A stretch of 64,000 nt of DNA from Paludibacteraceae bacterium. GTDB lineage: Bacteria > Bacteroidota > Bacteroidia > Bacteroidales > Paludibacteraceae. The stretch is from the NCBI GenBank assembly GCA_024401435.1, contig JAKSLB010000003.1, positions 124,001-188,000 on the forward strand. Direction: 5' to 3'. This document shows, one piece after another, positions 1 to 64,000 of the stretch (within the stretch, counting starts at the first letter, position 1; each line of letters begins with the position of its first letter). Below the pieces are notes generated by a model. It was not told the DNA's origin. It worked only from the letters and a program-made list of their open reading frames with translations, and searched no databases. The position numbers and the translations under genes are program-made.

Positions 1-1957
1 CGATAGTAGCCTTCAAATTTTCTTTTGCATTGTATTTCTTCATGAACTTCTCCTCAGATACACGCCATGCGAATGCAAATGATGGGAAGAATCCCCAACG
101 GTTATCTGGAGCCAAAGTAGAAGAACCATCAAAACGACCTGTTGCTGTGATTAAATATCTATCAGCGTAGTTATAATTAACACGTGCGAAAGCAGACATC
201 ATGGCTTGAGCACCCTTATAACCGTCAATATCAACTGGTGTACCCAATGCTGGATTTTGGTAATCTGGATTAATAAATGTTTTATCATCTAAATAATCTG
301 ATTTCTTTGTTTCTTTTCCACTCCAGTTAGCTTTCCATGCTTCGAAACCTAACATAGCATCATAACGATGGAATTTAGTAGAGTCAACTTTGAAAGGTGT
401 TTTACCACTATAATTCAAAGTTGAAGAAAAACGCCAATAGTTATTATCACGATCTACAAATTCTTGTTGATTTGCAGCACCTGATTTTGTTGGAGTGAAT
501 CGGCTTTCTTCTGTATTTGAATGATCAACACCGAAATCATTTCTCCAGAACAAGAAATCTGTAAAGTCTATTTTTGCATAAACGTTACCAATGACATTGT
601 TCTTTGTTACATTAATTGGAGAATAATTAGCATCACGAACTGGGTTAGATTTGATTTCTTGATCCTTACCACCTAATTCTGCATATTCACCATCAAAATC
701 AGTTGGAGCAGTTGTTGGTTTAGAAATCAATGATTGTACATACAATTCCTCATCTGTAGCTCCACCAACACCAAGACCTCCTAATGTATTATCATCTCCT
801 AATTCGAAACCAGCTTGTTTAGTTTGATCAATACGAGTATAAGCCAAGCTGATACCTGTACGTAACCATTTCTTTGTTTGGTTATCCAAATTAACACGAC
901 CATTGAAACGTTGGAAATCAGTATTGATAACAACACCATTTTGTTTCATATATCCTAAAGAGTATGCATATTGTGTCTCTTTATTACCACCCGTTACACC
1001 AATTTGATGTTGATGACTAATTGCAGTTCGGAATATTTCATCTTGCCAATCAGTACCCTTTCCACCAACAGCTGCAGCTGCTTTTAATTCTTTATCAGCT
1101 GAAGATTGCTTAAATGCTTTCAAGATATCAGGATTAGAATAGAAAGAAGAATACTGTTGCAAATCCATCAAATCTAATTTATCTGATACAGAAGAAACCG
1201 AGAATGATCCAGAATAAGATACTTTTGCGCCCTTATCATCTGCAGCACCTCTCTTCGTTGTAATCATGATGACACCATTAGCAGCACGAGATCCGTAAAT
1301 AGCTGTTGCTGACGCATCCTTCAAAACTTCCATTGTTTCAATATCCTCTGGGTTGATAGATGCCAATGGGTTATCATCTGTACCACGTTTACCACCACCG
1401 ATTGGCATACCATCAACAACATATAAAGGTTGTGAATTACCTGTCAATGTAGCCGTACCACGAATACGAACGTTTGATTTAGCACCTGGTTGTCCTGATG
1501 ATGCATTTACCTGAACACCTGATGAGTGTCCTGCCAATGCTTGGTCAATAGAAACAACTTTTGTTTCTCTTAATTTCTCTGCATCCAAGTGGGTTCCTGC
1601 ACCTGTCTTGTCTTTTAATCTTTGTTGACCATAACCCGTTTCAACAACGATTTCACCAAGTATCTGAGAATCATCAGCCATTGTAATGTTAGTTACACCT
1701 TTTACTTTCTCAGTGATTTTTAATGTTTTAGGCTGGAATCCCATACTAGTAAATTCCAACACATCACCATTTTCGACGGAGATGCTATAGTTTCCGTCAA
1801 AGTCCGCAGAAACACCTTTGGTAGTTCCTTTGATGACAACATTTGCACCTACGACTGGATCACCATTAGAATCTTTAATGGTTCCTTTGATGGTTCTTTC
1901 AGCCATCATGCCCATACAAGTGCAAAGCATTGCTAAAGACAACAATAATCTTCTCAT
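1..1957 (-). CDS. SusC/RagA-family TonB-linked outer-membrane protein (3' end outside window)
   Basis: Reading the minus strand from the ATG at 1957 gives an uninterrupted 652-codon frame running off the window edge, so the C-terminal part of the barrel is missing. The protein starts with a signal peptide (MRRLLLSLAMLCTCMGMMA). It continues with a carboxypeptidase-regulatory-like beta-sandwich (GTIKDSNGDPVVGANV...SFDGNYS type, about residues 20-95) and a TonB plug with the family hallmarks VRIRGTATL, PLYVVDGMPI and ATAIYGSRAANGVI, followed by barrel strands. Proteins of this family import oligosaccharides or peptides across the outer membrane with a SusD-type lipoprotein, which would lie to the left, outside the window. 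No STN domain precedes the plug, so there is no sign of anti-sigma coupling. The substrate cannot be inferred from this part. Confidence 0.95.
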   Translation of the reverse strand, partial: MRRLLLSLAMLCTCMGMMAERTIKGTIKDSNGDPVVGANVVIKGTTKGVSADFDGNYSISVENGDVLEFTSMGFQPKTLKITEKVKGVTNITMADDSQILGEIVVETGYGQQRLKDKTGAGTHLDAEKLRETKVVSIDQALAGHSSGVQVNASSGQPGAKSNVRIRGTATLTGNSQPLYVVDGMPIGGGKRGTDDNPLASINPEDIETMEVLKDASATAIYGSRAANGVIMITTKRGAADDKGAKVSYSGSFSVSSVSDKLDLMDLQQYSSFYSNPDILKAFKQSSADKELKAAAAVGGKGTDWQDEIFRTAISHQHQIGVTGGNKETQYAYSLGYMKQNGVVINTDFQRFNGRVNLDNQTKKWLRTGISLAYTRIDQTKQAGFELGDDNTLGGLGVGGATDEELYVQSLISKPTTAPTDFDGEYAELGGKDQEIKSNPVRDANYSPINVTKNNVIGNVYAKIDFTDFLFWRNDFGVDHSNTEESRFTPTKSGAANQQEFVDRDNNYWRFSSTLNYSGKTPFKVDSTKFHRYDAMLGFEAWKANWSGKETKKSDYLDDKTFINPDYQNPALGTPVDIDGYKGAQAMMSAFARVNYNYADRYLITATGRFDGSSTLAPDNRWGFFPSFAFAWRVSEEKFMKKYNAKENLKATI

Positions 1958-2027
1958 TTTTAATTGATTATAATTAATATTAATTTAAAATATACACAAC
2001 AAGACCCTAGTACACACAAGGTCGGCA

Positions 2028-2035
2028 CAAATGTA
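2028..2035 (-). promoter_or_regulatory. -7 promoter element of the SusC-like gene
   Basis: On the minus strand the sequence is TACATTTG, matching the Bacteroidota -7 consensus TAnnTTTG, about 75 nt upstream of the ATG at 1957. A clear TTTG -33 box is not present; the region there is T-rich. Confidence 0.5.
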
Positions 2036-2192
2036 ACTTAAAAAAAGAAAAAAAAAGACTTTTTTTTATTAAAATTAATAAACATTTATTCTTTTTTATG
2101 TCTATTGAAAGCAACAAATAAAAATTAATTTTTTTTACTATTCTGTTTCATTGATTTGTTTAATTGTTTTTTGATCTTCCAGAAAACTCAAC

Positions 2193-2375
2193 TATTTTGT
2201 TGTGATTATTGAATTTTTGTTAAGCAAATTGCTGATTTAGACAAGAACCATACAGGGACATTGACTGAATAGGAGTCAACACATCTTCAATAATAATTCA
2301 AACACACAAAAAAACGGAAAACATTTTATTGGAAACATTTAAGGGGACTTCAATAAATTCCTCGATTTTTTAAAT
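2193..2375. repeat. Diverged or rearranged copy of the MITE-like element
   Basis: The core at about 2200-2310 aligns along its length with the interior of the elements at 14898-15101 and 59455-59666 (shared landmarks: ATTGCTGATTT, a GGACATTGACTGAAT-like stretch and a run ending TTCAAACACAC). The end at about 2340-2375 (AAGGGGACTTCAATAAATT then CCTCGATTTTTT) matches the reverse complement of the right end of those elements, so one terminus appears flipped. It fills much of the 470-nt gap between the SusC gene and the next gene; nothing protein-coding is visible there. Confidence 0.55.
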
Positions 2376-2384
2376 TTCTATAAT

Positions 2385-2419
2385 ATATCACGAAGCCCTC
2401 TCTCGGGCATTCGTGATAT
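2385..2419 (-). terminator. Hairpin terminator downstream of the giant repeat protein
   Basis: Near-perfect inverted repeat: ATATCACGAAGCCC at 2385-2398 pairs with GGGCATTCGTGATAT at 2405-2419 with one bulged base, 9 nt beyond the stop at 2428. The U-tract on the minus strand is weak, so it may act only as an RNA-end stabiliser. Confidence 0.6.
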
Positions 2420-2427
2420 CTCTTATT

Positions 2428-5400
2428 TTATCGAATATTGATTTTCTTCATTTGATCCATTGCTCTGACCACACAAACGGTTCCTTTCGCCAATGGTATA
2501 GTTGTATTAGATCCTCTATAAATTAATCTACCTAAAACATCTGTTACTATAACTTCAACATTCTCTGGCAATCCATATATAATCAACATGCCATCTTCTG
2601 TATATACATTCAGTTTACCACATATCTTAAATTCTGCAACAAACGTCATATTCTTTGCTGGCATGGTTGTTGGAACCTCTTTGTTCCATCCCATAAACTT
2701 ATAACCTGTTTTTTGCAAATTCTCTGGCAATTGAATTGTATCACCATAAGCAACTTTCAAAGTGTCATATACTGCACTATCAAGCATCAATGTTATCGTA
2801 TACATTTTTGCTTCCCATTGCGCTTCAACTGTCACCGAACTATCTGGCATAATCGATGGAATAGAGTCACTCCAACCAACAAATCGATAACCCTTACGAG
2901 TTGGATCAGCAGGTTTTTCAATTGAATCACCATAAGCATATTCAACAGTTACGGTCTTCTTACTTGTTATATAGGTAAAGTCATGTGAGTTTTTCTCCCA
3001 TACCACATTTACAACAAGATTTTCTGCAGGCATTGTCTCAGGAACTTTTGGCGTCCATCCAGCAAATGAATAGCCTTCTTTGTCGCCAACGGTTATTGAT
3101 TCAACAACTGATTCAAATGGATATTCTACAACCACCGTATCCTCATCAGCAATAAACGTCAGAGTATATATTTCTGGTTCCCAAAGAGCTGTTATAACAA
3201 TATTAGAATCTTGCATGATAAGAGGAATCTCTCTATCCCAACCGATGAACTTATATCCTATTCTTGTTGGAGTTTCAATTGGTTGAATGGTATCTCCATA
3301 GAAATAAGGTTGAGTTACTCTAACAATACCATTATCTATGGTTAAGCCTCCTTGTTCGGCAGCAAACTGAGCTGATACAATAACATCATGTGATGGCATG
3401 GTTGAAGGAATAGTATCACTCCATCCTATAAATTTATGTCCCACCTTCGATGGCGTTTCTGGTATCTGTATATTTGCTTTATATTCATAGGTTGTTGTAA
3501 TTGTATCATTATCTGTCATCACAACGAATGAATAAGTGTTAATTTCCCATACAGCTGCAACCTGAATATTCTTATTAGGCATTACGGATGGTATTTCAGT
3601 ATTCCATCTGACAAACGTATATCCCTCTTTTTCTGGAATATTTATAACAGGAATTGTGTCATTATAGGAATATGTTAACACAGAAGTCGAATCGCCATAA
3701 TCAACAATTAAATCGTATTTGTTTGGATTTAATATTGCAGAGATGACAACATCATGACTCGGCATAACTTTCGGCAACTCCATACTCCAACTTTCAAATG
3801 TATATCCAGCAACTCCTGGGTTCATCAATGGAGACAATTGATCTCCATATCTATATGGATAGGTAAAGGTGTCTTGTGCTATGATCACATATAGATTATA
3901 TAGATTCGTTGTCCAAACTGCAGAAATAGTCACATCATGTGATGGCATCGTAGTTGGAATAGAATCGGACCATTTCAAGAATTGATAACCCTCTTTTTCT
4001 GGTATAGAAGGAACAAGAATCGTATCTTCATATTGATATGTATAAGCAACTGAAGAATCATCCACATTGACCGTAAATGTATAATCATTCGGTGTAAAGA
4101 TGGCTGACAAAAGTACATTTTCAGCTGGCATTACAGAAGGAATGGTATCGCTCCATTTCTCAAATGTATAACCCTCTTTAGTTGGATTACTTGGAACAGC
4201 AACGGTTTGCATATAAGCATATGAAACTATCGTTGTGTCAGAATCTACGATTGTAACGAAATCATACTGATTAGCACTCCACATAGCCTCAGATACAACA
4301 TCATGTGATGGCATCGTCTCTGGAAGTGCTGGAATCCACTCTACGAAAGTATATCCTTCCTTAGATGGAGTTTCCACCTGAACAGGTTGACCAAATGTCA
4401 TCTCCAACTTAGTGGTATCACCATCTACCAAACTCAAAACGAACTGGCTCTTCATCCATGTAGCAGAAAGAGTAACATTTTCAGCTGGCATCACAATTGG
4501 CAACTCATCAGACCATCCATTGAATAGATATCCCTCTTTGGTTGGATTAGCAACAGGAGCAATTGTATCACCATATTTATAATGGAATACTGAGAATTGT
4601 GAATCCACATCTAACGTCAAATCATACCATTCTAATTCCCATTGTGCAACCAATTCAACATTATGAGCAGGCATTACAGAAGGTATTGTATCACTCCATC
4701 CAATAAACTTGTAACCCTTCTTTGGTGAAGGATCTTGAATTTCAGCCACTGATTCATCATAACCATAAACAATAGAAACGGTATCTTCATCAACGATCTT
4801 AATCAAATCATAATAATTAAGTGACCAAGTAGCTTCTACGCTAACATTTTCAGCTGGCATTGTTTCTGGAACTGAAGGGATCCATTTAGCAAATGAATAA
4901 CCTTCTTTTTCTGGAGTATTCAAACTATCAATCGTATCAGCATAATGATATTGAACTGTTTGAACTGTTTCTCCATCCACAACGACAGTTAATTCATAAT
5001 TCAATGCCTCCCATTGAGCCTCCACTGAGAATGAGCTATCTGGCATTACAACAGGAACAGTTGGCAACCAACCCGTGAACTTATATCCAATTTTTTCTGG
5101 ATCAGTAACAGGGTGAATCGTATCATCATAAGCATATCTGAACAAATCGGTATGTTCTCCATTAACATATGTTATTTCATATACATTCACTTCCCATTCT
5201 GCTGTAAACACTCTATTTTCTGCTGGCATAACAGTTGGAATCTCGCCATTCCATTCTAAGAAGGTATAACCTTTCTTAACAGGATCAACTTTTTTCTCAA
5301 TGATATCACCATAATTATAAGTGTCTACTATTGTATCATTATCATCAATCCATGTCAAAGTATAGGAATTAACACTCCATTTTGCCACAATAGTATCATT

Positions 5401-8400
5401 ATAAGCTGGCATGGTAGTCGGAATATCCTTACTCCATCCAACAAATGAATAACCAATCTTACTAGGATTTTCAACAGGAGCGACATCTGCACCATAAGGA
5501 TAACGCGTTGAGATTGTATCTTCATCAGAGATAACGACAAAGCTGTAATTGTTTGGAGTAAACTCAGCAATGTAAATAACATTTTCAGCTGGCATCACCA
5601 AAGGTATATCCGTATTCCAACCTAAGAAGGAATATCCTGTTTCCGCATTAACCTTTGGAACTCTAATCGTATCTTCAAAGAAATAATTATAATGAGATGT
5701 ATCCTCTCCTATCACAAAGGAAGCCACATAAGTATTGCGTGTCCATGAGGCTGTAATAATCACATCTGAAGAAGGCATTACAGAAGGAATAGTCTTATCC
5801 CAAGCCAAGAACGTGAATCCTTGTTTTTCAGGAGTTGCAGGGATTTCAATAGAATCATTATAATTATAAGGTATAACTGTGGTATCTCCATCAACAATCG
5901 TAATGAAATTGAACTTCAACAATCTCATATCTGCCACAAGAAGTACATCATGACCTGGCATAATAGCAGGCACCACATCCGACCATCCTTCAAAGCTATA
6001 TCCTTCCACAGATGGATCTAAGACAGATACTGAATTGCCATATGTATAAGTATAGGAAGTCGGTTTACAATTAACCAACGTTGTTAACGTATACATATTG
6101 ATTTGCCATTTTGCGATCACCTTTATATTTTCAGCAGGCATCTTAGCTGGAAGTTCAACATCCCAACCAAGGAAAGAGTATCCCTCTTTGACAGGATCCA
6201 TTAATGGAGCAATAGAAGAATTGGTCTCGTAATAGATCGTATCATTTTTAGATGGGTCATCCATGTCATTTACAACAACAATGCTATAAGCATTTGCCGA
6301 CCAAATCGCATTCAATTCAACATCATCCGCAGGCATTACATTAGGAGCGTCATTACCCCATCCCAAAAAGAAGAATCCCTCTTTGGTTGGTTTTGGTAGC
6401 GACTTATAATCGATTTGATCACCATATTTGAAAGACTTTTTGAGGAAAACCGTATCCTCATTCATAAAGGTCAGTGTATAAGTATTTGCTTCCCATTTAG
6501 CAACAAGAATCACATTACGCGGTAACATTTTATCAGGGAATTCGTCATTCCAACCAACGAACGTATATCCTGTTTTAGGTAAAGCATCAATCTTGTTTAC
6601 TTTTTCATCACAGAAATAATAGAACGTATCATTTAACAATAAATTTTCATTGTCATGAACAACAACTAAAGAATATTTTCTTGCAGACCATGATGACTCA
6701 TATTGCAGATTCTTTGCAGGCATGACAAGAGGGAAATCATCATCCCATCCCTCAAACACATATCCTGGTTTAGAAGGATCTGTATAATTCGTCAATTTAA
6801 TAGAATCGCCAAATGCAAAACTTTGCGTGAAATAGATTTGACCATCAACTAAGAGATCGAATGTATAATTTTTACGTTCCCAAACTGCTTTAATAGTTAA
6901 ATCAGAAGAAGGCATGGTTGATGGTTGTTCAATATCCCAGCCTTTGAAATCAAATCCGGTACGTACCTGATCTTCTAAAGCAGGTAAAGTTTCACCATAA
7001 AAGACATTATCCACGACTGAATCTGATTCGGTGAAATAAATCACATAACGATATTTGTTTTTACTCCATTTTGCAGTGACCGTAACATTTTCTGCTGGCA
7101 TAGCATCAGGGATCGCTGGAGTCCAACCATCAAACGTATATCCCTCATGAGAAGGATCCGTCACATTAACGCTCTTCGTATAAAGGACATTCAATGTATC
7201 AGCTTCAGGGAAGAAATCCAATCCTTTTACCATAATCAACTTATACTCTGCCAAACTCCAAGTGGCTTTTATAACAAAATCACCATCTGTCATTGTCTGA
7301 ATATTTTCTTTGTCCCATCCATTAAAATCATAACCTGTCAAAGAAGGTGTCTCTAATTCGTCAATAGGATCTCCATAATGAAGCAATGTTACCGTTGAAT
7401 CTGATTCCGTACGATAGACAACATAGCGATAAGTATTGACAGACCAAATAGCACGAATGGTCAAATCGTTAGCTGGCATAGTTGCAGGTTTTTCAGTATC
7501 CCAATATTCAAACGTATAACCAGGACGATATGCAGGATCTTTCAATTCAGGTAACTCATCATTATAATGTGTTTTTAACACAATGGAATCGTCCTCCGTA
7601 TTATAAATAACATAACGATAGGTGTTCTGACTCCACTTTGCCGTTACCGTTAAATTCTTTGCCGGCATAGAATCAGGCAATTCAGGATTCCAACCGACAA
7701 AAGTGTATCCTGTTTTTTCGGGATCCAAAACACCTTTGATTGGGTCGTTATAATCAAATGACAAAGTATCATTTTGAGTTGGATCATTTATATCTTTTTC
7801 TAAGACCAATATAAAAGAAGCCTCTTTCCAAATTGCTTCATATGTCAAATCTTCATCTGGCATTGTAGCAGGGAATTGACCATCCCAGCCCATAAACTTA
7901 TATCCGCTTTTAGTAGGAACAGGTGCATCCGACACATCTACAGAATCTTCATATGCAAAAGATTTCTTAAAGAAAGATATTCCATCCGACAATAGGGTAA
8001 TCGTATAAGATTTTTTTTGCCAGATTGCTCTTACAATTATATCATTAGCAGGCATTGTTGACGGCATCTCAACACTCCATTGAAGGAATGCATATCCCTT
8101 TCTTGTAGGTGTAGGGAGTGGCGACAATTCTTCTTTGTATTCCTTAGTATAAACTGTTGAGTCATTTTCTGTCTCATATACGACCAAACGATAAGATGCC
8201 AAAGACCAATTGGCATGAACAGACACATCATGATCCGGCATTACCGCAGGAAGTTCTGAGTCCCATCCCGAAAATTCGTAGCCCAATCTTGTAGGAGCAG
8301 TAAGAGTTGCTATCGGATCTCCATAATGCAAGAAGGAGACGGTTGAATCCGATTCAGTAGTATAAACGACCAAGCGATAACTCAACTGAGACCACTTAGC

Positions 8401-9465
8401 ACGAATTGTCACATCTTCAGCTGGCATTGTCGTAGGATTTTCCTTATCCCAACCATTAAAGGAATATCCCGATCTACTTGGCGTTTCCAACTCCTCTATT
8501 GGTGTTCCATAATACAATTGTTTTGAAATTGCAGGTGTGTTTTCATCAACTGTATACACCTTATAATTGTACAAGTTACGAATCCATTGAGCGACATACT
8601 CTTTTCCATCCATTTCAGAAGAAACTATAAGAGGTAGTATAGGAGACCACCCATTAAAAGTATAACCCTTTAAAGAAGGAGAAAGTACTTCAACAGCATC
8701 TCCGCAATAAAAATCCTTGGAATAATCGCTTAAATCAACGTCTAACTCAGGATTAGACAATTTGAAAGAAGATGTATACTTTTTCTTCTCTAAAGTTGTA
8801 CTAACCGTATAATCATAAGATGGCATTACACTTGGATATACGTTATCCCAACCGACAAAATTTTTACAATCAAGGTAAGCGGACAAATCAAACGTATCTA
8901 TAGAAGCACCAGGACTTAATCTTTCATTTCTAACGCACTCATTATCAATATATATTCTAAAATTATACATTTCTGATGTAATTCTTAAATGTCTGAATTG
9001 ACCTTCAAAATTACCAGAGAAACATAATTTAATATACCTTGTACTTTCTTTCAAAACATAAGAAACTGTATTTTCTTCGGAACTAGACTTCCATGTTTGC
9101 GTCCAAGAAGAATTATCAGCACTTTCAGAAACATAGAACTCACAAAGTGTTACACCACCAAAAGCACTACCAATAGCTGTAGTAACTAATGTTTTCGTTG
9201 TAAAAGAAATCGAATCGGGTTTATCTGAAATTTGAATAATTACAAATTTATCGTTCCAATCAAAACCACCTCCAAAATCCGAGCCCAAACAAATACCATA
9301 ATCATCATTCCACTCAACGGTACCCGTTTTATTTATAACAACACCATTTTCATTGAACTTATTACCATCCATTATCAATGGTAATGATGCTGCACTATGT
9401 GAAGATAAACTAAATATTAATAAGCAAGTTATTGTAATTATACATTTAAAAATAAACCTATTCAT
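2428..9465 (-). CDS. Giant secreted protein with about 34 Listeria-Bacteroides (InlB B-type) repeats and a T9SS sorting domain
   Basis: 2345 aa from the ATG at 9465. The frame is open to 9582, but this start puts the signal peptide (MNRFIFKCIITITCLLIFSL) at the N-terminus and sits behind a -7 box. Residues about 28-190 form a beta-rich domain unlike the rest. Then follow about 34 tandem repeats of roughly 60-70 aa, each ending in the pattern GYxFxGWxxxxPxxMPxxxxxxxAxW (Flg_new/PF09479 type, beta-grasp). The last 60 residues (LNVYTEDGMLIIYGL ... VTDVLGRLIYRG ... KINIR) look like a type A T9SS C-terminal sorting domain, so it is probably secreted and surface-attached. Listeria internalins carry similar repeats as a spacer next to a binding domain; here the repeats are the bulk of the protein. 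The ligand is unknown. Adhesin is inference. Confidence 0.9.
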   Translation of the reverse strand: MNRFIFKCIITITCLLIFSLSSHSAASLPLIMDGNKFNENGVVINKTGTVEWNDDYGICLGSDFGGGFDWNDKFVIIQISDKPDSISFTTKTLVTTAIGSAFGGVTLCEFYVSESADNSSWTQTWKSSSEENTVSYVLKESTRYIKLCFSGNFEGQFRHLRITSEMYNFRIYIDNECVRNERLSPGASIDTFDLSAYLDCKNFVGWDNVYPSVMPSYDYTVSTTLEKKKYTSSFKLSNPELDVDLSDYSKDFYCGDAVEVLSPSLKGYTFNGWSPILPLIVSSEMDGKEYVAQWIRNLYNYKVYTVDENTPAISKQLYYGTPIEELETPSRSGYSFNGWDKENPTTMPAEDVTIRAKWSQLSYRLVVYTTESDSTVSFLHYGDPIATLTAPTRLGYEFSGWDSELPAVMPDHDVSVHANWSLASYRLVVYETENDSTVYTKEYKEELSPLPTPTRKGYAFLQWSVEMPSTMPANDIIVRAIWQKKSYTITLLSDGISFFKKSFAYEDSVDVSDAPVPTKSGYKFMGWDGQFPATMPDEDLTYEAIWKEASFILVLEKDINDPTQNDTLSFDYNDPIKGVLDPEKTGYTFVGWNPELPDSMPAKNLTVTAKWSQNTYRYVIYNTEDDSIVLKTHYNDELPELKDPAYRPGYTFEYWDTEKPATMPANDLTIRAIWSVNTYRYVVYRTESDSTVTLLHYGDPIDELETPSLTGYDFNGWDKENIQTMTDGDFVIKATWSLAEYKLIMVKGLDFFPEADTLNVLYTKSVNVTDPSHEGYTFDGWTPAIPDAMPAENVTVTAKWSKNKYRYVIYFTESDSVVDNVFYGETLPALEDQVRTGFDFKGWDIEQPSTMPSSDLTIKAVWERKNYTFDLLVDGQIYFTQSFAFGDSIKLTNYTDPSKPGYVFEGWDDDFPLVMPAKNLQYESSWSARKYSLVVVHDNENLLLNDTFYYFCDEKVNKIDALPKTGYTFVGWNDEFPDKMLPRNVILVAKWEANTYTLTFMNEDTVFLKKSFKYGDQIDYKSLPKPTKEGFFFLGWGNDAPNVMPADDVELNAIWSANAYSIVVVNDMDDPSKNDTIYYETNSSIAPLMDPVKEGYSFLGWDVELPAKMPAENIKVIAKWQINMYTLTTLVNCKPTSYTYTYGNSVSVLDPSVEGYSFEGWSDVVPAIMPGHDVLLVADMRLLKFNFITIVDGDTTVIPYNYNDSIEIPATPEKQGFTFLAWDKTIPSVMPSSDVIITASWTRNTYVASFVIGEDTSHYNYFFEDTIRVPKVNAETGYSFLGWNTDIPLVMPAENVIYIAEFTPNNYSFVVISDEDTISTRYPYGADVAPVENPSKIGYSFVGWSKDIPTTMPAYNDTIVAKWSVNSYTLTWIDDNDTIVDTYNYGDIIEKKVDPVKKGYTFLEWNGEIPTVMPAENRVFTAEWEVNVYEITYVNGEHTDLFRYAYDDTIHPVTDPEKIGYKFTGWLPTVPVVMPDSSFSVEAQWEALNYELTVVVDGETVQTVQYHYADTIDSLNTPEKEGYSFAKWIPSVPETMPAENVSVEATWSLNYYDLIKIVDEDTVSIVYGYDESVAEIQDPSPKKGYKFIGWSDTIPSVMPAHNVELVAQWELEWYDLTLDVDSQFSVFHYKYGDTIAPVANPTKEGYLFNGWSDELPIVMPAENVTLSATWMKSQFVLSLVDGDTTKLEMTFGQPVQVETPSKEGYTFVEWIPALPETMPSHDVVSEAMWSANQYDFVTIVDSDTTIVSYAYMQTVAVPSNPTKEGYTFEKWSDTIPSVMPAENVLLSAIFTPNDYTFTVNVDDSSVAYTYQYEDTILVPSIPEKEGYQFLKWSDSIPTTMPSHDVTISAVWTTNLYNLYVIIAQDTFTYPYRYGDQLSPLMNPGVAGYTFESWSMELPKVMPSHDVVISAILNPNKYDLIVDYGDSTSVLTYSYNDTIPVINIPEKEGYTFVRWNTEIPSVMPNKNIQVAAVWEINTYSFVVMTDNDTITTTYEYKANIQIPETPSKVGHKFIGWSDTIPSTMPSHDVIVSAQFAAEQGGLTIDNGIVRVTQPYFYGDTIQPIETPTRIGYKFIGWDREIPLIMQDSNIVITALWEPEIYTLTFIADEDTVVVEYPFESVVESITVGDKEGYSFAGWTPKVPETMPAENLVVNVVWEKNSHDFTYITSKKTVTVEYAYGDSIEKPADPTRKGYRFVGWSDSIPSIMPDSSVTVEAQWEAKMYTITLMLDSAVYDTLKVAYGDTIQLPENLQKTGYKFMGWNKEVPTTMPAKNMTFVAEFKICGKLNVYTEDGMLIIYGLPENVEVIVTDVLGRLIYRGSNTTIPLAKGTVCVVRAMDQMKKINIR

Positions 9466-9532
9466 ATATATTTTTATAAAATGTTCATTTATAAATTCGC
9501 ATAAATGTTTCCAAAAAAAACAAAAATACTTG

Positions 9533-9540
9533 CAAATATA
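9533..9540 (-). promoter_or_regulatory. -7 promoter element of the giant repeat protein
   Basis: The minus strand reads TATATTTG (consensus TAnnTTTG) 67 nt upstream of the chosen ATG at 9465. This supports that start over the upstream one at 9582, which would lie upstream of the promoter and inside the preceding terminator. Confidence 0.55.
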
Positions 9541-9550
9541 ATAAAAATAA

Positions 9551-9586
9551 TAAAAAAGGGACGTTTTCCTCTCAGAAAACATCCCT
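9551..9586 (-). terminator. Rho-independent terminator of the CoA-transferase gene
   Basis: Inverted repeat GGGACGTTTTC / GAAAACATCCC (one G-U pair, 6-nt loop) followed on the minus strand by a run of six T. It begins about 29 nt after the stop codon at 9615. Confidence 0.85.
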
Positions 9587-9614
9587 TCACATATGAATAA
9601 AAATTACGACTTAA

Positions 9615-11102
9615 TCAATCCCATTTTGTATTACGCATATCACCAGTTTGTTCAAAAGCAAGGTGCATATTCAATGCTTTTGACAAAGTCATTGGAGTAT
9701 GATATTTACCAGCAGCCATCTTTACATAATCCCAAAGCAACTCTTTGTAATCTGGATGAACACAATTTTCAATGATACATTCAGCTTTTTGCATTGGTGA
9801 TTTAGCACGCAAATCAGCAACTCCCTGTTCTGTTACGATAACCTTAACCGAGTGTTCTGAACTATCAATATGACTAGCCATAGGAACAATAGCGGAAATA
9901 ACACCACCCTTAGCAACAGACGGACAAGTAAAGATAGACAAGAATGCATTACGAGAGAAATCGGCAGAACCGCCCAATCCGTTCATCATCTTTTGACCTA
10001 ATACATTCGTACTATTAACATTACCAAAGATATCCAATTCCAAAGCTGTGTTAATAGCAATAACACCCATACGGCGAACCAACTCTGGATGGTTGGTCAA
10101 CTCTTGTGGACGAAGCATTAACTTGTCTTTAAAGAAATCATAGTTGGCATAAACATCCATCAAAACGTCATCCGACAACGTCAACGAACTTCCACTTGCA
10201 AATGTGATGCGACCACGTTTCATCAAATCAATCACAGAGTTTTGAATTACCTCAGTAAACATAGTGAAAGCTGGAATTTCATCACAATTACCCAAAGAAC
10301 TCAACACCGCGTTAGCAATATTTCCAACACCAGATTGTAATGGTAAGAACTCAGTTGGTATGATACCTCTGTGTAATTCATTCAACAAGAAGTTAGCCAC
10401 ATTCTCACCGATTTTTGCAGTAACTGCATCCACTGGAGTGAATTGTGCAATACCATCTGGCAAATCTGTTTTTACAACACCAAGCACTTTCTTTGGATCA
10501 ACCTTCAATGTTGCAGAACCAATTCTATCTGATGGCGTATAAATAGGAATTTCACGACGATGAGGAGGTGTAGCTGGTTCATATAAATCGTGCATACCAT
10601 TAATTTTTGCAGGATGGTGTGCATTTAACTCAATAATAATTTTATCAGCTTTTTCTACCAAAGTTGGAGTGATACCGACAGATGTAGTAAGAACCACTTC
10701 TCCACTTGGTGTAATATCAGCTGCTTCGATAAGTGCAAAATCAAGATGACCTAAGAAACCATAACGAAGATCTTGTGCAACATGCGATAAGTGCATATCA
10801 AAATATTGAACCTCACACTTATTAATTGCATTTCGCATATCCTTACTGGATTGGAATGGAGTACGGAATTTTACAGCTTTAGCACGCGACAAAGCACCAT
10901 CAATTTGGTCACCCGTCGAACCACCCGTAATCATACCCACTTTAAATTCATTTCCTTTTGCATGTTCAGCCTCAGCCTTTGCTGCAAGTGCTGCAGTTGT
11001 AGCTTTTACAGTACCCACTGATGAGAAACCACCAATACCAATTACATCATTGTTTTTGATGTACGATGCTGCCTCTTCGGCTGTGATAAAATTAAATGCC
11101 AT
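9615..11102 (-). CDS. Acetyl-CoA hydrolase/transferase family protein (probable succinyl-CoA:acetate CoA-transferase)
   Basis: 495 aa, the usual length of class I CoA-transferases of the AarC/Cat1 group. It has the N-terminal GIGGFSSVGTVKA-like segment, a FTEVIQNSVIDL motif in which Glu284 is the expected covalent catalytic glutamate, and the C-terminal GLGGSADFSRNAF glycine loop. Such enzymes move CoA between succinyl-CoA and acetate (or propionate) in the cytoplasm. In anaerobic Bacteroidales this links acetate formation to the succinate/propionate branch and conserves the thioester. It is a single-gene unit with its own -7 box and terminator. The acceptor specificity (acetate, propionate, butyrate) cannot be read from sequence, and plain hydrolase activity is the older alternative annotation. 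Confidence 0.92.
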   Translation of the reverse strand: MAFNFITAEEAASYIKNNDVIGIGGFSSVGTVKATTAALAAKAEAEHAKGNEFKVGMITGGSTGDQIDGALSRAKAVKFRTPFQSSKDMRNAINKCEVQYFDMHLSHVAQDLRYGFLGHLDFALIEAADITPSGEVVLTTSVGITPTLVEKADKIIIELNAHHPAKINGMHDLYEPATPPHRREIPIYTPSDRIGSATLKVDPKKVLGVVKTDLPDGIAQFTPVDAVTAKIGENVANFLLNELHRGIIPTEFLPLQSGVGNIANAVLSSLGNCDEIPAFTMFTEVIQNSVIDLMKRGRITFASGSSLTLSDDVLMDVYANYDFFKDKLMLRPQELTNHPELVRRMGVIAINTALELDIFGNVNSTNVLGQKMMNGLGGSADFSRNAFLSIFTCPSVAKGGVISAIVPMASHIDSSEHSVKVIVTEQGVADLRAKSPMQKAECIIENCVHPDYKELLWDYVKMAAGKYHTPMTLSKALNMHLAFEQTGDMRNTKWD

Positions 11103-11181
11103 CTTTCTTCTATCTTATATAATTAATCTTTACTGAATCTTTTTTGTCTGATAAGGCATCTCACCTTACAGAAAAACGGTG

Positions 11182-11189
11182 CAAAATTA
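11182..11189 (-). promoter_or_regulatory. -7 promoter element of the CoA-transferase gene
   Basis: The minus strand reads TAATTTTG (consensus TAnnTTTG), about 80 nt upstream of the ATG at 11102. No exact TTTG is seen at -33. Confidence 0.45.
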
Positions 11190-11322
11190 CAACATTTAAT
11201 CGAATAAAAAAATAGATTTTCCATCAGAAAGCATTCATTTTTACATAAATATTCACAAAACAGCCTGTTTTTTCTATAAAAATTCAAAAATGTATGAATA
11301 TACAAAAACATTCATGTCCTAT

Positions 11323-11363
11323 AAAAAACAAGAAAGGTGATGCCGATTTCCAACATCACCCTT
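11323..11363 (-). terminator. Rho-independent terminator of the 13181-11382 operon
   Basis: Stem AAAGGTGATG (11333-11342) pairs with CATCACCCTT (11354-11363), one G-U pair, and is followed on the minus strand by TTGTTTTTT. It lies just after the stop of the FISUMP-like gene at 11382. Confidence 0.85.
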
Positions 11364-11381
11364 CTTCTTTCTCTAAAAATA

Positions 11382-12671
11382 TTATTTCGTTGATTTCACA
11401 CCGCGAACTGGCATCGAAAGATATCTATATTTTGAGTCGAAAGTTTTACCCAAGAAATAGTATGCTTCGAAACTAGTTTCTTTTGATTCCACAAACTTCA
11501 ACTCATTAATCCAAAATCCGCAAGGGAAAGAAATACTTTTTCCGTTATATTTACTTGTTGCTGTATATACACCTGTAGTATTGTCTAAAGACCAATCACA
11601 CTCATCCAACAACTCTTGAACTTGTTCTCTAGATGGAATAGCCCATCCTTCTCCTAAATAACGATATGCGGCATCAGAACTATAATCACTATATAAATGA
11701 TAATTTTCATCTACGCCATAATTATCCATTGTGACTTTATTTTTAATAACATTCTTTGACTCACACAAGCTATAAGTTTCTCTTGTAAATTCCGTTTTAG
11801 GCTCTGTCTCACCCCATGCATATGGCGCACCATAAGTTGCCTCTGATTCTGCATCCAAATCCATATCTGCCCAATAAATTCCACTTGGAAGACCCAAATC
11901 GACAGCTTTCATCTTTAAGTTTTTACCTGTAAGCAAACTAGCATCTTTCGTTACAGGACGAACATAATGAGAATCGAATTTAAACATACCATAGATTTTT
12001 CCAGGTTTGTTTAATTCAAGGTTAGTCTGATCTAACACCCAAAAATAATTTGCAATTTCATCATTAGAACACTCACTCGTCCAATAAGTACCCACCAACA
12101 ATACGATATATTTTGATTCATCTTCTTTATTTCTTACAATACAAGCAGGATTACCTGTATTTCTATAATTGGTTTTAAACTCCCAATTACAATTTTCCAA
12201 CAATTCTTCAAACATCGCCTCTGTTGGAGTAAACCATTGATCACCCATATTTACTGTTGCTGCATCATCCTCTGGGTCTAATACCTTCTTACCATCTTCT
12301 TTTGTATATTTAGTATAGACAGCCTCTGTTTCTTGTGATATATAAATCTCAGTATGTTCATAGTCGCCCCATGAATCTCTCTCTTTAAGTGCTGTAGTAC
12401 CCCATGCAAATTTAACACCACAATCATTAGTAGAAGGGGCACCCACATTACGATCGGCCCATAATGTTCCACTTGGCAAATCTAAATCAACTACATTCAC
12501 ATTTTCTGAAGCCATAAATCCTGGGACATGGAATGTTACAGAATCTGGAGTTGAATTAAAATTTGAATATACTATCTGTCCTTCTTTACATGCATAAAAC
12601 TGAGCATTCGCGTTTTGAATTGTTGCGCCTAATGATAATACGGCACCCAACATATAAACTATTTTTTTCAT
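11382..12671 (-). CDS. Secreted protein with two FISUMP-like (Fib_succ_major type) domains
   Basis: 429 aa with a signal peptide (MKKIVYMLGAVLSLGATIQNANA). Two domain copies are seen. The first begins near residue 60 with VDLDLPSGTLWADRNVGA, and the second near residue 250 with VDLGLPSGIYWADMDLDA. Each continues with a (F/Y)AWGxT segment and a W..P(T/S)...ELL(D/E).C.W block like the FISUMP family (lipoprotein/secreted domain first named in Fibrobacter succinogenes). The second copy is the better preserved (YAWGETEPKT, GWAIPSREQ, PVRGV). The function of FISUMP domains is not established; an extracellular binding role is inference. It is the second gene of an operon, 24 nt after the T9SS-sorted gene ending at 12696. 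It shares the domain with the gene cluster at 55475-58017. No sorting domain of its own is visible. Confidence 0.75.
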   Translation of the reverse strand: MKKIVYMLGAVLSLGATIQNANAQFYACKEGQIVYSNFNSTPDSVTFHVPGFMASENVNVVDLDLPSGTLWADRNVGAPSTNDCGVKFAWGTTALKERDSWGDYEHTEIYISQETEAVYTKYTKEDGKKVLDPEDDAATVNMGDQWFTPTEAMFEELLENCNWEFKTNYRNTGNPACIVRNKEDESKYIVLLVGTYWTSECSNDEIANYFWVLDQTNLELNKPGKIYGMFKFDSHYVRPVTKDASLLTGKNLKMKAVDLGLPSGIYWADMDLDAESEATYGAPYAWGETEPKTEFTRETYSLCESKNVIKNKVTMDNYGVDENYHLYSDYSSDAAYRYLGEGWAIPSREQVQELLDECDWSLDNTTGVYTATSKYNGKSISFPCGFWINELKFVESKETSFEAYYFLGKTFDSKYRYLSMPVRGVKSTK

Positions 12672-12695
12672 ATTGTAAACCCTTAAAATCCTTTT

Positions 12696-13181
12696 TTATT
12701 TTTTAATAACTTTTACTATACCATTTCCGACTTGAAGATAATAAATACCTTGTGGTTGATTACTAAATTCAATGTCTGTACTTGTCGTAACGAAAACCAA
12801 CTTTCCCTCAGAAGAAAAAACACTAATCTGTTGGCCCTCTTCCACTCCTTCCACATGAAGTGTTTCACTAGTTGGATTTGGATAAGCAATAATCTTTACA
12901 GATGAATTTACATCTTTCACATCTGAAAGATCCACTTCTCCAAAAGCAATTTTACCAATAGACTCAAGTGAGCCTAACTCTTTCTTCTCAAGCGACTTGT
13001 CATTGTATACAAGATACACTTTTGATTCTTTAAACTCTATACTTCCTATCTTTTTCATCGCCTCAACATAATCTGGAGTTCCAGCTGACAAATAATCAAC
13101 TGTCAAGCCTGGCTCTTTTGCAGACCATGCATTCGCAACTATTGATAAGAATAGAGTTACCGCAATAAAAATTTTTTTCAT
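12696..13181 (-). CDS. Short secreted protein with type A T9SS sorting domain
   Basis: 161 aa from the ATG at 13181, chosen because it opens directly into a signal peptide (MKKIFIAVTLFLSIVANAWSA); the frame extends 10 codons further upstream. The middle segment (IEFKESKVYLVYNDKSLEKKELGSL with short hydrophobic repeats) has no known function. Residues about 95-161 are a classical Por-secretion sorting domain: IAYPNPTSETLHVEG, then ISVFSSEGKLV, GIYYLQVGNG and a C-terminal KVIKK. The protein is therefore expected to cross the outer membrane by T9SS. It is first in an operon with the FISUMP-like gene downstream and has a complete promoter at 13295-13325. The same pairing recurs at 58515-55475. 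Confidence 0.85.
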   Translation of the reverse strand: MKKIFIAVTLFLSIVANAWSAKEPGLTVDYLSAGTPDYVEAMKKIGSIEFKESKVYLVYNDKSLEKKELGSLESIGKIAFGEVDLSDVKDVNSSVKIIAYPNPTSETLHVEGVEEGQQISVFSSEGKLVFVTTSTDIEFSNQPQGIYYLQVGNGIVKVIKK

Positions 13182-13294
13182 TTCTATAACTATAAATAAA
13201 CTACTATTCAATATAAATTTTCTTATTTCCCTTTATGAAACTAAAACCAACCTTTGTCATACGTACCCTTTAAAAAGTCATTTCTATTTCGATG

Positions 13295-13325
13295 CAAAAA
13301 TATGAAAAAAAACAAACGAAACAAA
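13295..13325 (-). promoter_or_regulatory. Full Bacteroidota promoter for the 13181-11382 operon
   Basis: On the minus strand TTTG (13322-13325) is followed after exactly 19 nt by TATTTTTG (13295-13302), matching TTTG-N19-TAnnTTTG. The predicted leader is about 105 nt. Confidence 0.75.
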
Positions 13326-13407
13326 AACTATTGACAAAAAAAACACACCACATAGCAGAATATAAAATTCAGTAACATGTACAAAGAACCAGAAATGCTT
13401 GAAATTA

Positions 13408-13444
13408 CTGGACAAAACGCCTCTACACAAGGCTAATTGTCCAG
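13408..13444 (-). terminator. Interrupted hairpin downstream of the C10 protease gene
   Basis: CTGGACAA (13408-13415) pairs perfectly with TTGTCCAG (13437-13444), with an inner GCCT/AGGC pairing. It sits 25 nt past the stop at 13469. There is no clear U-tract, so terminator function is only suggested by position. Confidence 0.4.
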
Positions 13445-13468
13445 CAACCTCTCTTATACTTTTCGTTA

Positions 13469-14725
13469 TTAATTTTCAGAATTCACTTCTGCCTCTTCAA
13501 TGTCCAACATGATTTCTTGATCTTTGGGCCACAATTCATAAGCGACTACTATTCTGGCATAGTTTCTCTCCATGTAAATAATCCTTGTATCGTATTTTTC
13601 GGCTTTTTCCACGTCAAAACACCCTGCAGCATACCAGCCATCACAATCTCCACTCCATCCCCAATTAATATGGAAATAAGGATCACTTTCAGTATCATTG
13701 GTATTGTTTGCAGAACTTGCATCTTGTTCATGATAATATCCGTCGATAATCCATGTATGTCCCGAACCATTTTTAACATTTTCTCCAACGACTACGACAG
13801 GATGTTTATTGTCTAAGTTTTCTATAACCTTTTTTGAAGTTAATGATATCCTGTTTGTAACATAGGTATAACTTTTCAAATAATTTATTGCTGAGGTTAT
13901 TTCTACTCCCGTACCCTCACACCTTATTTCATAAGGGGGAACATCACGCCAAAATGCTCTAAAATAGATTCCAACCCAAGTTTTTCCTAAATCACTCAAA
14001 TCTTCTGCCTTTTTCTTTGCAACCATCTCACCCATGAGTGATGTTCCCGGACAATTGTAGTATGCTATTATTTGCAAAATCGCAGTAGCAGTACACCCTG
14101 TATAATAAGGTTCATGGCAGACAGGGCAAGTATCCAGAAAGGCATTATATGGATACAGTTGATTCCATGTGGTCTTTAAGAGGGGACCAACTTGCTTTTT
14201 ACCAAGTGTGTCGTTAGTGTTTGATGTACTTTTCAAACTGGATTTTATTGTAGAACCATTTTCGTTACACTCATAATATAGATTACTCGCATAAGCTTTT
14301 ATATTTTCCTTCATCAATTGCAAACCAGGATTATCTGTGTTATCCTCAAATTGTCCGTTATCTGCACATGCAATTATCTTATTCTTTATACGAGAGTCTG
14401 CAGCAACAATTGCAAAACCTGCATCGTCCTTAAAATTACAAATGTAGGCTACCGTATTTTTACTTTCGTCATCGCTTGTCATCGGACTAATTGATTTTAT
14501 TTCGCGCTCACGTATATCTGTAGTGTCATATTTAAACAGATCGTTGATTGCATTAAGGGCTATTTTTGTAGCCGTAACTGTCCCTATTGAATAAGATGAT
14601 GTTGGCGTTTTTTGACCTCCGGATTCCTTCTCGGAATCGTCCTCTTTTTCACAACTCGGGAAACATATACTTATTGCTAATAGTATACACGCAAAAGAAA
14701 TTGAATGCGATAAACTTTTATTCAT
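13469..14725 (-). CDS. C10 (streptopain/PrtT-type) cysteine protease lipoprotein with N-terminal inhibitor-like propeptide
   Basis: 418 aa with a lipoprotein signal (…ICFPSC, lipid Cys about 25). The N-terminal third (VAYICNFKDDAGFAIVAAD… IIACADNGQF) resembles the Spi propeptide-inhibitor fold that keeps streptopain-family proteases latent. The catalytic part has GCTATAILQI with the nucleophile Cys211, then GHTWIIDGYYH with His323 as base, and the family's closing HINWGWSGDCDGWY block. Length and order match Bacteroidales C10 peptidases such as the B. fragilis Bfp and Porphyromonas PrtT group. It probably sits on the outer membrane or cell surface, degrading host or dietary protein. It is monocistronic. 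Confidence 0.88.
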   Translation of the reverse strand: MNKSLSHSISFACILLAISICFPSCEKEDDSEKESGGQKTPTSSYSIGTVTATKIALNAINDLFKYDTTDIREREIKSISPMTSDDESKNTVAYICNFKDDAGFAIVAADSRIKNKIIACADNGQFEDNTDNPGLQLMKENIKAYASNLYYECNENGSTIKSSLKSTSNTNDTLGKKQVGPLLKTTWNQLYPYNAFLDTCPVCHEPYYTGCTATAILQIIAYYNCPGTSLMGEMVAKKKAEDLSDLGKTWVGIYFRAFWRDVPPYEIRCEGTGVEITSAINYLKSYTYVTNRISLTSKKVIENLDNKHPVVVVGENVKNGSGHTWIIDGYYHEQDASSANNTNDTESDPYFHINWGWSGDCDGWYAAGCFDVEKAEKYDTRIIYMERNYARIVVAYELWPKDQEIMLDIEEAEVNSEN

Positions 14726-14758
14726 ACCTTACGAATTAACATTGATATTTTACTGGTA

Positions 14759-14766
14759 CAAAATTA
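14759..14766 (-). promoter_or_regulatory. -7 promoter element of the C10 protease gene
   Basis: The minus strand reads TAATTTTG, about 35 nt upstream of the ATG at 14725; the -33 region is A/T-rich without an exact TTTG. Confidence 0.45.
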
Positions 14767-14897
14767 TCAAAAATATTTAAATAAAACATTTTTTTTGGAG
14801 GGATAAAAAATGGTATGGTAGCATCCACAACATAAACGCACTCTCGATTCGCTTGTTTTTTTATCTATTATTTTTTTTTATCTTTGTCCTATTCTTA

Positions 14898-15101
14898 TAA
14901 AGGGATTTCTACAAATTGCTTTGTAGTGATTTTGAAGATTTATCAGACAGATTGCTGATTTGAAAGAAGAAGCAGTACGGACACTACGACTGAATGGAAA
15001 TGAGCAAGATGACGACAAAAATTCAAAAGCACACAATAGATGAAGGAATAATCCTTATTTGAAAATTAAAAAAAATCGGAGAATTTATAGAAGTTCCCTT
15101 A
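14898..15101. mobile_element. MITE-like element, full copy
   Basis: About 204 bp. The left end AAAGGGATTTCTACAAATT and right end AATTTATAGAAGTTCCCTT are imperfect terminal inverted repeats. The interior (ATTGCTTTGTAGTGATTTTG ... CAGACAGATTGCTGATTTG ... ACTACGACTGAATG ... TTCAAAAGCACACAA) is shared with 59455-59666. No reading frame of useful length is present, so it would be non-autonomous. It ends 31 nt before the start of the GPH transporter and fills most of the 407-nt intergenic gap. Confidence 0.75.
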
Positions 15102-15132
15102 ATCAAAAAACAATTAAACGATAAAGAGTAAA

Positions 15133-16749
15133 ATGGCTGAGAAATTATCTCTTAAAGAGAAAATCGCGTACGCATTAGGCGACGCATCTGCAAACATTGC
15201 ATGGCGTGGTGTTTCCGCATTCTTAATAATATTCTATACTGACGTGTTTGGTTTGGCTCCGGGTATTGTTGCCACACTTATGTTGGTGGCAAGAACCAGT
15301 GATGGTGTTTCTGATGTTTTGATGGGTATCGTCGGAGATCGCACCAAATCAAAATACGGAAAGTTTCGTCCATGGATATTATGGACAGCTCTACCTCTGG
15401 GTATCATTCTATCTTTATTATATGTTTGTCCAGAAAGTTGGACTATGTCATGGAAAATAGTTTATGCCTACACAACCTACATTCTATTTACCTTAATATA
15501 TACAGCCAACAACATTCCTTACGGAGCCTTAATGGCTGTTATGACAAGCGATGACAAAGAGCGTACCAATATCGGTTCTTTTCGTATGGTAGGTGCTTTC
15601 GCTGGTGGAATGCTTGTACAAGGTTCTCTATTATTCCTTGTTGCGCACTTTGGTAATGTCAACCCCACAATCGACATACAACAAACAGACGTCGAGAAAT
15701 ATCAAATCACCGTTTCTGCACCCGATGATGTTCAGAACGCACGCATAGAAACCGAAAACGGAATCGCAGAATTCTTATTGATTGGAAATGAGAAAGACAG
15801 TTTCACTGTTGGAAAAAGTTTCTCTATGCAAGCTGGTGTTCCTTATACTTTTGAGGTGAAAGGGGAAGAATCTCTTAACGAAAAAAGTTTCTCCATCATC
15901 AATCAACGTCAGGGTTACAGCAAAGCCATCAGTTCCCTTTCCATCATTTTGGTGTTGTGTTTATTTATCACATTCTATTTCACGAAAGAACGTGTAACAC
16001 CGCCTGCCTCACAAAAAGAGAACATCGGGAACGATCTAAAAGACCTGATAAAGAATCGACCTTGGTTAATTTTGTTAATTGTAGGATTAATATTCAACAT
16101 CTACAACAACATGAAACAAGGAATCACCGTCATCTATTTCACTCATTACGTTCACAATCAATTACTGGCTGGAGGATACATGACGGTTTTGATGATCGCG
16201 TCCATTATTGGAGCAGCCATCACCACCCCATTAAGCAAAAGATATGGCAAAAAGAATCTCTTCATCGGAGCATTAATAATTACAGGTGCCATCAACTCTC
16301 TTTTGCTTTTCTGTGGTCCTCAAGACAAATTTAACATTTTCATTATCGGAGCATTATCAGAATGTGCTGCAGCCATTATGCCTACCCTGTTTTTCGCTAT
16401 GTTAGGTGATGCTGCCGACTATTCTGAATACGTTAATGGTCGTCGCGCAACTGGTTTGGTTTACTCTGCTGGTTCTTTCGCCACTAAGTTTGGTGGTGGT
16501 ATAGCAGGTGCTATTATCGGATGGGTATTGAATACATACGGATACAACGGACAAGACTCTCTTGCTATCGAAGGTGCAATTCCTGGCATCATCAATTTGA
16601 TGAGTATTATTCCTGCCATTATCGCACTTGTCGGTGCTTGTTTGATGTTCTTATATCCATTGAGCCAAAAAGAGATGGATAACATCACTTTCACCTTAAA
16701 CAACAGAAGAGCACAAAATGCAGAAGCAAACACATTAGTAAACAATTAA
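15133..16749 (+). CDS. GPH-family (MelB-like) sugar:cation symporter with inserted soluble segment
   Basis: 538 aa, an inner-membrane transporter of the glycoside-pentoside-hexuronide family in the major facilitator superfamily. N-terminal hallmarks: KIAYALGDASANIAWRG, the GDRTKSKYGKFRPWILW loop after TM2-TM3, and a TANNIPYGAL segment. C-terminal helices include ATPLSKRYGKKNLF-like and DAADYSEYVNGRRATGL. Between the two halves, roughly residues 172-265, lies a polar segment without helices (VEKYQITVSAPDDVQNARIE ... PYTFEVKGEES) that standard GPH proteins of about 460-480 aa lack. This accounts for the extra length. The transported sugar is not evident because no glycosidase is adjacent. A strong terminator follows. 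Confidence 0.9.
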   Translation: MAEKLSLKEKIAYALGDASANIAWRGVSAFLIIFYTDVFGLAPGIVATLMLVARTSDGVSDVLMGIVGDRTKSKYGKFRPWILWTALPLGIILSLLYVCPESWTMSWKIVYAYTTYILFTLIYTANNIPYGALMAVMTSDDKERTNIGSFRMVGAFAGGMLVQGSLLFLVAHFGNVNPTIDIQQTDVEKYQITVSAPDDVQNARIETENGIAEFLLIGNEKDSFTVGKSFSMQAGVPYTFEVKGEESLNEKSFSIINQRQGYSKAISSLSIILVLCLFITFYFTKERVTPPASQKENIGNDLKDLIKNRPWLILLIVGLIFNIYNNMKQGITVIYFTHYVHNQLLAGGYMTVLMIASIIGAAITTPLSKRYGKKNLFIGALIITGAINSLLLFCGPQDKFNIFIIGALSECAAAIMPTLFFAMLGDAADYSEYVNGRRATGLVYSAGSFATKFGGGIAGAIIGWVLNTYGYNGQDSLAIEGAIPGIINLMSIIPAIIALVGACLMFLYPLSQKEMDNITFTLNNRRAQNAEANTLVNN

Positions 16750-16766
16750 ACTTCGAATATGAACAT

Positions 16767-16799
16767 AAGGGCAGGCATTCGTCTGCCCTTCCTTTTTTT
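16767..16799 (+). terminator. Rho-independent terminator after the GPH symporter
   Basis: AAGGGCAG (16767-16774) and CTGCCCTT (16783-16790) form a perfect 8-bp stem with loop GCATTCGT, followed by CCTTTTTTT. The next gene starts only 9 nt later. Confidence 0.9.
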
Positions 16800-16807
16800 C
16801 ATTCATA

Positions 16808-17722
16808 ATGTTTCAACCGATTGTTCCAAGTTTTCTAGGAAAGAAAATCATCCAAGAGATTAATTTTTTACCCGTCATTTCTCGAATTGACTGGCGCTAT
16901 TTTTTCCATGCTTGGAAATTAACGGGAAACTATGAAGGTCTTAACACCTTATGCGACTGTGAAACGTGCAAGATGCAATGGCTATTACGATTCAAGGCAG
17001 AAGAGAGAGAAAAAGCGTCAGAGGCTTATCAACTAATGAAAGATGCCAAGGAAGTGTTACGAAAAGGAATAGGAGAAAAAATCTTTCATCTCTCAGCCAT
17101 TGTCTATTTTTCAAACGCACACAGCAAAGGGGAAGGCATCTCTCTAACAAAAGAAGGAGAAGAAATTCTTTATCTTCCTATGTTACGGCAACAGCATGCA
17201 AGCGAACGAAATGGTTTCTGTTTGTCAATAGCCGACTTCATCTCACCCGAAGAAGATTATATCGGACTATTTGCCGTGACAGTACACGGAGGGGATGAAT
17301 GGGCGGAGAATGTTCAAAAAGAGGGTGACGATTATACCGCACTCCTCATCAAAAGTGTAGCCGACCGATTAGCAGAAGCTACCGCACAATGGTTGCATGA
17401 AAAAATCAGAACTGAATACTGGGGATATGCGACAAAGAATAATGCAGAAGGAATTCGACCAGCCTTTGGTTATCCATCCCTACCCGATCTTTCCCTTTTG
17501 TTTGAAGCCAACAAACTATTAAACCTAAACGAAATAGGGATCACACTTTCTGAAAACGGAGCGATGAAACCCAATGCTTCTATCTGCGGTCTACATCTGT
17601 CTCATCCGCAAGCATCTTATTTTATAGTAGGAAAAATCGGTGAAGATCAAAAAGGAGAATATGCTAAGCAAAGAGGAATGACGAAAGAAGAAATAGAAAG
17701 GTGGCTTGTCAATAATCTGTAG
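16808..17722 (+). CDS. Free-standing MetH activation-domain protein (cobalamin-dependent methionine synthase reactivation)
   Basis: 304 aa matching the C-terminal activation module of MetH: VPSFLGKKIIQE, IDWRYFFHAWKL, the ADFISPEEDYIGLFAVTVHGG core, the DRLAEATAQWLHEKIRTEYWGYA segment, GIRPAFGYPSLPD, IGITLSENGAMKPNAS and HPQASYFIVGKIGEDQ. In MetH this domain binds SAM and supports reductive remethylation of cob(II)alamin. Here it is encoded alone, so the catalytic Hcy/pterin/B12 modules must be elsewhere in the genome or the protein serves another corrinoid enzyme. The ATG at 16808 is 9 nt beyond the U-tract of a strong terminator, with no promoter box between, so expression presumably needs read-through or a promoter hidden in the symporter gene. 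Confidence 0.9.
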   Translation: MFQPIVPSFLGKKIIQEINFLPVISRIDWRYFFHAWKLTGNYEGLNTLCDCETCKMQWLLRFKAEEREKASEAYQLMKDAKEVLRKGIGEKIFHLSAIVYFSNAHSKGEGISLTKEGEEILYLPMLRQQHASERNGFCLSIADFISPEEDYIGLFAVTVHGGDEWAENVQKEGDDYTALLIKSVADRLAEATAQWLHEKIRTEYWGYATKNNAEGIRPAFGYPSLPDLSLLFEANKLLNLNEIGITLSENGAMKPNASICGLHLSHPQASYFIVGKIGEDQKGEYAKQRGMTKEEIERWLVNNL

Positions 17723-17774
17723 TGACACAAGATTGTGCCTCCACAAACAATAAAATCAATAGATGTTTTTGTTT

Positions 17775-18779
17775 TTATTCTTCCTCAAAAAAATAGGGTG
17801 ATTTTTCATATTCAATATATTTACTATCTTCCCCGTATTCAATATAACAAGGCAAATTATTATCATTGTACCATTTTGTAAGCAAATCGTTCATCAAAAC
17901 ATCATAGTGTCGATTGATAGAAAGTGCACAAGACACATAATCTTTGACAGGAATATCAATGCCGACAAACACTACAGAACGTTGCAAAGCACAAGAAAGA
18001 AAAACATTCTGATATTCTTCTAACAACACAAAGATACACTTTTCAAATTGATAATCATCTGCAACAACATTTAACACCGCAGAAGAAATATTTTCTATTA
18101 TTTCCAAATCATCATTAGTTTTTGGGACATAGAAACATTCCATATCTTTGGACGATGCTGCATGAAAACCATCCGAAAATCCTTCATTGATTATCTCAAA
18201 CGAACGATTTAGTTCTGTAAATTGTATTTTCACAGGTGGTGATTTCAGATTTTTTGCTGTTGCAAATTCATATCCTGCACGATAAGAGACAGAATATTCA
18301 TTCAAATTGACGACATGACAACCTTTATATTCCGAATGTTTTTGTTCATCTGTAAACAATAGTACTTCGTATCTTTTTGGCAAAGACAAAAACATATACG
18401 ATACATCATCTATCACTTCCGAATCTGTAATAATAAGAAGATTAGTGTTTCCCTCATCTTCATGAGTGATGCCATCTGCATACCAATTCTGAATATGGTC
18501 AATCATCGTAGGCTTATCATTTGATGTCAAAATTTCACAATTAACATTTTCCTTCCCCTGTTTTTCAAACATCGCAACTCCTTGCAGTATTTTATCATAG
18601 TAGCCTTTGTCTCCAATAGAATTAGGAGGGAAAACAACAGTTATTTTTTTTACAGATGATTGCTCTTCTTCCTCTTTTTCACATCCATTCACTGCAAACA
18701 AAAAACAAAGAAAGATGAAAAGTCTCTCGATTTTCACGAGAGACTTCCAATCTTTCTTTATGGGTTTTATTTTTATCAT
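17775..18779 (-). CDS. Lipoprotein resembling BMP-type periplasmic binding proteins
   Basis: 334 aa from the ATG at 18779; a GTG at 18737 (residue 15) is an alternative that gives a compact signal peptide (VKIERLFIFLCFLFAVNGC). The lipobox VNGC precedes an acidic linker. The body follows the layout of BMP/Med substrate-binding proteins: ITVVFPPNSIGDKGYYDKIL at the first strand, LLIITDS, a SVSYRAGYEFATA segment, a GFSDGFHAA segment and VFVGIDIPV near the end. The match is by pattern only, so the family is tentative and the ligand unknown. It is the last gene of a three-lipoprotein operon led by the C13 protease fusion at 22621, 93 nt after the preceding gene. Confidence 0.6.
   Translation of the reverse strand: MIKIKPIKKDWKSLVKIERLFIFLCFLFAVNGCEKEEEEQSSVKKITVVFPPNSIGDKGYYDKILQGVAMFEKQGKENVNCEILTSNDKPTMIDHIQNWYADGITHEDEGNTNLLIITDSEVIDDVSYMFLSLPKRYEVLLFTDEQKHSEYKGCHVVNLNEYSVSYRAGYEFATAKNLKSPPVKIQFTELNRSFEIINEGFSDGFHAASSKDMECFYVPKTNDDLEIIENISSAVLNVVADDYQFEKCIFVLLEEYQNVFLSCALQRSVVFVGIDIPVKDYVSCALSINRHYDVLMNDLLTKWYNDNNLPCYIEYGEDSKYIEYEKSPYFFEEE
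18720..18746 (-). promoter_or_regulatory. Perfect 10-bp hairpin at the start of the BMP-like gene
   Basis: AAGTCTCTCG (18720-18729) and CGAGAGACTT (18737-18746) with a 7-nt loop lie inside the first 20 codons. On the minus strand the hairpin is followed by the pyrimidine-rich TTCATCTTTCTTTGTTTTTT, and its loop contains the alternative GTG start. It could act as an intragenic attenuator or control start choice; both are inference. Confidence 0.4.
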
Positions 18780-18872
18780 CTAATCATTATTTCGCAAAAT
18801 CCGACTAAAAAAAAAACAGATTTCAGGAAACAAAATTAGTCAAAATAAAGAATATTTTCATAAGAAGTTTTC

Positions 18873-20432
18873 TTAATATGAAAAAATAGGATATGTTTTG
18901 AAATCATACACATCCCATGCTCTGTTGAATAATGATTTACCGAGGATACTTACCTCTGCGCCTACTTCACCAGCAACTGCAAATGACAATTTCGCATAGT
19001 CTCCAGATATTGCTTCATAACTAGAAATCCACTCACCTTCATCATTAATTTGTTTGCCTTGTCCAACTTCTGCAGCCAAATCAAAACGTCCTCCAATACC
19101 TAACGTAGGACCTGCTAAATTGTAAAACAAAATTCTAGTACGCAAATAGACACCTGCTGATGCATTTCCATGGAAAGCAAGACGTGATTTATTAACAAAA
19201 TCGGAAAAACTACTTGATTTATTATAATCAGAATCATCTTTTGAACTTGACAAGTCTTTTATTCCTTTATCCTTCTCCCAACGCAATCCTGCCGTACTAG
19301 TGCTGTGACTCTTATAAAGTAAAGGATAATCTAAAATACCATAAGCCTCAACATTATATTTAAAGAATATATCTGGTGCAACTTCAATTGCAACAGGGAC
19401 AACACCAATCCAGAACACGAACGTATGACTAGGGAAATGAGTCAATTGTTTTTCTCCCGAGAATCCTGCGCCAATTCCGAATCCAATATTAGAAACTTCA
19501 AAATCTCCCTCTTTTTTAACAGAAGCCTCGAAGTATACAGGACGCATCCAACTTGTTCGAACGTCCACATGAACAGACAACTTCGAGCTCATTCTGATGG
19601 AATCGATCTTAGCATATGCTTTAAATGAAGTTCCGAAACCTTCAACGCCACCTGCTTTTTTCAACTTCTCCATTCCGCCGAACAAATCAAGCCAACCGCC
19701 ATGAACACCCTCTACACTTTTTCCTAATCCAGGGAATGGGATAACTCCAATACGAAATGTTTTATCAAAATTTATGACAGTTGCATCGTATGTATAGTTA
19801 GAAGTTACGAACTCTCTAACATCAATAAAGCCACTCTCTTCAAATATTTTTTCCGACATAGACACACTTCTATCAATACATTCAACGTCATTGTCATTCG
19901 TCAAATTCGTATTTTTGGTTTCGATAATAACTATTGGGTGATAAGTGCTATCAACTTCATCATAAAAACCTTTTTCATTAATCTCACCATTTTGAGTTGA
20001 CATCAATGTTGGTTTGCAAAACACATCTGTCGAGAATTTATACTCGCCATCAGGCAAAGCTTCGAATGCAGTTGCCTTATCCACATTCAACAACAATCTA
20101 TCCTCCGACTTTGAAGTTTCCTTCACACGAAGATAATAAGGCACATCTGTTTTCTTATTCCAAACTACTACAACATTACCTTTTTTAGGCGTTCCATTAT
20201 TCAATTTCTCTATCAAAGTTGTACTAACAGAAATCTGTGATGTATCACTCTTTGTCACGAAAACATCTGTTGGAGTTAAATACTTGTCATAACAAAATAC
20301 ATGTACTTTCACAGAATCTGCATGAGAAACTTGTTGTTCTTTAGCAGAATTTGGATTTTCATCATCATCATTTTCGCATCCAACAAATGCTGCGATTGCA
20401 AAAAATGCCATCAAATAATAAATCTTCTTCAT
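18873..20432 (-). CDS. Lipoprotein of unknown function, second gene of the C13-protease operon
   Basis: 519 aa. The signal peptide ends with the lipobox AAFVGC (lipid Cys about 19), followed by an acidic linker ENDDDENPNSAKEQQ typical of surface-exposed Bacteroidota lipoproteins. The rest is beta-rich without a family I recognise. An N-terminal part (to about residue 190) contains short strand-like segments. A central and C-terminal part is glycine-rich (FGIGAGFSGEKQ, AGPTLGIGGRFDLAAEVGQG, AVAGEVGAEVSILG), suggestive of a beta-barrel or beta-helix-like fold. It starts 23 nt after the protease gene ends, so the two are surely co-transcribed. A role as partner or substrate of the protease is inference. 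Confidence 0.7.
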   Translation of the reverse strand: MKKIYYLMAFFAIAAFVGCENDDDENPNSAKEQQVSHADSVKVHVFCYDKYLTPTDVFVTKSDTSQISVSTTLIEKLNNGTPKKGNVVVVWNKKTDVPYYLRVKETSKSEDRLLLNVDKATAFEALPDGEYKFSTDVFCKPTLMSTQNGEINEKGFYDEVDSTYHPIVIIETKNTNLTNDNDVECIDRSVSMSEKIFEESGFIDVREFVTSNYTYDATVINFDKTFRIGVIPFPGLGKSVEGVHGGWLDLFGGMEKLKKAGGVEGFGTSFKAYAKIDSIRMSSKLSVHVDVRTSWMRPVYFEASVKKEGDFEVSNIGFGIGAGFSGEKQLTHFPSHTFVFWIGVVPVAIEVAPDIFFKYNVEAYGILDYPLLYKSHSTSTAGLRWEKDKGIKDLSSSKDDSDYNKSSSFSDFVNKSRLAFHGNASAGVYLRTRILFYNLAGPTLGIGGRFDLAAEVGQGKQINDEGEWISSYEAISGDYAKLSFAVAGEVGAEVSILGKSLFNRAWDVYDFKTYPIFSY

Positions 20433-20455
20433 ACTTTAAAAATTATAATGTTTAT

Positions 20456-22621
20456 TTAAAAAAATTCTTTCATACTACAATCATATAAATTGCCAAATGA
20501 TTTTGATCCATACAAAGAGACATGAGAACCTGACGTTCCCAACACCAGTCCATAATACAAATCTCGTAGAGAAACATTTGGATGTTCACCAACCATTTGA
20601 ATAAATGTATTACTAAATCCATTGGAAACATACAAATCTAAGTTTTCATCCAAATTGGTCATATCCACATACGATCTTTCTACCGAATTGGCTGCTGTAA
20701 TAAACAATGTCCTTTTGTGTGAACTACAATACTGAGCAACACTTCCCGCATAACATGTTTCGACCACAAACAACAATTTACGATATTTATTGCCATTTTC
20801 CATGCGTGTCAACCAATCATTTACCTCACTAGCATAGATGTTTCGTTGCCCGAATTTCAGCACATCAGTCTCTCCATGACCACACCAAAAAACAAACACA
20901 TCATCATCGCCATCAGAGTGTAACACTTTCGACAAAGATTCTCTGGCATTTCCACAAAGAATATCTCCAATATCAGAAGTTTTCAACTGACTCAACTGGT
21001 AATCAATATACGCATTATTATATAAATTAAATCCCCCCACAGAATTATGGACATTTCCTTTAACTGGATTTTGTATATTGTAAGCCAGATTGTTTTCCTC
21101 CACCAATATGATATGATCATCGTCATATCCGCAATATTTAAGAGTCCAATACATAGCTAACACGTCTGCTTGATGACGATAATCCTGCCATGTGTCCGAA
21201 CCTGCCACCAACAAAGCCCAACGATCATGCAAGACAGGCAACTCGTTTCCTTGAGTATCTGAATCATCTTCAATATTTTGCATTTGAAAATTCCAAGAAG
21301 AGATACTTGATTGAGTACCAAACACACCCTTCGTAGAAAAATCCTCTAAACTGGAAAAAACACCATCTTTAGAATGCCAAAAAACAAAACTAGTATTCTC
21401 TCGAATTGATCCATATTTCGAATCAAAAACAAAGGGACCCGTTGCACCAACCACACTGGGCATTTCCCCTTTCTTCAACTGATCTAATGCATATTTCAAA
21501 TTAGATGATGTATAATTTAATTTTGCCTCTCTCGTGCTCTCTCGTGCTATACTTTTCATTGCATCAATCTGAGTCATAGGCACTGTCGAATAGTGTTTTG
21601 CACACAAGCCTAACCATGTCAGCATCAAGGCATCATAAACCTGTGGTTCTCCATAAACAGGAAATTCATTAAATTTTGTTTCATAAAGAATACGAAATCC
21701 ATAAGCAGGATCCGCCCCAATTGCCACGCCATACGAGCCTATTACACCATATCCCATACGATCAGGTAATGCAGAATCAGAGAATACTTGAACAAAAATC
21801 TTTCCAGACTCATCATTTGACAACAAAGAATCTATTGTTGCACATAGCGTAGGATTACTGCAAGCAACAATAATGATTTCACCATTTTCAGCCTTACTGA
21901 TTAAACTTGATTGCAGGATCTTTTTCAATTCCACTTCTGAAATATTTTCGGATATGTTCAATGTGGTCGAAATATTCATAGCTCTTTCCGTTGCAACAAA
22001 AGGTAACCAGGTAGAGAAACTTTTCCCGTAAGAATCTGTGGTACATATCAAATGTAACTTTGAACCATTATCAGTATTCAATGAAGAGAATGATTTTGTC
22101 ACAGAAAGCAAGGCTTCTGATTGTGTTAAATTCGACTCCGACAAGCACCACAACCAATCACTCCCCACATATTCACGTTGTAAATCTATGCTTGTTGCAA
22201 CAGGTAAGATTAAAGGAATAGGATTTTTTTGATACTGCTTTTTAAAATTATCAAAAATGAAAGCCACATTTTCTGCTTTGGCAGAACTTTCTGGACCAAT
22301 CATTGCCACATAATTACTGTCACAAAGGACATTCGTAATAAAAGTATTTAAAGAGAGTTCCGATGCATTTTCATCAAAAAAGACAAACTGAAAATCATAG
22401 GACAAATCATTGTCGCGTTGTGCTTCTCTAATGTTGGCCGCAGTCCATTGTAATGTTCGTTTCCATCGGTCAGTATTTTCCAAAGAAACAATCACTGCCA
22501 CCTTTTGTTTTTTTATGTTTTGTGTTTGTTCACAAGAGATGCATCCTTCATCTTCACATGATATGAAAGAAAAACAAATGACAACAAATGCCATGATATG
22601 AAACCAAAACACCTTAAACAT
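20456..22621 (-). CDS. Lipoprotein fusing a type I periplasmic-binding domain to a legumain/GPI8-like C13 cysteine protease
   Basis: 721 aa. Lipobox FISC at about residue 22. Residues about 40-400 look like a type I periplasmic-binding (ANF-receptor/LivJ-like) domain: VAVIVSLENTDRWKRTLQW, YVAMIGPESSAKAENVAF, PLILPVATS, the ligand-cleft-type LICTTDSYGKSF and a YDALMLTWLG segment. From about residue 460 it changes to a peptidase C13 domain: WALLVAGSDTWQDYRHQADV is the legumain/GPI8 N-terminal signature. His582 lies in FWCGHGETDVLKFG and Cys623 in VVETCYAGS; the 41-residue spacing equals that in mammalian legumain as I remember it. The LKF after the His recalls GPI8. Cleavage after Asn/Asp or a transamidase activity would be expected from the family. 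First gene of an operon with two more lipoproteins. Probable ligand-sensing envelope protease; the role is unknown. Confidence 0.85.
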   Translation of the reverse strand: MFKVFWFHIMAFVVICFSFISCEDEGCISCEQTQNIKKQKVAVIVSLENTDRWKRTLQWTAANIREAQRDNDLSYDFQFVFFDENASELSLNTFITNVLCDSNYVAMIGPESSAKAENVAFIFDNFKKQYQKNPIPLILPVATSIDLQREYVGSDWLWCLSESNLTQSEALLSVTKSFSSLNTDNGSKLHLICTTDSYGKSFSTWLPFVATERAMNISTTLNISENISEVELKKILQSSLISKAENGEIIIVACSNPTLCATIDSLLSNDESGKIFVQVFSDSALPDRMGYGVIGSYGVAIGADPAYGFRILYETKFNEFPVYGEPQVYDALMLTWLGLCAKHYSTVPMTQIDAMKSIARESTREAKLNYTSSNLKYALDQLKKGEMPSVVGATGPFVFDSKYGSIRENTSFVFWHSKDGVFSSLEDFSTKGVFGTQSSISSWNFQMQNIEDDSDTQGNELPVLHDRWALLVAGSDTWQDYRHQADVLAMYWTLKYCGYDDDHIILVEENNLAYNIQNPVKGNVHNSVGGFNLYNNAYIDYQLSQLKTSDIGDILCGNARESLSKVLHSDGDDDVFVFWCGHGETDVLKFGQRNIYASEVNDWLTRMENGNKYRKLLFVVETCYAGSVAQYCSSHKRTLFITAANSVERSYVDMTNLDENLDLYVSNGFSNTFIQMVGEHPNVSLRDLYYGLVLGTSGSHVSLYGSKSFGNLYDCSMKEFF

Positions 22622-22764
22622 AAATCAATATACCCACGAGAATTTCGCAGTCTCAATAATAAATTGATAAAAAAATCAGTTTTAATAAGTCAATACTACA
22701 CTTTTCCCGTTCTTATCAGGAAATGTTCAGTTCGTTGCAATCTAACAATTTGATACAAAATGGA

Positions 22765-23559
22765 CTATTGATAATATTCTATTTGGCAACTATATCTTTC
22801 GATACGATCCAAATACTCACGCACACGTTGTGTCATGTTTCCTTCTTCATCAAATGCCACTTTATCAAATCCTCTATTTTTACCTAATACATAAAAATTA
22901 CTCATCTCCAATTCTCTCTCATTATCCATCTTTACATTCTTTTGACGAGAGATTAATTTGTTTTTTGCATCGTACTCATTCAATTCAACGAGTCCCGATT
23001 TGCCATATTTATAAACAAACTTTTTTTTCAAAACTCCATTATTATCATAGTAGGATGTCTCTTGACTTTTTTGTGTCCCATTTTCATTGAAAACAGAGAC
23101 AGAACGTTCTTGGACATTTCCCTTCCCATACCATTCAAAGACTGTACTCTCCATATAAATCAGATTTCCATTCTCTGAATATTGGCATACAATCTTCTTT
23201 TTCAAAACATTTTCTTCTGCGTATTTGCAAGTTTCCAACAAATTTCCCCTTTCATCATATTTAAAAGAAGAAAAAGAACTTTGAGTGGTATCTTCTGAAC
23301 TGAAAATTTTCACAATATTTCCCTCTTCATCAAAACTCATCCTGCAAATAAAAAAATGTTCCGATTCAGTCAATGAATCACGGTATTCCGTATCATTAAA
23401 CAAAGTGTACAATTTCACTTTTCCATTCAATCCTAACGATTGAATAGTGGGTATACTGATATTCTCCTTCACCTGTTGTGCATCAGATTTGTCATCATTT
23501 TTTGCACTAACAAAGACAAACGAGAAAAACAATATAATCAATAAAGTAAAACGTTTCAT
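22765..23559 (-). CDS. Secreted protein with YD/RHS-like short repeats
   Basis: 264 aa with a signal peptide (MKRFTLLIILFFSFVFVSA) and no lipobox. After residue 70 the chain is built of about eight 20-aa units of the form YDExGNLxE...Y..., for example FDEEGNIVKIF, YDERGNLLETCKY, YSENGNLIYMES, YDNNGVLKKKF and YDAKNKLISRQ. They resemble RHS/YD or YwqK-type repeats found in many Bacteroidota periplasmic proteins of unknown role. It is transcribed toward the C13 operon, with 143 nt between; whether it is co-transcribed with that operon is unclear. Confidence 0.7.
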   Translation of the reverse strand: MKRFTLLIILFFSFVFVSAKNDDKSDAQQVKENISIPTIQSLGLNGKVKLYTLFNDTEYRDSLTESEHFFICRMSFDEEGNIVKIFSSEDTTQSSFSSFKYDERGNLLETCKYAEENVLKKKIVCQYSENGNLIYMESTVFEWYGKGNVQERSVSVFNENGTQKSQETSYYDNNGVLKKKFVYKYGKSGLVELNEYDAKNKLISRQKNVKMDNERELEMSNFYVLGKNRGFDKVAFDEEGNMTQRVREYLDRIERYSCQIEYYQ

Positions 23560-23691
23560 TCTTTTTCTAAACTGGATTCTATTATCTAAATTTTAGTTCA
23601 AAACAACCAATGTCTGACATTCACTCACCATTCTATTCATATTCATAATCACCATATTATCATTAAAGAATGGCATCTTCATTTCAAGTGG

Positions 23692-23699
23692 CAAAATTA
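23692..23699 (-). promoter_or_regulatory. -7 promoter element upstream of the YD-repeat gene
   Basis: The minus strand reads TAATTTTG about 130 nt before the ATG at 23559. No exact -33 TTTG. Confidence 0.4.
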
Positions 23700-23804
23700 C
23701 AAAAACTTTTGCGAGTATTTCAATTTTTTTTAACTCTTTTTCCCTCATACATATACACTAAGGGAATGATTGTATTCAAAAATCTTTTGTCTACTCTTTT
23801 TCAC

Positions 23805-25442
23805 TTACGACTTTCGTTCTATTTCATGAAGATTCTCCATTTTTTTCTTTTTCAAGAACTCATAGATTCCATCAAGATGCTCTGTCACACGCTGATGTCC
23901 AAACTCATATACTTTTGTCACCAAGCCATCCAAGAAATCACGATCATGAGACACCACAATCAATGTTCCATCGAAGTCTTTCAAAGCAGTCTTCAGAATA
24001 TCTTTCGTCTTCATATCCAAATGATTAGTTGGCTCATCCAAGATGAGTAAATTGACAGGTTCCAACAATAATTTAATCATTGCCAGACGTGTACGCTCAC
24101 CACCAGACAACACCTTCACCTTCTTGGTAGAGTTTTCGCCTCCGAACATAAATGCACCTAACAAATCCTTAATTTTATTTCGGATTTCTCCTTTTGCCAC
24201 ATCATCAATTGTTTGAAAAACAGTCAATTCTCCATCCAACAGAGAAGCTTGATTTTGAGCGAAATAGCCAATCATCACATTATGTCCCAACGTCAAAGTA
24301 CCATCATGTTTAATCTCATCCATAATACATTTCACCATAGTGGATTTTCCTTCTCCATTTTTACCCACAAAGGCTACTTTCTCACCACGAGAAATGGTAA
24401 ACGAAGCATCTTTAAAGACCAAATGATCGCCATAACTTTTCCCCACTCTATCTGCTATAACCGGGAAGGAGCCAGAACGTGGAGAAGGAGGAAACTTCAA
24501 ATGCAAAGCCGAAGTGTCTTCTTCATCAACCTCTACCAACTCTAATTTTTCCAACATCTTCACACGCGATTGCACTTGCAAAGTTTTAGAGTAGGTACCT
24601 TTGAATCGTTCAATAAAATCCTTGGTTTCTGCAATCATCTTTTGTTGTTCTTCAAAAGCTTTCTGTTGTTGTTCACGACGTTCTTTTCTTAATTCCAAAT
24701 AATGGGAATAGTTCACTTTATAATCGTAGATTCGACCCATTGTCACCTCAATTGTACGAGTTGTGATATTATCCACAAAGGCACGGTCATGTGAAATGAC
24801 GATCACCGCTTTGGCGCTCTCCACCAAGAACTCTTCCAACCACTGAATAGATTCAATATCCAAATGGTTAGTAGGCTCATCAAGTAAGATGACATCTGGT
24901 TTACGCAAAAGGATTTTCGCCAATTCAATACGCATACGCCATCCACCGCTGAACTCTTTCGTCTGTTTTGTAAAATCCTCACGAAGGAAACCCAAACCGA
25001 GCAACGTTTTCTCAACATCAGCTTCGTAGTTTGTCTCTTCAATAGAATAATATTTTTCGCTTAACGTAGAGACCTTTTCAATCAACTCCATATAGCTATC
25101 ACTCTCATAGTCAGTACGTTCAGAAAGTTCTTTATTTAATTCTTCTATCTCTTTTTCCATGGCAAACAATTCGGCAAAGGCAAGCGAAGCCTCTTCAAAG
25201 ACAGTGCGATGATCTTCTGTCATCAAATGCTGTGGAAGATAAGCCACCACGGTTCCTTTCGGAGCTGTGACACTGCCCCGTGTGGGTTGTTGCACTCCTG
25301 CCAAGATTTTCAACAAAGTAGACTTCCCTGCTCCATTCTTTCCCATAAGAGCTATTCTGTCACCATCGTTCACCTGAAACGATATATTCTCAAAAAGTGT
25401 CGAACCTGAAAATTCGACCGTTAATCCATCAACTGAAATCAT
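23805..25442 (-). CDS. ABC-F family ATPase (ribosome-associated type)
   Basis: 545 aa with two ABC cassettes and no membrane segment. Cassette 1: Walker A GKNGAGKST (about 34-42), signature FSGGWRMR, Walker B VILLDEPTNHLD. Cassette 2: GKNGEGKST, LSGGERTR, LLILDEPTNHLD. Between them is the charged linker helix region (LRKERREQQQKAFEEQQKM) typical of ABC-F translation factors such as YbiT/YdiF/Uup. Such proteins act at the ribosomal E site and relieve stalls, and some confer antibiotic resistance. The short linker and lack of an extended arm favour a housekeeping factor over a resistance protein. It is a single gene with its own -7 box at 25501. Confidence 0.92.
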   Translation of the reverse strand: MISVDGLTVEFSGSTLFENISFQVNDGDRIALMGKNGAGKSTLLKILAGVQQPTRGSVTAPKGTVVAYLPQHLMTEDHRTVFEEASLAFAELFAMEKEIEELNKELSERTDYESDSYMELIEKVSTLSEKYYSIEETNYEADVEKTLLGLGFLREDFTKQTKEFSGGWRMRIELAKILLRKPDVILLDEPTNHLDIESIQWLEEFLVESAKAVIVISHDRAFVDNITTRTIEVTMGRIYDYKVNYSHYLELRKERREQQQKAFEEQQKMIAETKDFIERFKGTYSKTLQVQSRVKMLEKLELVEVDEEDTSALHLKFPPSPRSGSFPVIADRVGKSYGDHLVFKDASFTISRGEKVAFVGKNGEGKSTMVKCIMDEIKHDGTLTLGHNVMIGYFAQNQASLLDGELTVFQTIDDVAKGEIRNKIKDLLGAFMFGGENSTKKVKVLSGGERTRLAMIKLLLEPVNLLILDEPTNHLDMKTKDILKTALKDFDGTLIVVSHDRDFLDGLVTKVYEFGHQRVTEHLDGIYEFLKKKKMENLHEIERKS

Positions 25443-25500
25443 AAATTAGGTACTTCTAATAAGGAATTTTTCGCAACCTTTTCATTGTTTTTTTGCGTTG

Positions 25501-25508
25501 CAAAGGTA
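25501..25508 (-). promoter_or_regulatory. -7 promoter element of the ABC-F gene
   Basis: The minus strand reads TACCTTTG (consensus TAnnTTTG), about 60 nt upstream of the ATG at 25442, with a TTGTG about 20 nt further up in place of TTTG. Confidence 0.55.
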
Positions 25509-25650
25509 CTATTTTCCCATCACATGCACAAGTAGTCTTATCAATGCACTAAAAAGCATTATTCTTTCATAGCGAATACCTCCACATCAAAAGTCACAAA
25601 TAGCCATTCTCATTTTTCTTCTTTCACTTCTTTTTCTCAACAAATTTACT

Positions 25651-25658
25651 TAACTTTG
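25651..25658 (+). promoter_or_regulatory. -7 promoter element of the holB operon
   Basis: TAACTTTG matches TAnnTTTG, 28 nt before the holB ATG. This would drive the plus-strand run from holB through trmB and perhaps further. Confidence 0.6.
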
Positions 25659-25686
25659 GAGAAATTTTAAATTCGGAATAAAAGCG

Positions 25687-26808
25687 ATGTTATTCAAAGA
25701 AATATACGGACAAGAGGCCATCAAACAAACATTTACAAAGGCAGTGAGCGACAATCGATTAGCGCACGCTATTTTGTTGTATGGACCTCAAGGCACGGGA
25801 AAATTAGCTTTGGCCATCGCATTAGCACAATACGTGAATTGTCCGAATCGAAAAGATGGAGAAGCATGCGGGACATGTCCCTCATGTATACAATTTCAAA
25901 AGTTAGTGCATCCCGACTTGCACTTTGTTTTCCCGATCACCAGAAGTTCTGATTCCACCACCTGCGATACCTTTCTGCCAGAATGGAGGCAACGCATCTT
26001 CGAATCACCCTATTTCAATTTGGAGCAATGGGAAAGACTCATCAACCAAGATAACAAGCAAAGTACCATCTACACCAACGAGAGCAATGAAATTCTAAAA
26101 AAGCTCAGTGCAAAAGCGTATGAATCGGAATACAAAGTGATGATAATCTGGCTACCTGAAAAAATGCAAGAGGATTGTGCCAACAAGTTGTTAAAAATCA
26201 TTGAAGAACCGCCATCAAAAACGCTTTTTATTTTGGTCAGTGAGGAACCTGAGAAGTTGTTACAAACCATCACGTCACGTACACAACGTTTTTTCATTCC
26301 ACCATTGACAGAAGAAGAGATAGCCAATGCGTTGAATGGAAAATTTACGCTTTCTTCAGAAGAGTTAGCCAACGTATCACACATTGCCAATGGCAATCTA
26401 ATCAAAGCCATCAACATCATTGAATCCTCCACCGAGGAAAATGAATATTTTAATCTATTCATCTCTCTTATGCGTTTATGTTATCAACGCAAAGCGAAAG
26501 AGATGAAAGAGTGGTCGGAAGAGATAGCCAAGATAGGAAGGAAAAGGCAAATCACCTTTTTGGAATATGCTCAACGCATGGTTCGTGAAAACTTCATCTA
26601 CAATTTGCATGAGCAAAAGCTAAATTATCTAACGCAACAGGAGGCTGCGTTTTCAATGCGGTTTGCCCCCTTCATCAACGAAAAAAATATTGCGGGATTC
26701 TTATCTGAACTAGAATCTGCCGCACAACATATCGAGCAGAATGTACAAGCAAAAATCGTTTTTTTCGATCTTTCACTTAAAATCACCATGCTCATCAAAA
26801 TGAAATAA
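25687..26808 (+). CDS. holB: DNA polymerase III delta-prime subunit
   Basis: 373 aa AAA+ clamp-loader subunit. The N-terminus is LFKEIYGQEAIKQTF, a helicase-loader/RuvB-like start. Walker A is GPQGTGKLA (about 33-41) and the Zn-binding cysteines lie in CPNRKDGEACGTCPSC. IEEPPSKTLFILVSE and ITSRTQRFFIPPL carry the sensor 1/SRC-like region. It acts with the tau/gamma and delta subunits to load the beta clamp on primed DNA. It is first gene of a compact plus-strand operon; the next gene starts 26 nt downstream. Confidence 0.92.
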   Translation: MLFKEIYGQEAIKQTFTKAVSDNRLAHAILLYGPQGTGKLALAIALAQYVNCPNRKDGEACGTCPSCIQFQKLVHPDLHFVFPITRSSDSTTCDTFLPEWRQRIFESPYFNLEQWERLINQDNKQSTIYTNESNEILKKLSAKAYESEYKVMIIWLPEKMQEDCANKLLKIIEEPPSKTLFILVSEEPEKLLQTITSRTQRFFIPPLTEEEIANALNGKFTLSSEELANVSHIANGNLIKAINIIESSTEENEYFNLFISLMRLCYQRKAKEMKEWSEEIAKIGRKRQITFLEYAQRMVRENFIYNLHEQKLNYLTQQEAAFSMRFAPFINEKNIAGFLSELESAAQHIEQNVQAKIVFFDLSLKITMLIKMK

Positions 26809-26834
26809 ATTAGCAAACAATATAAAAATAATAT

Positions 26835-28442
26835 ATGGGCGTAAACAATGGCTGCCAAATGAATACGAAAGGTTGCAGCAAAAAGACAGATCAAAAATTG
26901 GACACATTCGACTGGTTGTGTGACATTCCTGAATCAACCAGTGCAACCGACTTAGTCGAAGTGACCTTCAAAAATACCCGAAAGGGATATTATCGTAACA
27001 CAAACGACCTCACTCTCGAGAAGGGGGATATCGTAGCAGTGGAAGCAACACCGGGACATGACATCGGAGTCATCTCCATGACAGGTCAATTGGTTCTTGC
27101 TCAAATGAAAAAATATCATATCGACCAAACCAGAACGGAAATTAAGCGTGTCTATCGAAAAGTTCGTCCGAACGACATGGAAAAATACGAGGAATTCAAG
27201 GCAAAAGAGCATGACACCATGCTAAAAGCCAGAAAGATTGCCGAAGACCTCAATCTTAATATGAAGATTGGTGATGTGGAATATCAGGGAGATGGGAACA
27301 AAGCGATCTTCTATTACATTGCAGATGAGCGTGTTGACTTCCGTGAACTTATTAAAGTATTGGCCGACACCTTCCACGTACGCATTGAAATGAAACAGAT
27401 TGGTGCTCGTCAGGAAGCTGGTCGTATTGGTGGTATTGGTCCTTGCGGTCGTGCGTTGTGTTGTTCTAGTTGGATGACCAAGTTCAGTTCAGTTGCCACA
27501 AGTTCAGCACGCTATCAAGAAATATCCCTTAATCCACAAAAATTAGCAGGTCAATGTGCGAAACTAAAATGTTGTCTCAACTTTGAAATAGATGCTTACG
27601 TAGAGGCTCAAAAAAGCATTCCAGACCGCAACATTCCTCTTGAAACATTGGATGGCACATTCTACCATTTCAAAACGGATGTTTTTGGTGGTATCATGCA
27701 ATACTCTTCTGCCCCTAACATGGCAGCTAACATTGTATCTATTCCAGTCGACCGAGTAAAAGAAATCATTGCTCTCAACAAGCAAGGAATCAAGGTTGAA
27801 TCCTTGTTAGAAAGCACAGAAGAGAAAGAACGCGAGGCAGATTACGATAATGTAGTAGGACAAGATAGTTTGACTCGTTTCGACAAAAAGAAGAAAAAGA
27901 AGAAAAACAAAGGCAATAATACTGCTGACGCATCTTCTACAGATCAGCCAACAAACCAACAAAATCAAAGCGAAGTGGTCGAAGAATCTCCAAAGAACGA
28001 GGAAACAGATACAACAGAAGACAATGCTGCAGGAAACAATGACAATGCAGCACCAACCAACTCTCCTCGTAACGAAGAACGTAGAGACCGTCGCAACAAT
28101 GACAGAAGAAGAGATCGCAACAATCGTCGTGACCGTGACCGTCGATCTTTCAAAGGTAATGAAGAAGGTGATAATAATGCTTCTCAAGACAACGCTTCTC
28201 AAAATACTCCTATTCAAGATGCTCCTATTCAAGGAAATAATCCTTCAAACGAAGGAAACGCAGGAGAAAACAATCCAAATCCAAATCAGGAGAACAGAAG
28301 AAGAGACCATCGCGACAATCGTCGCAGGAACTTCGACAGAAGAAGAAACGGAAACAATAGAAACGAAGCAGGCAATAATAACGGGCAAAACAGTTCGAAT
28401 GGAAATACCAACAATAATGCTAATCCACAAAGCAATGAATAA
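26835..28442 (+). CDS. PSP1/RicT-like protein with long Asn/Arg/Asp-rich tail
   Basis: 535 aa. Residues about 15-290 carry the PSP1 domain: ADLVEVTFKNTRKGYY-like start, EKGDIVAVEATPGHDIG, and the paired cysteine motifs GPCGRALCCSSWM and GQCAKLKCCLNFE characteristic of YaaT/RicT. In Bacillus this family works with RicA/RicF in an iron-sulfur complex affecting RNase Y; the Bacteroidota role is not established. From about residue 350 to the end the protein is low-complexity: a lysine run (KKKKKKKNKGNN) and then Asn, Arg, Asp and Glu repeats (RRDRNNRRDRDRR). Such tails suggest RNA binding. The gene overlaps gldH by 8 nt, so translation is likely coupled. Confidence 0.88.
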   Translation: MGVNNGCQMNTKGCSKKTDQKLDTFDWLCDIPESTSATDLVEVTFKNTRKGYYRNTNDLTLEKGDIVAVEATPGHDIGVISMTGQLVLAQMKKYHIDQTRTEIKRVYRKVRPNDMEKYEEFKAKEHDTMLKARKIAEDLNLNMKIGDVEYQGDGNKAIFYYIADERVDFRELIKVLADTFHVRIEMKQIGARQEAGRIGGIGPCGRALCCSSWMTKFSSVATSSARYQEISLNPQKLAGQCAKLKCCLNFEIDAYVEAQKSIPDRNIPLETLDGTFYHFKTDVFGGIMQYSSAPNMAANIVSIPVDRVKEIIALNKQGIKVESLLESTEEKEREADYDNVVGQDSLTRFDKKKKKKKNKGNNTADASSTDQPTNQQNQSEVVEESPKNEETDTTEDNAAGNNDNAAPTNSPRNEERRDRRNNDRRRDRNNRRDRDRRSFKGNEEGDNNASQDNASQNTPIQDAPIQGNNPSNEGNAGENNPNPNQENRRRDHRDNRRRNFDRRRNGNNRNEAGNNNGQNSSNGNTNNNANPQSNE

Positions 28443-28941
28443 AATTCATCATTCTATTCAATGCCTAACCATTGGCATTGTTACCCTACTTTTTGTTCTC
28501 GCAAGTTGTAGTAATGACATCGTCTACCAAGACGCACATGCGATTGACGATACAGGTTGGTATAAAAATGACTTCGTCTCTTTTGATTACAATGCGACCG
28601 ATACGACAGGGACCTACAACATCCTTGTGGACATTCGTAACACACCAGACTATCCGTTTCAGAACTTTTGGTTGTTTGTGCATTCCACCTCACCAAAGGG
28701 AATTGAGTTCTCCGACACGTTGGAATGTATGTTAGCCGACCAATATGGCCGATGGATCGGAAAATCATCTGGTTCCATGTATTCGGTTCCAGTCTTGTTT
28801 TTATCAAACATTCAATTTCCTCAAGAAGGGACCTATCACTTTGATTTAGTGCAAGGTATGCGAGCAGATACATTGCAAGGTATTCATGAAATAGGAATTC
28901 GTATTCAAAAGGTAACAAACGACAACGATGGGAAAGAATAA
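28435..28941 (+). CDS. gldH: Gliding-motility-type lipoprotein GldH
   Basis: 168 aa from the ATG at 28435. The frame is open further upstream inside the preceding gene, but only this start gives a lipoprotein signal ([20 protein letters not shown] … LASC, Cys about 25). Family hallmarks are the [17 protein letters not shown]-like strand, [16 protein letters not shown] and the closing EIGIRIQKV. In Flavobacterium GldH is needed for gliding and for the T9SS-dependent surface apparatus; it is also conserved in non-gliding Bacteroidales, where its job is unclear. It overlaps the genes on both sides (8 nt with the PSP1 gene, 14 nt with trmB). Confidence 0.9.
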
Positions 28942-29692
28942 ATTAGCGAAATTCAGTGAGATGGAGACTTTCCCTCACGTATTCCAATACACCTTCTCAG
29001 CCCTACAAGAGAAGCGAGAACCCTTTCCGATGAAAGGCAAATGGAGCACTTTCTTTGGCAACGACAACCCCATCATTTTAGAATTAGGTTGTGGAAAAGG
29101 TGAATACACGGTAGCATTAGCCGAGCTCTATCCCGAAAAGAACTTTATCGGCGTAGACATCAAAGGGGCAAGGATGTGGACAGGCGCTAAGAGTTCCTTT
29201 CAAAAAGGAATGAAAAACGTAGCCTTTATTCGAACAAACATTGAGATCATCTCAGAGTTCTTCGACACTAATGAAGTATCAGAAATTTGGCTGACCTTTC
29301 CAGACCCTCAAATGAAAAAGGTGCGTAAGCGATTGACTTCAACCCGTTTCATGGAACTTTACCAATCCTTTGTTCGTCCGAATGGTATCATTCATTTGAA
29401 GACTGATAGTAATTTCATGTTCCAATACACTTGTGAAATGGTGAAAGCGAATCATTACAATGTATTGTTTCAAAATGACGATCTGTACCATTCCGATTTT
29501 TCAGATGACAAGATTTTATCCATCAAGACATTCTATGAGAATCAATGGATAGAGAGAGGATTAACCATTAAATACATAAAATTCAACCTTGAACCTAAAA
29601 GCGAGTTCATCGAGCCAGAGGTAGAGATTGAATATGACAGTTATAGAAGCTATAATAGAACGAGAAGATGCAATACATCTTCCAATGAATAA
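28928..29692 (+). CDS. trmB: tRNA (guanine-N7-)-methyltransferase
   Basis: 254 aa Rossmann-fold SAM methyltransferase. SAM motif I is [12 protein letters not shown] (about 51-62), followed by [12 protein letters not shown]. The TrmB signature [21 protein letters not shown] is complete. It makes m7G46 in the variable loop of a subset of tRNAs. The start at 28928 lies inside the end of gldH, which implies coupled translation. The next gene begins 8 nt downstream. Confidence 0.95.
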
Positions 29693-29700
29693 CAAACTAT

Positions 29701-30672
29701 ATGGAAACGAAAGAATTACAAGCTCTTTTCGAGCAGGAACTAAAAAAATTGAATTGGAACATTTCTCCAAAAAATCTCTATGCTCCAATCGAATATGTGT
29801 TAGACTTAGGCGGTAAAAGGATTCGTCCTGTTACCACACTAATGGCTTGCGAACTATTCTCAGGTGATGCATTAAGAGCTATCAAACCTGCGTTGGCATT
29901 GGAAGTTTTCCATAATTTCACATTATTACACGATGATATCATGGACCATGCAGAGATGCGCAGAAATCAACCTACCGTACATGTAAAATGGAATGATAAC
30001 ACAGCCATTCTATCGGGTGATGCCATGTTAATCAAAGCTTATCAGTTACTTGAGCAAAGCAATCCAGAGATTCTTCCGAAACTGTTTAAGATATTCTCAC
30101 AAACAGCTGCAGAGGTATGCGACGGGCAACAATACGATATGGACTTTGAAAGTCGCAATGACGTTACCATCAGCGAATACATCGAGATGATTCGATTGAA
30201 AACCGCCGTATTATTGGCAGCAGCCATGAAGATAGGTGCTATCTGTGGTGGTGCCGATGACAAAGACGCACAATATCTCTACGAGTTTGGTATTGGCATC
30301 GGTATTGCCTTCCAATTGAAAGATGATTTGTTGGATGTCTATGGTGATCCGAAAGATTTCGGAAAAGAAATTGGAGGAGATATTTGTTGTAACAAAAAGA
30401 CCTTCCTTCTTATTAACGCCATCAATCAAGCAGAAGGTAATGACAAGAAAGAATTACTTCAATGGTTGAAGAAAAAAAGTTTTGACAGAAACGAAAAAGT
30501 GGCAGCCGTCACTAACATCTACAACAAACTTCACTTGCGAACATTCACTGAGAACAAGATGAAGGAATATTACGATCAAGCATTAACTGCTCTTCGTAAG
30601 ATTAATAAAAATGAAACTGAAAAAGCCGGTTTTTATCAATTGGCAGAAAAACTGATGTATAGAATCAGCTAA
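29701..30672 (+). CDS. trans-Polyprenyl diphosphate synthase
   Basis: 323 aa class I prenyl synthase. First aspartate-rich motif LLHDDIMDHAEMRR (DDIMD about 78-82), the LGGKRIRP substrate loop (about 36-43), and the second motif QLKDDLLDVYGDP (about 203). It condenses isopentenyl diphosphate onto an allylic diphosphate. The residues before the first motif (FHNFTLL) lack the two bulky aromatics immediately upstream that stop chain growth early, but product length (farnesyl/geranylgeranyl versus octaprenyl for menaquinone) cannot be settled by eye. It is 8 nt behind trmB and so probably in the same transcript. Confidence 0.9.
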   Translation: METKELQALFEQELKKLNWNISPKNLYAPIEYVLDLGGKRIRPVTTLMACELFSGDALRAIKPALALEVFHNFTLLHDDIMDHAEMRRNQPTVHVKWNDNTAILSGDAMLIKAYQLLEQSNPEILPKLFKIFSQTAAEVCDGQQYDMDFESRNDVTISEYIEMIRLKTAVLLAAAMKIGAICGGADDKDAQYLYEFGIGIGIAFQLKDDLLDVYGDPKDFGKEIGGDICCNKKTFLLINAINQAEGNDKKELLQWLKKKSFDRNEKVAAVTNIYNKLHLRTFTENKMKEYYDQALTALRKINKNETEKAGFYQLAEKLMYRIS

Positions 30673-30686
30673 GAAAGGGAGTTAAA

Positions 30687-31391
30687 ATGCCATACAGAAG
30701 ACTACCAAATACCAATCAAGCGAGATTAAGGTCTCTTCAACAGGCTGTCAGCATAGGTGACTATGTGGACATGTACGACCTTGCCTTCTCCTACAAACAC
30801 TGGGAGGATGCAAAGACATTGCTCGTACGCTACGAACGTGCACTCTTCGAAAGTAAGCAATGCAGCGAGAACCAATTTAAGACAAGCAAAAAATTACAAG
30901 AGACCGCCAAGATGACGCGTCTCTATGTCTCTCACTTCATTCAAGTACTCAACATGTGCGTTCAACGAAACGAAATCAAGGCTGAGTACAAAGAACTATA
31001 CGGACTCGACCCTTCCAACTTTACTGTGCCCGACATCAACACCGATGATGGACTTATCGAATGGGGACGACGCATCATCGATGGAGAGCAGAAACGACTT
31101 GCCAAAGGTGGTACTCCTATTTACAACCCAGCCATTGCCAAAGTAAGAGTACACTACGACATCTTTGTAGAAAGCTATAACAATCAAAAGATTCTACAAA
31201 ACAACACCACTCGTAGCATCGAAGGCGTAGCAGAACTCAACAAAGAGGTGGATCAACTTATTCTCAACATCTGGGATGAAGTAGAAAAAAAATATGAGGC
31301 ATTACCTCCACAAAAGAAACTCAAAAAATGCAAGGAATACGGTCTCATCTATTACTATCGTAAGGGAGAAACCATTCCTGACGAAGAATAA
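30687..31391 (+). CDS. Conserved-looking cytoplasmic protein of unknown function
   Basis: 234 aa, highly charged, no signal peptide or membrane segment. It is mostly helical by composition, with regions such as DAKTLLVRYERALFESKQC and LNKEVDQLILNIWDEVEKKY. I do not recognise a family. It follows the prenyl synthase by 14 nt and precedes malQ by 68 nt; a weak AAAAGAG/CTCTTTT hairpin at 31422-31441 lies between it and malQ. Confidence 0.7.
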   Translation: MPYRRLPNTNQARLRSLQQAVSIGDYVDMYDLAFSYKHWEDAKTLLVRYERALFESKQCSENQFKTSKKLQETAKMTRLYVSHFIQVLNMCVQRNEIKAEYKELYGLDPSNFTVPDINTDDGLIEWGRRIIDGEQKRLAKGGTPIYNPAIAKVRVHYDIFVESYNNQKILQNNTTRSIEGVAELNKEVDQLILNIWDEVEKKYEALPPQKKLKKCKEYGLIYYYRKGETIPDEE

Positions 31392-31459
31392 CCTGGATAG
31401 TTATCCTTTCTGATGACAAACAAAAGAGTATATGCTCTTTTACATAAAATTAATAGCTT

Positions 31460-34123
31460 ATGAAAATAACATTGTACTTGCGATACAAATCTTCTTTCGG
31501 AGAGAACGTCTTCATTGAGGGTGACATCAAAGCACTTCAAAGCAAAGAGAAGAAAGGTGTTCCTATGGAATATACTGAAAGCGGTTGGAAAATTACTTTC
31601 TACACAGAAGAAAACACCTTCAAATATCGCTTTTACATTGAATGTAATGGAATCATCACACAATCTGAAAGCGAGATGATTCACGTCATTGGTCCTTTTC
31701 AAAAGAAACATTACAACACCATTTTGGTCTATGATTGTTTCGATCCAACACCAGCTCCATCTCGCATACTACTCTCCTCTGCCTTTTCAAAAGCAATTCG
31801 TAATCACGGCACAACAGAGAAAAAGCATAGTGCTATACGCGTACCCATCATATTCAACACTTGGAGTACCAGTATCAATTACAACCATACGCTCTCCATT
31901 TTAGGAAGTTGTACGGCTTTAGGTAAATGGACAGAAGCCGATGCTATTGAAATGAGCACAACTACGTATCCTAAATTTCAACGGATACTAGATGCTGGCA
32001 AACTTTTCTTTCCATTAGAATATAAATACGTCATCAAAGATTCAAAACAAGAGAGTGTCGTTTGTTGGGAAGAGGGAGAAAACCATCTTCTTCCACCTGA
32101 TTTCTCTCCAGCTATTGATCTAATCATTGTCAATGACGCATGTCCGAAATTCAGTCTACCAGAATTCAAAGGTGCTGGTACAGCAGTTCCTATCTTTTCT
32201 CTTCGTACAAAAGAGAGTTTTGGGTGTGGTGAGTTTAACGACTTAAAAAAATTAGCTGATTGGGCATTTAAAACGGGACAACGAATCATTCAAACATTAC
32301 CGATCAACGATACAACCGTCTACGGAACATGGCGCGACTCCTATCCTTACAGTGCCATCTCCGTCTACGCTCTTCATCCTATGTATCTCAATATCGAGAA
32401 GATTGGAAAATTGAAAAACCTTACTCGCTATAAAAAAAAACAAAAGACTCTTAACGACAAAGAATTCGTAGACTACGAGGCTGTCAATCAACACAAGTGG
32501 ACTTTTATTCACGAGCAATTTGAAAAATATGGAGATGCCACCTTCGAAAGCAACGAATTCAAAACTTATTTTAAAGAGAATCAGTCATGGTTGAAACCTT
32601 ATGCGGTATTCAGCTACCTACGTTATAAATTCAACACTTCTGACTTCAGTCAATGGAGTGAGGATGCGAAATTCAACGCCAAACGCGTCAACGACTATTG
32701 TCAACCCAAACATGAAGCATATAAGGATATTGCTATTCACTTCTTCGTGCAGTATCATCTGCACAAACAGTTAACAGAAGCAGTAGAATATATTCATTCG
32801 AAAGGAATTGCCTTGAAAGGTGATGTGCCTATCGGAGTCAATCGTCATAGTGCAGATGTATGGGAACATCCCGAACTTTTCGATTGCAACGGAAGTGCTG
32901 GAGCACCTCCTGACTATTTTTCTAAGACAGGTCAGATTTGGGGATTTCCCATCTATAATTGGGAACAAATGGCAAAAGACAACTACCTCTGGTGGGAGAA
33001 CAGATTCAAGAAGATGGCTTGTTATTTCGATGCCTATCGAATAGATCACATCCTTGGATTTTTCCGTATCTTCCGTACGCCAACCACAGCGAAGATGGGA
33101 TTGTTAGGACAATTTGCACCTGCCATGCCTCTTTCTGTCAAAGAAATTGAATCGTACGGCATCAAGTTTAGCAAAGATACCTGTTGTCAGCCCATCATCA
33201 ATGATGCCATTCTAACCACAATCTTTGGAGATAAGAAGGAGTATATCAAGCAAACCTATCTAACAAAGAGCGGAGAAGACAAATATAAGTTGAAAAAGGA
33301 GGTTAGCACACACGAAGCAATTGACCAAACAATAGGCAATGATACCCAACAAACAGATATCAAGAAAGGTCTTTACTACCTGTGTTGTCAAGTGCTCTTC
33401 ATAGAAGATTATCAGAAAAAAGGCAAATATCATCCTAGAATCAGCATATTAGACAGTTACCTCTACCCTACATTAGAACCATCGTTACAAAAGGCGATGA
33501 AGGAGATATACGAAGATTTCTATTACAAACGTCACAATGATTTCTGGAAAGCAGAAGCACTCAAGAAGTTAACACCTCTCATCAACTCAACCAGTATGAT
33601 GGTGTGTGGAGAAGACCTTGGAATGGTACCAGAATGTGTTCCGTCACTAATGAACGAATTAGAAATTCTCAGTCTGGAAATACAACGCATGCCAAAGATG
33701 ATGGGAGTCGAATTTGATGATTTAAAAAAAATAGTTAAGGAATGTGTTTGTACTACTTCCACCCATGATATGAGTACGATGAGACAATGGTGGGAGGAAG
33801 AAAGAGAGAGCATACAACGATATTTCAGTAATGAGCTCAATCAATATGGAACAGCACCTCAATTCTGTGAACCATGGATTTGTCAGCAGGTCATAGAGAA
33901 TCATCTCAAATCACCTGCTATCTGGGTGATTTTACCTTTACAAGACTGGATGGCAACCGATGGAAATGTACGATGGAAAGAGACATTCAAAGAGAGGATT
34001 AACGATCCTGGTAATCCAGACAACTATTGGCGATATAGGATGCACCTTCTCATCGAAGATTTGATCGACAACAATGAGTTTAATGATCATTTACGCAATT
34101 TGATTCAATCCAACGGAAGATAA
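31460..34123 (+). CDS. malQ: 4-alpha-glucanotransferase (GH77) with two N-terminal starch-binding modules
   Basis: 887 aa. Residues about 1-105 and 125-250 are CBM20-like modules (FGENVFIEGDIKALQ, and SILGSCTALGKWTEADAIEM). The GH77 barrel follows: LPINDTTVYGTWRDSYPYSAISVYALHPMY, the nucleophile Asp529 in YRIDHILGF, the acid/base Glu718 in CGEDLGMVP, and the third acid Asp770 in TSTHDMST. Module order and length match plant DPE2 and the Bacteroidota amylomaltases rather than the short E. coli MalQ. It transfers glucan chains between maltodextrins in the cytoplasm, for starch or glycogen use. No partner starch gene is adjacent. Confidence 0.94.
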   Translation: MKITLYLRYKSSFGENVFIEGDIKALQSKEKKGVPMEYTESGWKITFYTEENTFKYRFYIECNGIITQSESEMIHVIGPFQKKHYNTILVYDCFDPTPAPSRILLSSAFSKAIRNHGTTEKKHSAIRVPIIFNTWSTSINYNHTLSILGSCTALGKWTEADAIEMSTTTYPKFQRILDAGKLFFPLEYKYVIKDSKQESVVCWEEGENHLLPPDFSPAIDLIIVNDACPKFSLPEFKGAGTAVPIFSLRTKESFGCGEFNDLKKLADWAFKTGQRIIQTLPINDTTVYGTWRDSYPYSAISVYALHPMYLNIEKIGKLKNLTRYKKKQKTLNDKEFVDYEAVNQHKWTFIHEQFEKYGDATFESNEFKTYFKENQSWLKPYAVFSYLRYKFNTSDFSQWSEDAKFNAKRVNDYCQPKHEAYKDIAIHFFVQYHLHKQLTEAVEYIHSKGIALKGDVPIGVNRHSADVWEHPELFDCNGSAGAPPDYFSKTGQIWGFPIYNWEQMAKDNYLWWENRFKKMACYFDAYRIDHILGFFRIFRTPTTAKMGLLGQFAPAMPLSVKEIESYGIKFSKDTCCQPIINDAILTTIFGDKKEYIKQTYLTKSGEDKYKLKKEVSTHEAIDQTIGNDTQQTDIKKGLYYLCCQVLFIEDYQKKGKYHPRISILDSYLYPTLEPSLQKAMKEIYEDFYYKRHNDFWKAEALKKLTPLINSTSMMVCGEDLGMVPECVPSLMNELEILSLEIQRMPKMMGVEFDDLKKIVKECVCTTSTHDMSTMRQWWEEERESIQRYFSNELNQYGTAPQFCEPWICQQVIENHLKSPAIWVILPLQDWMATDGNVRWKETFKERINDPGNPDNYWRYRMHLLIEDLIDNNEFNDHLRNLIQSNGR

Positions 34124-34137
34124 GGGCGTATACAATA

Positions 34138-34183
34138 GGGCGTATGCAATACGCCCATACGTACGGGCGTATTGCATACGCCC
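34138..34183. terminator. Perfect 19-bp inverted repeat between convergent genes
   Basis: GGGCGTATGCAATACGCCC (34138-34156) and GGGCGTATTGCATACGCCC (34165-34183) are exact reverse complements with an 8-nt loop ATACGTAC. A partial third copy, GGGCGTATACAATA, precedes it at 34124. It sits between the stops of malQ (34123) and the M23 gene (34191). It could serve as a bidirectional terminator, but lacks U-tracts and looks like an inserted palindromic repeat. Confidence 0.6.
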
Positions 34184-34190
34184 CCAACGA

Positions 34191-35111
34191 TTATCTCACT
34201 CTCAATCTTCTACCCACTCTCAAGATGGTAGTGCTCTTAATGTGGTTTAGTTTGCAAAGACGACTGACTGTGGTATGATAACGACGGGCAATTCGACCCA
34301 AGTTATCACCCTGACGAATTTTGTAATATTGAGCAGGACTATGAAGGTAGTTGTAAAACTCCTTAAAAGATTCTTTTTTGCTGACAGTGTAAGTGTCAGC
34401 CTTCATATACATAGTATCCGGAGTGATTTCAAGTAAGTTACGAGTATTAATAGGATTACCCAAAAAGCGGAATTCAAAGTGGAGGTGAGGACCAGTAGAA
34501 CGACCTGTATTACCACCTAGACCAATAACATCACCAGCCTTCACATCTTGGTTATTGTGTACCAATATTTTAGACATATGTGCATAGAGAGTTTCCAATC
34601 CGTTTGGATGTTGAATAAGGACAAAGTAGCCATACCCTTTTTTACGAGCACCCACACGAGTGATACGCACTTTACCATCGAATGCAGCGTGGATAGAGTC
34701 TCCAATAGCAAGACGCATATCGGTACCAGCATGGAAACGTCCCCAACGTTCACCACATTCAGAGGTTACAACATTGATATTAGGAGGATAAAATCCACGA
34801 CAATCAACTACGAAAGTATCTTTAATAGAATCAATAGGAAAATGATAAGGATTTACACGAGTACTATCCCAACCACTACGATAAATAGCAACAACTAAAG
34901 AGTCGGACAAAGAGTCGACTGGTAAGCTTAAACTCGTAAAACTTTTGACACTCGCAGAATCCATACTAATAGTTCCAGAAACATCTTCATCTAATGTTTC
35001 ATCTCCCTCAGAGAGAGAATCTGTTTCCATCACTTCAATATCTTGTGCAATCACATACAAAGGGAGAAGTGCCATCGCACAACCCATCAAAATCACTCTC
35101 AATCGTTTCAT
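34191..35111 (-). CDS. M23-family peptidoglycan endopeptidase-like protein with C-terminal LysM
   Basis: 306 aa with a signal peptide (MKRLRVILMGCAMALLPLYVIA). An acidic Ser-rich linker (about 30-70) precedes the M23 (LytM) domain at about 120-230. Zn-site elements are GRFHAGTDMRLAIGDSIH (His and Asp) and GPHLHFEF, with the LYAHMS block between. The last 50 residues are a LysM (YYKIRQGDNLGRIARRYHTT). It probably hydrolyses or scaffolds stem-peptide crosslinks in the periplasm. All four Zn and catalytic positions appear present, so it may be active rather than an EnvC-type activator. Confidence 0.9.
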   Translation of the reverse strand: MKRLRVILMGCAMALLPLYVIAQDIEVMETDSLSEGDETLDEDVSGTISMDSASVKSFTSLSLPVDSLSDSLVVAIYRSGWDSTRVNPYHFPIDSIKDTFVVDCRGFYPPNINVVTSECGERWGRFHAGTDMRLAIGDSIHAAFDGKVRITRVGARKKGYGYFVLIQHPNGLETLYAHMSKILVHNNQDVKAGDVIGLGGNTGRSTGPHLHFEFRFLGNPINTRNLLEITPDTMYMKADTYTVSKKESFKEFYNYLHSPAQYYKIRQGDNLGRIARRYHTTVSRLCKLNHIKSTTILRVGRRLRVR

Positions 35112-35271
35112 TCACAACAAGTTAAAAAGGATAATGAATAATACCAGAATCCCAAATTAGCATAATAGGATGCAAATATATGCAAAAAATATGCAAAATA
35201 CAAGTAGAAAGATTTTCAAATTCCATTTTGTCAAATCCTGACACGTTCAAAATTTCATCCTCAGAAATTTC

Positions 35272-35745
35272 TTATCCTTTCAATCTTCTCCACCCTCGGA
35301 CAACCATCTCTCTAACCATAAAAATAGCTCTTCTCAACAAAAACGGCCAGCACCACAACCGAACATACCATCGATACCAATTGTCAGTGGTCTTTATCGT
35401 TTTCCCTTTTCGAATAACACCAGATAGAACCCCTATAATATGCTGATCTCCAATACCTGTTTCACAACGCCATCGATTATCGCCACAAATCACATAGTCA
35501 TTTGTTCGGACACGCATTACACGATGCAAGACATACTTTCCGTTATCCCTTCTATACAAAGGAACATCATATTTTTTCAATCGTCCTTCGGGTTTGGGAA
35601 CAATAATCACCTTATCCCTACCCTGACGAATGAGAGGGAGCATACTATCCCCCTCATTCTCATAGATTAAAATACCACAAACTTGAAGTGTTTCCTCAAA
35701 ACTACTAACTACTTTTTCATCCATTTTCGTTTCGGATAGTTTCAT
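35272..35745 (-). CDS. S24/S26 peptidase-like protein of the ER-type signal peptidase pattern
   Basis: 157 aa. EGDSMLPLIRQGRDKVII carries the presumed serine nucleophile. Farther on, KYDVPLYRRDNGKYVLHRVM has a His where bacterial SPase I has the Lys base; this is the arrangement of SipW and eukaryotic SEC11. CGDNRWRCETG follows the pattern of S26 box E. The C-terminal 35 residues are Trp/Arg-rich and amphipathic (YRWYVRLWCWPFLLRRAIF), perhaps a membrane anchor. It lies 15 nt after the mannose-1-P guanylyltransferase gene at the end of the PqqD/ABC cluster, which suggests a processing peptidase for a modified peptide. That is inference; LexA-like S24 function is unlikely because no HTH is present. 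Confidence 0.7.
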   Translation of the reverse strand: MKLSETKMDEKVVSSFEETLQVCGILIYENEGDSMLPLIRQGRDKVIIVPKPEGRLKKYDVPLYRRDNGKYVLHRVMRVRTNDYVICGDNRWRCETGIGDQHIIGVLSGVIRKGKTIKTTDNWYRWYVRLWCWPFLLRRAIFMVREMVVRGWRRLKG

Positions 35746-35760
35746 CCCTTATGAAACACA

Positions 35761-36810
35761 CTATTTAGCACTTGAAAATTCTTTTATTCTCTGTTCTTCG
35801 CTTCTCTTACAAACTAAGAACTGACCATTCTTTTCACTGATGATATAACCATCCAAGCCTTGCAAGACCACACGAGTCGCATCGGCAGCATGAACCACAC
35901 AATTCGCACACTCATACATCTGCACGTTACCCACTGCAGCATTTTCTTGAGAATCATGAGAGAGAAGACCGTGTAGAGAAGCCCAGTTACCAAGATCGCT
36001 CCATCCAAACTCAGCAGGTAAAGTGTAAATCTCTTTAGACTTTTCCATTACGGCATAATCTATGCTGATTTTCTCACACGTTGGAAATAGTTGATCGACC
36101 GTTGCTTTCTCCTGATTCGTAAAGAACGACTGACTCATCTCATCCATGATAGCACTCAACGCAGGAGCATGCATACGCAACTCCGCCATGATGGTTTGTA
36201 AATTCCACACAAAAATACCTGCATTCCACAAATAATTACCATCTTCCAAATATGCTTTTGCTGTTTGAATATCAGGTTTTTCTTTAAACTCAGCTACCTT
36301 CACAATATCTTCCATTGCCTGCTGATTTGTAGCATGAATATAACCATATCCAGTTTCTGGACGAGAAGGCTTAATACCAATCGTTACAATGGCATGTCTG
36401 TCGGATGTGAAACGTAGAGCCTCTTCAATCACACGTTGAAACTCTATCGTATTGATTACCAAAGCATCGCTCGGTGTCACAACGATATTAGCATCTGGAT
36501 ATTTCTTTTGAATTTTCCAACATGCATAAGCAATACATGGAGCCGTATTACGTGCTGCAGGTTCAGCCAAGATATTATCAACTGGAATCTCTGGCAACTG
36601 TTCTCTAACAATATCCACATATGCAGCATTGGTCACGATCCAAACATGGTCAGCAGGGCATACGGGAGCGAAACGATCGTAAGTCATTTGAATCAAACTA
36701 CGCCCCATGCCCATCACATCAATAAATTGCTTTGGATAATCTGGAGTACTCAATGGCCAAAAGCGGCTACCCACGCCACCTGCCATTATAATTACATGAT
36801 TGTTATTCAT
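35761..36810 (-). CDS. manC: Mannose-1-phosphate guanylyltransferase
   Basis: 349 aa nucleotidyltransferase. Pyrophosphorylase signature IIMAGGVGSRFWPLST at the N-terminus, YPKQFIDV with the nucleotide-binding Lys, EPAARNTAPCIAYA and VVTPSDALV. The C-terminal FAWSDLGNWASLH-like stretch (FGWSDLGNW) is typical of the GMP family. It makes GDP-mannose from Man-1-P and GTP for polysaccharide or glycolipid synthesis. It lacks the C-terminal isomerase domain of bifunctional ManC/AlgA. It lies in the same direction as, and close to, the PqqD cluster. Confidence 0.92.
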   Translation of the reverse strand: MNNNHVIIMAGGVGSRFWPLSTPDYPKQFIDVMGMGRSLIQMTYDRFAPVCPADHVWIVTNAAYVDIVREQLPEIPVDNILAEPAARNTAPCIAYACWKIQKKYPDANIVVTPSDALVINTIEFQRVIEEALRFTSDRHAIVTIGIKPSRPETGYGYIHATNQQAMEDIVKVAEFKEKPDIQTAKAYLEDGNYLWNAGIFVWNLQTIMAELRMHAPALSAIMDEMSQSFFTNQEKATVDQLFPTCEKISIDYAVMEKSKEIYTLPAEFGWSDLGNWASLHGLLSHDSQENAAVGNVQMYECANCVVHAADATRVVLQGLDGYIISEKNGQFLVCKRSEEQRIKEFSSAK

Positions 36811-36855
36811 ATCTTTTTTATTTATAGGGCAAATTTAAAAATAGTTTTCTTTAAA

Positions 36856-37980
36856 TTAAACTCCCTTACTTAATCTTTTAAAGCCCATCATCAAATTTGC
36901 CAAAAGCAACTTAAATGATAATGGAACCGAGATTTTTAGCAAACAAGCATATCTATTTATATGGATACACAAAGAGCGAAATTTCTTCCGCCAATATTTT
37001 TTTTCTTTCCCGTAATCTCGACCTGATGCAAAATTACCATCCTCCATAATCACAGAAACGAAGTTGTCTAATTTTTGATCATTCATTTTTTCATAAAAAG
37101 GGAATTCGGATGCTGGCAACCCTAATCGTTGAACCATTAAAGCGCCACAAAGTAGCCATTCATCCCACAATTTCACATCTTTCAAATCTTTTTGTAATTT
37201 TTCTCTATCCAATGAATCGGAAATGTTATGAAGGCACATAGCCAAATCAGCAAACTGACGGAATCCTACGCCTCCTGTTTTAAAATGGTTCCACAGATGA
37301 CTAAGCAAATAAACGGGTAAGATTTGTATCGGGAAAACAGGAATCTCAGTCTCAGCAATTTTCACAAAGGAGAGATTACGAACAGCTTCCTGCATCAACT
37401 TTTGATACGCTTTATCATCTTGCGGATAGAACTGAAGTTCTGAATAACGATGTATCTCATATTCTGTTTCCTTCCACTTCATCTCTTGATGTTTATCCGT
37501 AGCCTTTTCAAATACAGCCTGAGGATATTGATGTTTCAAAAAATCACAAACCGCATCATAATCCTCCGAACCCACATATACATCCACATCTCCACACTTA
37601 CGAAAAAAAGGGTTTTTGTAATAGGGTGCCAAACTCTGTCCTTTCATCAAAACAGGATGAAATCCATGTTGTTGCAACAAAGTGAAAAAAGAGACTATAT
37701 CAGCATTTAAACGGCTATGTTCCCTCATATTCAAAGCCATCAATTGCATGAATCGATTTTGAACAGCACCATCTGGCTGATATTCTTTAGGCAAGGACAA
37801 TATAGAATTGGTCAGTAAACTCTGCAACGCATGCATCTCTACTGCATAAAAGATTGCATTCCACGACCATGTTTTTCCCCACTGTTCAGGTACTAGGGGC
37901 TCATTCCACAACGCATGACGAAGAAGGGCAAAAAAGATATCTGTTTCACTTGTAGACAATGGCATTGCTGTTTGTTTCAT
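36856..37980 (-). CDS. NTP_transf_5-type nucleotidyltransferase
   Basis: 374 aa. The fold hallmark is VLMKGQSLAPYYKNPFFRKCGDVDVYV: the GDVDVYV metal-binding Asp pair with the upstream lysine-glycine segment. This family (PF14907, uncharacterised) is linked to polysaccharide loci and, in several Bacillota and Proteobacteria, to lasso-peptide clusters, where it modifies peptide phosphates made by an HprK-like kinase. The gene is followed 45 nt later by the guanylyltransferase and preceded 22 nt earlier by the HprK-like kinase. Substrate unknown. Confidence 0.82.
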   Translation of the reverse strand: MKQTAMPLSTSETDIFFALLRHALWNEPLVPEQWGKTWSWNAIFYAVEMHALQSLLTNSILSLPKEYQPDGAVQNRFMQLMALNMREHSRLNADIVSFFTLLQQHGFHPVLMKGQSLAPYYKNPFFRKCGDVDVYVGSEDYDAVCDFLKHQYPQAVFEKATDKHQEMKWKETEYEIHRYSELQFYPQDDKAYQKLMQEAVRNLSFVKIAETEIPVFPIQILPVYLLSHLWNHFKTGGVGFRQFADLAMCLHNISDSLDREKLQKDLKDVKLWDEWLLCGALMVQRLGLPASEFPFYEKMNDQKLDNFVSVIMEDGNFASGRDYGKEKKYWRKKFRSLCIHINRYACLLKISVPLSFKLLLANLMMGFKRLSKGV

Positions 37981-38002
37981 AACACAACATTTATTGATTC
38001 AA

Positions 38003-38752
38003 CTATTTATCGGCAGGAATTTGTCCCGACATAACACCATACGACAATTCTGCTGCAGAGAGATCCATATTACATTGCAAATGATACAATGCCACAGAAG
38101 AAGAGAGTCGATTAACCAATGACAAGACTTGCAATAGTTTCGTGCGATCCTCCGGAAGATATGTTTGTTTCAACAAAAAAGTAGTAGCCTCAACGGGTGT
38201 AATCTTTCGAATTTGATTTTCCAAACCACGTTCCAACAGACAGATAGAACGCAAAGGGACCTCCACATTAGAACTTAAATGATGCTTCCCATTCCATGGC
38301 GTACCACACACGACAGCTTTATTTTCAATAAAACGAATCAATGGTTTATCATCATTCACCATCACAGCTTGCTTCCCTAATAATTTTCGCCACAAAGAGG
38401 TATGAGTAGACTTTCCAACACCACTCTTAGCCGTAAAAAGATAACCGACATTATTCACCGCCACGACAGAACCATGAAACAACAATGTATCATACTGAAT
38501 CATACAGACCGCCAATTGACGATAAACCGCCAATGTTTCTAAATAATCATCAGAATACTCAGTTATCATCTGCAGTTCCCGTTCTTGTTGCATACGAGAA
38601 TATTCTCGTTCCTTCTCTATATCAGCATTAGTCACGACAATAGAATATTCAGCAGGCAGTGTGGTTCGATAATCCACACACATCGTATGAATCTTCTCAT
38701 AGATCGACTCTATTTCAACTACATGTCCTGCTATTTTATAACATCCCTTCAT
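38003..38752 (-). CDS. HprK-like kinase
   Basis: 249 aa. The P-loop AKSGVGKSTHTSLW (about 108-121) is followed by VMVNDDKPLIRF with an Asp pair and then CGTPWNGKHH, the layout of HPr kinase-like ATPases found in peptide-modification clusters. The N-terminal HTH/DRTGG domain of true HprK is absent, and no PTS genes are nearby. In lasso-peptide clusters such proteins phosphorylate the precursor. It is 6 nt from the PqqD gene, so in one operon. Confidence 0.82.
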   Translation of the reverse strand: MKGCYKIAGHVVEIESIYEKIHTMCVDYRTTLPAEYSIVVTNADIEKEREYSRMQQERELQMITEYSDDYLETLAVYRQLAVCMIQYDTLLFHGSVVAVNNVGYLFTAKSGVGKSTHTSLWRKLLGKQAVMVNDDKPLIRFIENKAVVCGTPWNGKHHLSSNVEVPLRSICLLERGLENQIRKITPVEATTFLLKQTYLPEDRTKLLQVLSLVNRLSSSVALYHLQCNMDLSAAELSYGVMSGQIPADK

Positions 38753-38758
38753 ATCAAC

Positions 38759-39025
38759 TTACTCAACCAAAAGACCCGATTTTTGTAACTGAGACAAAAA
38801 ATCTTCTGTCGCTTTTTGTGCTTGTTGTTCGGTGACATCAAAATTCTCCAACATGGATTGCACAATCTCTTGCTGATTCTTTCCTTGTTGAATAAATTCA
38901 AAAATATGTTTTGCCGTATTATTCAAACGGATCATACCTTTAAAATTTTCCGAACCAGCACCAATGGCAACAGCTATAAAAGAGCCAGCCACCTCTTGAA
39001 TTACAAAATCATATTTTAACTTCAT
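38759..39025 (-). CDS. PqqD-like peptide-binding protein (RRE fold)
   Basis: 88 aa. The pattern DFVIQEVAGSFIAVAIG ... IRLNNTAKHIFEFIQQGK ... IVQSMLENFDVTEQQAQKAT ... FLSQLQKSGLL is the PqqD family: a winged-helix domain that binds leader peptides of ribosomally made, modified peptides. It is flanked by the HprK-like kinase and the ABC transporter with 6-nt gaps, so these are tightly co-expressed. No radical-SAM or lasso cyclase gene is next to it. Confidence 0.88.
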   Translation of the reverse strand: MKLKYDFVIQEVAGSFIAVAIGAGSENFKGMIRLNNTAKHIFEFIQQGKNQQEIVQSMLENFDVTEQQAQKATEDFLSQLQKSGLLVE

Positions 39026-39031
39026 AATAAA

Positions 39032-40654
39032 TTAAGAATTAATCGAAATAATACGAGAACAGAATGCCAAGGAACTTTCACGATGAGCTATCACAACAAT
39101 CGTTAACTCCTTGCAATTATCTGACAAAGATTGTAATGTCTGATTGATTTCCTGTTCTGTTTGTGTATCTACTGAAGACGTTGCTTCGTCGAGAAACAAC
39201 ACCTCTGGGGATTTATATATGGCACGAGCAATTCCAATTCGCTGACGTTGACCACCAGACATACGAGAGCCCGCTTCACCCATCTGTGTATGAATACCAT
39301 TCGGAAGACTTTCAGCCCAATCTAACAAACAAGACAAACAAAGAACCTCTTTAATTTTATCTTCACTCACATCAGATTGTCCCATTGCCACATTCTCTGC
39401 CAACGTACCCTGAAGAATATAGACATCCTGAGGAACATAGCCCACCTGACGTAACCAATCAGAATGCGTAGAATGATTCAACTCCTTGTCATCTATCAAC
39501 ACTCGTCCCTCCTGCGGTTGGTAAAAGCCTAACAAAAGATTGAATAATGTACTCTTTCCAGAACCACTAACGCCACAAAAGCCTATGCGTTCGCCCTTCT
39601 GAATAGACATAGAATAATTCTGGAAAACAGATGTTCCATCCGAAAAAGAAAAAGAAACATTCTCCATCTTCAATTCATGTCGGAATGGAATTTTCTCTGA
39701 CTCAGTCTCATCTTCTTGTTTATTTGTCAAGTTTTTTTCCAACAGATCGACCGAGAAAGTAGATTGTTGAATAGTAGACCATGCAGAAACAATATTACGG
39801 AAAGCAGGCATCAAACGGAATGCAGCCAAGGCGAAAGCTCCCCCTAACAATGCACTATTAGCTCCTTGAATTAGCAAAAGAAGTGCCAAACCAAATACCA
39901 AGGCTAACTCTGTCAATAGCGATGGAATTGAAAACATCATCACTATTTTTTCCCTGTATTTTGCAATCGTTTTCAATCCAGAAGAAAAGGCACTCATCTG
40001 TTTCTCATAAGCATCATACACCTCCAATTCCGAAAATCCTCGGAACGTTTCCACCACGATTCGCGATTGTTGTCGACGAGCATCCATCTCTTCCTTTCCA
40101 CAAAGTTGCATTTTCCCTTTAAATAAAAAAGCGTAAACAGCAACTAATGGAATCATAACTGCAATCATCAAAAAGGAAAGTAACGGAGAGTACCAAACTA
40201 AAGCAGCAAAAATAAAAAGAACTAAAAAAGACTCTGCCACTATGGTATATAAACCTTGCAAAACGTTTACACAAAACACCATACTAACAGACGTCACATC
40301 ATTGGTTAAGGCAACAGGGCCAGACTCTTTGATAAAAAGAAGACCCTTTTTGTAATATTGCTCAAATAATGATGAACTATAATAGCGATACTGATTCATC
40401 AAGTATCTCGTCTGAACTTTCGTCAACAACATAACAAGAAGGTTTTTGACAAGAATGAATAAAAAGATTGCACCAAAAACCATCATCATTTTATTCGTAG
40501 ACGGATGCTCTTCCAACACCATTTTGAGCAAAGGAAATAAAGAAGCCAATCCCGCAAAATTCAAAAGAGAACGCAGCAACGCCATAAAAGAGAGCCACAT
40601 ACTACGTTTTTTATCCTCCGAAGATTGTAAATTATATATTCTTTTAACAATCAT
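39032..40654 (-). CDS. ABC transporter, fused permease-ATPase (exporter type)
   Basis: 540 aa half-transporter. The N-terminal part (to about 310) has about six membrane helices. The C-terminal ATPase has Walker A GVSGSGKST, the Q-loop region VPQDVYILQGTLAENV, signature MSGGQRQRIG, Walker B VLFLDEATSSVD and H-loop VIAHR. It would act as a homodimeric exporter of a peptide, lipid or lipid-linked sugar. The start codon overlaps the stop of the upstream 50-aa gene as ATGA, which implies coupled translation. The PqqD and kinase genes immediately downstream favour peptide export. Confidence 0.9.
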   Translation of the reverse strand: MIVKRIYNLQSSEDKKRSMWLSFMALLRSLLNFAGLASLFPLLKMVLEEHPSTNKMMMVFGAIFLFILVKNLLVMLLTKVQTRYLMNQYRYYSSSLFEQYYKKGLLFIKESGPVALTNDVTSVSMVFCVNVLQGLYTIVAESFLVLFIFAALVWYSPLLSFLMIAVMIPLVAVYAFLFKGKMQLCGKEEMDARRQQSRIVVETFRGFSELEVYDAYEKQMSAFSSGLKTIAKYREKIVMMFSIPSLLTELALVFGLALLLLIQGANSALLGGAFALAAFRLMPAFRNIVSAWSTIQQSTFSVDLLEKNLTNKQEDETESEKIPFRHELKMENVSFSFSDGTSVFQNYSMSIQKGERIGFCGVSGSGKSTLFNLLLGFYQPQEGRVLIDDKELNHSTHSDWLRQVGYVPQDVYILQGTLAENVAMGQSDVSEDKIKEVLCLSCLLDWAESLPNGIHTQMGEAGSRMSGGQRQRIGIARAIYKSPEVLFLDEATSSVDTQTEQEINQTLQSLSDNCKELTIVVIAHRESSLAFCSRIISINS

Positions 40655-40803
40655 TTATTTACCTGTTCGCCTGATGAATTTCCTTGGTTATTATTCATTT
40701 TAGTTCGTAACTCCTTAATCTTCCGAATACGACTTTTAGCCTCCCAAGCTTTCTTCTTGATTTCGTACTCTTCTTGATGTCTTTCTAAGAAATTATCTGC
40801 CAT
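40651..40803 (-). CDS. 50-aa charged protein, coupled to the ABC transporter gene
   Basis: Starts at the ATG at 40803, 11 nt after the stop of the Smr gene; the frame continues upstream only into that gene. The sequence begins MADNFLERHQEEYEIKKKAW, is helical and basic, and ends NQGNSSGEQVNK. Stop and next start overlap (ATGA, 40651-40654). It could be a small conserved housekeeping protein, or less likely the precursor peptide of the cluster. The Asn/Gly/Ser-rich tail is the only feature that speaks for a precursor. Confidence 0.6.
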   Translation of the reverse strand: MADNFLERHQEEYEIKKKAWEAKSRIRKIKELRTKMNNNQGNSSGEQVNK

Positions 40804-40814
40804 AGCCTCAACTT

Positions 40815-41861
40815 TTAACGGATTGTCACCATTGTAGCACCATAACCATACTCTTGAAACGAAGCATCCTGTACATAGCAAGAAGAATATTTCAATTTCA
40901 ATTGTTTTAGAATCTCTTTTCGTAAAACGCCATTCCCTTTTCCATGAATAAAGACAATCTTCTGACCTTTACGTTTTGCATTTTCTTGCATCAAGTTATT
41001 GAAAGTATCCAATTGATACTGAAGCATATCATTAGAAGACATACCATTTGTATTGTCGACCAACTGATTCATATGTAAATCCTTAACGATTATGTCCATA
41101 GGTTTCTGCTTCTGAGATATTTTCGCAGCAAAACGAGTCTCTTTCTGTTGAAGGACACGCTCCAATTCATCTTCCGTAACCATAGAAGCCACAGCAACAT
41201 CATTTTGTATAACTGGACACATCAAAGCCAATTCGTCGAAATAATCATTTTCGACAAAGCTATGTAATTTATAAAACTTAACAGCATTTTGTTTGATTTG
41301 CACATCATAAACAGGCTTTAACGTATAGGTACGTTTTTGTTTCAGTGCCAATATTTGAATTCTTAATTGTTCCCAATCATTCAAATCATTTCTATCCACT
41401 TCCTGCAAAAGTATTTTGGTGTTGGGTTGAATAAAGCCAACAGTCTTACTAACAAACTTTGTTCCAACCATTGCAGCAATGTTATAAGACAAATAATAAT
41501 TACTATCATTTATCAAATAAGCATCAAAATTAGTAGAAGAAAGAACCTTTTCATTTTGCGGCAAAAATGCTAAAAAAACATTGAGTATTTCACCTTCTGG
41601 CGTATCTTCCTGAGGTTTATAGGGTTCCGATTCTTGTTCTTTCTCGACAAAATCTTCTAACGTCTCTATTTCCTTCTCTTTTTTCTTTTCCTGCGTGTGA
41701 ATCGTATTTTCAGTTTCCACCACCACACATTCACGAGCAAGTGTTGGCACATCAAAGCCATCATCATCTGTCACCATCACCAATTCTCGATTGACGATTT
41801 TCGTCACAACCCCACCGCCTACAGCGTTTAGGAAACGCACTCTATCTCCAACTTTTACCAT
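40815..41861 (-). CDS. DUF2027/Smr-domain protein
   Basis: 348 aa from the ATG at 41861 (a TTG lies 6 nt upstream). The N-terminal 50 residues (VKVGDRVRFLNAVGGGVVTKIV ... VMVTDDDGFDVPTL) are the small beta-barrel start of the DUF2027 family. A charged linker and a beta-rich middle domain (VFLAFLPQNEKVLSSTNF) follow. The C-terminal 90 residues are an Smr domain (MDIIVKDLHMNQLV ... KIVFIHGKGNGVLRKEI) with the H-G-K-G-N-G loop of MutS2-type nickases. Nucleic-acid binding or cleavage is expected from the domain; the cellular role is unknown. Confidence 0.85.
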   Translation of the reverse strand: MVKVGDRVRFLNAVGGGVVTKIVNRELVMVTDDDGFDVPTLARECVVVETENTIHTQEKKKEKEIETLEDFVEKEQESEPYKPQEDTPEGEILNVFLAFLPQNEKVLSSTNFDAYLINDSNYYLSYNIAAMVGTKFVSKTVGFIQPNTKILLQEVDRNDLNDWEQLRIQILALKQKRTYTLKPVYDVQIKQNAVKFYKLHSFVENDYFDELALMCPVIQNDVAVASMVTEDELERVLQQKETRFAAKISQKQKPMDIIVKDLHMNQLVDNTNGMSSNDMLQYQLDTFNNLMQENAKRKGQKIVFIHGKGNGVLRKEILKQLKLKYSSCYVQDASFQEYGYGATMVTIR

Positions 41862-42191
41862 ATGCAATATTTTTTTACAAAAATACAGAATATAAAGAAT
41901 TTTAACAACAAAAAAAGATATGCTTATTTATCAAGCAATAAAGATAATAAATTACCCTTGTTATGAAAAAACGAAGTCCGTGGTTTTTCATTCCATTCAA
42001 CACTTCATCACCCATGATGTTTTTAACTTTAAATGTTATTTTTCTCTCTTCAAAGGTAGAACAACACAGAAGAAATATTCTTCATCATTTCATCATCAAT
42101 ATTAATTTCTTTTAATATCAACTTTATCGTCATTCATCGATAAAATCCCTCCATACGTAGTAATATATTTTTTCGTCTATCATTTTTTTTA
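41862..42191. other. Intergenic region, no gene seen
   Basis: About 330 nt of A/T-rich sequence between the divergent Smr and queA genes. I see no conserved frame, hairpin or repeat in it apart from the queA promoter at its right end. Confidence 0.5.
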
Positions 42192-42199
42192 TAATTTTG
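42192..42199 (+). promoter_or_regulatory. -7 promoter element of queA
   Basis: TAATTTTG matches TAnnTTTG, 36 nt before the ATG at 42235; TTTC about 18 nt upstream is a weak -33. Confidence 0.5.
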
Positions 42200-42234
42200 T
42201 GCACTGAAAAAGAAACATCAATACGTTGATTGAC

Positions 42235-43452
42235 ATGCAAAAACCAAAAGACATCGCCATTGAAAATTTCAACTACGATCTTCCAGATGAGCGTATCGCA
42301 AAATTCCCATTAGAGAAAAGAGATGAATCCAAATTGTTGCTTTACAACAACGGAGCTATATCTCATACAATTTTCAAAAATTTAGCACAACAACTAAATA
42401 GTGGAGATTTATTGGTTTGTAACAACACAAAGGTTATTCAAGCACGACTTCTATTTCAAAAAGAAACGGGTGCACACATTGAGGTCTTCTGTCTTGAACC
42501 TATTTCTCCTCACGACTACGTACTTACCTTCCAAACCACAAAAGAATGTACATGGAAATGTATGATAGGAAATGCCAGCAAATGGAAACATGACACCATT
42601 CTTGAGAAAAAGGTAATGATTGAGGGTAAAGAGTTAATCTTCAAAGCCGAACGTGGAGAAACCATCGGCAATGCTCATTATGTTCGTTTCTTTTGGGATG
42701 ACGAGACAATCAACTTCGCCTCTATTCTTGATGCATTTGGTGTCCTTCCCATTCCACCATATTTGCACAGAGAAACTGTAGAACGTGATAAGGTAACTTA
42801 TCAAACAGTCTATTCGAAAATTAAAGGTTCCGTAGCAGCACCTACAGCAGGACTACACTTTACCAATGATGTTTTCGACTCGCTTCGTGAGAAAAACATT
42901 GAATGCGAAGAGGTAACTCTTCATGTAGGTGCAGGCACATTTCAACCCGTAAAGTCCGAAACAATCGGAGATCACGAGATGCACACCGAATGGATTTCTG
43001 TCAAGAAATCTGTCATCGAGAAAATTCGTCAAGCAGGGAAAGTGGTTGCTGTCGGTACTACCTCCGTTCGCACATTAGAAAGTCTTTATTACATCGGCTG
43101 CCAATTGGCTGAAAATGATCAACTGGCAGAAACAGATTTAAAAGTAACACAATGGATGCCATACGAAAGTGGGTATTCACTATCTACTGAAGAGGCTTTA
43201 GATGCCATTCTACACTACATGCAGGCAAATGAGTTAGAAACAATTAATGCCAACACACAAATTATTATCGTACCAGGGTACACTTTCCATCTTGTGAAAG
43301 CAATCATCACCAATTTTCACCAACCACAAAGTACCTTATTACTACTTATCTCGGCTTTTGTAGGTGACGATTGGAAGAAGATGTATGCTTATGCAATGGA
43401 CAATGGATTTCGATTTTTAAGCTATGGGGATAGCTCTCTATTAAAGAAATAA
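42235..43452 (+). CDS. queA: S-adenosylmethionine:tRNA ribosyltransferase-isomerase
   Basis: 405 aa from the ATG at 42235; a TTG three codons upstream is less likely. Family blocks are FNYDLPDERIAKFPL at the start, GDLLVCNNTKVIQARL, HIEVFCLEP, SVAAPTAGLHFT, VTLHVGAGTFQPV and TNFHQPQSTLLLLISAF. The enzyme adds the epoxycyclopentane ring of epoxyqueuosine to preQ1-containing tRNA. It appears to be complete. The small lipoprotein gene follows 31 nt later. Confidence 0.95.
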   Translation: MQKPKDIAIENFNYDLPDERIAKFPLEKRDESKLLLYNNGAISHTIFKNLAQQLNSGDLLVCNNTKVIQARLLFQKETGAHIEVFCLEPISPHDYVLTFQTTKECTWKCMIGNASKWKHDTILEKKVMIEGKELIFKAERGETIGNAHYVRFFWDDETINFASILDAFGVLPIPPYLHRETVERDKVTYQTVYSKIKGSVAAPTAGLHFTNDVFDSLREKNIECEEVTLHVGAGTFQPVKSETIGDHEMHTEWISVKKSVIEKIRQAGKVVAVGTTSVRTLESLYYIGCQLAENDQLAETDLKVTQWMPYESGYSLSTEEALDAILHYMQANELETINANTQIIIVPGYTFHLVKAIITNFHQPQSTLLLLISAFVGDDWKKMYAYAMDNGFRFLSYGDSSLLKK

Positions 43453-43483
43453 ACTATTGAATAACAATTTAAAACACAACAAC

Positions 43484-44008
43484 ATGAATACCAAAAAATT
43501 ATTTAATTTGCTTTTAGTATGCCTATGTTATGGCATATTTACCGCTTGTACTTTCGAGGGAGATGGCACAGAAGATGATCCTACAGCGTATGAAAACGCT
43601 ATTACAATTGACGGAACCAAGTATCTTATTGACTCCTATAATTGTACTGTTTCACCTACGACAGATCTTAAATTCGTTGACAATTCAACGGGAACAACAG
43701 TTGTTGTAAAGAAAAAGGGAGAAGCTCTTCCAACATATATAGATAACAATCTATTAGACTATAACGACTGGTCCATTGACGTCACTGAAATAAAATCAAA
43801 TGGCACAAAAATTCTATATCATTACGAAAATCTTAACTCATATGATTTAGAGAACGGTATCAAAACATATTGGACTGCACCCGATGTTGCATCTATCTAT
43901 ATGGAAGACGCAGAAGATTACCTAACCGTTAAAATGAACCTAGACTTAGGCAAATTTGACAAAAAAGGTGTGGTAAAATTATATTGCTGTATGATAAAAG
44001 ATTATTAA
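43484..44008 (+). CDS. Small lipoprotein of unknown function
   Basis: 174 aa from the ATG at 43484, chosen because it opens into a lipoprotein signal (MNTKKLFNLLLVCLCYGIF, then TAC; lipid Cys about 21). The mature part begins TFEGDGTEDDPTAYENA and is acidic and beta-rich. No family recognised. It lies between queA and the giant T9SS cargo (40 nt from the latter), so it may be expressed with the cargo operon. Confidence 0.65.
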   Translation: MNTKKLFNLLLVCLCYGIFTACTFEGDGTEDDPTAYENAITIDGTKYLIDSYNCTVSPTTDLKFVDNSTGTTVVVKKKGEALPTYIDNNLLDYNDWSIDVTEIKSNGTKILYHYENLNSYDLENGIKTYWTAPDVASIYMEDAEDYLTVKMNLDLGKFDKKGVVKLYCCMIKDY

Positions 44009-44048
44009 CATCAAAAATCAAATCAAACAAATTTCAAACAATAAAGTT

Positions 44049-47000
44049 ATGGCAAAACTTTTATTAAGAATTTTTACGTTATTTGGGTTCTTGTTTATTC
44101 TATCTAATGTATATTCGGAGGGTATATTAATATTCGAAATATCAGACGCACAAAACAAGCCAGTTTCAGGTCTTACCATCGACGTAAAAAAAGATGGGAA
44201 ACTTCACAGATCATACACAACGAATGAGAGTGGACGTTTAGTGGATGCTTTTATTCCTGAAGGCACGTACACCTACTCCTTTGATTTTGGAGATTTAAAT
44301 TCTGGAACATTCGTTGTAAAAGATGGTGATTACACATGGATTAACCTAGACTACAGATTGTGGACTATCACATTTAAAGATGACGAAGATACGCCTTTAG
44401 CCAACAAAAAGGCAACAATATACAAAGTCAATGAAGATAACACAGAGACTCTTGTCAGTGAAAAAATGTCAGACGTAGCAGGAATCACAGAATTCCTTGT
44501 ACCTGAAGGAAAGTACAAATATTCAACTTTCCGTGGTTCTAACTACCAAGAGGTCAAAGACCAGAACATCAACACGGCAATTGGTGTCACAAGTGGTGAA
44601 ATCACCCACCAAACACACTTCTGCTTCATCAACGATAAAAAAGAAAATCTAACCATCTTTGCGAAAGACATTTCTGTGACACACATTGCACCAGATAGTG
44701 TCTACATCTTTGGTTCGGTTGACGCTCACAGTAAAACCATTTCTCATGGTTATTATTTATACAACACAACGGAAAGTTATGTTTCTTGTCCTGCTGGAAC
44801 TTACACATGTACTGTGGAGACACAAGACTACGGCAACATATCCGACACTTTTATAGTAGACGATAATGACCCACTTATTGACAACATCGTCTATCTCGTA
44901 TTACCTACTCTTCCAGACACATCAAAAGGTGATGATGATGAGAAGAAAAAAGAGTTATATAAATTGGAAGCTGCTGATACAATTTCTCCACAGACACCTA
45001 TAAAATTGAAAGTATATGCTATCTTGGAGGATGACCACACAACACCTATCGCAAACGCTCTTTCTTCTCTTCTTAAATCATCCGATTACGAAATACGTTC
45101 TCCCTATGCTTTCACAAACGACTCTGGTTTCGTTATTTGGTATGTAGCACCCGATACTTTTGATATCGCCATTTTGAATGATACATTAAAAAAAGTAGGA
45201 ATAGACAAAGATTCCACCATCTATATGTATATCAATTCAAGTGATTTCACCAAAATCTATTTTGATTTCTACTTAGGAACAGAAAAATTCAATCCAACGT
45301 CTGTAGATCAAATCCTTGTGTGGCCTTCGGATGAAGAAGAGGCAATATTTACCATATATGGGGAAAAAGGTGAAGATTACGCATATGATGATCCTATTCT
45401 TCTTCCTTATAACACGTATAGTTATTCATTCTATTTGGAGGAAAAAGATTATCATCGAAGATTCATCAAAGATTTTACCGTAAGAAGAGGTGACACTCTC
45501 ATTCGAAACAAAACAACATTGGAACCTTTCTACACACTCAACATTGAGATGCGTGACATCAACGGATTGAACTTTGAATCTAGACAATATATCGAAATCA
45601 ATCAATATGGTTTCACCTCTCGATTAGTAACAGATAGTTTAGGTTTCTATACGGGTCGTCACATTATCGGTGATTACACTCTTAGTGCATTGGGTGACAC
45701 ACAAAGTTTCACTCTGAATGCTGATACTACCATCTATTTCCAATCGAAAGCGTTAAACTCCCAAAAAGTGAAATTCCAATTCTTGCACGATGGTAACCTA
45801 GTTTACCCTCAAATCATGAATATGGACATTTACACAAACGAAGAAACACCTTATTCTAAAGCAATTTCTCATTTTTATGAGGAATATGAAGGAAATACAA
45901 ACGTATGGGTATTCGATGAACCAACTATTTGCGAAGTTAATAAATATTACATAGAATATGTTTTGAAGGATTATGACTACAACGGGACCTTCAAACTTAA
46001 CTTTGAAATTGTTCCTTCTCTCTCCCCTGACACACTCATCTATATTGTAGTCCCTGTCAAACGTTCTGTTACCATCACCATTAAAGATGCCAACCTCGAT
46101 TTGGTCAACGGTGTATTCGGAAACATCTACAAATATGATGAGAACGGTGTTTTACAAGAGAGTACAGATTACGATGACGGATCGCATGCAGGTCTTAGAA
46201 CCAATTCCGCAGGTAACATCATCGACCATTTGGTACCTGGTAGATATCAAATTAGAATCCTGGATATTGCAAGAGACTTCATCGTTAAAGACTACGATTT
46301 AAGTTTCGATATTATTTCAGGAACGAAATTGTATGATGTAAAATACATAGTCCTTTACGAAACAAGCAAGAAGCCTGCAACAGACCTGTTACTCGATGTG
46401 AATAAAGACAACAACTTCTATAATGCCACTTATACAGATCAAGACGGAAAAGTAGAGTTGTTCTGTGAAACTGGAGATTACTCCTATCATTTACATTATG
46501 ACAATGGATATGATGGAAACTACACTTTAAAGAAAGACACCACCATCTATCTATACGTAAAAGACCCTATCCATATCGACTCCATGGAGATTTTAGGTTG
46601 CGCATGTTTGTCTCACAATGACTCTATTCCACTCAACATTACGATTCTTCCTGAAGATGCAACATTAAAGGAGATTGACTGGTCTGTCGACAACGACATT
46701 CTTGCGCACATAACTAGTGAAGGTGTTTTAATCACTCACAATGTAAATACCGACGGATTTATCACTATTACAGCATCCAGCAAAGATGGTAGTGGCGTCA
46801 CTGCAACCAGAAAATTCTTTGTGGGAGATGGTAATTGCGGTCCTAACCAATTCCTTCGTTATGACAACACTTCTGAAACTGAAATACCTTTGACCACAGA
46901 TAGTGTTAAAGTGATAATTTATACTACAGATAAAGACGAATTCACTCACGTCTATCTATTCCAAACATCTTCTGATTCTATTCATTGGACAAACGCATAT

Positions 47001-48659
47001 GGTCCAACATCAGAAACTGAATTTGTCATGCCTGCCCAAAACATCAAGAAAGATATGTTATTTAGAGCTCTTGTTGCCAACTCAGAAAAAGACATTCTAA
47101 AATTTGCAGAAGACAACGATGCCGATTGTGGAAGTAACAAAATCACCAATACACTTTCCATTCGTTTAAATCATCTTGTTCCTTCCAATTGGCCAGACTC
47201 AATCTGTTCAACACAAGAAGAAGTAACATTCACTATAGACGAAAATCAAATAGGAACCATTGCAAATGGTTATCAACTTGTATGGTCTAAAAAGCTCGGT
47301 GGCGAATCTGACTACACTCGCTTAGAATACGATGGTGAAAAATCCATCACTATTCCTGCTCAACCCGGCATGACAATCAAAGCAGCAATTCAAAAAGGCG
47401 ATTCTGCCATCAGTTCATTCGAGCAAACACTCTTCATTGAAGAGAACCCTGTCTTCCACTTAACAACAAGTCAGGATACGGTTTGTCGAGGTGATGAAGT
47501 GAAACTAACAGTCGTTGTGACCGAAGGAGCCATCAGCAATCCTATTTGGAGTGATGGTACCAAAGACACCACTACAACTGTCAATGCTACAACAGACCTT
47601 TATACAATAAAAGCAGAATCTTACTATGGTCTTTGTGAATCACAAACAGACACCATTCGTTTAGTACTTGATGAACCGATAGATTTCGAATTGAAACTAG
47701 ACAAAGAGGTGATTTGTTCTACCGATACCAATGGAATCATCATCTCAATCGATAGTACCAACCATATTTTAGGTGACATCGTGTGGGATGACAATTCAAC
47801 AGCAGACACTCTTCACATCACGCCAAAAGAGAGTGGTTCTAACAAAGCAACCGTTCAATCTCTTTACAACAAATGTTTGAGTGTGACAAAATACATTCCT
47901 TACGAAGTGCGTCAACCATTGTCAGTTGCCATCAGTACAGACCAATTCGACATCTGTCAATATGGTAACGACTCCATCACATTAACAGCAGAAGTAACTT
48001 CTGGTGAAGCCAAACTCTACAACTGGTGGGATGGAACTCAAAGCAAGGAAAATCATCACACGTTTGTTCCTCAAAAGAATATGAGTCCATGGGTATACAT
48101 CTCTGATAATGTATGTGCTGATTCCGACAAAGACTCATTGGATATTCAAGTGGCAAAACCTGCTACCATTCAACTATCCTCTAGCAACAAGGTGTTTGAA
48201 TATGGAGTTGACATTCATTTAATTGCCGATACATCTTCATTCATCTACGGACCCTATTCATGGTATTCGATAGATGCTGACGGTGATGAGCAACTAATAA
48301 CAGTTAGTGACGAAATAGAATTAGACAATATGCCTAATGGAGACGTCACCTACCATATAGTGGCAGAGAATGGAGCTTGTCCTAAGATTGAAAGTAATTC
48401 AATCAAAGCAACGTTGGTTGACAATATAGTCATACCTACAGTCTTTACTCCTTACACCGTAGATGGTGAGAACGATGACTTTATGCCTGGTTATCCAGTT
48501 ATCATTTATGATCGATATGGAGACATCGTATGCAACTCATCCAATGGTTGGGACGGATACTACAAAGGAAAGCTCTCTGACCCTGGCGTCTACATTTATG
48601 TCTTGACATTAAAAGACGGCAGAGTCGTAAAAGGTACAATTGAAATATTCAGAAAATAA
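44049..48659 (+). CDS. Giant secreted beta-sandwich protein with type B T9SS (CHU_C) sorting domain
   Basis: 1536 aa with a signal peptide (MAKLLLRIFTLFGFLFILSNVYS). The N-terminal half is a series of transthyretin/SpaA-like beta-sandwich units (ISDAQNKPVSGLTIDVKKDG; FKDDEDTPLANKKATIYKV; IKDANLDLVNGVFGNIYKYD). Near residues 850-930 there is a BIG2-like domain (IDWSVDNDILAHITSEG). More Ig-like units with cysteine pairs follow. The last 80 residues (VFTPYTVDGENDDFMPGYPV, IYDRYGDIVCNSS, GWDGYYKGK, GVYIYVLTLKDGR, KGTIEIFRK) are the gliding-motility-associated CHU_C domain, the type B T9SS signal. It is followed in the same operon by an OmpA/PD40 protein and a PorP/SprF protein. An extracellular adhesin or filament role is inference. 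Confidence 0.9.
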   Translation: MAKLLLRIFTLFGFLFILSNVYSEGILIFEISDAQNKPVSGLTIDVKKDGKLHRSYTTNESGRLVDAFIPEGTYTYSFDFGDLNSGTFVVKDGDYTWINLDYRLWTITFKDDEDTPLANKKATIYKVNEDNTETLVSEKMSDVAGITEFLVPEGKYKYSTFRGSNYQEVKDQNINTAIGVTSGEITHQTHFCFINDKKENLTIFAKDISVTHIAPDSVYIFGSVDAHSKTISHGYYLYNTTESYVSCPAGTYTCTVETQDYGNISDTFIVDDNDPLIDNIVYLVLPTLPDTSKGDDDEKKKELYKLEAADTISPQTPIKLKVYAILEDDHTTPIANALSSLLKSSDYEIRSPYAFTNDSGFVIWYVAPDTFDIAILNDTLKKVGIDKDSTIYMYINSSDFTKIYFDFYLGTEKFNPTSVDQILVWPSDEEEAIFTIYGEKGEDYAYDDPILLPYNTYSYSFYLEEKDYHRRFIKDFTVRRGDTLIRNKTTLEPFYTLNIEMRDINGLNFESRQYIEINQYGFTSRLVTDSLGFYTGRHIIGDYTLSALGDTQSFTLNADTTIYFQSKALNSQKVKFQFLHDGNLVYPQIMNMDIYTNEETPYSKAISHFYEEYEGNTNVWVFDEPTICEVNKYYIEYVLKDYDYNGTFKLNFEIVPSLSPDTLIYIVVPVKRSVTITIKDANLDLVNGVFGNIYKYDENGVLQESTDYDDGSHAGLRTNSAGNIIDHLVPGRYQIRILDIARDFIVKDYDLSFDIISGTKLYDVKYIVLYETSKKPATDLLLDVNKDNNFYNATYTDQDGKVELFCETGDYSYHLHYDNGYDGNYTLKKDTTIYLYVKDPIHIDSMEILGCACLSHNDSIPLNITILPEDATLKEIDWSVDNDILAHITSEGVLITHNVNTDGFITITASSKDGSGVTATRKFFVGDGNCGPNQFLRYDNTSETEIPLTTDSVKVIIYTTDKDEFTHVYLFQTSSDSIHWTNAYGPTSETEFVMPAQNIKKDMLFRALVANSEKDILKFAEDNDADCGSNKITNTLSIRLNHLVPSNWPDSICSTQEEVTFTIDENQIGTIANGYQLVWSKKLGGESDYTRLEYDGEKSITIPAQPGMTIKAAIQKGDSAISSFEQTLFIEENPVFHLTTSQDTVCRGDEVKLTVVVTEGAISNPIWSDGTKDTTTTVNATTDLYTIKAESYYGLCESQTDTIRLVLDEPIDFELKLDKEVICSTDTNGIIISIDSTNHILGDIVWDDNSTADTLHITPKESGSNKATVQSLYNKCLSVTKYIPYEVRQPLSVAISTDQFDICQYGNDSITLTAEVTSGEAKLYNWWDGTQSKENHHTFVPQKNMSPWVYISDNVCADSDKDSLDIQVAKPATIQLSSSNKVFEYGVDIHLIADTSSFIYGPYSWYSIDADGDEQLITVSDEIELDNMPNGDVTYHIVAENGACPKIESNSIKATLVDNIVIPTVFTPYTVDGENDDFMPGYPVIIYDRYGDIVCNSSNGWDGYYKGKLSDPGVYIYVLTLKDGRVVKGTIEIFRK

Positions 48660-48677
48660 TTTAGAAGGGAAACGATA

Positions 48678-50066
48678 ATGAAGAATTTATTTTTCACCTT
48701 ATTAGCTATTGGCACAATGTTTAATTCCATAGACGGATTTTGTCGCCAAACAACGAATTTTACGGAAACAAAAAATGTAGGGACACAAGAGTTAATCTCT
48801 AAATACAAAGACGGAAAAGTTCTTTTTGTCAGACACGATAGTACCTTCATCGCTGAATTAGATGATGAGGGACAACTACAAAACATCACCTACACAACCG
48901 ATTTGAAAAAAATCGAACATGATGGTCAGGTCTCTTATGGATCAAAATCAGGAGCTCTCTACTATACCCAATCTGGCAAACTATTTACTGCCAGACAGAA
49001 GAAAAACGGGCAATGGGTAGAAGACAAATACATTGAAATACCAGGATTTGATATCAAACGTGACAAATACAAAGGTTCTGTTTTAGCATACGCCAATTGG
49101 AGATACCTTCCTAACGATTCCATCGTCATTCTCAATCCTGCCGTTAATGACGACGAGACTGTAATGTACTTTGCCACCAACAACAAAAGTAAAAATGGAC
49201 TTGATATTTGGAAGGTGGATAAGATTGCTAACGATATGTGGGGAAATCCACAAAAACTCGGTGCGAATATCAACTCAAACAGTAACGAAGACTACCCATT
49301 CGTAAGAGAGGATGGTAGCATCACCTTCGCTTCAGACAGGAAAGTGAACAAGACAGTTCCTGATAGTGGCAAATACAATGTGTACGTCATCAATCCAAAG
49401 AATGAAAAGACTCCTCAACTACTATCTATTACTCCGAAAGTTAAGAAAGAAGAGCCTAAAGAAGATAAAACATTAGCTGAATCCATTCAAAAAATTGAAG
49501 AAACGATTGCCAACAATCAAGTGGTAGCACAAGAGACGAAAGAGCCCGAGCAGACCACTGTGCAACCCGAAGAAAAGAAAAGCGAGGATCTCAATAGTAA
49601 AATTGAAAATGCTTTGAATCAACGTAATTCAACAAGTACTGATAAGAAGATGGAAGTAAGTGCACTGAACAAAACACTGGAAGCTCATCCAGACACAGTA
49701 ATCCAAGTCTCTAAAAATGTACTTGCCACACACGAAATGCGTATTTTCTATTTCGAATTTGACAAAGGTATTCCTAATGGAACATACAAAGAAGATTTGG
49801 AAATCGTATTGGATTTTATCAATGCATACCCTAACAGTCAATTCCTTTTAGTCGGTCACACAGATGAACGAGGAACATTTGAATACAATGACAAACTCTC
49901 TATGAAACGTGCCGAATGGGTTTATTTCAACCTACTACTCAGAGGCGTTAAAGTAGACCGTTTGAAGATGCGAGGAGACGGAGAGTATCATCCGATTATC
50001 AAAAATGCAAAGACGGAGGAAGATCACCAGAAAAACCGCCGTGTAGAAATTTACAAATTGAATTAA
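48678..50066 (+). CDS. OmpA-family protein with PD40-like repeats (PorE-like)
   Basis: 462 aa with an N-terminal signal-like segment (MKNLFFTLLAIGTMFNSIDG). Residues about 60-250 carry PD40/WD40-type strands (SGALYYTQSGKLFTARQ, TVMYFATNNKSKNGLDIW, GSITFASDRKVNK). A Glu/Lys-rich linker (about 255-330) leads to an OmpA C-terminal domain: FYFEFDKGIPNGTY, FLLVGHTDERGTFEYND, SMKRAEWVYFNLL and the peptidoglycan-binding NRRVEIYKLN. Order resembles T9SS component PorE, but shorter. It would tie an outer-membrane or extracellular complex to peptidoglycan. It lies 18 nt after the type B cargo. Confidence 0.88.
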   Translation: MKNLFFTLLAIGTMFNSIDGFCRQTTNFTETKNVGTQELISKYKDGKVLFVRHDSTFIAELDDEGQLQNITYTTDLKKIEHDGQVSYGSKSGALYYTQSGKLFTARQKKNGQWVEDKYIEIPGFDIKRDKYKGSVLAYANWRYLPNDSIVILNPAVNDDETVMYFATNNKSKNGLDIWKVDKIANDMWGNPQKLGANINSNSNEDYPFVREDGSITFASDRKVNKTVPDSGKYNVYVINPKNEKTPQLLSITPKVKKEEPKEDKTLAESIQKIEETIANNQVVAQETKEPEQTTVQPEEKKSEDLNSKIENALNQRNSTSTDKKMEVSALNKTLEAHPDTVIQVSKNVLATHEMRIFYFEFDKGIPNGTYKEDLEIVLDFINAYPNSQFLLVGHTDERGTFEYNDKLSMKRAEWVYFNLLLRGVKVDRLKMRGDGEYHPIIKNAKTEEDHQKNRRVEIYKLN

Positions 50067-50080
50067 GTTTTGATTAGAGT

Positions 50081-51001
50081 ATGATTAGTACAATGAAAAA
50101 TAAGAACGTTTTCAAACTATTAGCAGTTCTTTGCTGCACATTCTTGTGTGTCTGTACAACAGAAGCACAACAAGACATAATGCTTTCACAACAATTGTTT
50201 TCTCGTATCAATGTGAATCCCGCAGGAACAGGTAACAATGATAAGTTTGATGTCTTCCTTTTAGGTAGATTTCAGTGGGTAGGAGTTGACAATGGTCCGA
50301 AAGTCGGATTACTAAACTTCACTGGATATAGTGAAAAACTCAAATCAAGTATTGGTCTCACCGTTTTACACGATCATTTAGGTGTAGGTCACAGTACGAC
50401 CAATGCACAAGTGGTTTACTCTTATCACTTAGATATCACAGAGAAATACATTCTTTCATTAGGATTATCAGGAGGTGTGAACTTCGGATATTTCAATCCG
50501 CAAGACAACATTATGAGAGACGAAAGCGAATATAGTGATCCGGACACATACGTACAAGAGAAGACAACAGAAGTAAAACCAGACCTGAACTTCGGTTTTG
50601 AGTTTACCTCCAAGCATTGGATGGTAGGTGCATCTTGCACACACCTACTGAATGATAGCTCAACCACTTTCAAAGCTGGTCGACACATCTATGTATATGG
50701 AAGAGGATTTATTCCTGTTTCAGATCATTTCGACATAGCCCCTGCCCTATCTTATATGCACAAAAACAAAGTGAATGTTTTGGAAATTAATGCAATGGCA
50801 TTCTACAATCGATTCATCTGGGGCGGTGTGACATGGAAACCAGATTTAAGCAAACCAACCGAAATGTCTATGTTGGCAATTACCGCAGGATTTGAATGGA
50901 ACGATATGTTCCGTATCGGTTACACCTACAATCTCAACTTAGGTAAGTACAACAATCTACCATCCAATACGCACGATATTCTGTTATCAATACAATTTTA
51001 A
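50081..51001 (+). CDS. PorP/SprF-family outer-membrane protein
   Basis: 306 aa (302 if the ATG at 50093 is used, which gives a tighter signal peptide, MKNKNVFKLLAVLCCTFLCV). The family start is QQDIMLSQQLFSRINVNPAGTG, then alternating beta-strands of a 14-strand-type barrel (SIGLTVLHDHLGVGHSTTNAQ, YILSLGLSGGVNFGYF, FRIGYTYNLNLGKYNNL). SprF-type proteins are needed for surface delivery of type B CTD cargo such as SprB in Flavobacterium. The cargo two genes upstream has exactly that domain. A strong terminator ends the operon. Confidence 0.92.
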   Translation: MISTMKNKNVFKLLAVLCCTFLCVCTTEAQQDIMLSQQLFSRINVNPAGTGNNDKFDVFLLGRFQWVGVDNGPKVGLLNFTGYSEKLKSSIGLTVLHDHLGVGHSTTNAQVVYSYHLDITEKYILSLGLSGGVNFGYFNPQDNIMRDESEYSDPDTYVQEKTTEVKPDLNFGFEFTSKHWMVGASCTHLLNDSSTTFKAGRHIYVYGRGFIPVSDHFDIAPALSYMHKNKVNVLEINAMAFYNRFIWGGVTWKPDLSKPTEMSMLAITAGFEWNDMFRIGYTYNLNLGKYNNLPSNTHDILLSIQF

Positions 51002-51007
51002 ATCATT

Positions 51008-51042
51008 ATGGGGGAGTCAATGTTACTCCCCCATATTTTTTA
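51008..51042 (+). terminator. Rho-independent terminator after the PorP/SprF gene
   Basis: ATGGGGGAGT (51008-51017) and ACTCCCCCAT (51025-51034) form a perfect 10-bp stem with 7-nt loop, followed by ATTTTTT. Confidence 0.92.
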
Positions 51043-51063
51043 GGGTGGGTTGTATAAACGACA

Positions 51064-51125
51064 CAAGTTCTATAAATTTAAAATTTGATTTTTTAAACAT
51101 CGGGGAATTTATTGAAATTCCCTGA
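51064..51125. repeat. Short internally deleted derivative of the MITE-like element
   Basis: Only the two ends remain: CACAAGTTCTATAAATTT on the left and CGGGGAATTTATTGAAATTC, ending CCT, on the right, about 60 bp overall. Both match the terminal inverted repeats of the elements at 14898 and 59455. Confidence 0.45.
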
Positions 51126-51170
51126 TAATTATCATTGTTTCCAAAACACAAGACAATCCTCCGTTCAAAA

Positions 51171-51310
51171 TATGCAACCCCACTGGGGTTGTGTAACATC
51201 ATGTCACAAATTGGTGCTATTGATATGGAACCCCGCTGGGGTTCAAGGACACATCACGATAACAACATTGGGCGGGGTATTGTAGAGACGCAACATATTG
51301 CGTCTCTACA
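51171..51310. repeat. Composite REP-like palindromic repeat cluster
   Basis: Three palindromes in a row: CAACCCC-ACT-GGGGTTG (51175-51191), GAACCCC-GCT-GGGGTTC (51228-51244), and the perfect 13-bp stem TGTAGAGACGCAA / TTGCGTCTCTACA (51281-51310). The linker ACATCACGATAACAACATTG is repeated in the clusters near 59.05 kb and, on the opposite strand, near 63.87 kb. It lies just past the stop of the toxin gene. Confidence 0.75.
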
Positions 51311-51331
51311 ATACGTACGGATTTTCAAGAT

Positions 51332-51610
51332 TTACTTGTCTTTGTAATGACCTTCTATTTGAATCACCAACACATACACAGCATCGTCATTGATTCGGTA
51401 TATGATTCTGTCATTCGCTGTTATGCGACGAGAATACACGACACCCTCACCACCAATTAAAGGTTCAGGATGACCCAATCCATTGCGTGGATCTTCCGAA
51501 ATAGATTGGATAACTTTGACTAATTTCTTAAAATTAGCTGCATTTGATTTCTTCCATTTCTTGATGATTCGTTGCACAGTCTCATCAAATTTGACCTCAT
51601 ACACCATCAC
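51332..51610 (-). CDS. yoeB: YoeB/Txe-family toxin (RelE fold mRNA interferase)
   Basis: 92 aa. It starts MVYEVKFDETVQRIIKKWKK and has the YoeB core: a DPRNGLGHPEPLIGG segment with the glutamate, VYSRRITANDRIIYRI with the basic residues, and the C-terminal EGHYKDK, whose His-Tyr pair corresponds to the catalytic end of YoeB. Such toxins cut mRNA at the ribosomal A site. Its ATG overlaps the antitoxin stop by 4 nt (51607-51610). Confidence 0.88.
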   Translation of the reverse strand: MMVYEVKFDETVQRIIKKWKKSNAANFKKLVKVIQSISEDPRNGLGHPEPLIGGEGVVYSRRITANDRIIYRINDDAVYVLVIQIEGHYKDK

Positions 51611-51858
51611 AGAGAATTTAAGAACGACTTGATTTCATCTGCATTCTTACATGTGACACAACGATCTTCCCGACAAGCCTTTTCCGCTTCTTCTATTCTT
51701 TTTTGAAGTTCTGGAGTCACAATCATGTCTTCCTCTCCAACACTAACGAGTGCAAACAACTGGTTCCTACGTCTAATTAAGACCCGCTCTCCATTATATG
51801 CTCTCGTGAACGAATCTGCAAGATTTTTACGATAATCTCTAACTGTCAATATTCTCAT
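51607..51858 (-). CDS. yefM: YefM/Phd-family antitoxin
   Basis: 83 aa. The N-terminal DNA-binding part is MRILTVRDYRKNLADSFTRA, with RVLIRRRNQLFALVSVGEED as the YefM dimer strands. The acidic C-terminal part with CREDRCVTCKNADE should wrap the toxin. It is upstream of and overlaps yoeB (ATGA). An operator of two TGTACA hexamers lies directly upstream, as in the E. coli yefM-yoeB operon. Confidence 0.88.
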   Translation of the reverse strand: MRILTVRDYRKNLADSFTRAYNGERVLIRRRNQLFALVSVGEEDMIVTPELQKRIEEAEKACREDRCVTCKNADEIKSFLNSL

Positions 51859-51880
51859 AAGCTTTGTTTTTATTTTTCTG

Positions 51881-51913
51881 CAAATATAGAAAATATGTAC
51901 AAAAAAGTGTACA
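51881..51913 (-). promoter_or_regulatory. Promoter and YefM-type operator of the toxin-antitoxin operon
   Basis: The minus-strand -7 box is TATATTTG (51881-51888), 23 nt before the antitoxin ATG. Immediately upstream are two TGTACA palindromes at 51896-51901 and 51908-51913, 12 bp centre to centre. TGTACA cores at this spacing are the known YefM binding geometry in E. coli, so binding here would cover the -33 region and repress. Confidence 0.75.
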
Positions 51914-51990
51914 CATTAAAAATATTGTTATTATCTGGATGTGCCTCTCTCCATTTTTCATTATTGGTGATGGCGATTTTTTTGCGTATG

Positions 51991-52022
51991 CAGACCCCCG
52001 GAGGGGTTCCATATCTGTAGAT
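51991..52022. repeat. Single REP-like palindrome unit
   Basis: CAGACCCCCGGAGGGGTTCC followed by ATATCTGTAGATGAAT; the same unit (GAACCCCGGAGGGGTTC then ATGTCTGTAGATGAAT) occurs at about 59160-59195 and, inverted, at about 63655-63690. It lies between the antitoxin and controller genes. Confidence 0.65.
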
Positions 52023-52084
52023 GAATGCAATTTTGATGATTATTGTCCGTTGTACGATTGTCATCGTGTTAAGAATTTTGTAAA

Positions 52085-52306
52085 ATGGAAATTAAACAAA
52101 AATTTGGATTGGTTGTCAGAGAGTTACGCACACAAAAAGGTGTATCACAAGAACGATTGGCTCTTGATGCTGACATTGATAGAACCTATGTTGGGCATAT
52201 AGAGAAAGGAGCTCGCAATGTGTCGATAGAAATTGCAGAAAAACTTGCGGTATATTTTCAAATGCCTATTAGCGAACTGTTTAGAATGGTAGAAGAGAAG
52301 AAATAA
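52085..52306 (+). CDS. XRE-type helix-turn-helix protein, probable restriction-modification controller
   Basis: 73 aa, a single HTH_3 domain: VVRELRTQKGVSQERLALDADIDRTYVGHIEKGARN with the recognition helix around RTYVGHIE. Size and position fit C-proteins that time expression of type II systems: its stop (52306) is 1 nt from the ATG of the endonuclease gene, while the methylase is transcribed from the opposite side. I could not define a C-box with confidence. Confidence 0.85.
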   Translation: MEIKQKFGLVVRELRTQKGVSQERLALDADIDRTYVGHIEKGARNVSIEIAEKLAVYFQMPISELFRMVEEKK

Positions 52307-52307
52307 C

Positions 52308-53396
52308 ATGGAAAAGACATTTAATATTCCACCAAAGAATCCTCGTGATATAATGAGTGCCAATGATTTAGCACTTTGTTTGAAAAATCTAATTGGCAAA
52401 TCGGTAAAAATAACAGGAAAACCACGAACCGATGGATCAACGATAAGAAAATTAGTTACGGATTGCCTATCGGTTTATAGCACTTGCGAAGCCGCCAAAG
52501 AAACTGACTATGAAACAATTCCACCTCGTGGGAAAGGGATACCACGACTTTTGCTTGAATTGGTTGACACATACATTATAACAAGTGGTGCGAACTACAA
52601 TTTGCAAGTTTGGAATCGTTTTCCGAACAGCAAATCAGCCCTCATAGAGTACAAAAATGGTAAAAAAATACGTGCGTGTGACATTCGTTTAGTTTTTCTG
52701 AAAATAGATTTGCAAAAATCTATAATTGAATCAATTATCATTCTTACACCAGCATACATTGAAAAGGAATTCGGTCAGTTTGGGAAACCAACAATCAAGC
52801 ACCAAATCATCATTTCCGAAAAGAAGAGAGAAGAAATCAAAGGTGTTGTTTTATTGGGAACTGACACGAAACGAATGTCAGGCATTTGTAGGAAAACATA
52901 TAAGCAACCAACAGAAAAAATGACTGACTTTCCTGAACAAACGAAACCTTTCTGTATAGATTTACTATCAAAATTGGTCGCAGAAAAACTTTTGGGAACG
53001 AAATTACAGTCCGCTGACACGAAAAACAGAGGACAAATTTTAGAAAGAAAAGCAATGTCATTGTTAGGATATAAAAGCAATTTAGTAGGCGGCTACCCCG
53101 ATGTTCCAAATCAATTTCTTGAAGTGAAGGTTCAAGATTCACCTACTATAGATTTAGGAAAGTATTCACCTGAATTTGAAGAAGTTATACATTCAAACAT
53201 AACAACAAAGGATGTTCGTTACTTGATTGCTCTAACAAATTATAAAACACATATGATAGAGAGTGTCGTTTTGGTATCAGGCAAAGAGTTAGGCGATATT
53301 TTTTCTTTTGTTAGTGATACAAGTTTCAAATGTCAACGTTCCATACCTATGTCTTTCTTTGATAAATACAAAAAGAGATGCGTGTTTAATCCGTAA
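52308..53396 (+). CDS. Type II restriction endonuclease (PD-(D/E)xK fold)
   Basis: 362 aa. The catalytic motif is visible as GGYPDVPNQFLEVKVQD: Asp265, Glu272 and Lys274. Upstream, RGQILERKAMSLLGY looks like the helix preceding the nuclease core. No HNH or GIY-YIG motif is present. The N-terminal half does not resemble a family I know and may hold the DNA-recognition part. It is one nucleotide behind the controller gene, and its 3' end overlaps that of the methylase gene by 11 bp (53386-53396). The recognition sequence cannot be deduced. Confidence 0.82.
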   Translation: MEKTFNIPPKNPRDIMSANDLALCLKNLIGKSVKITGKPRTDGSTIRKLVTDCLSVYSTCEAAKETDYETIPPRGKGIPRLLLELVDTYIITSGANYNLQVWNRFPNSKSALIEYKNGKKIRACDIRLVFLKIDLQKSIIESIIILTPAYIEKEFGQFGKPTIKHQIIISEKKREEIKGVVLLGTDTKRMSGICRKTYKQPTEKMTDFPEQTKPFCIDLLSKLVAEKLLGTKLQSADTKNRGQILERKAMSLLGYKSNLVGGYPDVPNQFLEVKVQDSPTIDLGKYSPEFEEVIHSNITTKDVRYLIALTNYKTHMIESVVLVSGKELGDIFSFVSDTSFKCQRSIPMSFFDKYKKRCVFNP

Positions 53397-55056
53397 CACC
53401 AAAAGCAAGACGAACGTTCTCATTCAGTTTCTGAATTAAAGCAGAACAACAATTTACATCTTTTGCAGCATTTAAATCCTCAACTATTCTAATTATGTTC
53501 TTTGAATAATCACTGTTCGGGTTTGGAATAGGATATTTTTCAACATATTGACTCAAATATCGTCTTCTACCAGAGTACAATTTATTATTGAAACATAAAT
53601 CGTGATATGTACTCATTAACTCTGAATTTGCGATACCTTGAATGAGTAATAATAAGTCTTTTTCTGTATCATTTTTGGCCTCAATCCAATAACAATTCCC
53701 GTTTACTATTGCGCCGCTTTCATCGTATGCGAATTGTGCTTCAACACTAATGTCAGGAAACACAATTTTAGGGAATTTCCACAAAGCAGGATTTTGAGGC
53801 ACCCACATTTCGTACCATTTACGACCTGCAGAAATCAAATACGAACGTCCTTCCAATTGTTCTTTGTGTTTGAGCAGATATTCTTTTGTTATAGGATACT
53901 TGTCAATATCATAGACACACCTACTTCCACCCTTATCATAATGCGGATATAGCACTTTCATAAGAGAGGAAGAATCGCAACTCCATCGTTGAATATTCTC
54001 GCGAGAAATCATTGGTTTGAACAACTCTTGTTCGGATGAAACATCGCCATTCAAGTTTGGATTCAAGAATACATTATCAGCACAAGATTTTATTCCAACT
54101 CTCACTTTGAATTTGTCGCAAATATGGCAGTATGTATTTTTGTGAATAACATCAATGAATTTACTTTCTGTTTCCTTGGTCATTTTCCACACATCAGTTT
54201 TATTTGACGAATAAGTAAGAATTCCTGTCGTATAATCAAACACTTTTCCCCCAACCCAATATATGCCTGTCGTATTGTTTGATAAAATATCATAAACAGA
54301 ACTAACCATATTTGTCGCTTTTTTTGATGAATTGTGAATTTCATATATTTTCACAAATTTGCATGTTGACTGCAATTGGGTTTTAGATGTTTTTTTTCTG
54401 CCAATTAAAATTGCAGGCAGTACTGCCGCATCAAACAATTGACTATCACCTAAATCTATAACCTCCAAAATATCATAGTTGTCAAGAAGAAATTTTCGAA
54501 TATCAGAGCCACTTTTGGTTGTCAAATATCGATTGGATGTAATTACGCCTAAAATTCCTCCTTTTTTGAGAACGTTAGTCATCCCTATCAAAAATGGATA
54601 ATATAAATCCACTTTGCCAGTCAAATTGAAATTTTTTGCTATTTGCCTCGATTTCTCACGTCCTAAATTTTGGGTTCGCACATACGGTGGATTGGCTATA
54701 ATAATATCTGCATATTCGGAAAGAGAATTACTTGAGAACAAATTATTTTGTTTATTTGATATTTCAAGAAAATCCTCATTTCCAATTTCATAATTGCTAA
54801 TTCCAATTTCTTCTAAATTCTTTTTAGTTTGAGTGACATACTCTTTGTTTGTATCAAAGCCAATTAGTTTTTCAACATTCGAACCTGTTTGTTCTGCAAT
54901 AGAAATAAGAAGTGAACCATCACCACAAGCAGGGTCAAGAACGATTTTGTTTGACAAATCGCCATAATAATCTATCAATTTATTTGACAGGTAGTTGGCT
55001 AATTTAGATGGTGTAAATGTTGCACCCGTTTTTTTTATTATGGAAATGTCTTTCAT
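53386..55056 (-). CDS. Type II N6-adenine DNA methyltransferase (gamma class)
   Basis: 556 aa from the ATG at 55056; a TTG four codons upstream is the only longer option. SAM motif I is VLDPACGDGSLL (about 40-51). The catalytic motif IV is IIANPPYVRTQ. Both are followed by a TaqI/Eco57I-like C-terminal recognition domain (about 300-556: PMISRENIQRWS, YLSQYVEKYPIPNP). Motif order I then IV then target domain fits the gamma class. It protects the sites cut by the convergent endonuclease gene. The fusion-type Eco57I possibility is less likely because no nuclease domain is in this chain. Confidence 0.9.
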   Translation of the reverse strand: MKDISIIKKTGATFTPSKLANYLSNKLIDYYGDLSNKIVLDPACGDGSLLISIAEQTGSNVEKLIGFDTNKEYVTQTKKNLEEIGISNYEIGNEDFLEISNKQNNLFSSNSLSEYADIIIANPPYVRTQNLGREKSRQIAKNFNLTGKVDLYYPFLIGMTNVLKKGGILGVITSNRYLTTKSGSDIRKFLLDNYDILEVIDLGDSQLFDAAVLPAILIGRKKTSKTQLQSTCKFVKIYEIHNSSKKATNMVSSVYDILSNNTTGIYWVGGKVFDYTTGILTYSSNKTDVWKMTKETESKFIDVIHKNTYCHICDKFKVRVGIKSCADNVFLNPNLNGDVSSEQELFKPMISRENIQRWSCDSSSLMKVLYPHYDKGGSRCVYDIDKYPITKEYLLKHKEQLEGRSYLISAGRKWYEMWVPQNPALWKFPKIVFPDISVEAQFAYDESGAIVNGNCYWIEAKNDTEKDLLLLIQGIANSELMSTYHDLCFNNKLYSGRRRYLSQYVEKYPIPNPNSDYSKNIIRIVEDLNAAKDVNCCSALIQKLNENVRLAFGVTD

Positions 55057-55366
55057 CTTTTTATACAAAATTTATTTCATTTTACAAAAATATGAAATTT
55101 GATCTACCAATAGGAGGATATATCATGTTAAGTTTTATATTTTACTGAAAAAGTTGACTCACAACAAGAGTTTACAATGTATCAGTTAAGTCAGGAAAAC
55201 AACAAATGAACTTCAATGAAGTAATCAGACTTCATAACGAGGAAGACTATGAAGAAGACAGGATCTCTCGTCTTTTACCACCATAGTATCAAGATGGATT
55301 GTTATCCCTGCAAAGGAGGAAAGGAATATTTTCGGAGTAAAAGACACCATGAAAAATGTGTCACCC

Positions 55367-55409
55367 GTGCTGTGCCGTCGGGGCTTGGAGAGCCCCCACA
55401 TCACAGCAC
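55367..55409. terminator. Nested hairpin downstream of the FISUMP genes
   Basis: The outer stem GTGCTGTG/CACAGCAC (55367-55374, 55402-55409) encloses an inner GGGGCT/AGCCCC stem (55380-55385, 55391-55396) with a 5-nt loop. It lies about 65 nt past the stop at 55475 on the minus strand. No U-tract, so terminator function is uncertain. The rest of 55057-55474 shows no convincing gene; the short frames there have no start context or recognisable domain. Confidence 0.4.
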
Positions 55410-55474
55410 GCGCGACACTCACACCAAAAGAATATGGGGTTGCGTCCCTTTTAGGGGTTGAGTGGGCAAGGATG

Positions 55475-57016
55475 CTATTTCTGAGCGCGCACCGCGCGAA
55501 CAGGGAAGCCATGGATGCGGTCCTCGATGGCCCAGTCATCGAGGCGGTCATCGTTGACCCAGTAGGCGCCCTTCTCGTAGAAGCAATGGAAACGAGCGGC
55601 GACCTCTAAGTACACGTTATCATCGAGCGAAGACGACCAGTAATAGCCACCGTAGCCCACACGGAAGGCATCCAAACAGTTGCGGTAGCCTGCGGCAGGG
55701 AAAAAGACAGAATTACCGTTAGGTCCTGTGAATTTTGCTCCGTACACTCCGTTGACCTCTTCCCAGCTGTATGTACACTTTTCAACAAGCTCTCTCTGTT
55801 CATAACAGGTCGGCATACGCCACTCATCACCCCAGTTGACTGTCGCTGCGTCATCCTCGGGAAGAAGGGTAGAATAGGAATCTATATGATTATATTTTGT
55901 ATAAACATCATCCTTTAGCCATTTGTATCTTATCATATCATACACCTCTTTTGGCTTTGTCTCGCCCCAGGAAAAATAGTCGCCGTATTCCTCTGGTTGA
56001 GAGGCTCCAATGTTGCAAGTCGCCCATAGAGTACCGGAAGGAAGACCAAGATCAACATACTCATGTGTTGATTCTGTCTCGAAATCAACTTTCACCACGT
56101 TTTCCATATTGTAGCGAACAATATTGCCGTCGGCAGTTTTCACTCTCATGTAGATTACCTCGTGAGGTTCTGTAGGTTCCGTGGATTCCATGGATTCCTG
56201 AGTTTGCACTGCACGAACTGGATGTCCGTAGTATCGAACGCCATTGCTACCACACTCAGCATACTCATCAGAAAAATTCAAGAAGTAAGCATTGTTCTCG
56301 TACATTTTGCAGAGCGAAGACGACCAATATCCCGCATAGATTCCACTACTCTTGACATCCAAACCGTTAACATCGCCAGGAACGGGGAAAAAGAGAGAAT
56401 TGCCGTTCTTCGCTGTGAATTTTGCTCCGTACACTCCGTTGACCTCTTCCCAACTATATTCGCAGTTATCAATGAGTTCTTGCATATCTTCGGTTGTAGG
56501 CATTCGCCACTGCGCACCCCAGTTGGCTGTGGCAGCATCATCTTCTGGAAGAAGGGTAGTATAAGAGTCTATATCCGGGTTATATTTTGTAAAATGATCA
56601 AAATCTCCCCATTTATAGTTCTTTCCATTGAATACCGACTTTGGCTCTGTCTCGCCCCATGCAAAATAGTCGCCGTATTCCTCTGGTTGAGAGGCTCCGA
56701 TGTTGCAAGTCGCCCATAGAGTACCGGAAGGAAGACCAAGATCAACATACTGTTGTTGTTTCTGAGCACGTACCGCACGAACTGGGAAGCCGCTACCACG
56801 GTTGTCGACAGGATTCCAGAGTGCTCCTTCCTCGTCAAAGAACAGGCGGCGAGCGCCGTTCTCGTCCGTCTCGTAGAGCGAAGACGACCAGTAGTAGCCG
56901 TAGTTGCCCACATGATAGGCATCCGAACCGGAACGGAAGCTAGCAGCAGGGAAAAAGACAGAATTACCGTTAGGTCCTGTGAATTTTGCTCGACCTCTTC
57001 CCAGCTGTATGTACAC
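55475..57016 (-). pseudogene. 3' part of a frameshifted four-domain FISUMP-like gene
   Basis: 513-codon frame that continues the gene beginning at 58017 after a 13-nt deletion near 56990. It enters in the middle of domain 2 (AKFTGPNGNSVFFP ... GFPVRAVRAQ), so its own first codons are not a natural protein start and no signal peptide is present. Domain 3 starts QQYVDLGLPSGTLWATCN. A linker (MRVKTADGNIVRYNMENVV) repeats the N-terminal segment of the first gene part. Domain 4 then runs to GFPVRAVRAQK and the natural end. G+C is visibly higher than in neighbouring genes. The role of the FISUMP domain is unknown. Confidence 0.75.
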
Positions 57017-58017
57017 TTTTCAACAAGCTCTCTCTGTTCATCACTGGTCGGCATACGCCACTCATCACCCCAGTTGGCTGTCGCTGCGTCATCCTCAGGA
57101 AGAAGGGTAGAATAGGAATCTATATCCTGGTTATATTTTGTAAAAACATTATCGTTTATCCATTTGTATGTTCCCAAATTATACACCTCTTTTGGCTTTG
57201 TCTCACCCCAAGCGAAATAGTCGCCGTATTCCTCTGGTTGAGAGGCTCCGATGTTGCAAGTCGCCCATAGAGTACCGGAAGGAAGTCCAAGATCAACATA
57301 CCGTTGTTGTTTCTGAGCACGTACCGCACGAACGGAACAGCCGCCGTAACGAACGAAGTCACGTCCTTCATAGGAACTCTTCTCGTTGAAGTCCATGTAG
57401 TAAGCGTAGTCTGTATCGTAGAGCGAGGACGACCAGTAGTAACCATATTCGCCCACATAATCAAGATATGAAAGGTAACGGCAACCAACGGCAGGGAAAA
57501 AAACAGAATTACCGTTAGGTCCTGTGAATTTTGCTCCGTACACTCCGTCAACCTCTTCCCAACTATATGTGCACTCTTTAAAAAGCTCTATCTGCTCTTC
57601 ACTGGTCGGCATACGCCACTCATCACCCCAGTTGGCTGTCGCTGCATCATCCTCGGGAAGAAGGGTAGTATAGGAATCTATATCCGGATTATATTTTGTA
57701 AAAATATTATTCCTCTGCCATTTGTATGTACTCATATCGTACACATTCTTTGGTTCTGTCTCACCCCAAGCAAAATAGTCGCCGTATTCCTCTGGCTGAG
57801 TGGCTCCGATGTTGCAAGTCGCCCATAAGGTACCAGAAGGAAGACCTAAATCAACATACTCATGAGTCATTTCTGTCTCGAAATCAACTTCAATTACATT
57901 TTCCACATCATAACGGTCAATATTGCCGTCAGTGGTTTCCACCTTCATGAAGGTCGTGGCGTAAGATGACACGCATAGGAAGATAAACCCTACTATTGCC
58001 AGTAATTGTCTTTTCAT
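56569..58017 (-). CDS. 5' part of the FISUMP-like gene (signal peptide, domain 1, truncated domain 2)
   Basis: 482 codons. Signal peptide MKRQLLAIVGFIFLCVSSYA, then MKVETTDGNIDRYDVENVIE, and domain 1 from EYVDLGLPSGTLWATCNIGA through YFAWGETEPK, EWRMPTSEEQ, YYWSSSL to SVRAVRAQ. Domain 2 begins QRYVDLGLPSGTLW and is normal until YSWEEV. At that point 13 nt present in the sister domains (coding for NGVY plus one base) are missing, and the frame changes to unrelated residues (EQNSQDLTVI...) until 56569. The last about 140 residues are therefore an artefact of the shift. It follows the T9SS-sorted gene at 58515-58042 by 24 nt, an operon like 13181-11382. Confidence 0.7.
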   Translation of the reverse strand: MKRQLLAIVGFIFLCVSSYATTFMKVETTDGNIDRYDVENVIEVDFETEMTHEYVDLGLPSGTLWATCNIGATQPEEYGDYFAWGETEPKNVYDMSTYKWQRNNIFTKYNPDIDSYTTLLPEDDAATANWGDEWRMPTSEEQIELFKECTYSWEEVDGVYGAKFTGPNGNSVFFPAVGCRYLSYLDYVGEYGYYWSSSLYDTDYAYYMDFNEKSSYEGRDFVRYGGCSVRAVRAQKQQRYVDLGLPSGTLWATCNIGASQPEEYGDYFAWGETKPKEVYNLGTYKWINDNVFTKYNQDIDSYSTLLPEDDAATANWGDEWRMPTSDEQRELVEKCTYSWEEVEQNSQDLTVILSFSLLLASVPVRMPIMWATTATTGRLRSTRRTRTALAACSLTRKEHSGILSTTVVAASQFVRYVLRNNNSMLILVFLPVLYGRLATSEPLNQRNTATILHGARQSQSRYSMERTINGEILIILQNITRI

Positions 58018-58041
58018 ATTATTTTATTTAGTATTTACGGA

Positions 58042-58515
58042 TTATTTTCTGATGATTTTGAATGATTTACCTGCTACCGAAAGGATGTATACCCCTTTGG
58101 TTTTTGGCAATGAAACGATGGCAGTTCCATCTTCGTTTGTTTTCGACGATGAGATAAGCATTCCCGACACGTTCATAAGCGTTACAACAGCTTGCTTGTC
58201 AAGGTTCTGCAACTGGATTGTCGCCTCGTCCAGACTGACAATACGAATCTCTTCGGAAGAGAGTTGTTCTACTTTTGTCACATCACCCTCCGTAAAATGG
58301 AAGTTCTTCACACCCTCAATTGAATAGGAAGTCTCGGAATTGCCGTTGACCACCAGGTCCCCAGATTTGAATGTCACTACCGGCTTGTCTGCCAATAGGA
58401 AGTTGTACTTGTTACCTGCGTTGAGCTCCACTGTCAAATAGGTTGCCTCAGCACTAACAGACATCATGCCTGTAAGGATACATGCAGATGCCAAAATAAT
58501 TTGTTTAAGATTCAT
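58042..58515 (-). CDS. Short secreted protein with type A T9SS sorting domain
   Basis: 157 aa from the ATG at 58515, which begins the signal peptide MNLKQIILASACILTGMMSVSAEA; the frame extends further up without such a feature. The middle reads FLLADKPVVTFKSGDLVVNG and YSIEGVKNFHFTEGD, a pattern common in small Bacteroidota secreted proteins ahead of sorting domains. The C-terminal 65 residues (IRIVSLDEATIQLQNL, VTLMNVSGMLISSS, GVYILSVAGKSFKIIRK) fit a type A T9SS domain. It is first in an operon with the FISUMP-like gene. The arrangement copies that at 13181. Confidence 0.82.
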   Translation of the reverse strand: MNLKQIILASACILTGMMSVSAEATYLTVELNAGNKYNFLLADKPVVTFKSGDLVVNGNSETSYSIEGVKNFHFTEGDVTKVEQLSSEEIRIVSLDEATIQLQNLDKQAVVTLMNVSGMLISSSKTNEDGTAIVSLPKTKGVYILSVAGKSFKIIRK

Positions 58516-58691
58516 AAAATTGTATTTTTTATTTAAACGTAGAAAATCAATAAATTTTAAAAACATTTAATCATTTAACAACCGACAACAAAAATCATAT
58601 TTTATTAGAAGGATTCTATAAATTACCATTTTACCGTCCAAACCCGTTAAAACAAATACCATGGACACCCTATAATGTCAATGATTATTTG

Positions 58692-58699
58692 CAAATTTA
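58692..58699 (-). promoter_or_regulatory. -7 promoter element of the 58515 operon
   Basis: The minus strand reads TAAATTTG (TAnnTTTG), about 177 nt upstream of the ATG, which implies a long leader. No exact -33 TTTG. Confidence 0.4.
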
Positions 58700-58826
58700 G
58701 CGCATTTAGCATTATTAACTCCTATTTATTGCATAGAAAATTCCCCCCCCTTATTTCTTGATAATTATCAATATTTATTATTACATAAGCTTTTTTTAAT
58801 CTTACATAAAAAAATTATTACTGTCC

Positions 58827-59297
58827 GCTAAACCTTTTATGTTTTTAAACATTGTGCAAAAAAAAATGAATTATATAATTAATAATACATAATAATCGTA
58901 TTCTATGTTATGTGCAACCCCTCTGGGGTTGTGTGTGGACGGGGGTACAAATCAATCATTCTACCGATATGCAACCCCTCTGGGGTTCTGCGAGAAAGTA
59001 ACATCACGCCACAAATTGATGCTATTAACATGGAACCCCGCTGAGGTTCAAGAATACATCACGATAACAACAATGTGCGGGGGTTCGGTAGAATTACAAT
59101 TGTTTCAACACATTCTTTTTCCACCACATTCGAAATCCTATTCCCTTTTGTGCTATGCAGAACCCCGGAGGGGTTCCATGTCTGTAGATGAATTGATTCG
59201 TGGCACGCGTACACAACCCCAGAGGGGTTGCACATTCTATTTACCTCGCATGAATCATTTTTTGTATAATGTTTAAAAACACAAAAGGTTTATCGAA
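58827..59297. repeat. Composite REP-like element bounded by inverted repeats
   Basis: The outer ends AAACCTTTTATGTTTTTAAAC (58830 on) and GTTTAAAAACACAAAAGGTTT (to about 59291) are inverted copies. Inside are five palindromes with cores AACCCC-nnn-GGGGTT (at about 58917, 58973, 59034, 59161 and 59214). The right half, 59080-59297, is about 85-90% identical by eye to 63548-63765 on the opposite strand. Reading frames across this region are made of the repeats and are not genes. Confidence 0.75.
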
Positions 59298-59344
59298 CAC
59301 CTATAAATCATTATAATATGGTGCAATTATATATTTCAATGGTG

Positions 59345-59431
59345 TGCGGGGTTATATGGGAACATTGGGCAGGATTTCGGCAGAGACGCAATATGTTGCG
59401 GGTAAAGACGCCATAATACAACGTCTCTACA
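59345..59431. repeat. GAGACGC-type interrupted palindrome
   Basis: GAACATTGGGCAGGATTTCGG, then CAGAGACGCAATATGTTGCG, then AAAGACGCCATAATACAACG and TCTCTAC. It corresponds to the third palindrome of the cluster at 51171-51310 and, inverted, to 63795-63860. Confidence 0.6.
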
Positions 59432-59454
59432 GGGTAACAAATTAAAAAAACGAC

Positions 59455-59666
59455 ATTTTAAAGGGGATTTCTATAAATTGCTTTGTAGCGATTTTGAAAG
59501 TTTTGTCAGACAGATTGTTGATTTGAACGAAGGAGCAGTGCGGGCACTGTGACTGAGTGAAAATCAGCAAGATGGCGACAAAAGTTCAAAAGCGCACAAA
59601 AGATTAAAGAATAACCTATATAAAAAAATATTTAATAATCGGGGAATTTATAGAAGTCCCCTAAAA
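59455..59666. mobile_element. MITE-like element, best-preserved copy
   Basis: About 212 bp. The left end ATTTTAAAGGGGATTTC then TATAAATT, and right end AATTTATAGAAGTCCCCT then AAAAT, are terminal inverted repeats that differ only by one substitution and two bases of spacing. The interior is shared with 14898-15101 (CAGACAGATTGTTGATTTG; GACTGAGTGAAAATCAGCAA; TTCAAAAGCGCACAA). No transposase frame. It abuts the end of the chromate transporter gene (stop at 59674). Confidence 0.8.
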
Positions 59667-59673
59667 TATAAAT

Positions 59674-60213
59674 CTACATCAAAGCAACACCCAAAATTCC
59701 TGAAACAACAATCAACAACATTGGGTTCACCTTGAAAAAATAGAGTGCAACAAATGAGGCCATAAAAATCAAAACAGAGATATTATTTTCACCACGACCA
59801 AAATCCACAAAAGATTCCTTGTTAAACAACATCAACGAAGCTGCTAAAATCAATCCACCTAACACAGGTCTCAATCCTGATAATACATATTGAAGATATC
59901 GGTTATCTTTGTTTTTCATTAAAAACTTAACAACCAAGTACATCAACAATACCGAAGGCAAACATAAAGAAGTCGTTGTCAACACAGCGCCAGGAATTCC
60001 AGCCACAACATATCCCACGTAAGTAGCAGTATTAATTGAAACAGGTCCCGGTGTCATTTGAGAGATAGCCAACATATCAGAAAACTCCTTGATTGTCATC
60101 CAACCGAAATGATCCACCACCTCAAATTGAATGAGTGAGAGCATAGCATATCCACCACCGAATCCCAACAATCCGATCTTAAAAAAAACATAGAATAATT
60201 CAAGATACACCAT
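59674..60213 (-). CDS. Chromate transporter family protein, second half-size subunit
   Basis: 179 aa, a single CHR domain: FFKIGLLGFGGGYAMLSLI at the N-terminus, WMTIKEFSDMLAISQMTPGPVSINTATYVGY next, and about five hydrophobic helices. Half-size CHR proteins work as pairs; its partner is the gene just upstream, 4 nt away. Members export chromate or, in many anaerobes, carry unknown anions. The true substrate here is not known. Confidence 0.9.
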   Translation of the reverse strand: MVYLELFYVFFKIGLLGFGGGYAMLSLIQFEVVDHFGWMTIKEFSDMLAISQMTPGPVSINTATYVGYVVAGIPGAVLTTTSLCLPSVLLMYLVVKFLMKNKDNRYLQYVLSGLRPVLGGLILAASLMLFNKESFVDFGRGENNISVLIFMASFVALYFFKVNPMLLIVVSGILGVALM

Positions 60214-60217
60214 ACAC

Positions 60218-60769
60218 TTACACCTTCCTCATTTTATGATACATATAGATACCATACAACAATGCACCCACCGAAACGATCAATATAATTATAATCGGAG
60301 AAACCTTAAACCTCCATATCAAAACAGCAGCCACGATTGGTATCCATATTTTCTTCCAACTCCAACTGTTTTGTTTGATCAAACGAATAGCAGGCACTAA
60401 AATTAATGCCACCACACATGGACGAATTCCTTTGAACAATCGTTCCACAATCTCATTATCCTTTATTTCCGTAAAAAATATGGCAATCAACAAAATAGCA
60501 ATGAACGATGGTAGGGCAGCACCTAAAGCCGACCAAAACGCACCCGCCTTTCCTCGCAACTTATATCCCACATATAATCCAGTATTGATAGCAAACACAC
60601 CAGGCAAAGATTGAACCAATGCAATCAAATCCCAAAATTCCTCCTTAGACATATACTTACGCTTGTCCACAATAGCAATTTCCACCATTGTAAGCATAGC
60701 ATAACCACCTCCCAATGTGAAAGCTCCTATTCGCAAGAATATTCGAAACAAATCTATCAGTTTTACCAT
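60218..60769 (-). CDS. Chromate transporter family protein, first half-size subunit
   Basis: 183 aa with the same domain in the partner topology: FLRIGAFTLGGGYAMLTMV, YMSKEEFWDLIALVQSLPGVFAINTGLYVGYK, then membrane helices. It is the first gene of a two-gene operon with a promoter at 60787-60820. As a pair the two proteins equal one full-length ChrA. Confidence 0.9.
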   Translation of the reverse strand: MVKLIDLFRIFLRIGAFTLGGGYAMLTMVEIAIVDKRKYMSKEEFWDLIALVQSLPGVFAINTGLYVGYKLRGKAGAFWSALGAALPSFIAILLIAIFFTEIKDNEIVERLFKGIRPCVVALILVPAIRLIKQNSWSWKKIWIPIVAAVLIWRFKVSPIIIILIVSVGALLYGIYMYHKMRKV

Positions 60770-60786
60770 AAATTCTATTTTAATTG

Positions 60787-60820
60787 CAAAGATAAAAAAA
60801 ATATTATTTTTTTATCCAAA
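60787..60820 (-). promoter_or_regulatory. Promoter of the chromate transporter pair
   Basis: On the minus strand TTTG (60817-60820) and, 22 nt later, TATCTTTG (60787-60794). It is back to back with the tRNA-Lys promoter, the two -33 boxes being 3 nt apart. Confidence 0.65.
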
Positions 60821-60823
60821 AAG

Positions 60824-60854
60824 TTTGCTCGTATCAAAATAATGCGTACCTTTG
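60824..60854 (+). promoter_or_regulatory. Promoter of tRNA-Lys
   Basis: TTTG (60824-60827), 19 nt, then TACCTTTG (60847-60854): an exact match to the Bacteroidota housekeeping consensus, 32 nt before the tRNA 5' end. Confidence 0.85.
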
Positions 60855-60886
60855 CAACGCTTTTGAGAAATAAAGCAAACAAGGGA

Positions 60887-60962
60887 GAGCTAGTAGCTCA
60901 GCAGGTAGAGCACATCCCTTTTAAGGATGGGGTCTTGGGTTCGAGCCCCAACTGGCTCACCA
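60887..60962 (+). tRNA. tRNA-Lys (anticodon UUU)
   Basis: 76 nt with encoded CCA. Acceptor GAGCTAG/CTGGCTC (one G-U), D arm GCTC...GAGC, anticodon arm CATCC-CTTTTAA-GGATG with anticodon TTT, variable GGGTC, T arm TTGGG-TTCGAGC-CCCAA, discriminator A. All stems pair. Confidence 0.97.
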
Positions 60963-60997
60963 AAGCGATCAAGAATTTTCTTGGTCGCTTTTTTTTA
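60962..60997 (+). terminator. Rho-independent terminator after tRNA-Lys
   Basis: AAAGCGATCAAGAA pairs with TTCTTGGTCGCTTT (one G-U), followed by a run of T; it begins at the CCA end. Confidence 0.9.
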
Positions 60998-61136
60998 CCA
61001 ATGTGAAGAAGTATACAAGGATTAAAATAAATCCATCTTCTCATTGCATATGTATCACATAATTTGTACTTTTCGCCATCTAAAACAAAATCTTTAGATA
61101 TTTTAGGAAAGAAAAGACATTTTAAATCATCAACGT

Positions 61137-62204
61137 ATGACACTACTTATCATTGCATTAATAGCCACTTTAGGAATATCGTTTTTATGTTCTTTACTCG
61201 AAGCAACATTATACAACGCGACCTCTTCTTATATAGAATCATTACCTACAGAAAAAAATGGCGTGGAAAATTTGAAAAATTTAAAATCCAACATAGAAAA
61301 ACCCATTGCTGCCATTTTATCACTCAATACAATAGCTAATACAGCTGGAGCAGCAGCAGTGGGTGCTCAAGCCGTAGACGTTTTCGGTAGCATGTATTTC
61401 GGTCTATGTTCTGTCGTACTTACCATCTTAGTATTAATCTGCTCCGAAATCATACCGAAAACCATTGGTTCCAATTATTGGAGAGAACTATGTATTCCTG
61501 CCGGATATATCATTCGTGTTATTTTATACTTATGCTATCCACTAGTAATTATGTCACAATTTCTCACCAGACTCTTTACAAGAAAACAAGTTCAAACGGT
61601 GAGTAGAGAGGAAGTGGCTGCACTCACCAACATTGGTGAACGCGAAGGTGTATTCAAGAAAAACGAAAGTATCATCATCAACAACCTCGTAAAAATGGAG
61701 AAAGTGAAAGTCCACTCCATTATGACACCACGTACGGTTGTTTTAGCCGCACAAGAAGATATGACATTAGAAGAGTTCTTCAAAGATAAAAAATTCCTCA
61801 CCTATTCCAGAATTCCCATCTACACAAATGACTTCGACGACATCACAGGATTTGTTTTAAAAGCAGATATTCTTTTCCATCTCGCTAATGGTGAAGATCA
61901 AATCAAACTAAAAGAAATTAAACGTGATATTATGGTATGCTACGAAAACACATCTATCACGAAATTCTACGATTTGATGGTGGCAAGAAAGGAGCAAATA
62001 GCTCTTGTCATTGACGAATACGGCGGAATGGATGGAATCATCACACTAGAAGATGTGATAGAAACTATCTTAGGACTTGAAATCACAGATGAATTTGATA
62101 ATCAAACAGATATGCAAGCGTTTGCCAAAGCATTATGGCAAAAAAGAGCTGAACAACTAAACTTTGCACAGGTAGAAGAAAACGAAGAATCTAATCCTTC
62201 CTAA
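61137..62204 (+). CDS. CNNM/CBS-domain membrane protein (hemolysin C/GldE-like), lacking the CorC_HlyC domain
   Basis: 355 aa. Residues 1-150 are a CNNM (DUF21) membrane domain with about four helices (LCSLLEATLYNATSSYI; AAILSLNTIANTAGAAAVGAQ; CSEIIPKTIG). Residues about 190-315 hold a CBS pair (VHSIMTPRTVVLAAQEDM; SRIPIYTNDFDDITGFV; ALVIDEYGGMDGIITLEDVIE). The chain ends shortly after, without the C-terminal transporter-associated domain of most CorC/HlyC and GldE proteins. The family moves Mg2+ or other divalent cations. The 3' end overlaps the opposite-strand gene by 14 bp. Confidence 0.9.
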   Translation: MTLLIIALIATLGISFLCSLLEATLYNATSSYIESLPTEKNGVENLKNLKSNIEKPIAAILSLNTIANTAGAAAVGAQAVDVFGSMYFGLCSVVLTILVLICSEIIPKTIGSNYWRELCIPAGYIIRVILYLCYPLVIMSQFLTRLFTRKQVQTVSREEVAALTNIGEREGVFKKNESIIINNLVKMEKVKVHSIMTPRTVVLAAQEDMTLEEFFKDKKFLTYSRIPIYTNDFDDITGFVLKADILFHLANGEDQIKLKEIKRDIMVCYENTSITKFYDLMVARKEQIALVIDEYGGMDGIITLEDVIETILGLEITDEFDNQTDMQAFAKALWQKRAEQLNFAQVEENEESNPS

Positions 62205-62493
62205 CAGAATCCTTATAATTCTTACCTCCGATAGATACTGATGACAATGCATCTTGTATCAAACACATTGCTTCTGCCAATTTTTCATCTGCCGCCGTCA
62301 GTCTGTTTACTAAATCTTTTGTTGCAACAGCAGCATTAGGAGAATCTGACATCGGCATATTTTGCAACATCTCCACACAAGGCTTTATTCGTTTAGCATC
62401 AAAAGACAAACAATCGTATGTCGACTGTACACTACGAATCAATGAATCAACATTCTTAACTACAGAAGTCCCATTTTTTGAATTCTTCTCCAT
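62191..62493 (-). CDS. Small helical protein of unknown function
   Basis: 100 aa, no signal or membrane segment, predicted helical (VDSLIRSVQSTYDCLSFDAKRI; LVNRLTAADEKLAEAMCLIQ). It does not resemble a family I know. Convergent with the CNNM gene (14-bp 3' overlap). It is believable as a gene because it is compact, hydrophilic and has no competing frame over most of its length. Confidence 0.6.
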   Translation of the reverse strand: MEKNSKNGTSVVKNVDSLIRSVQSTYDCLSFDAKRIKPCVEMLQNMPMSDSPNAAVATKDLVNRLTAADEKLAEAMCLIQDALSSVSIGGKNYKDSVRKD

Positions 62494-62793
62494 ATCTATT
62501 CTATTTGTGTTTTATTTCATCGGTAAAAATAAGACTATTTTTTATGAAAAACAAAGGAAAGATTAAGGATTTATTTCATACATAAATATTAATTTTGCAT
62601 ATGGAATTAAACTGAAGCTATTAATCGATTTTTCACTCATAATAAAGTGTAACACAAACATCTTTTGTCTTCGTTAATAGTGTTTGAATTTTTATTTTAT
62701 CAGATTGATTTACAATTAATTAAAAATATTTGCTTCTTTATTTTTTCTGAATCAAAAAAATTTAATTGTTTATCGAAACAGAAAGATAAAAAA

Positions 62794-63519
62794 ATGGAAT
62801 ACACCATACCATTATTAATTTTATTAAGCACTGGTGCAAGTTTCGTACAGCGTGTTTGCGGATTCGGCTTTGGAATCTTCATCATGACCATGCTTCCCTA
62901 TATTCTACCCACCTACGGAGAAGCCACCACTCTATCTGGAATGTTATCTGCCGCACAATCAATCTACATCATAAGGACACATTATAAATATATCAATTGG
63001 AAACACCTTGTTCCCATTATGATTACATTTCTCATCTTCTCCTTTATATCCATTGGTTTTGTAGCTTCCGCATCAGAATCTCATTTAAAAATATTACTAG
63101 GTATCATATTAATTCTTATGAGCCTATATTTTTTGTTTATCAACAGGCACATTCACGTTAAGCCGAGTATCAAACTACAAATTTCCATGGGTACCATTAG
63201 CGGTGTTATGGGCGGTTTGTTCGGAATGCAGGGTCCTCCTGCCGTACTCTATTTTTTAACTTCAGAAAAGAGTAAAGATGAATATTTAGCGATAGCGCAA
63301 GCCTATTTTCTCATTGGCAATATAGCAATGACCATTTTCCGTGCAGGTCACGGATTCTTAACACATGAAGTTTGCATTGATTGGGTCTATGCTTTCATTG
63401 GTGTCATATTCGGAAGCATACTAGGCAAATATGTTTTCGATAAAATATCAGCCGACACGCTACGAAAGATTGTCTACATTTATATGATTATTAGCGGAGT
63501 CATTGCTATTGTCTCCTAA
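62794..63519 (+). CDS. TauE/SafE-family membrane permease
   Basis: 241 aa from the ATG at 62794. The frame is open further up, but the upstream part is A/T-rich and does not look like a membrane-protein start. The family motifs are SFVQRVCGFGFGIFIMTMLP in the first helices and GTISGVMGGLFGMQGPPAVLYFL in the repeat half, with about eight hydrophobic segments. It is likely an exporter or importer of sulfite, sulfoacetate or another small organosulfur anion. No sulfur gene is adjacent to narrow this down. Confidence 0.88.
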   Translation: MEYTIPLLILLSTGASFVQRVCGFGFGIFIMTMLPYILPTYGEATTLSGMLSAAQSIYIIRTHYKYINWKHLVPIMITFLIFSFISIGFVASASESHLKILLGIILILMSLYFLFINRHIHVKPSIKLQISMGTISGVMGGLFGMQGPPAVLYFLTSEKSKDEYLAIAQAYFLIGNIAMTIFRAGHGFLTHEVCIDWVYAFIGVIFGSILGKYVFDKISADTLRKIVYIYMIISGVIAIVS

Positions 63520-63547
63520 ACATCATAAAGTATTATTATTATTCGCC

Positions 63548-63966
63548 AAACCTTTTATGTTTCAAAACATTATGAAAAAAGAATGCTAAAATTAATCATG
63601 CGTAATAAATAGAATGTGCAACCCCTCTGGGGTTGTGTACGCGTGCAACAAATCAATTCATCTACAGACATGGAACCCCTCCGGGGTTTTCTGCATGGCA
63701 CAAAAGGTAATAGTATTTCGAATGTGGCAAAAAAATGTATGGAAGCAATTGTAACAAACACATTTACAATATTTATCGAAAAATTCACAGGCGGTCACCT
63801 GCCAACATTGCTCCTTGTAGAAACGTCATATTATGGCATCTCTACCGAAATCACGCCCAATGTTGTTATCGTGATGTATCATTGAACCCCAGCGGGGTTT
63901 CATATTTATAGCAATGATTCGTAATGTAATGTTTCACAACCCCAGCGGGGTTGCACATTTTGAACG
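63548..63966. repeat. Composite REP-like repeat cluster at the right end
   Basis: Starts with CCAAACCTTTTATGTTTCAA, then palindromes CAACCCC-TCT-GGGGTTG (about 63619), GAACCCC-TCC-GGGGTT (about 63673), a degenerate GAAACGTCATATTATGGCATC unit (about 63820), GAACCCC-AGC-GGGGTTTC (about 63884) and CAACCCC-AGC-GGGGTTG (about 63937). The first half is an inverted near-copy of 59080-59297. The last part is an inverted copy of the 51171-51310 type. No gene seen from 63520 to the window end. Confidence 0.75.
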
Positions 63967-64000
63967 GGGCTTGCCTCAAGTTTTCTTATTCGCATCCGCT

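Follow-up and report, generated by a model that had tools for sequence, protein, structure and literature searches.

A lipoprotein that joins a type I periplasmic-binding domain to a legumain-type C13 domain, and the MACPF genes beside many of its relatives

What might a bacterial lipoprotein do that carries a type I periplasmic-binding (PBP) domain at one end and a legumain-type C13 protease domain at the other? The question is raised by a gene in a 64,000-nucleotide stretch of contig JAKSLB010000003.1 from a gut-type Paludibacteraceae bacterium, referred to here as the window. The initial annotation of the gene recognised a lipobox, a periplasmic-binding-type N-terminal part and a C13 protease with a His582–Cys623 dyad, and proposed either a ligand-gated protease or a GPI8-like transpeptidase. 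The gene and the parts of its product are as follows (window coordinates).

20456..22621, minus strand: gene for a 721-residue lipoprotein in which type I PBP and C13 domains are fused.
22556..22558, minus strand: lipobox Cys22 (lipid anchor), with an acidic EDE next; the Cys is invariant in the alignment of relatives (66 of 66).
21341..22516, minus strand: type I periplasmic-binding/ANF-receptor domain, residues 36–427, assigned from matches in relatives, the family profile and the predicted fold.
21233..21304, minus strand: PBP-to-C13 linker, residues 440–463, of low confidence (low pLDDT).
20459..21232, minus strand: legumain-type C13 domain, residues 464–721, up to the C-terminus.
20876..20878, minus strand: codon of catalytic His582, 66 of 66 aligned relatives.
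20753..20755, minus strand: codon of catalytic Cys623, 66 of 66 aligned relatives.
21176..21178, minus strand: Arg482, aligned with the legumain S1-pocket Arg; 66 of 66, inside one scan pattern.

An AlphaFold2 model of the 721-residue protein (pLDDT 90.5) places the uncertain region between the two domains, where the three blocks of residues 431–460 have pLDDT means of 71, 66 and 58. The C13 assignment was tested with the PF01650 (Peptidase C13) profile, which scores 178.7 bits against a curated cut-off of 22.8, and by superposing human legumain on the model (1.4 Å over 253 residues, 28% identity). The His582–Cys623 dyad, whose codons were confirmed, aligns with that of legumain. At the N-terminal end, LivK superposes on the model with 2.7 Å over 329 residues. 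The window protein itself has no Pfam match at E ≤ 1 to PF13458, the profile to which the initial annotation had pointed, or to PF01094; its relatives do match type I PBP families in Pfam, and the window protein is placed among them by the family profile and the fold. Both profile and structure liken the domain to branched-chain amino-acid binding proteins. Residue 113 is Ser in 54/66 and residue 143 is Thr in 49/66 aligned relatives; we take these positions to be typical of amino-acid binding PBPs, and they are mostly, not fully, kept. Such a domain suggests that the protease may be controlled by a ligand. Taking the invariant lipid Cys22, the profile matches and the predicted fold together, we conclude that the protein is a lipoprotein joining a type I PBP domain to a legumain-type C13 domain.

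The initial annotation's lipid-anchored fusion of a binding domain to a protease-type domain has therefore held up. Its suggestion of GPI8-like transpeptidation is not favoured, because the profile scores and the structure comparison point to legumain over GPI8 (PIG-K, of the GPI transamidase), whose profile scores lower. The likeness to human legumain (asparaginyl endopeptidase; MEROPS C13, PF01650) extends from the fold to the His–Cys dyad and to the Arg and an acidic residue of the S1 pocket. The window protein differs from legumain in its N-terminal PBP fusion and lipid anchor, and in ending with the C13 domain at residue 721; the C-terminal prodomain of legumain, known as LSAM, has no counterpart in it.

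Conservation was read from a 66-row alignment of relatives, in which lipid Cys22, Arg482, His582, Cys623 and Ser650 are invariant and residue 621 is Glu in 54 rows and Asp in 12; the Arg and the Glu/Asp of the S1 pocket align in all 66. The relatives had been fetched with two peptide patterns, around residues 478–486 and 498–506. Arg482, presumably the counterpart of legumain R44, is partly preselected because one pattern covers it; His582 and Cys623 lie outside both. A third residue of the S1 pocket, 667, is Asn in 63/66 and Asp in 3/66, at what we take to be the position of legumain Asp231, so cleavage specificity may differ from that of legumain. Cleavage after Asn is the specificity that we propose for the C13 domain. 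Loci L033–L039 were left out of the alignment. L033 nearly duplicates L046, and L039 nearly duplicates L114; among L034, L035, L036, L037 and L038, both catalytic residues are kept in four and both are lost in L036, a divergent relative (L036:8344-10557, plus strand) that follows a TonB-dependent receptor gene.

The export signal of Bacteroidota surface lipoproteins is acidic, and Asp or Glu is common just after the lipid Cys22 in the 66 rows. In surface lipoproteins this signal lies after the Cys (PMC12853789; this and the other papers cited are drawn on in part). The window protein would accordingly sit at the outer surface.

How widespread is the fusion? A whole-protein search of 101 genomes near the window genome found it in one, with 15 congeners among those that gave no match. 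Across 393 genomes of the order, PF01650 matches occur in 52, and strong matches (E 1.8e-40 or better) comprise eight genes in seven genomes, the window gene included. The window genome has one more C13-like match, a weak one (G000:C1:211327-211632, minus strand, L040; E 2.9e-6), which falls in a 678-residue frame. The family profile matches 152 of 395 genomes of the phylum; among the matches listed, the one in the window genome is full-length and the others are partial. An alignment-based scan of contigs returned 407 relatives, and the same kind of scan with a single protein as query returned none. The best 80 of the 407 correspond to 79 loci, titled nearly all as Bacteroidales, mostly metagenome-assembled and many from gut or rumen; three titles are off-group (Fibrobacter twice, Oscillospiraceae once) and are perhaps mis-binned. 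With the window and the loci from the genome searches there were 87 loci, which merged at 90% identity into 68 non-redundant groups. The fractions given below for these loci describe a non-random set, built on the 80 of 407 relatives that resemble the query best, in which many contigs end early. Neighbouring proteins within 9 kb were clustered by single linkage, and some of the clusters were searched in Pfam. Because such linkage can join proteins through their signal peptides, short cluster proteins were left out, and those of less than 400 residues were not counted as MACPF.

In the window, the protease gene is followed by two further lipoprotein genes.

18873..20432, minus strand: 519-residue lipoprotein, candidate partner or substrate, 23 bases downstream of the protease gene.
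17775..18779, minus strand: Bmp/PnrA-like lipoprotein, 334 residues, assigned by cluster membership; its own Pfam Bmp match (E 0.015) is under the cut-off.

A Bmp/PnrA-like lipoprotein gene lies near the PBP-C13 gene in 64/68 non-redundant loci. Among the 59 copies called upstream, 57 are no more than 60 bases from the protease gene, and for 50 the two genes overlap, as judged by the ORF starts chosen; the window copy is the sole one placed well downstream. Pfam Bmp is reached at E ≤ 0.01 by 29/46 aligned cluster members, a standard that the window member falls below, and the profile of the Bmp-like family retrieves PnrA-type lipoproteins. In three loci (L105:9944-17065, L042 and L059) the PBP-C13 gene is present twice, and each copy has its own Bmp-like neighbour.

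The 519-residue lipoprotein had nothing above cut-off in Pfam and no match in NCBIfam, a PDB profile search or PADLOC. Distant relatives (22–25% identical) occur in the PBP-C13 loci L034, L084 and L091, and no viral contig carrying the protein was found. Its model, built from three sequences, has a pLDDT of 36.9 and is unusable for fold. A known defence system was considered and set aside, PADLOC on ten proteins having returned one weak caspase match, to the C13 protein of a relative (E 0.0012).

The three genes occupy a site that varies within the genus (window 16808-25442; L174, L175). From the flanking ABC-F gene to the 304-residue-protein gene the distance is 6.1 kb here, versus about 20 bases to 3.6 kb in the 11 congeners with both genes found on one contig. 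Two congeners, G002 and G010, were read at this spot, and both have other genes there, presumably a dGTPase-like gene and a 391-residue-protein gene with a Hint-like stretch. A protein at that spot in G002 resembles, by eye, the 264-residue protein of the window (22765-23559); the 264-residue-protein gene thus seems native to the spot, which leaves the three-gene cassette, 17775-22621, as the part special to the window genome. G+C is 34–36% in the cassette and 39–40% in its flanks (windows starting at 15000–16000 and 24000–26000), and is 34% again at 12000–15000. Contamination is unlikely, since the genes that flank the cassette on this contig are closely matched in the genus. A Bacteroidetes promoter pattern has 9 matches in the window versus 4.5 expected, with none directly upstream of the protease gene. 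Also near the cassette, all on the minus strand, are a C10 (SpeB-type) cysteine peptidase with a Spi-type inhibitor domain (13469-14725; PF01640, PF13734; about 3 kb away), a protein with a type IX secretion sorting tail (12696-13211) and a 2384-residue ORF (2428-9582).

The neighbours of the relatives offer a lead to function. A MACPF-cluster protein of at least 400 residues is encoded in 30/68 loci, and in 24/49 loci with at least 6 kb of upstream sequence; the 38/68 loci that lack one do so in some cases merely because the contig ends. Many loci have two or three MACPF genes, and BACON-MACPF partners are also encoded in loci of cultured commensals, Paraprevotella xylaniphila YIT 11841 (L069) and Parabacteroides distasonis An897 (L050). 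Among the 69 MACPF-cluster proteins of at least 400 residues, PF01823 is found in 60 and BACON in 36 (E ≤ 0.01), and a PDB search with the cluster profile retrieves perforin, complement components and MACPF structures from bacteria. These genes resemble those of Bacteroidales secreted antimicrobial proteins (BSAPs) in encoding MACPF lipoproteins, many with BACON. The window differs from the 30/68 loci in that its genome has no match to PF01823 (MACPF), nor any to PF13004. A profile comparison for a hidden MACPF domain in the 519-residue and cluster 3 proteins aligned at the signal peptide region only.

Cluster 3, a family of lipoproteins of about 357 residues with no recurrent Pfam match, occurs in 28/68 loci, mostly between the MACPF and Bmp genes. 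In six loci, large lipoproteins with a BACON-like start (cluster 8) stand where other loci carry MACPF. The members are as follows.

L042:4661-7021, minus strand: cluster 8 lipoprotein.
L051:5669-7957, plus strand: cluster 8 lipoprotein.
L075, L081, L085 and L098: one cluster 8 lipoprotein each.

Only their N-terminal BACON-like part aligns with the MACPF proteins, so cluster 8 was rejected as MACPF; it is possibly a new effector type. None of four tracked partner clusters is present in 16/49 loci with 6 kb upstream. In several partner-less loci of one subgroup a DUF4421 protein (cluster 9; one member searched) replaces the partners; it lies upstream of the Bmp-like gene in L061, L070, L071, L079 and L080, all of the other clade described below (DUF4421 searched for L061). 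A nearby gene pair in L061, L070 and L079 looks to us like BlaR1/BlaI.

Could the proximity of MACPF genes be due to chance? MACPF matches number 31 across the 393 genomes of the order, and 7 of them lie in three of the eight strong PBP-C13 loci (G167, G347 and G382). The seven genomes that hold a strong PBP-C13 gene have no MACPF matches besides these 7. The other five strong loci, the window among them, have none. Chance would place about 0.004 MACPF matches within 10 kb of eight genes (3.4 Mb per genome assumed), versus the 7 observed. A tree of 67 proteins, from which L055 (a gene split in two frames) was left out, puts 29/30 MACPF loci in one clade of 36 rows that includes the window. Four of the other seven rows of this clade have less than 3 kb upstream; the remainder are L051, L092 and the window. 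The other clade, of 31 rows, has MACPF in one locus, L105, which holds two PBP-C13 genes and has its MACPF gene closer to the other one. The MACPF label changes 8 times on the tree, versus 22.2 in shuffles. Branch support is 100 for the 36-row clade and 91 for the window's nearest fork; the window branch is long (1.85), and the tree program warns that the placement of such long rows is unsure. The co-location of MACPF with the PBP-C13 gene is far above background and is concentrated on the tree, which suggests for the relatives a sensor-controlled protease that may switch perforin-like toxins on.

If the protease cuts these toxins after Asn, where might it do so? All 29 MACPF-cluster proteins of at least 700 residues have a BACON-like domain, and all have an Asn at positions +6 to +16 after it. 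The ninth residue after BACON is Asn in 27/29 (26 counting only the first Asn from +6), and an acidic residue stands shortly ahead of the linker Asn in 28/29. As controls we took 82 tails that follow BACON domains in other proteins of the order. Another 22 copies of the domain were discarded for an incomplete end or a short or duplicate tail, L140, L146, L148 and L149 were excluded beforehand as PBP-C13 neighbourhoods, and the set includes the loci of an earlier control (0/8 tails with Asn) that was too small. Among these tails Asn occupies the ninth residue in 2/82 and the acidic context is seen in 15/82; since an Asn somewhere in the stretch is common (45/82), we count as evidence its precise place and its acidic context alone. 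The Fisher p for 26/29 versus 2/82 is 8e-20, a value that corrects neither for kinship nor for the position having been chosen after looking; the proteins are homologous, so the Asn residues are not independent. Of the 40 shorter cluster proteins, 26 could be scored, of which 21 have Asn in the stretch and only 3 at the ninth residue; the ninth-residue Asn marks the large class alone. Cluster 8 proteins have Asn at the aligned column in 5/6 and at the adjoining column in the sixth. For MACPF outside PBP-C13 loci, 20 regions were fetched from 24 matches, the 4 with the weakest E-values being left out; a BACON-like match was found in 1/159 ORFs and was not scorable for the linker Asn. A MACPF protein outside the PBP-C13 loci found (L186, G068:C15) has three BACON copies and no Asn at the ninth residue. 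Because an Asn-directed protease would be encoded beside these proteins, the linker Asn is a natural candidate for its cleavage site; the Asn may instead be structural.

There are precedents for the parts of such a system. Bacteroidales surface C11 proteases activate the CDC-like toxin BcpT (PMC9308784), and the BfCDCL pair is likewise activated by a surface C11 protease (PMC11169675). Like fragipain and doripain (C11) in those systems, the PBP-C13 protein would be a clan CD protease, lipid-anchored at the cell surface, by which pore-forming toxins are switched on; the C11 family differs in cutting after Arg or Lys, and the parts of those papers drawn on mention no ligand-binding domain. In mammals, legumain (AEP) participates in maturing the MACPF protein perforin-2 (MPEG1), cutting it in the EGF region (PMC7614779); that system differs in being lysosomal and mammalian. 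A MACPF gene cluster of B. thetaiotaomicron has been described (PMC2954219). For BSAPs, an external trigger such as proteolysis is raised as an open possibility, the effect of changing three candidate C11 sites in BSAP-1 was tested, and a BACON-type N-terminal domain is present on 16% of representatives, its role being unknown (PMC12853789); in the part of that paper drawn on, "C13" and "legumain" have 0 occurrences and BACON-bearing BSAPs are not linked to a C13 protease. The literature searched (mostly other than subscription papers) does not describe a PBP-C13/MACPF pairing, and among titles and abstracts on MACPF and legumain we found no bacterial makers of both. New here are the Bmp-like pairing, the MACPF association in relatives and the candidate Asn site in the BACON linker.

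The reading that we favour, and to which we give an even chance, is that of a ligand-tuned, Asn-directed protease at the surface through which partner surface proteins mature; in its clade these would usually be MACPF toxins. The PBP-C13 protein would be an outer-surface lipoprotein with an amino-acid-binding-type domain fused to a cysteine endopeptidase of legumain type. This protein would act together with a second lipoprotein of ligand-binding fold, the Bmp-like protein, and would cut, after Asn, partner surface lipoproteins encoded alongside. In most of the clade these partners would be MACPF lipoproteins, the largest of which would be cut at the conserved Asn of the BACON-to-MACPF linker, a cut that would liberate the pore-forming part or activate it. 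Beside the protease gene of the window genome stands the 519-residue lipoprotein, and the absence of the MACPF association from that genome itself (0 PF01823 matches) tells against the reading. So do the 38/68 loci that lack a MACPF-cluster protein of this size class (400 residues or more), the 16/49 that have none of the tracked partner clusters, and the loss of both catalytic residues in L036. A bolder version, possible if rather doubtful, likens the locus to complement: the Bmp-like and PBP-C13 proteins would sense a small molecule, one Asn cut would release the MACPF set to form a pore, and BACON would serve as a tether or prodomain that can be taken off, in a module that could be re-coupled to cluster 8 or the 519-residue protein.

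The same components could instead serve nutrition, with the PBP and Bmp-like proteins binding amino acids, peptides or nucleosides, the C13 domain degrading environmental proteins for uptake, and MACPF genes being incidental in lipoprotein-rich regions. This would fit the likeness to branched-chain amino-acid binding proteins, the PnrA-type lipoproteins retrieved by the Bmp-like profile, the TonB-dependent receptor gene ahead of the L036 copy and the single MACPF locus among the 31 rows of the other clade; we consider it unlikely, given that MACPF co-location is well over background and concentrated on the tree. The protease might also inactivate its own or kindred pore-formers at the producer surface, or cleave a surface regulator on a ligand signal, as the apparent BlaR1/BlaI-type pair near L061, L070 and L079 in the other clade could indicate. 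We regard this as distinctly unlikely: cuts in a linker outside the MACPF domain are generally more often maturing than destructive, and an immunity role would suit the cluster 3 lipoprotein as well or better. Self-protection does have a parallel in the B. fragilis CDCL operon, which includes a surface lipoprotein immunity protein (PMC11169675).

Two further readings would change the chemistry. A GPI8-like transpeptidase or ligase that attaches proteins to an envelope acceptor is very improbable, both from the better scores of legumain and from the fact that the neighbours considered as partners are already lipoproteins. That the C13 domain is a non-catalytic binding module with a relict dyad seems scarcely credible; L036 has lost both catalytic residues, but His and Cys are present in 66/66 rows that were fetched with patterns covering neither.

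Should the favoured reading of a partner-maturing surface protease be correct, the perforin-like antibacterial proteins of gut bacteria would acquire a dedicated, gene-linked activating protease with a built-in sensor, an idea open to direct test through the linker Asn. It would bear on the open questions of the BSAP trigger and the role of BACON (PMC12853789, in part), and the action of legumain on MACPF proteins, known from mammalian perforin-2, would extend to bacteria.
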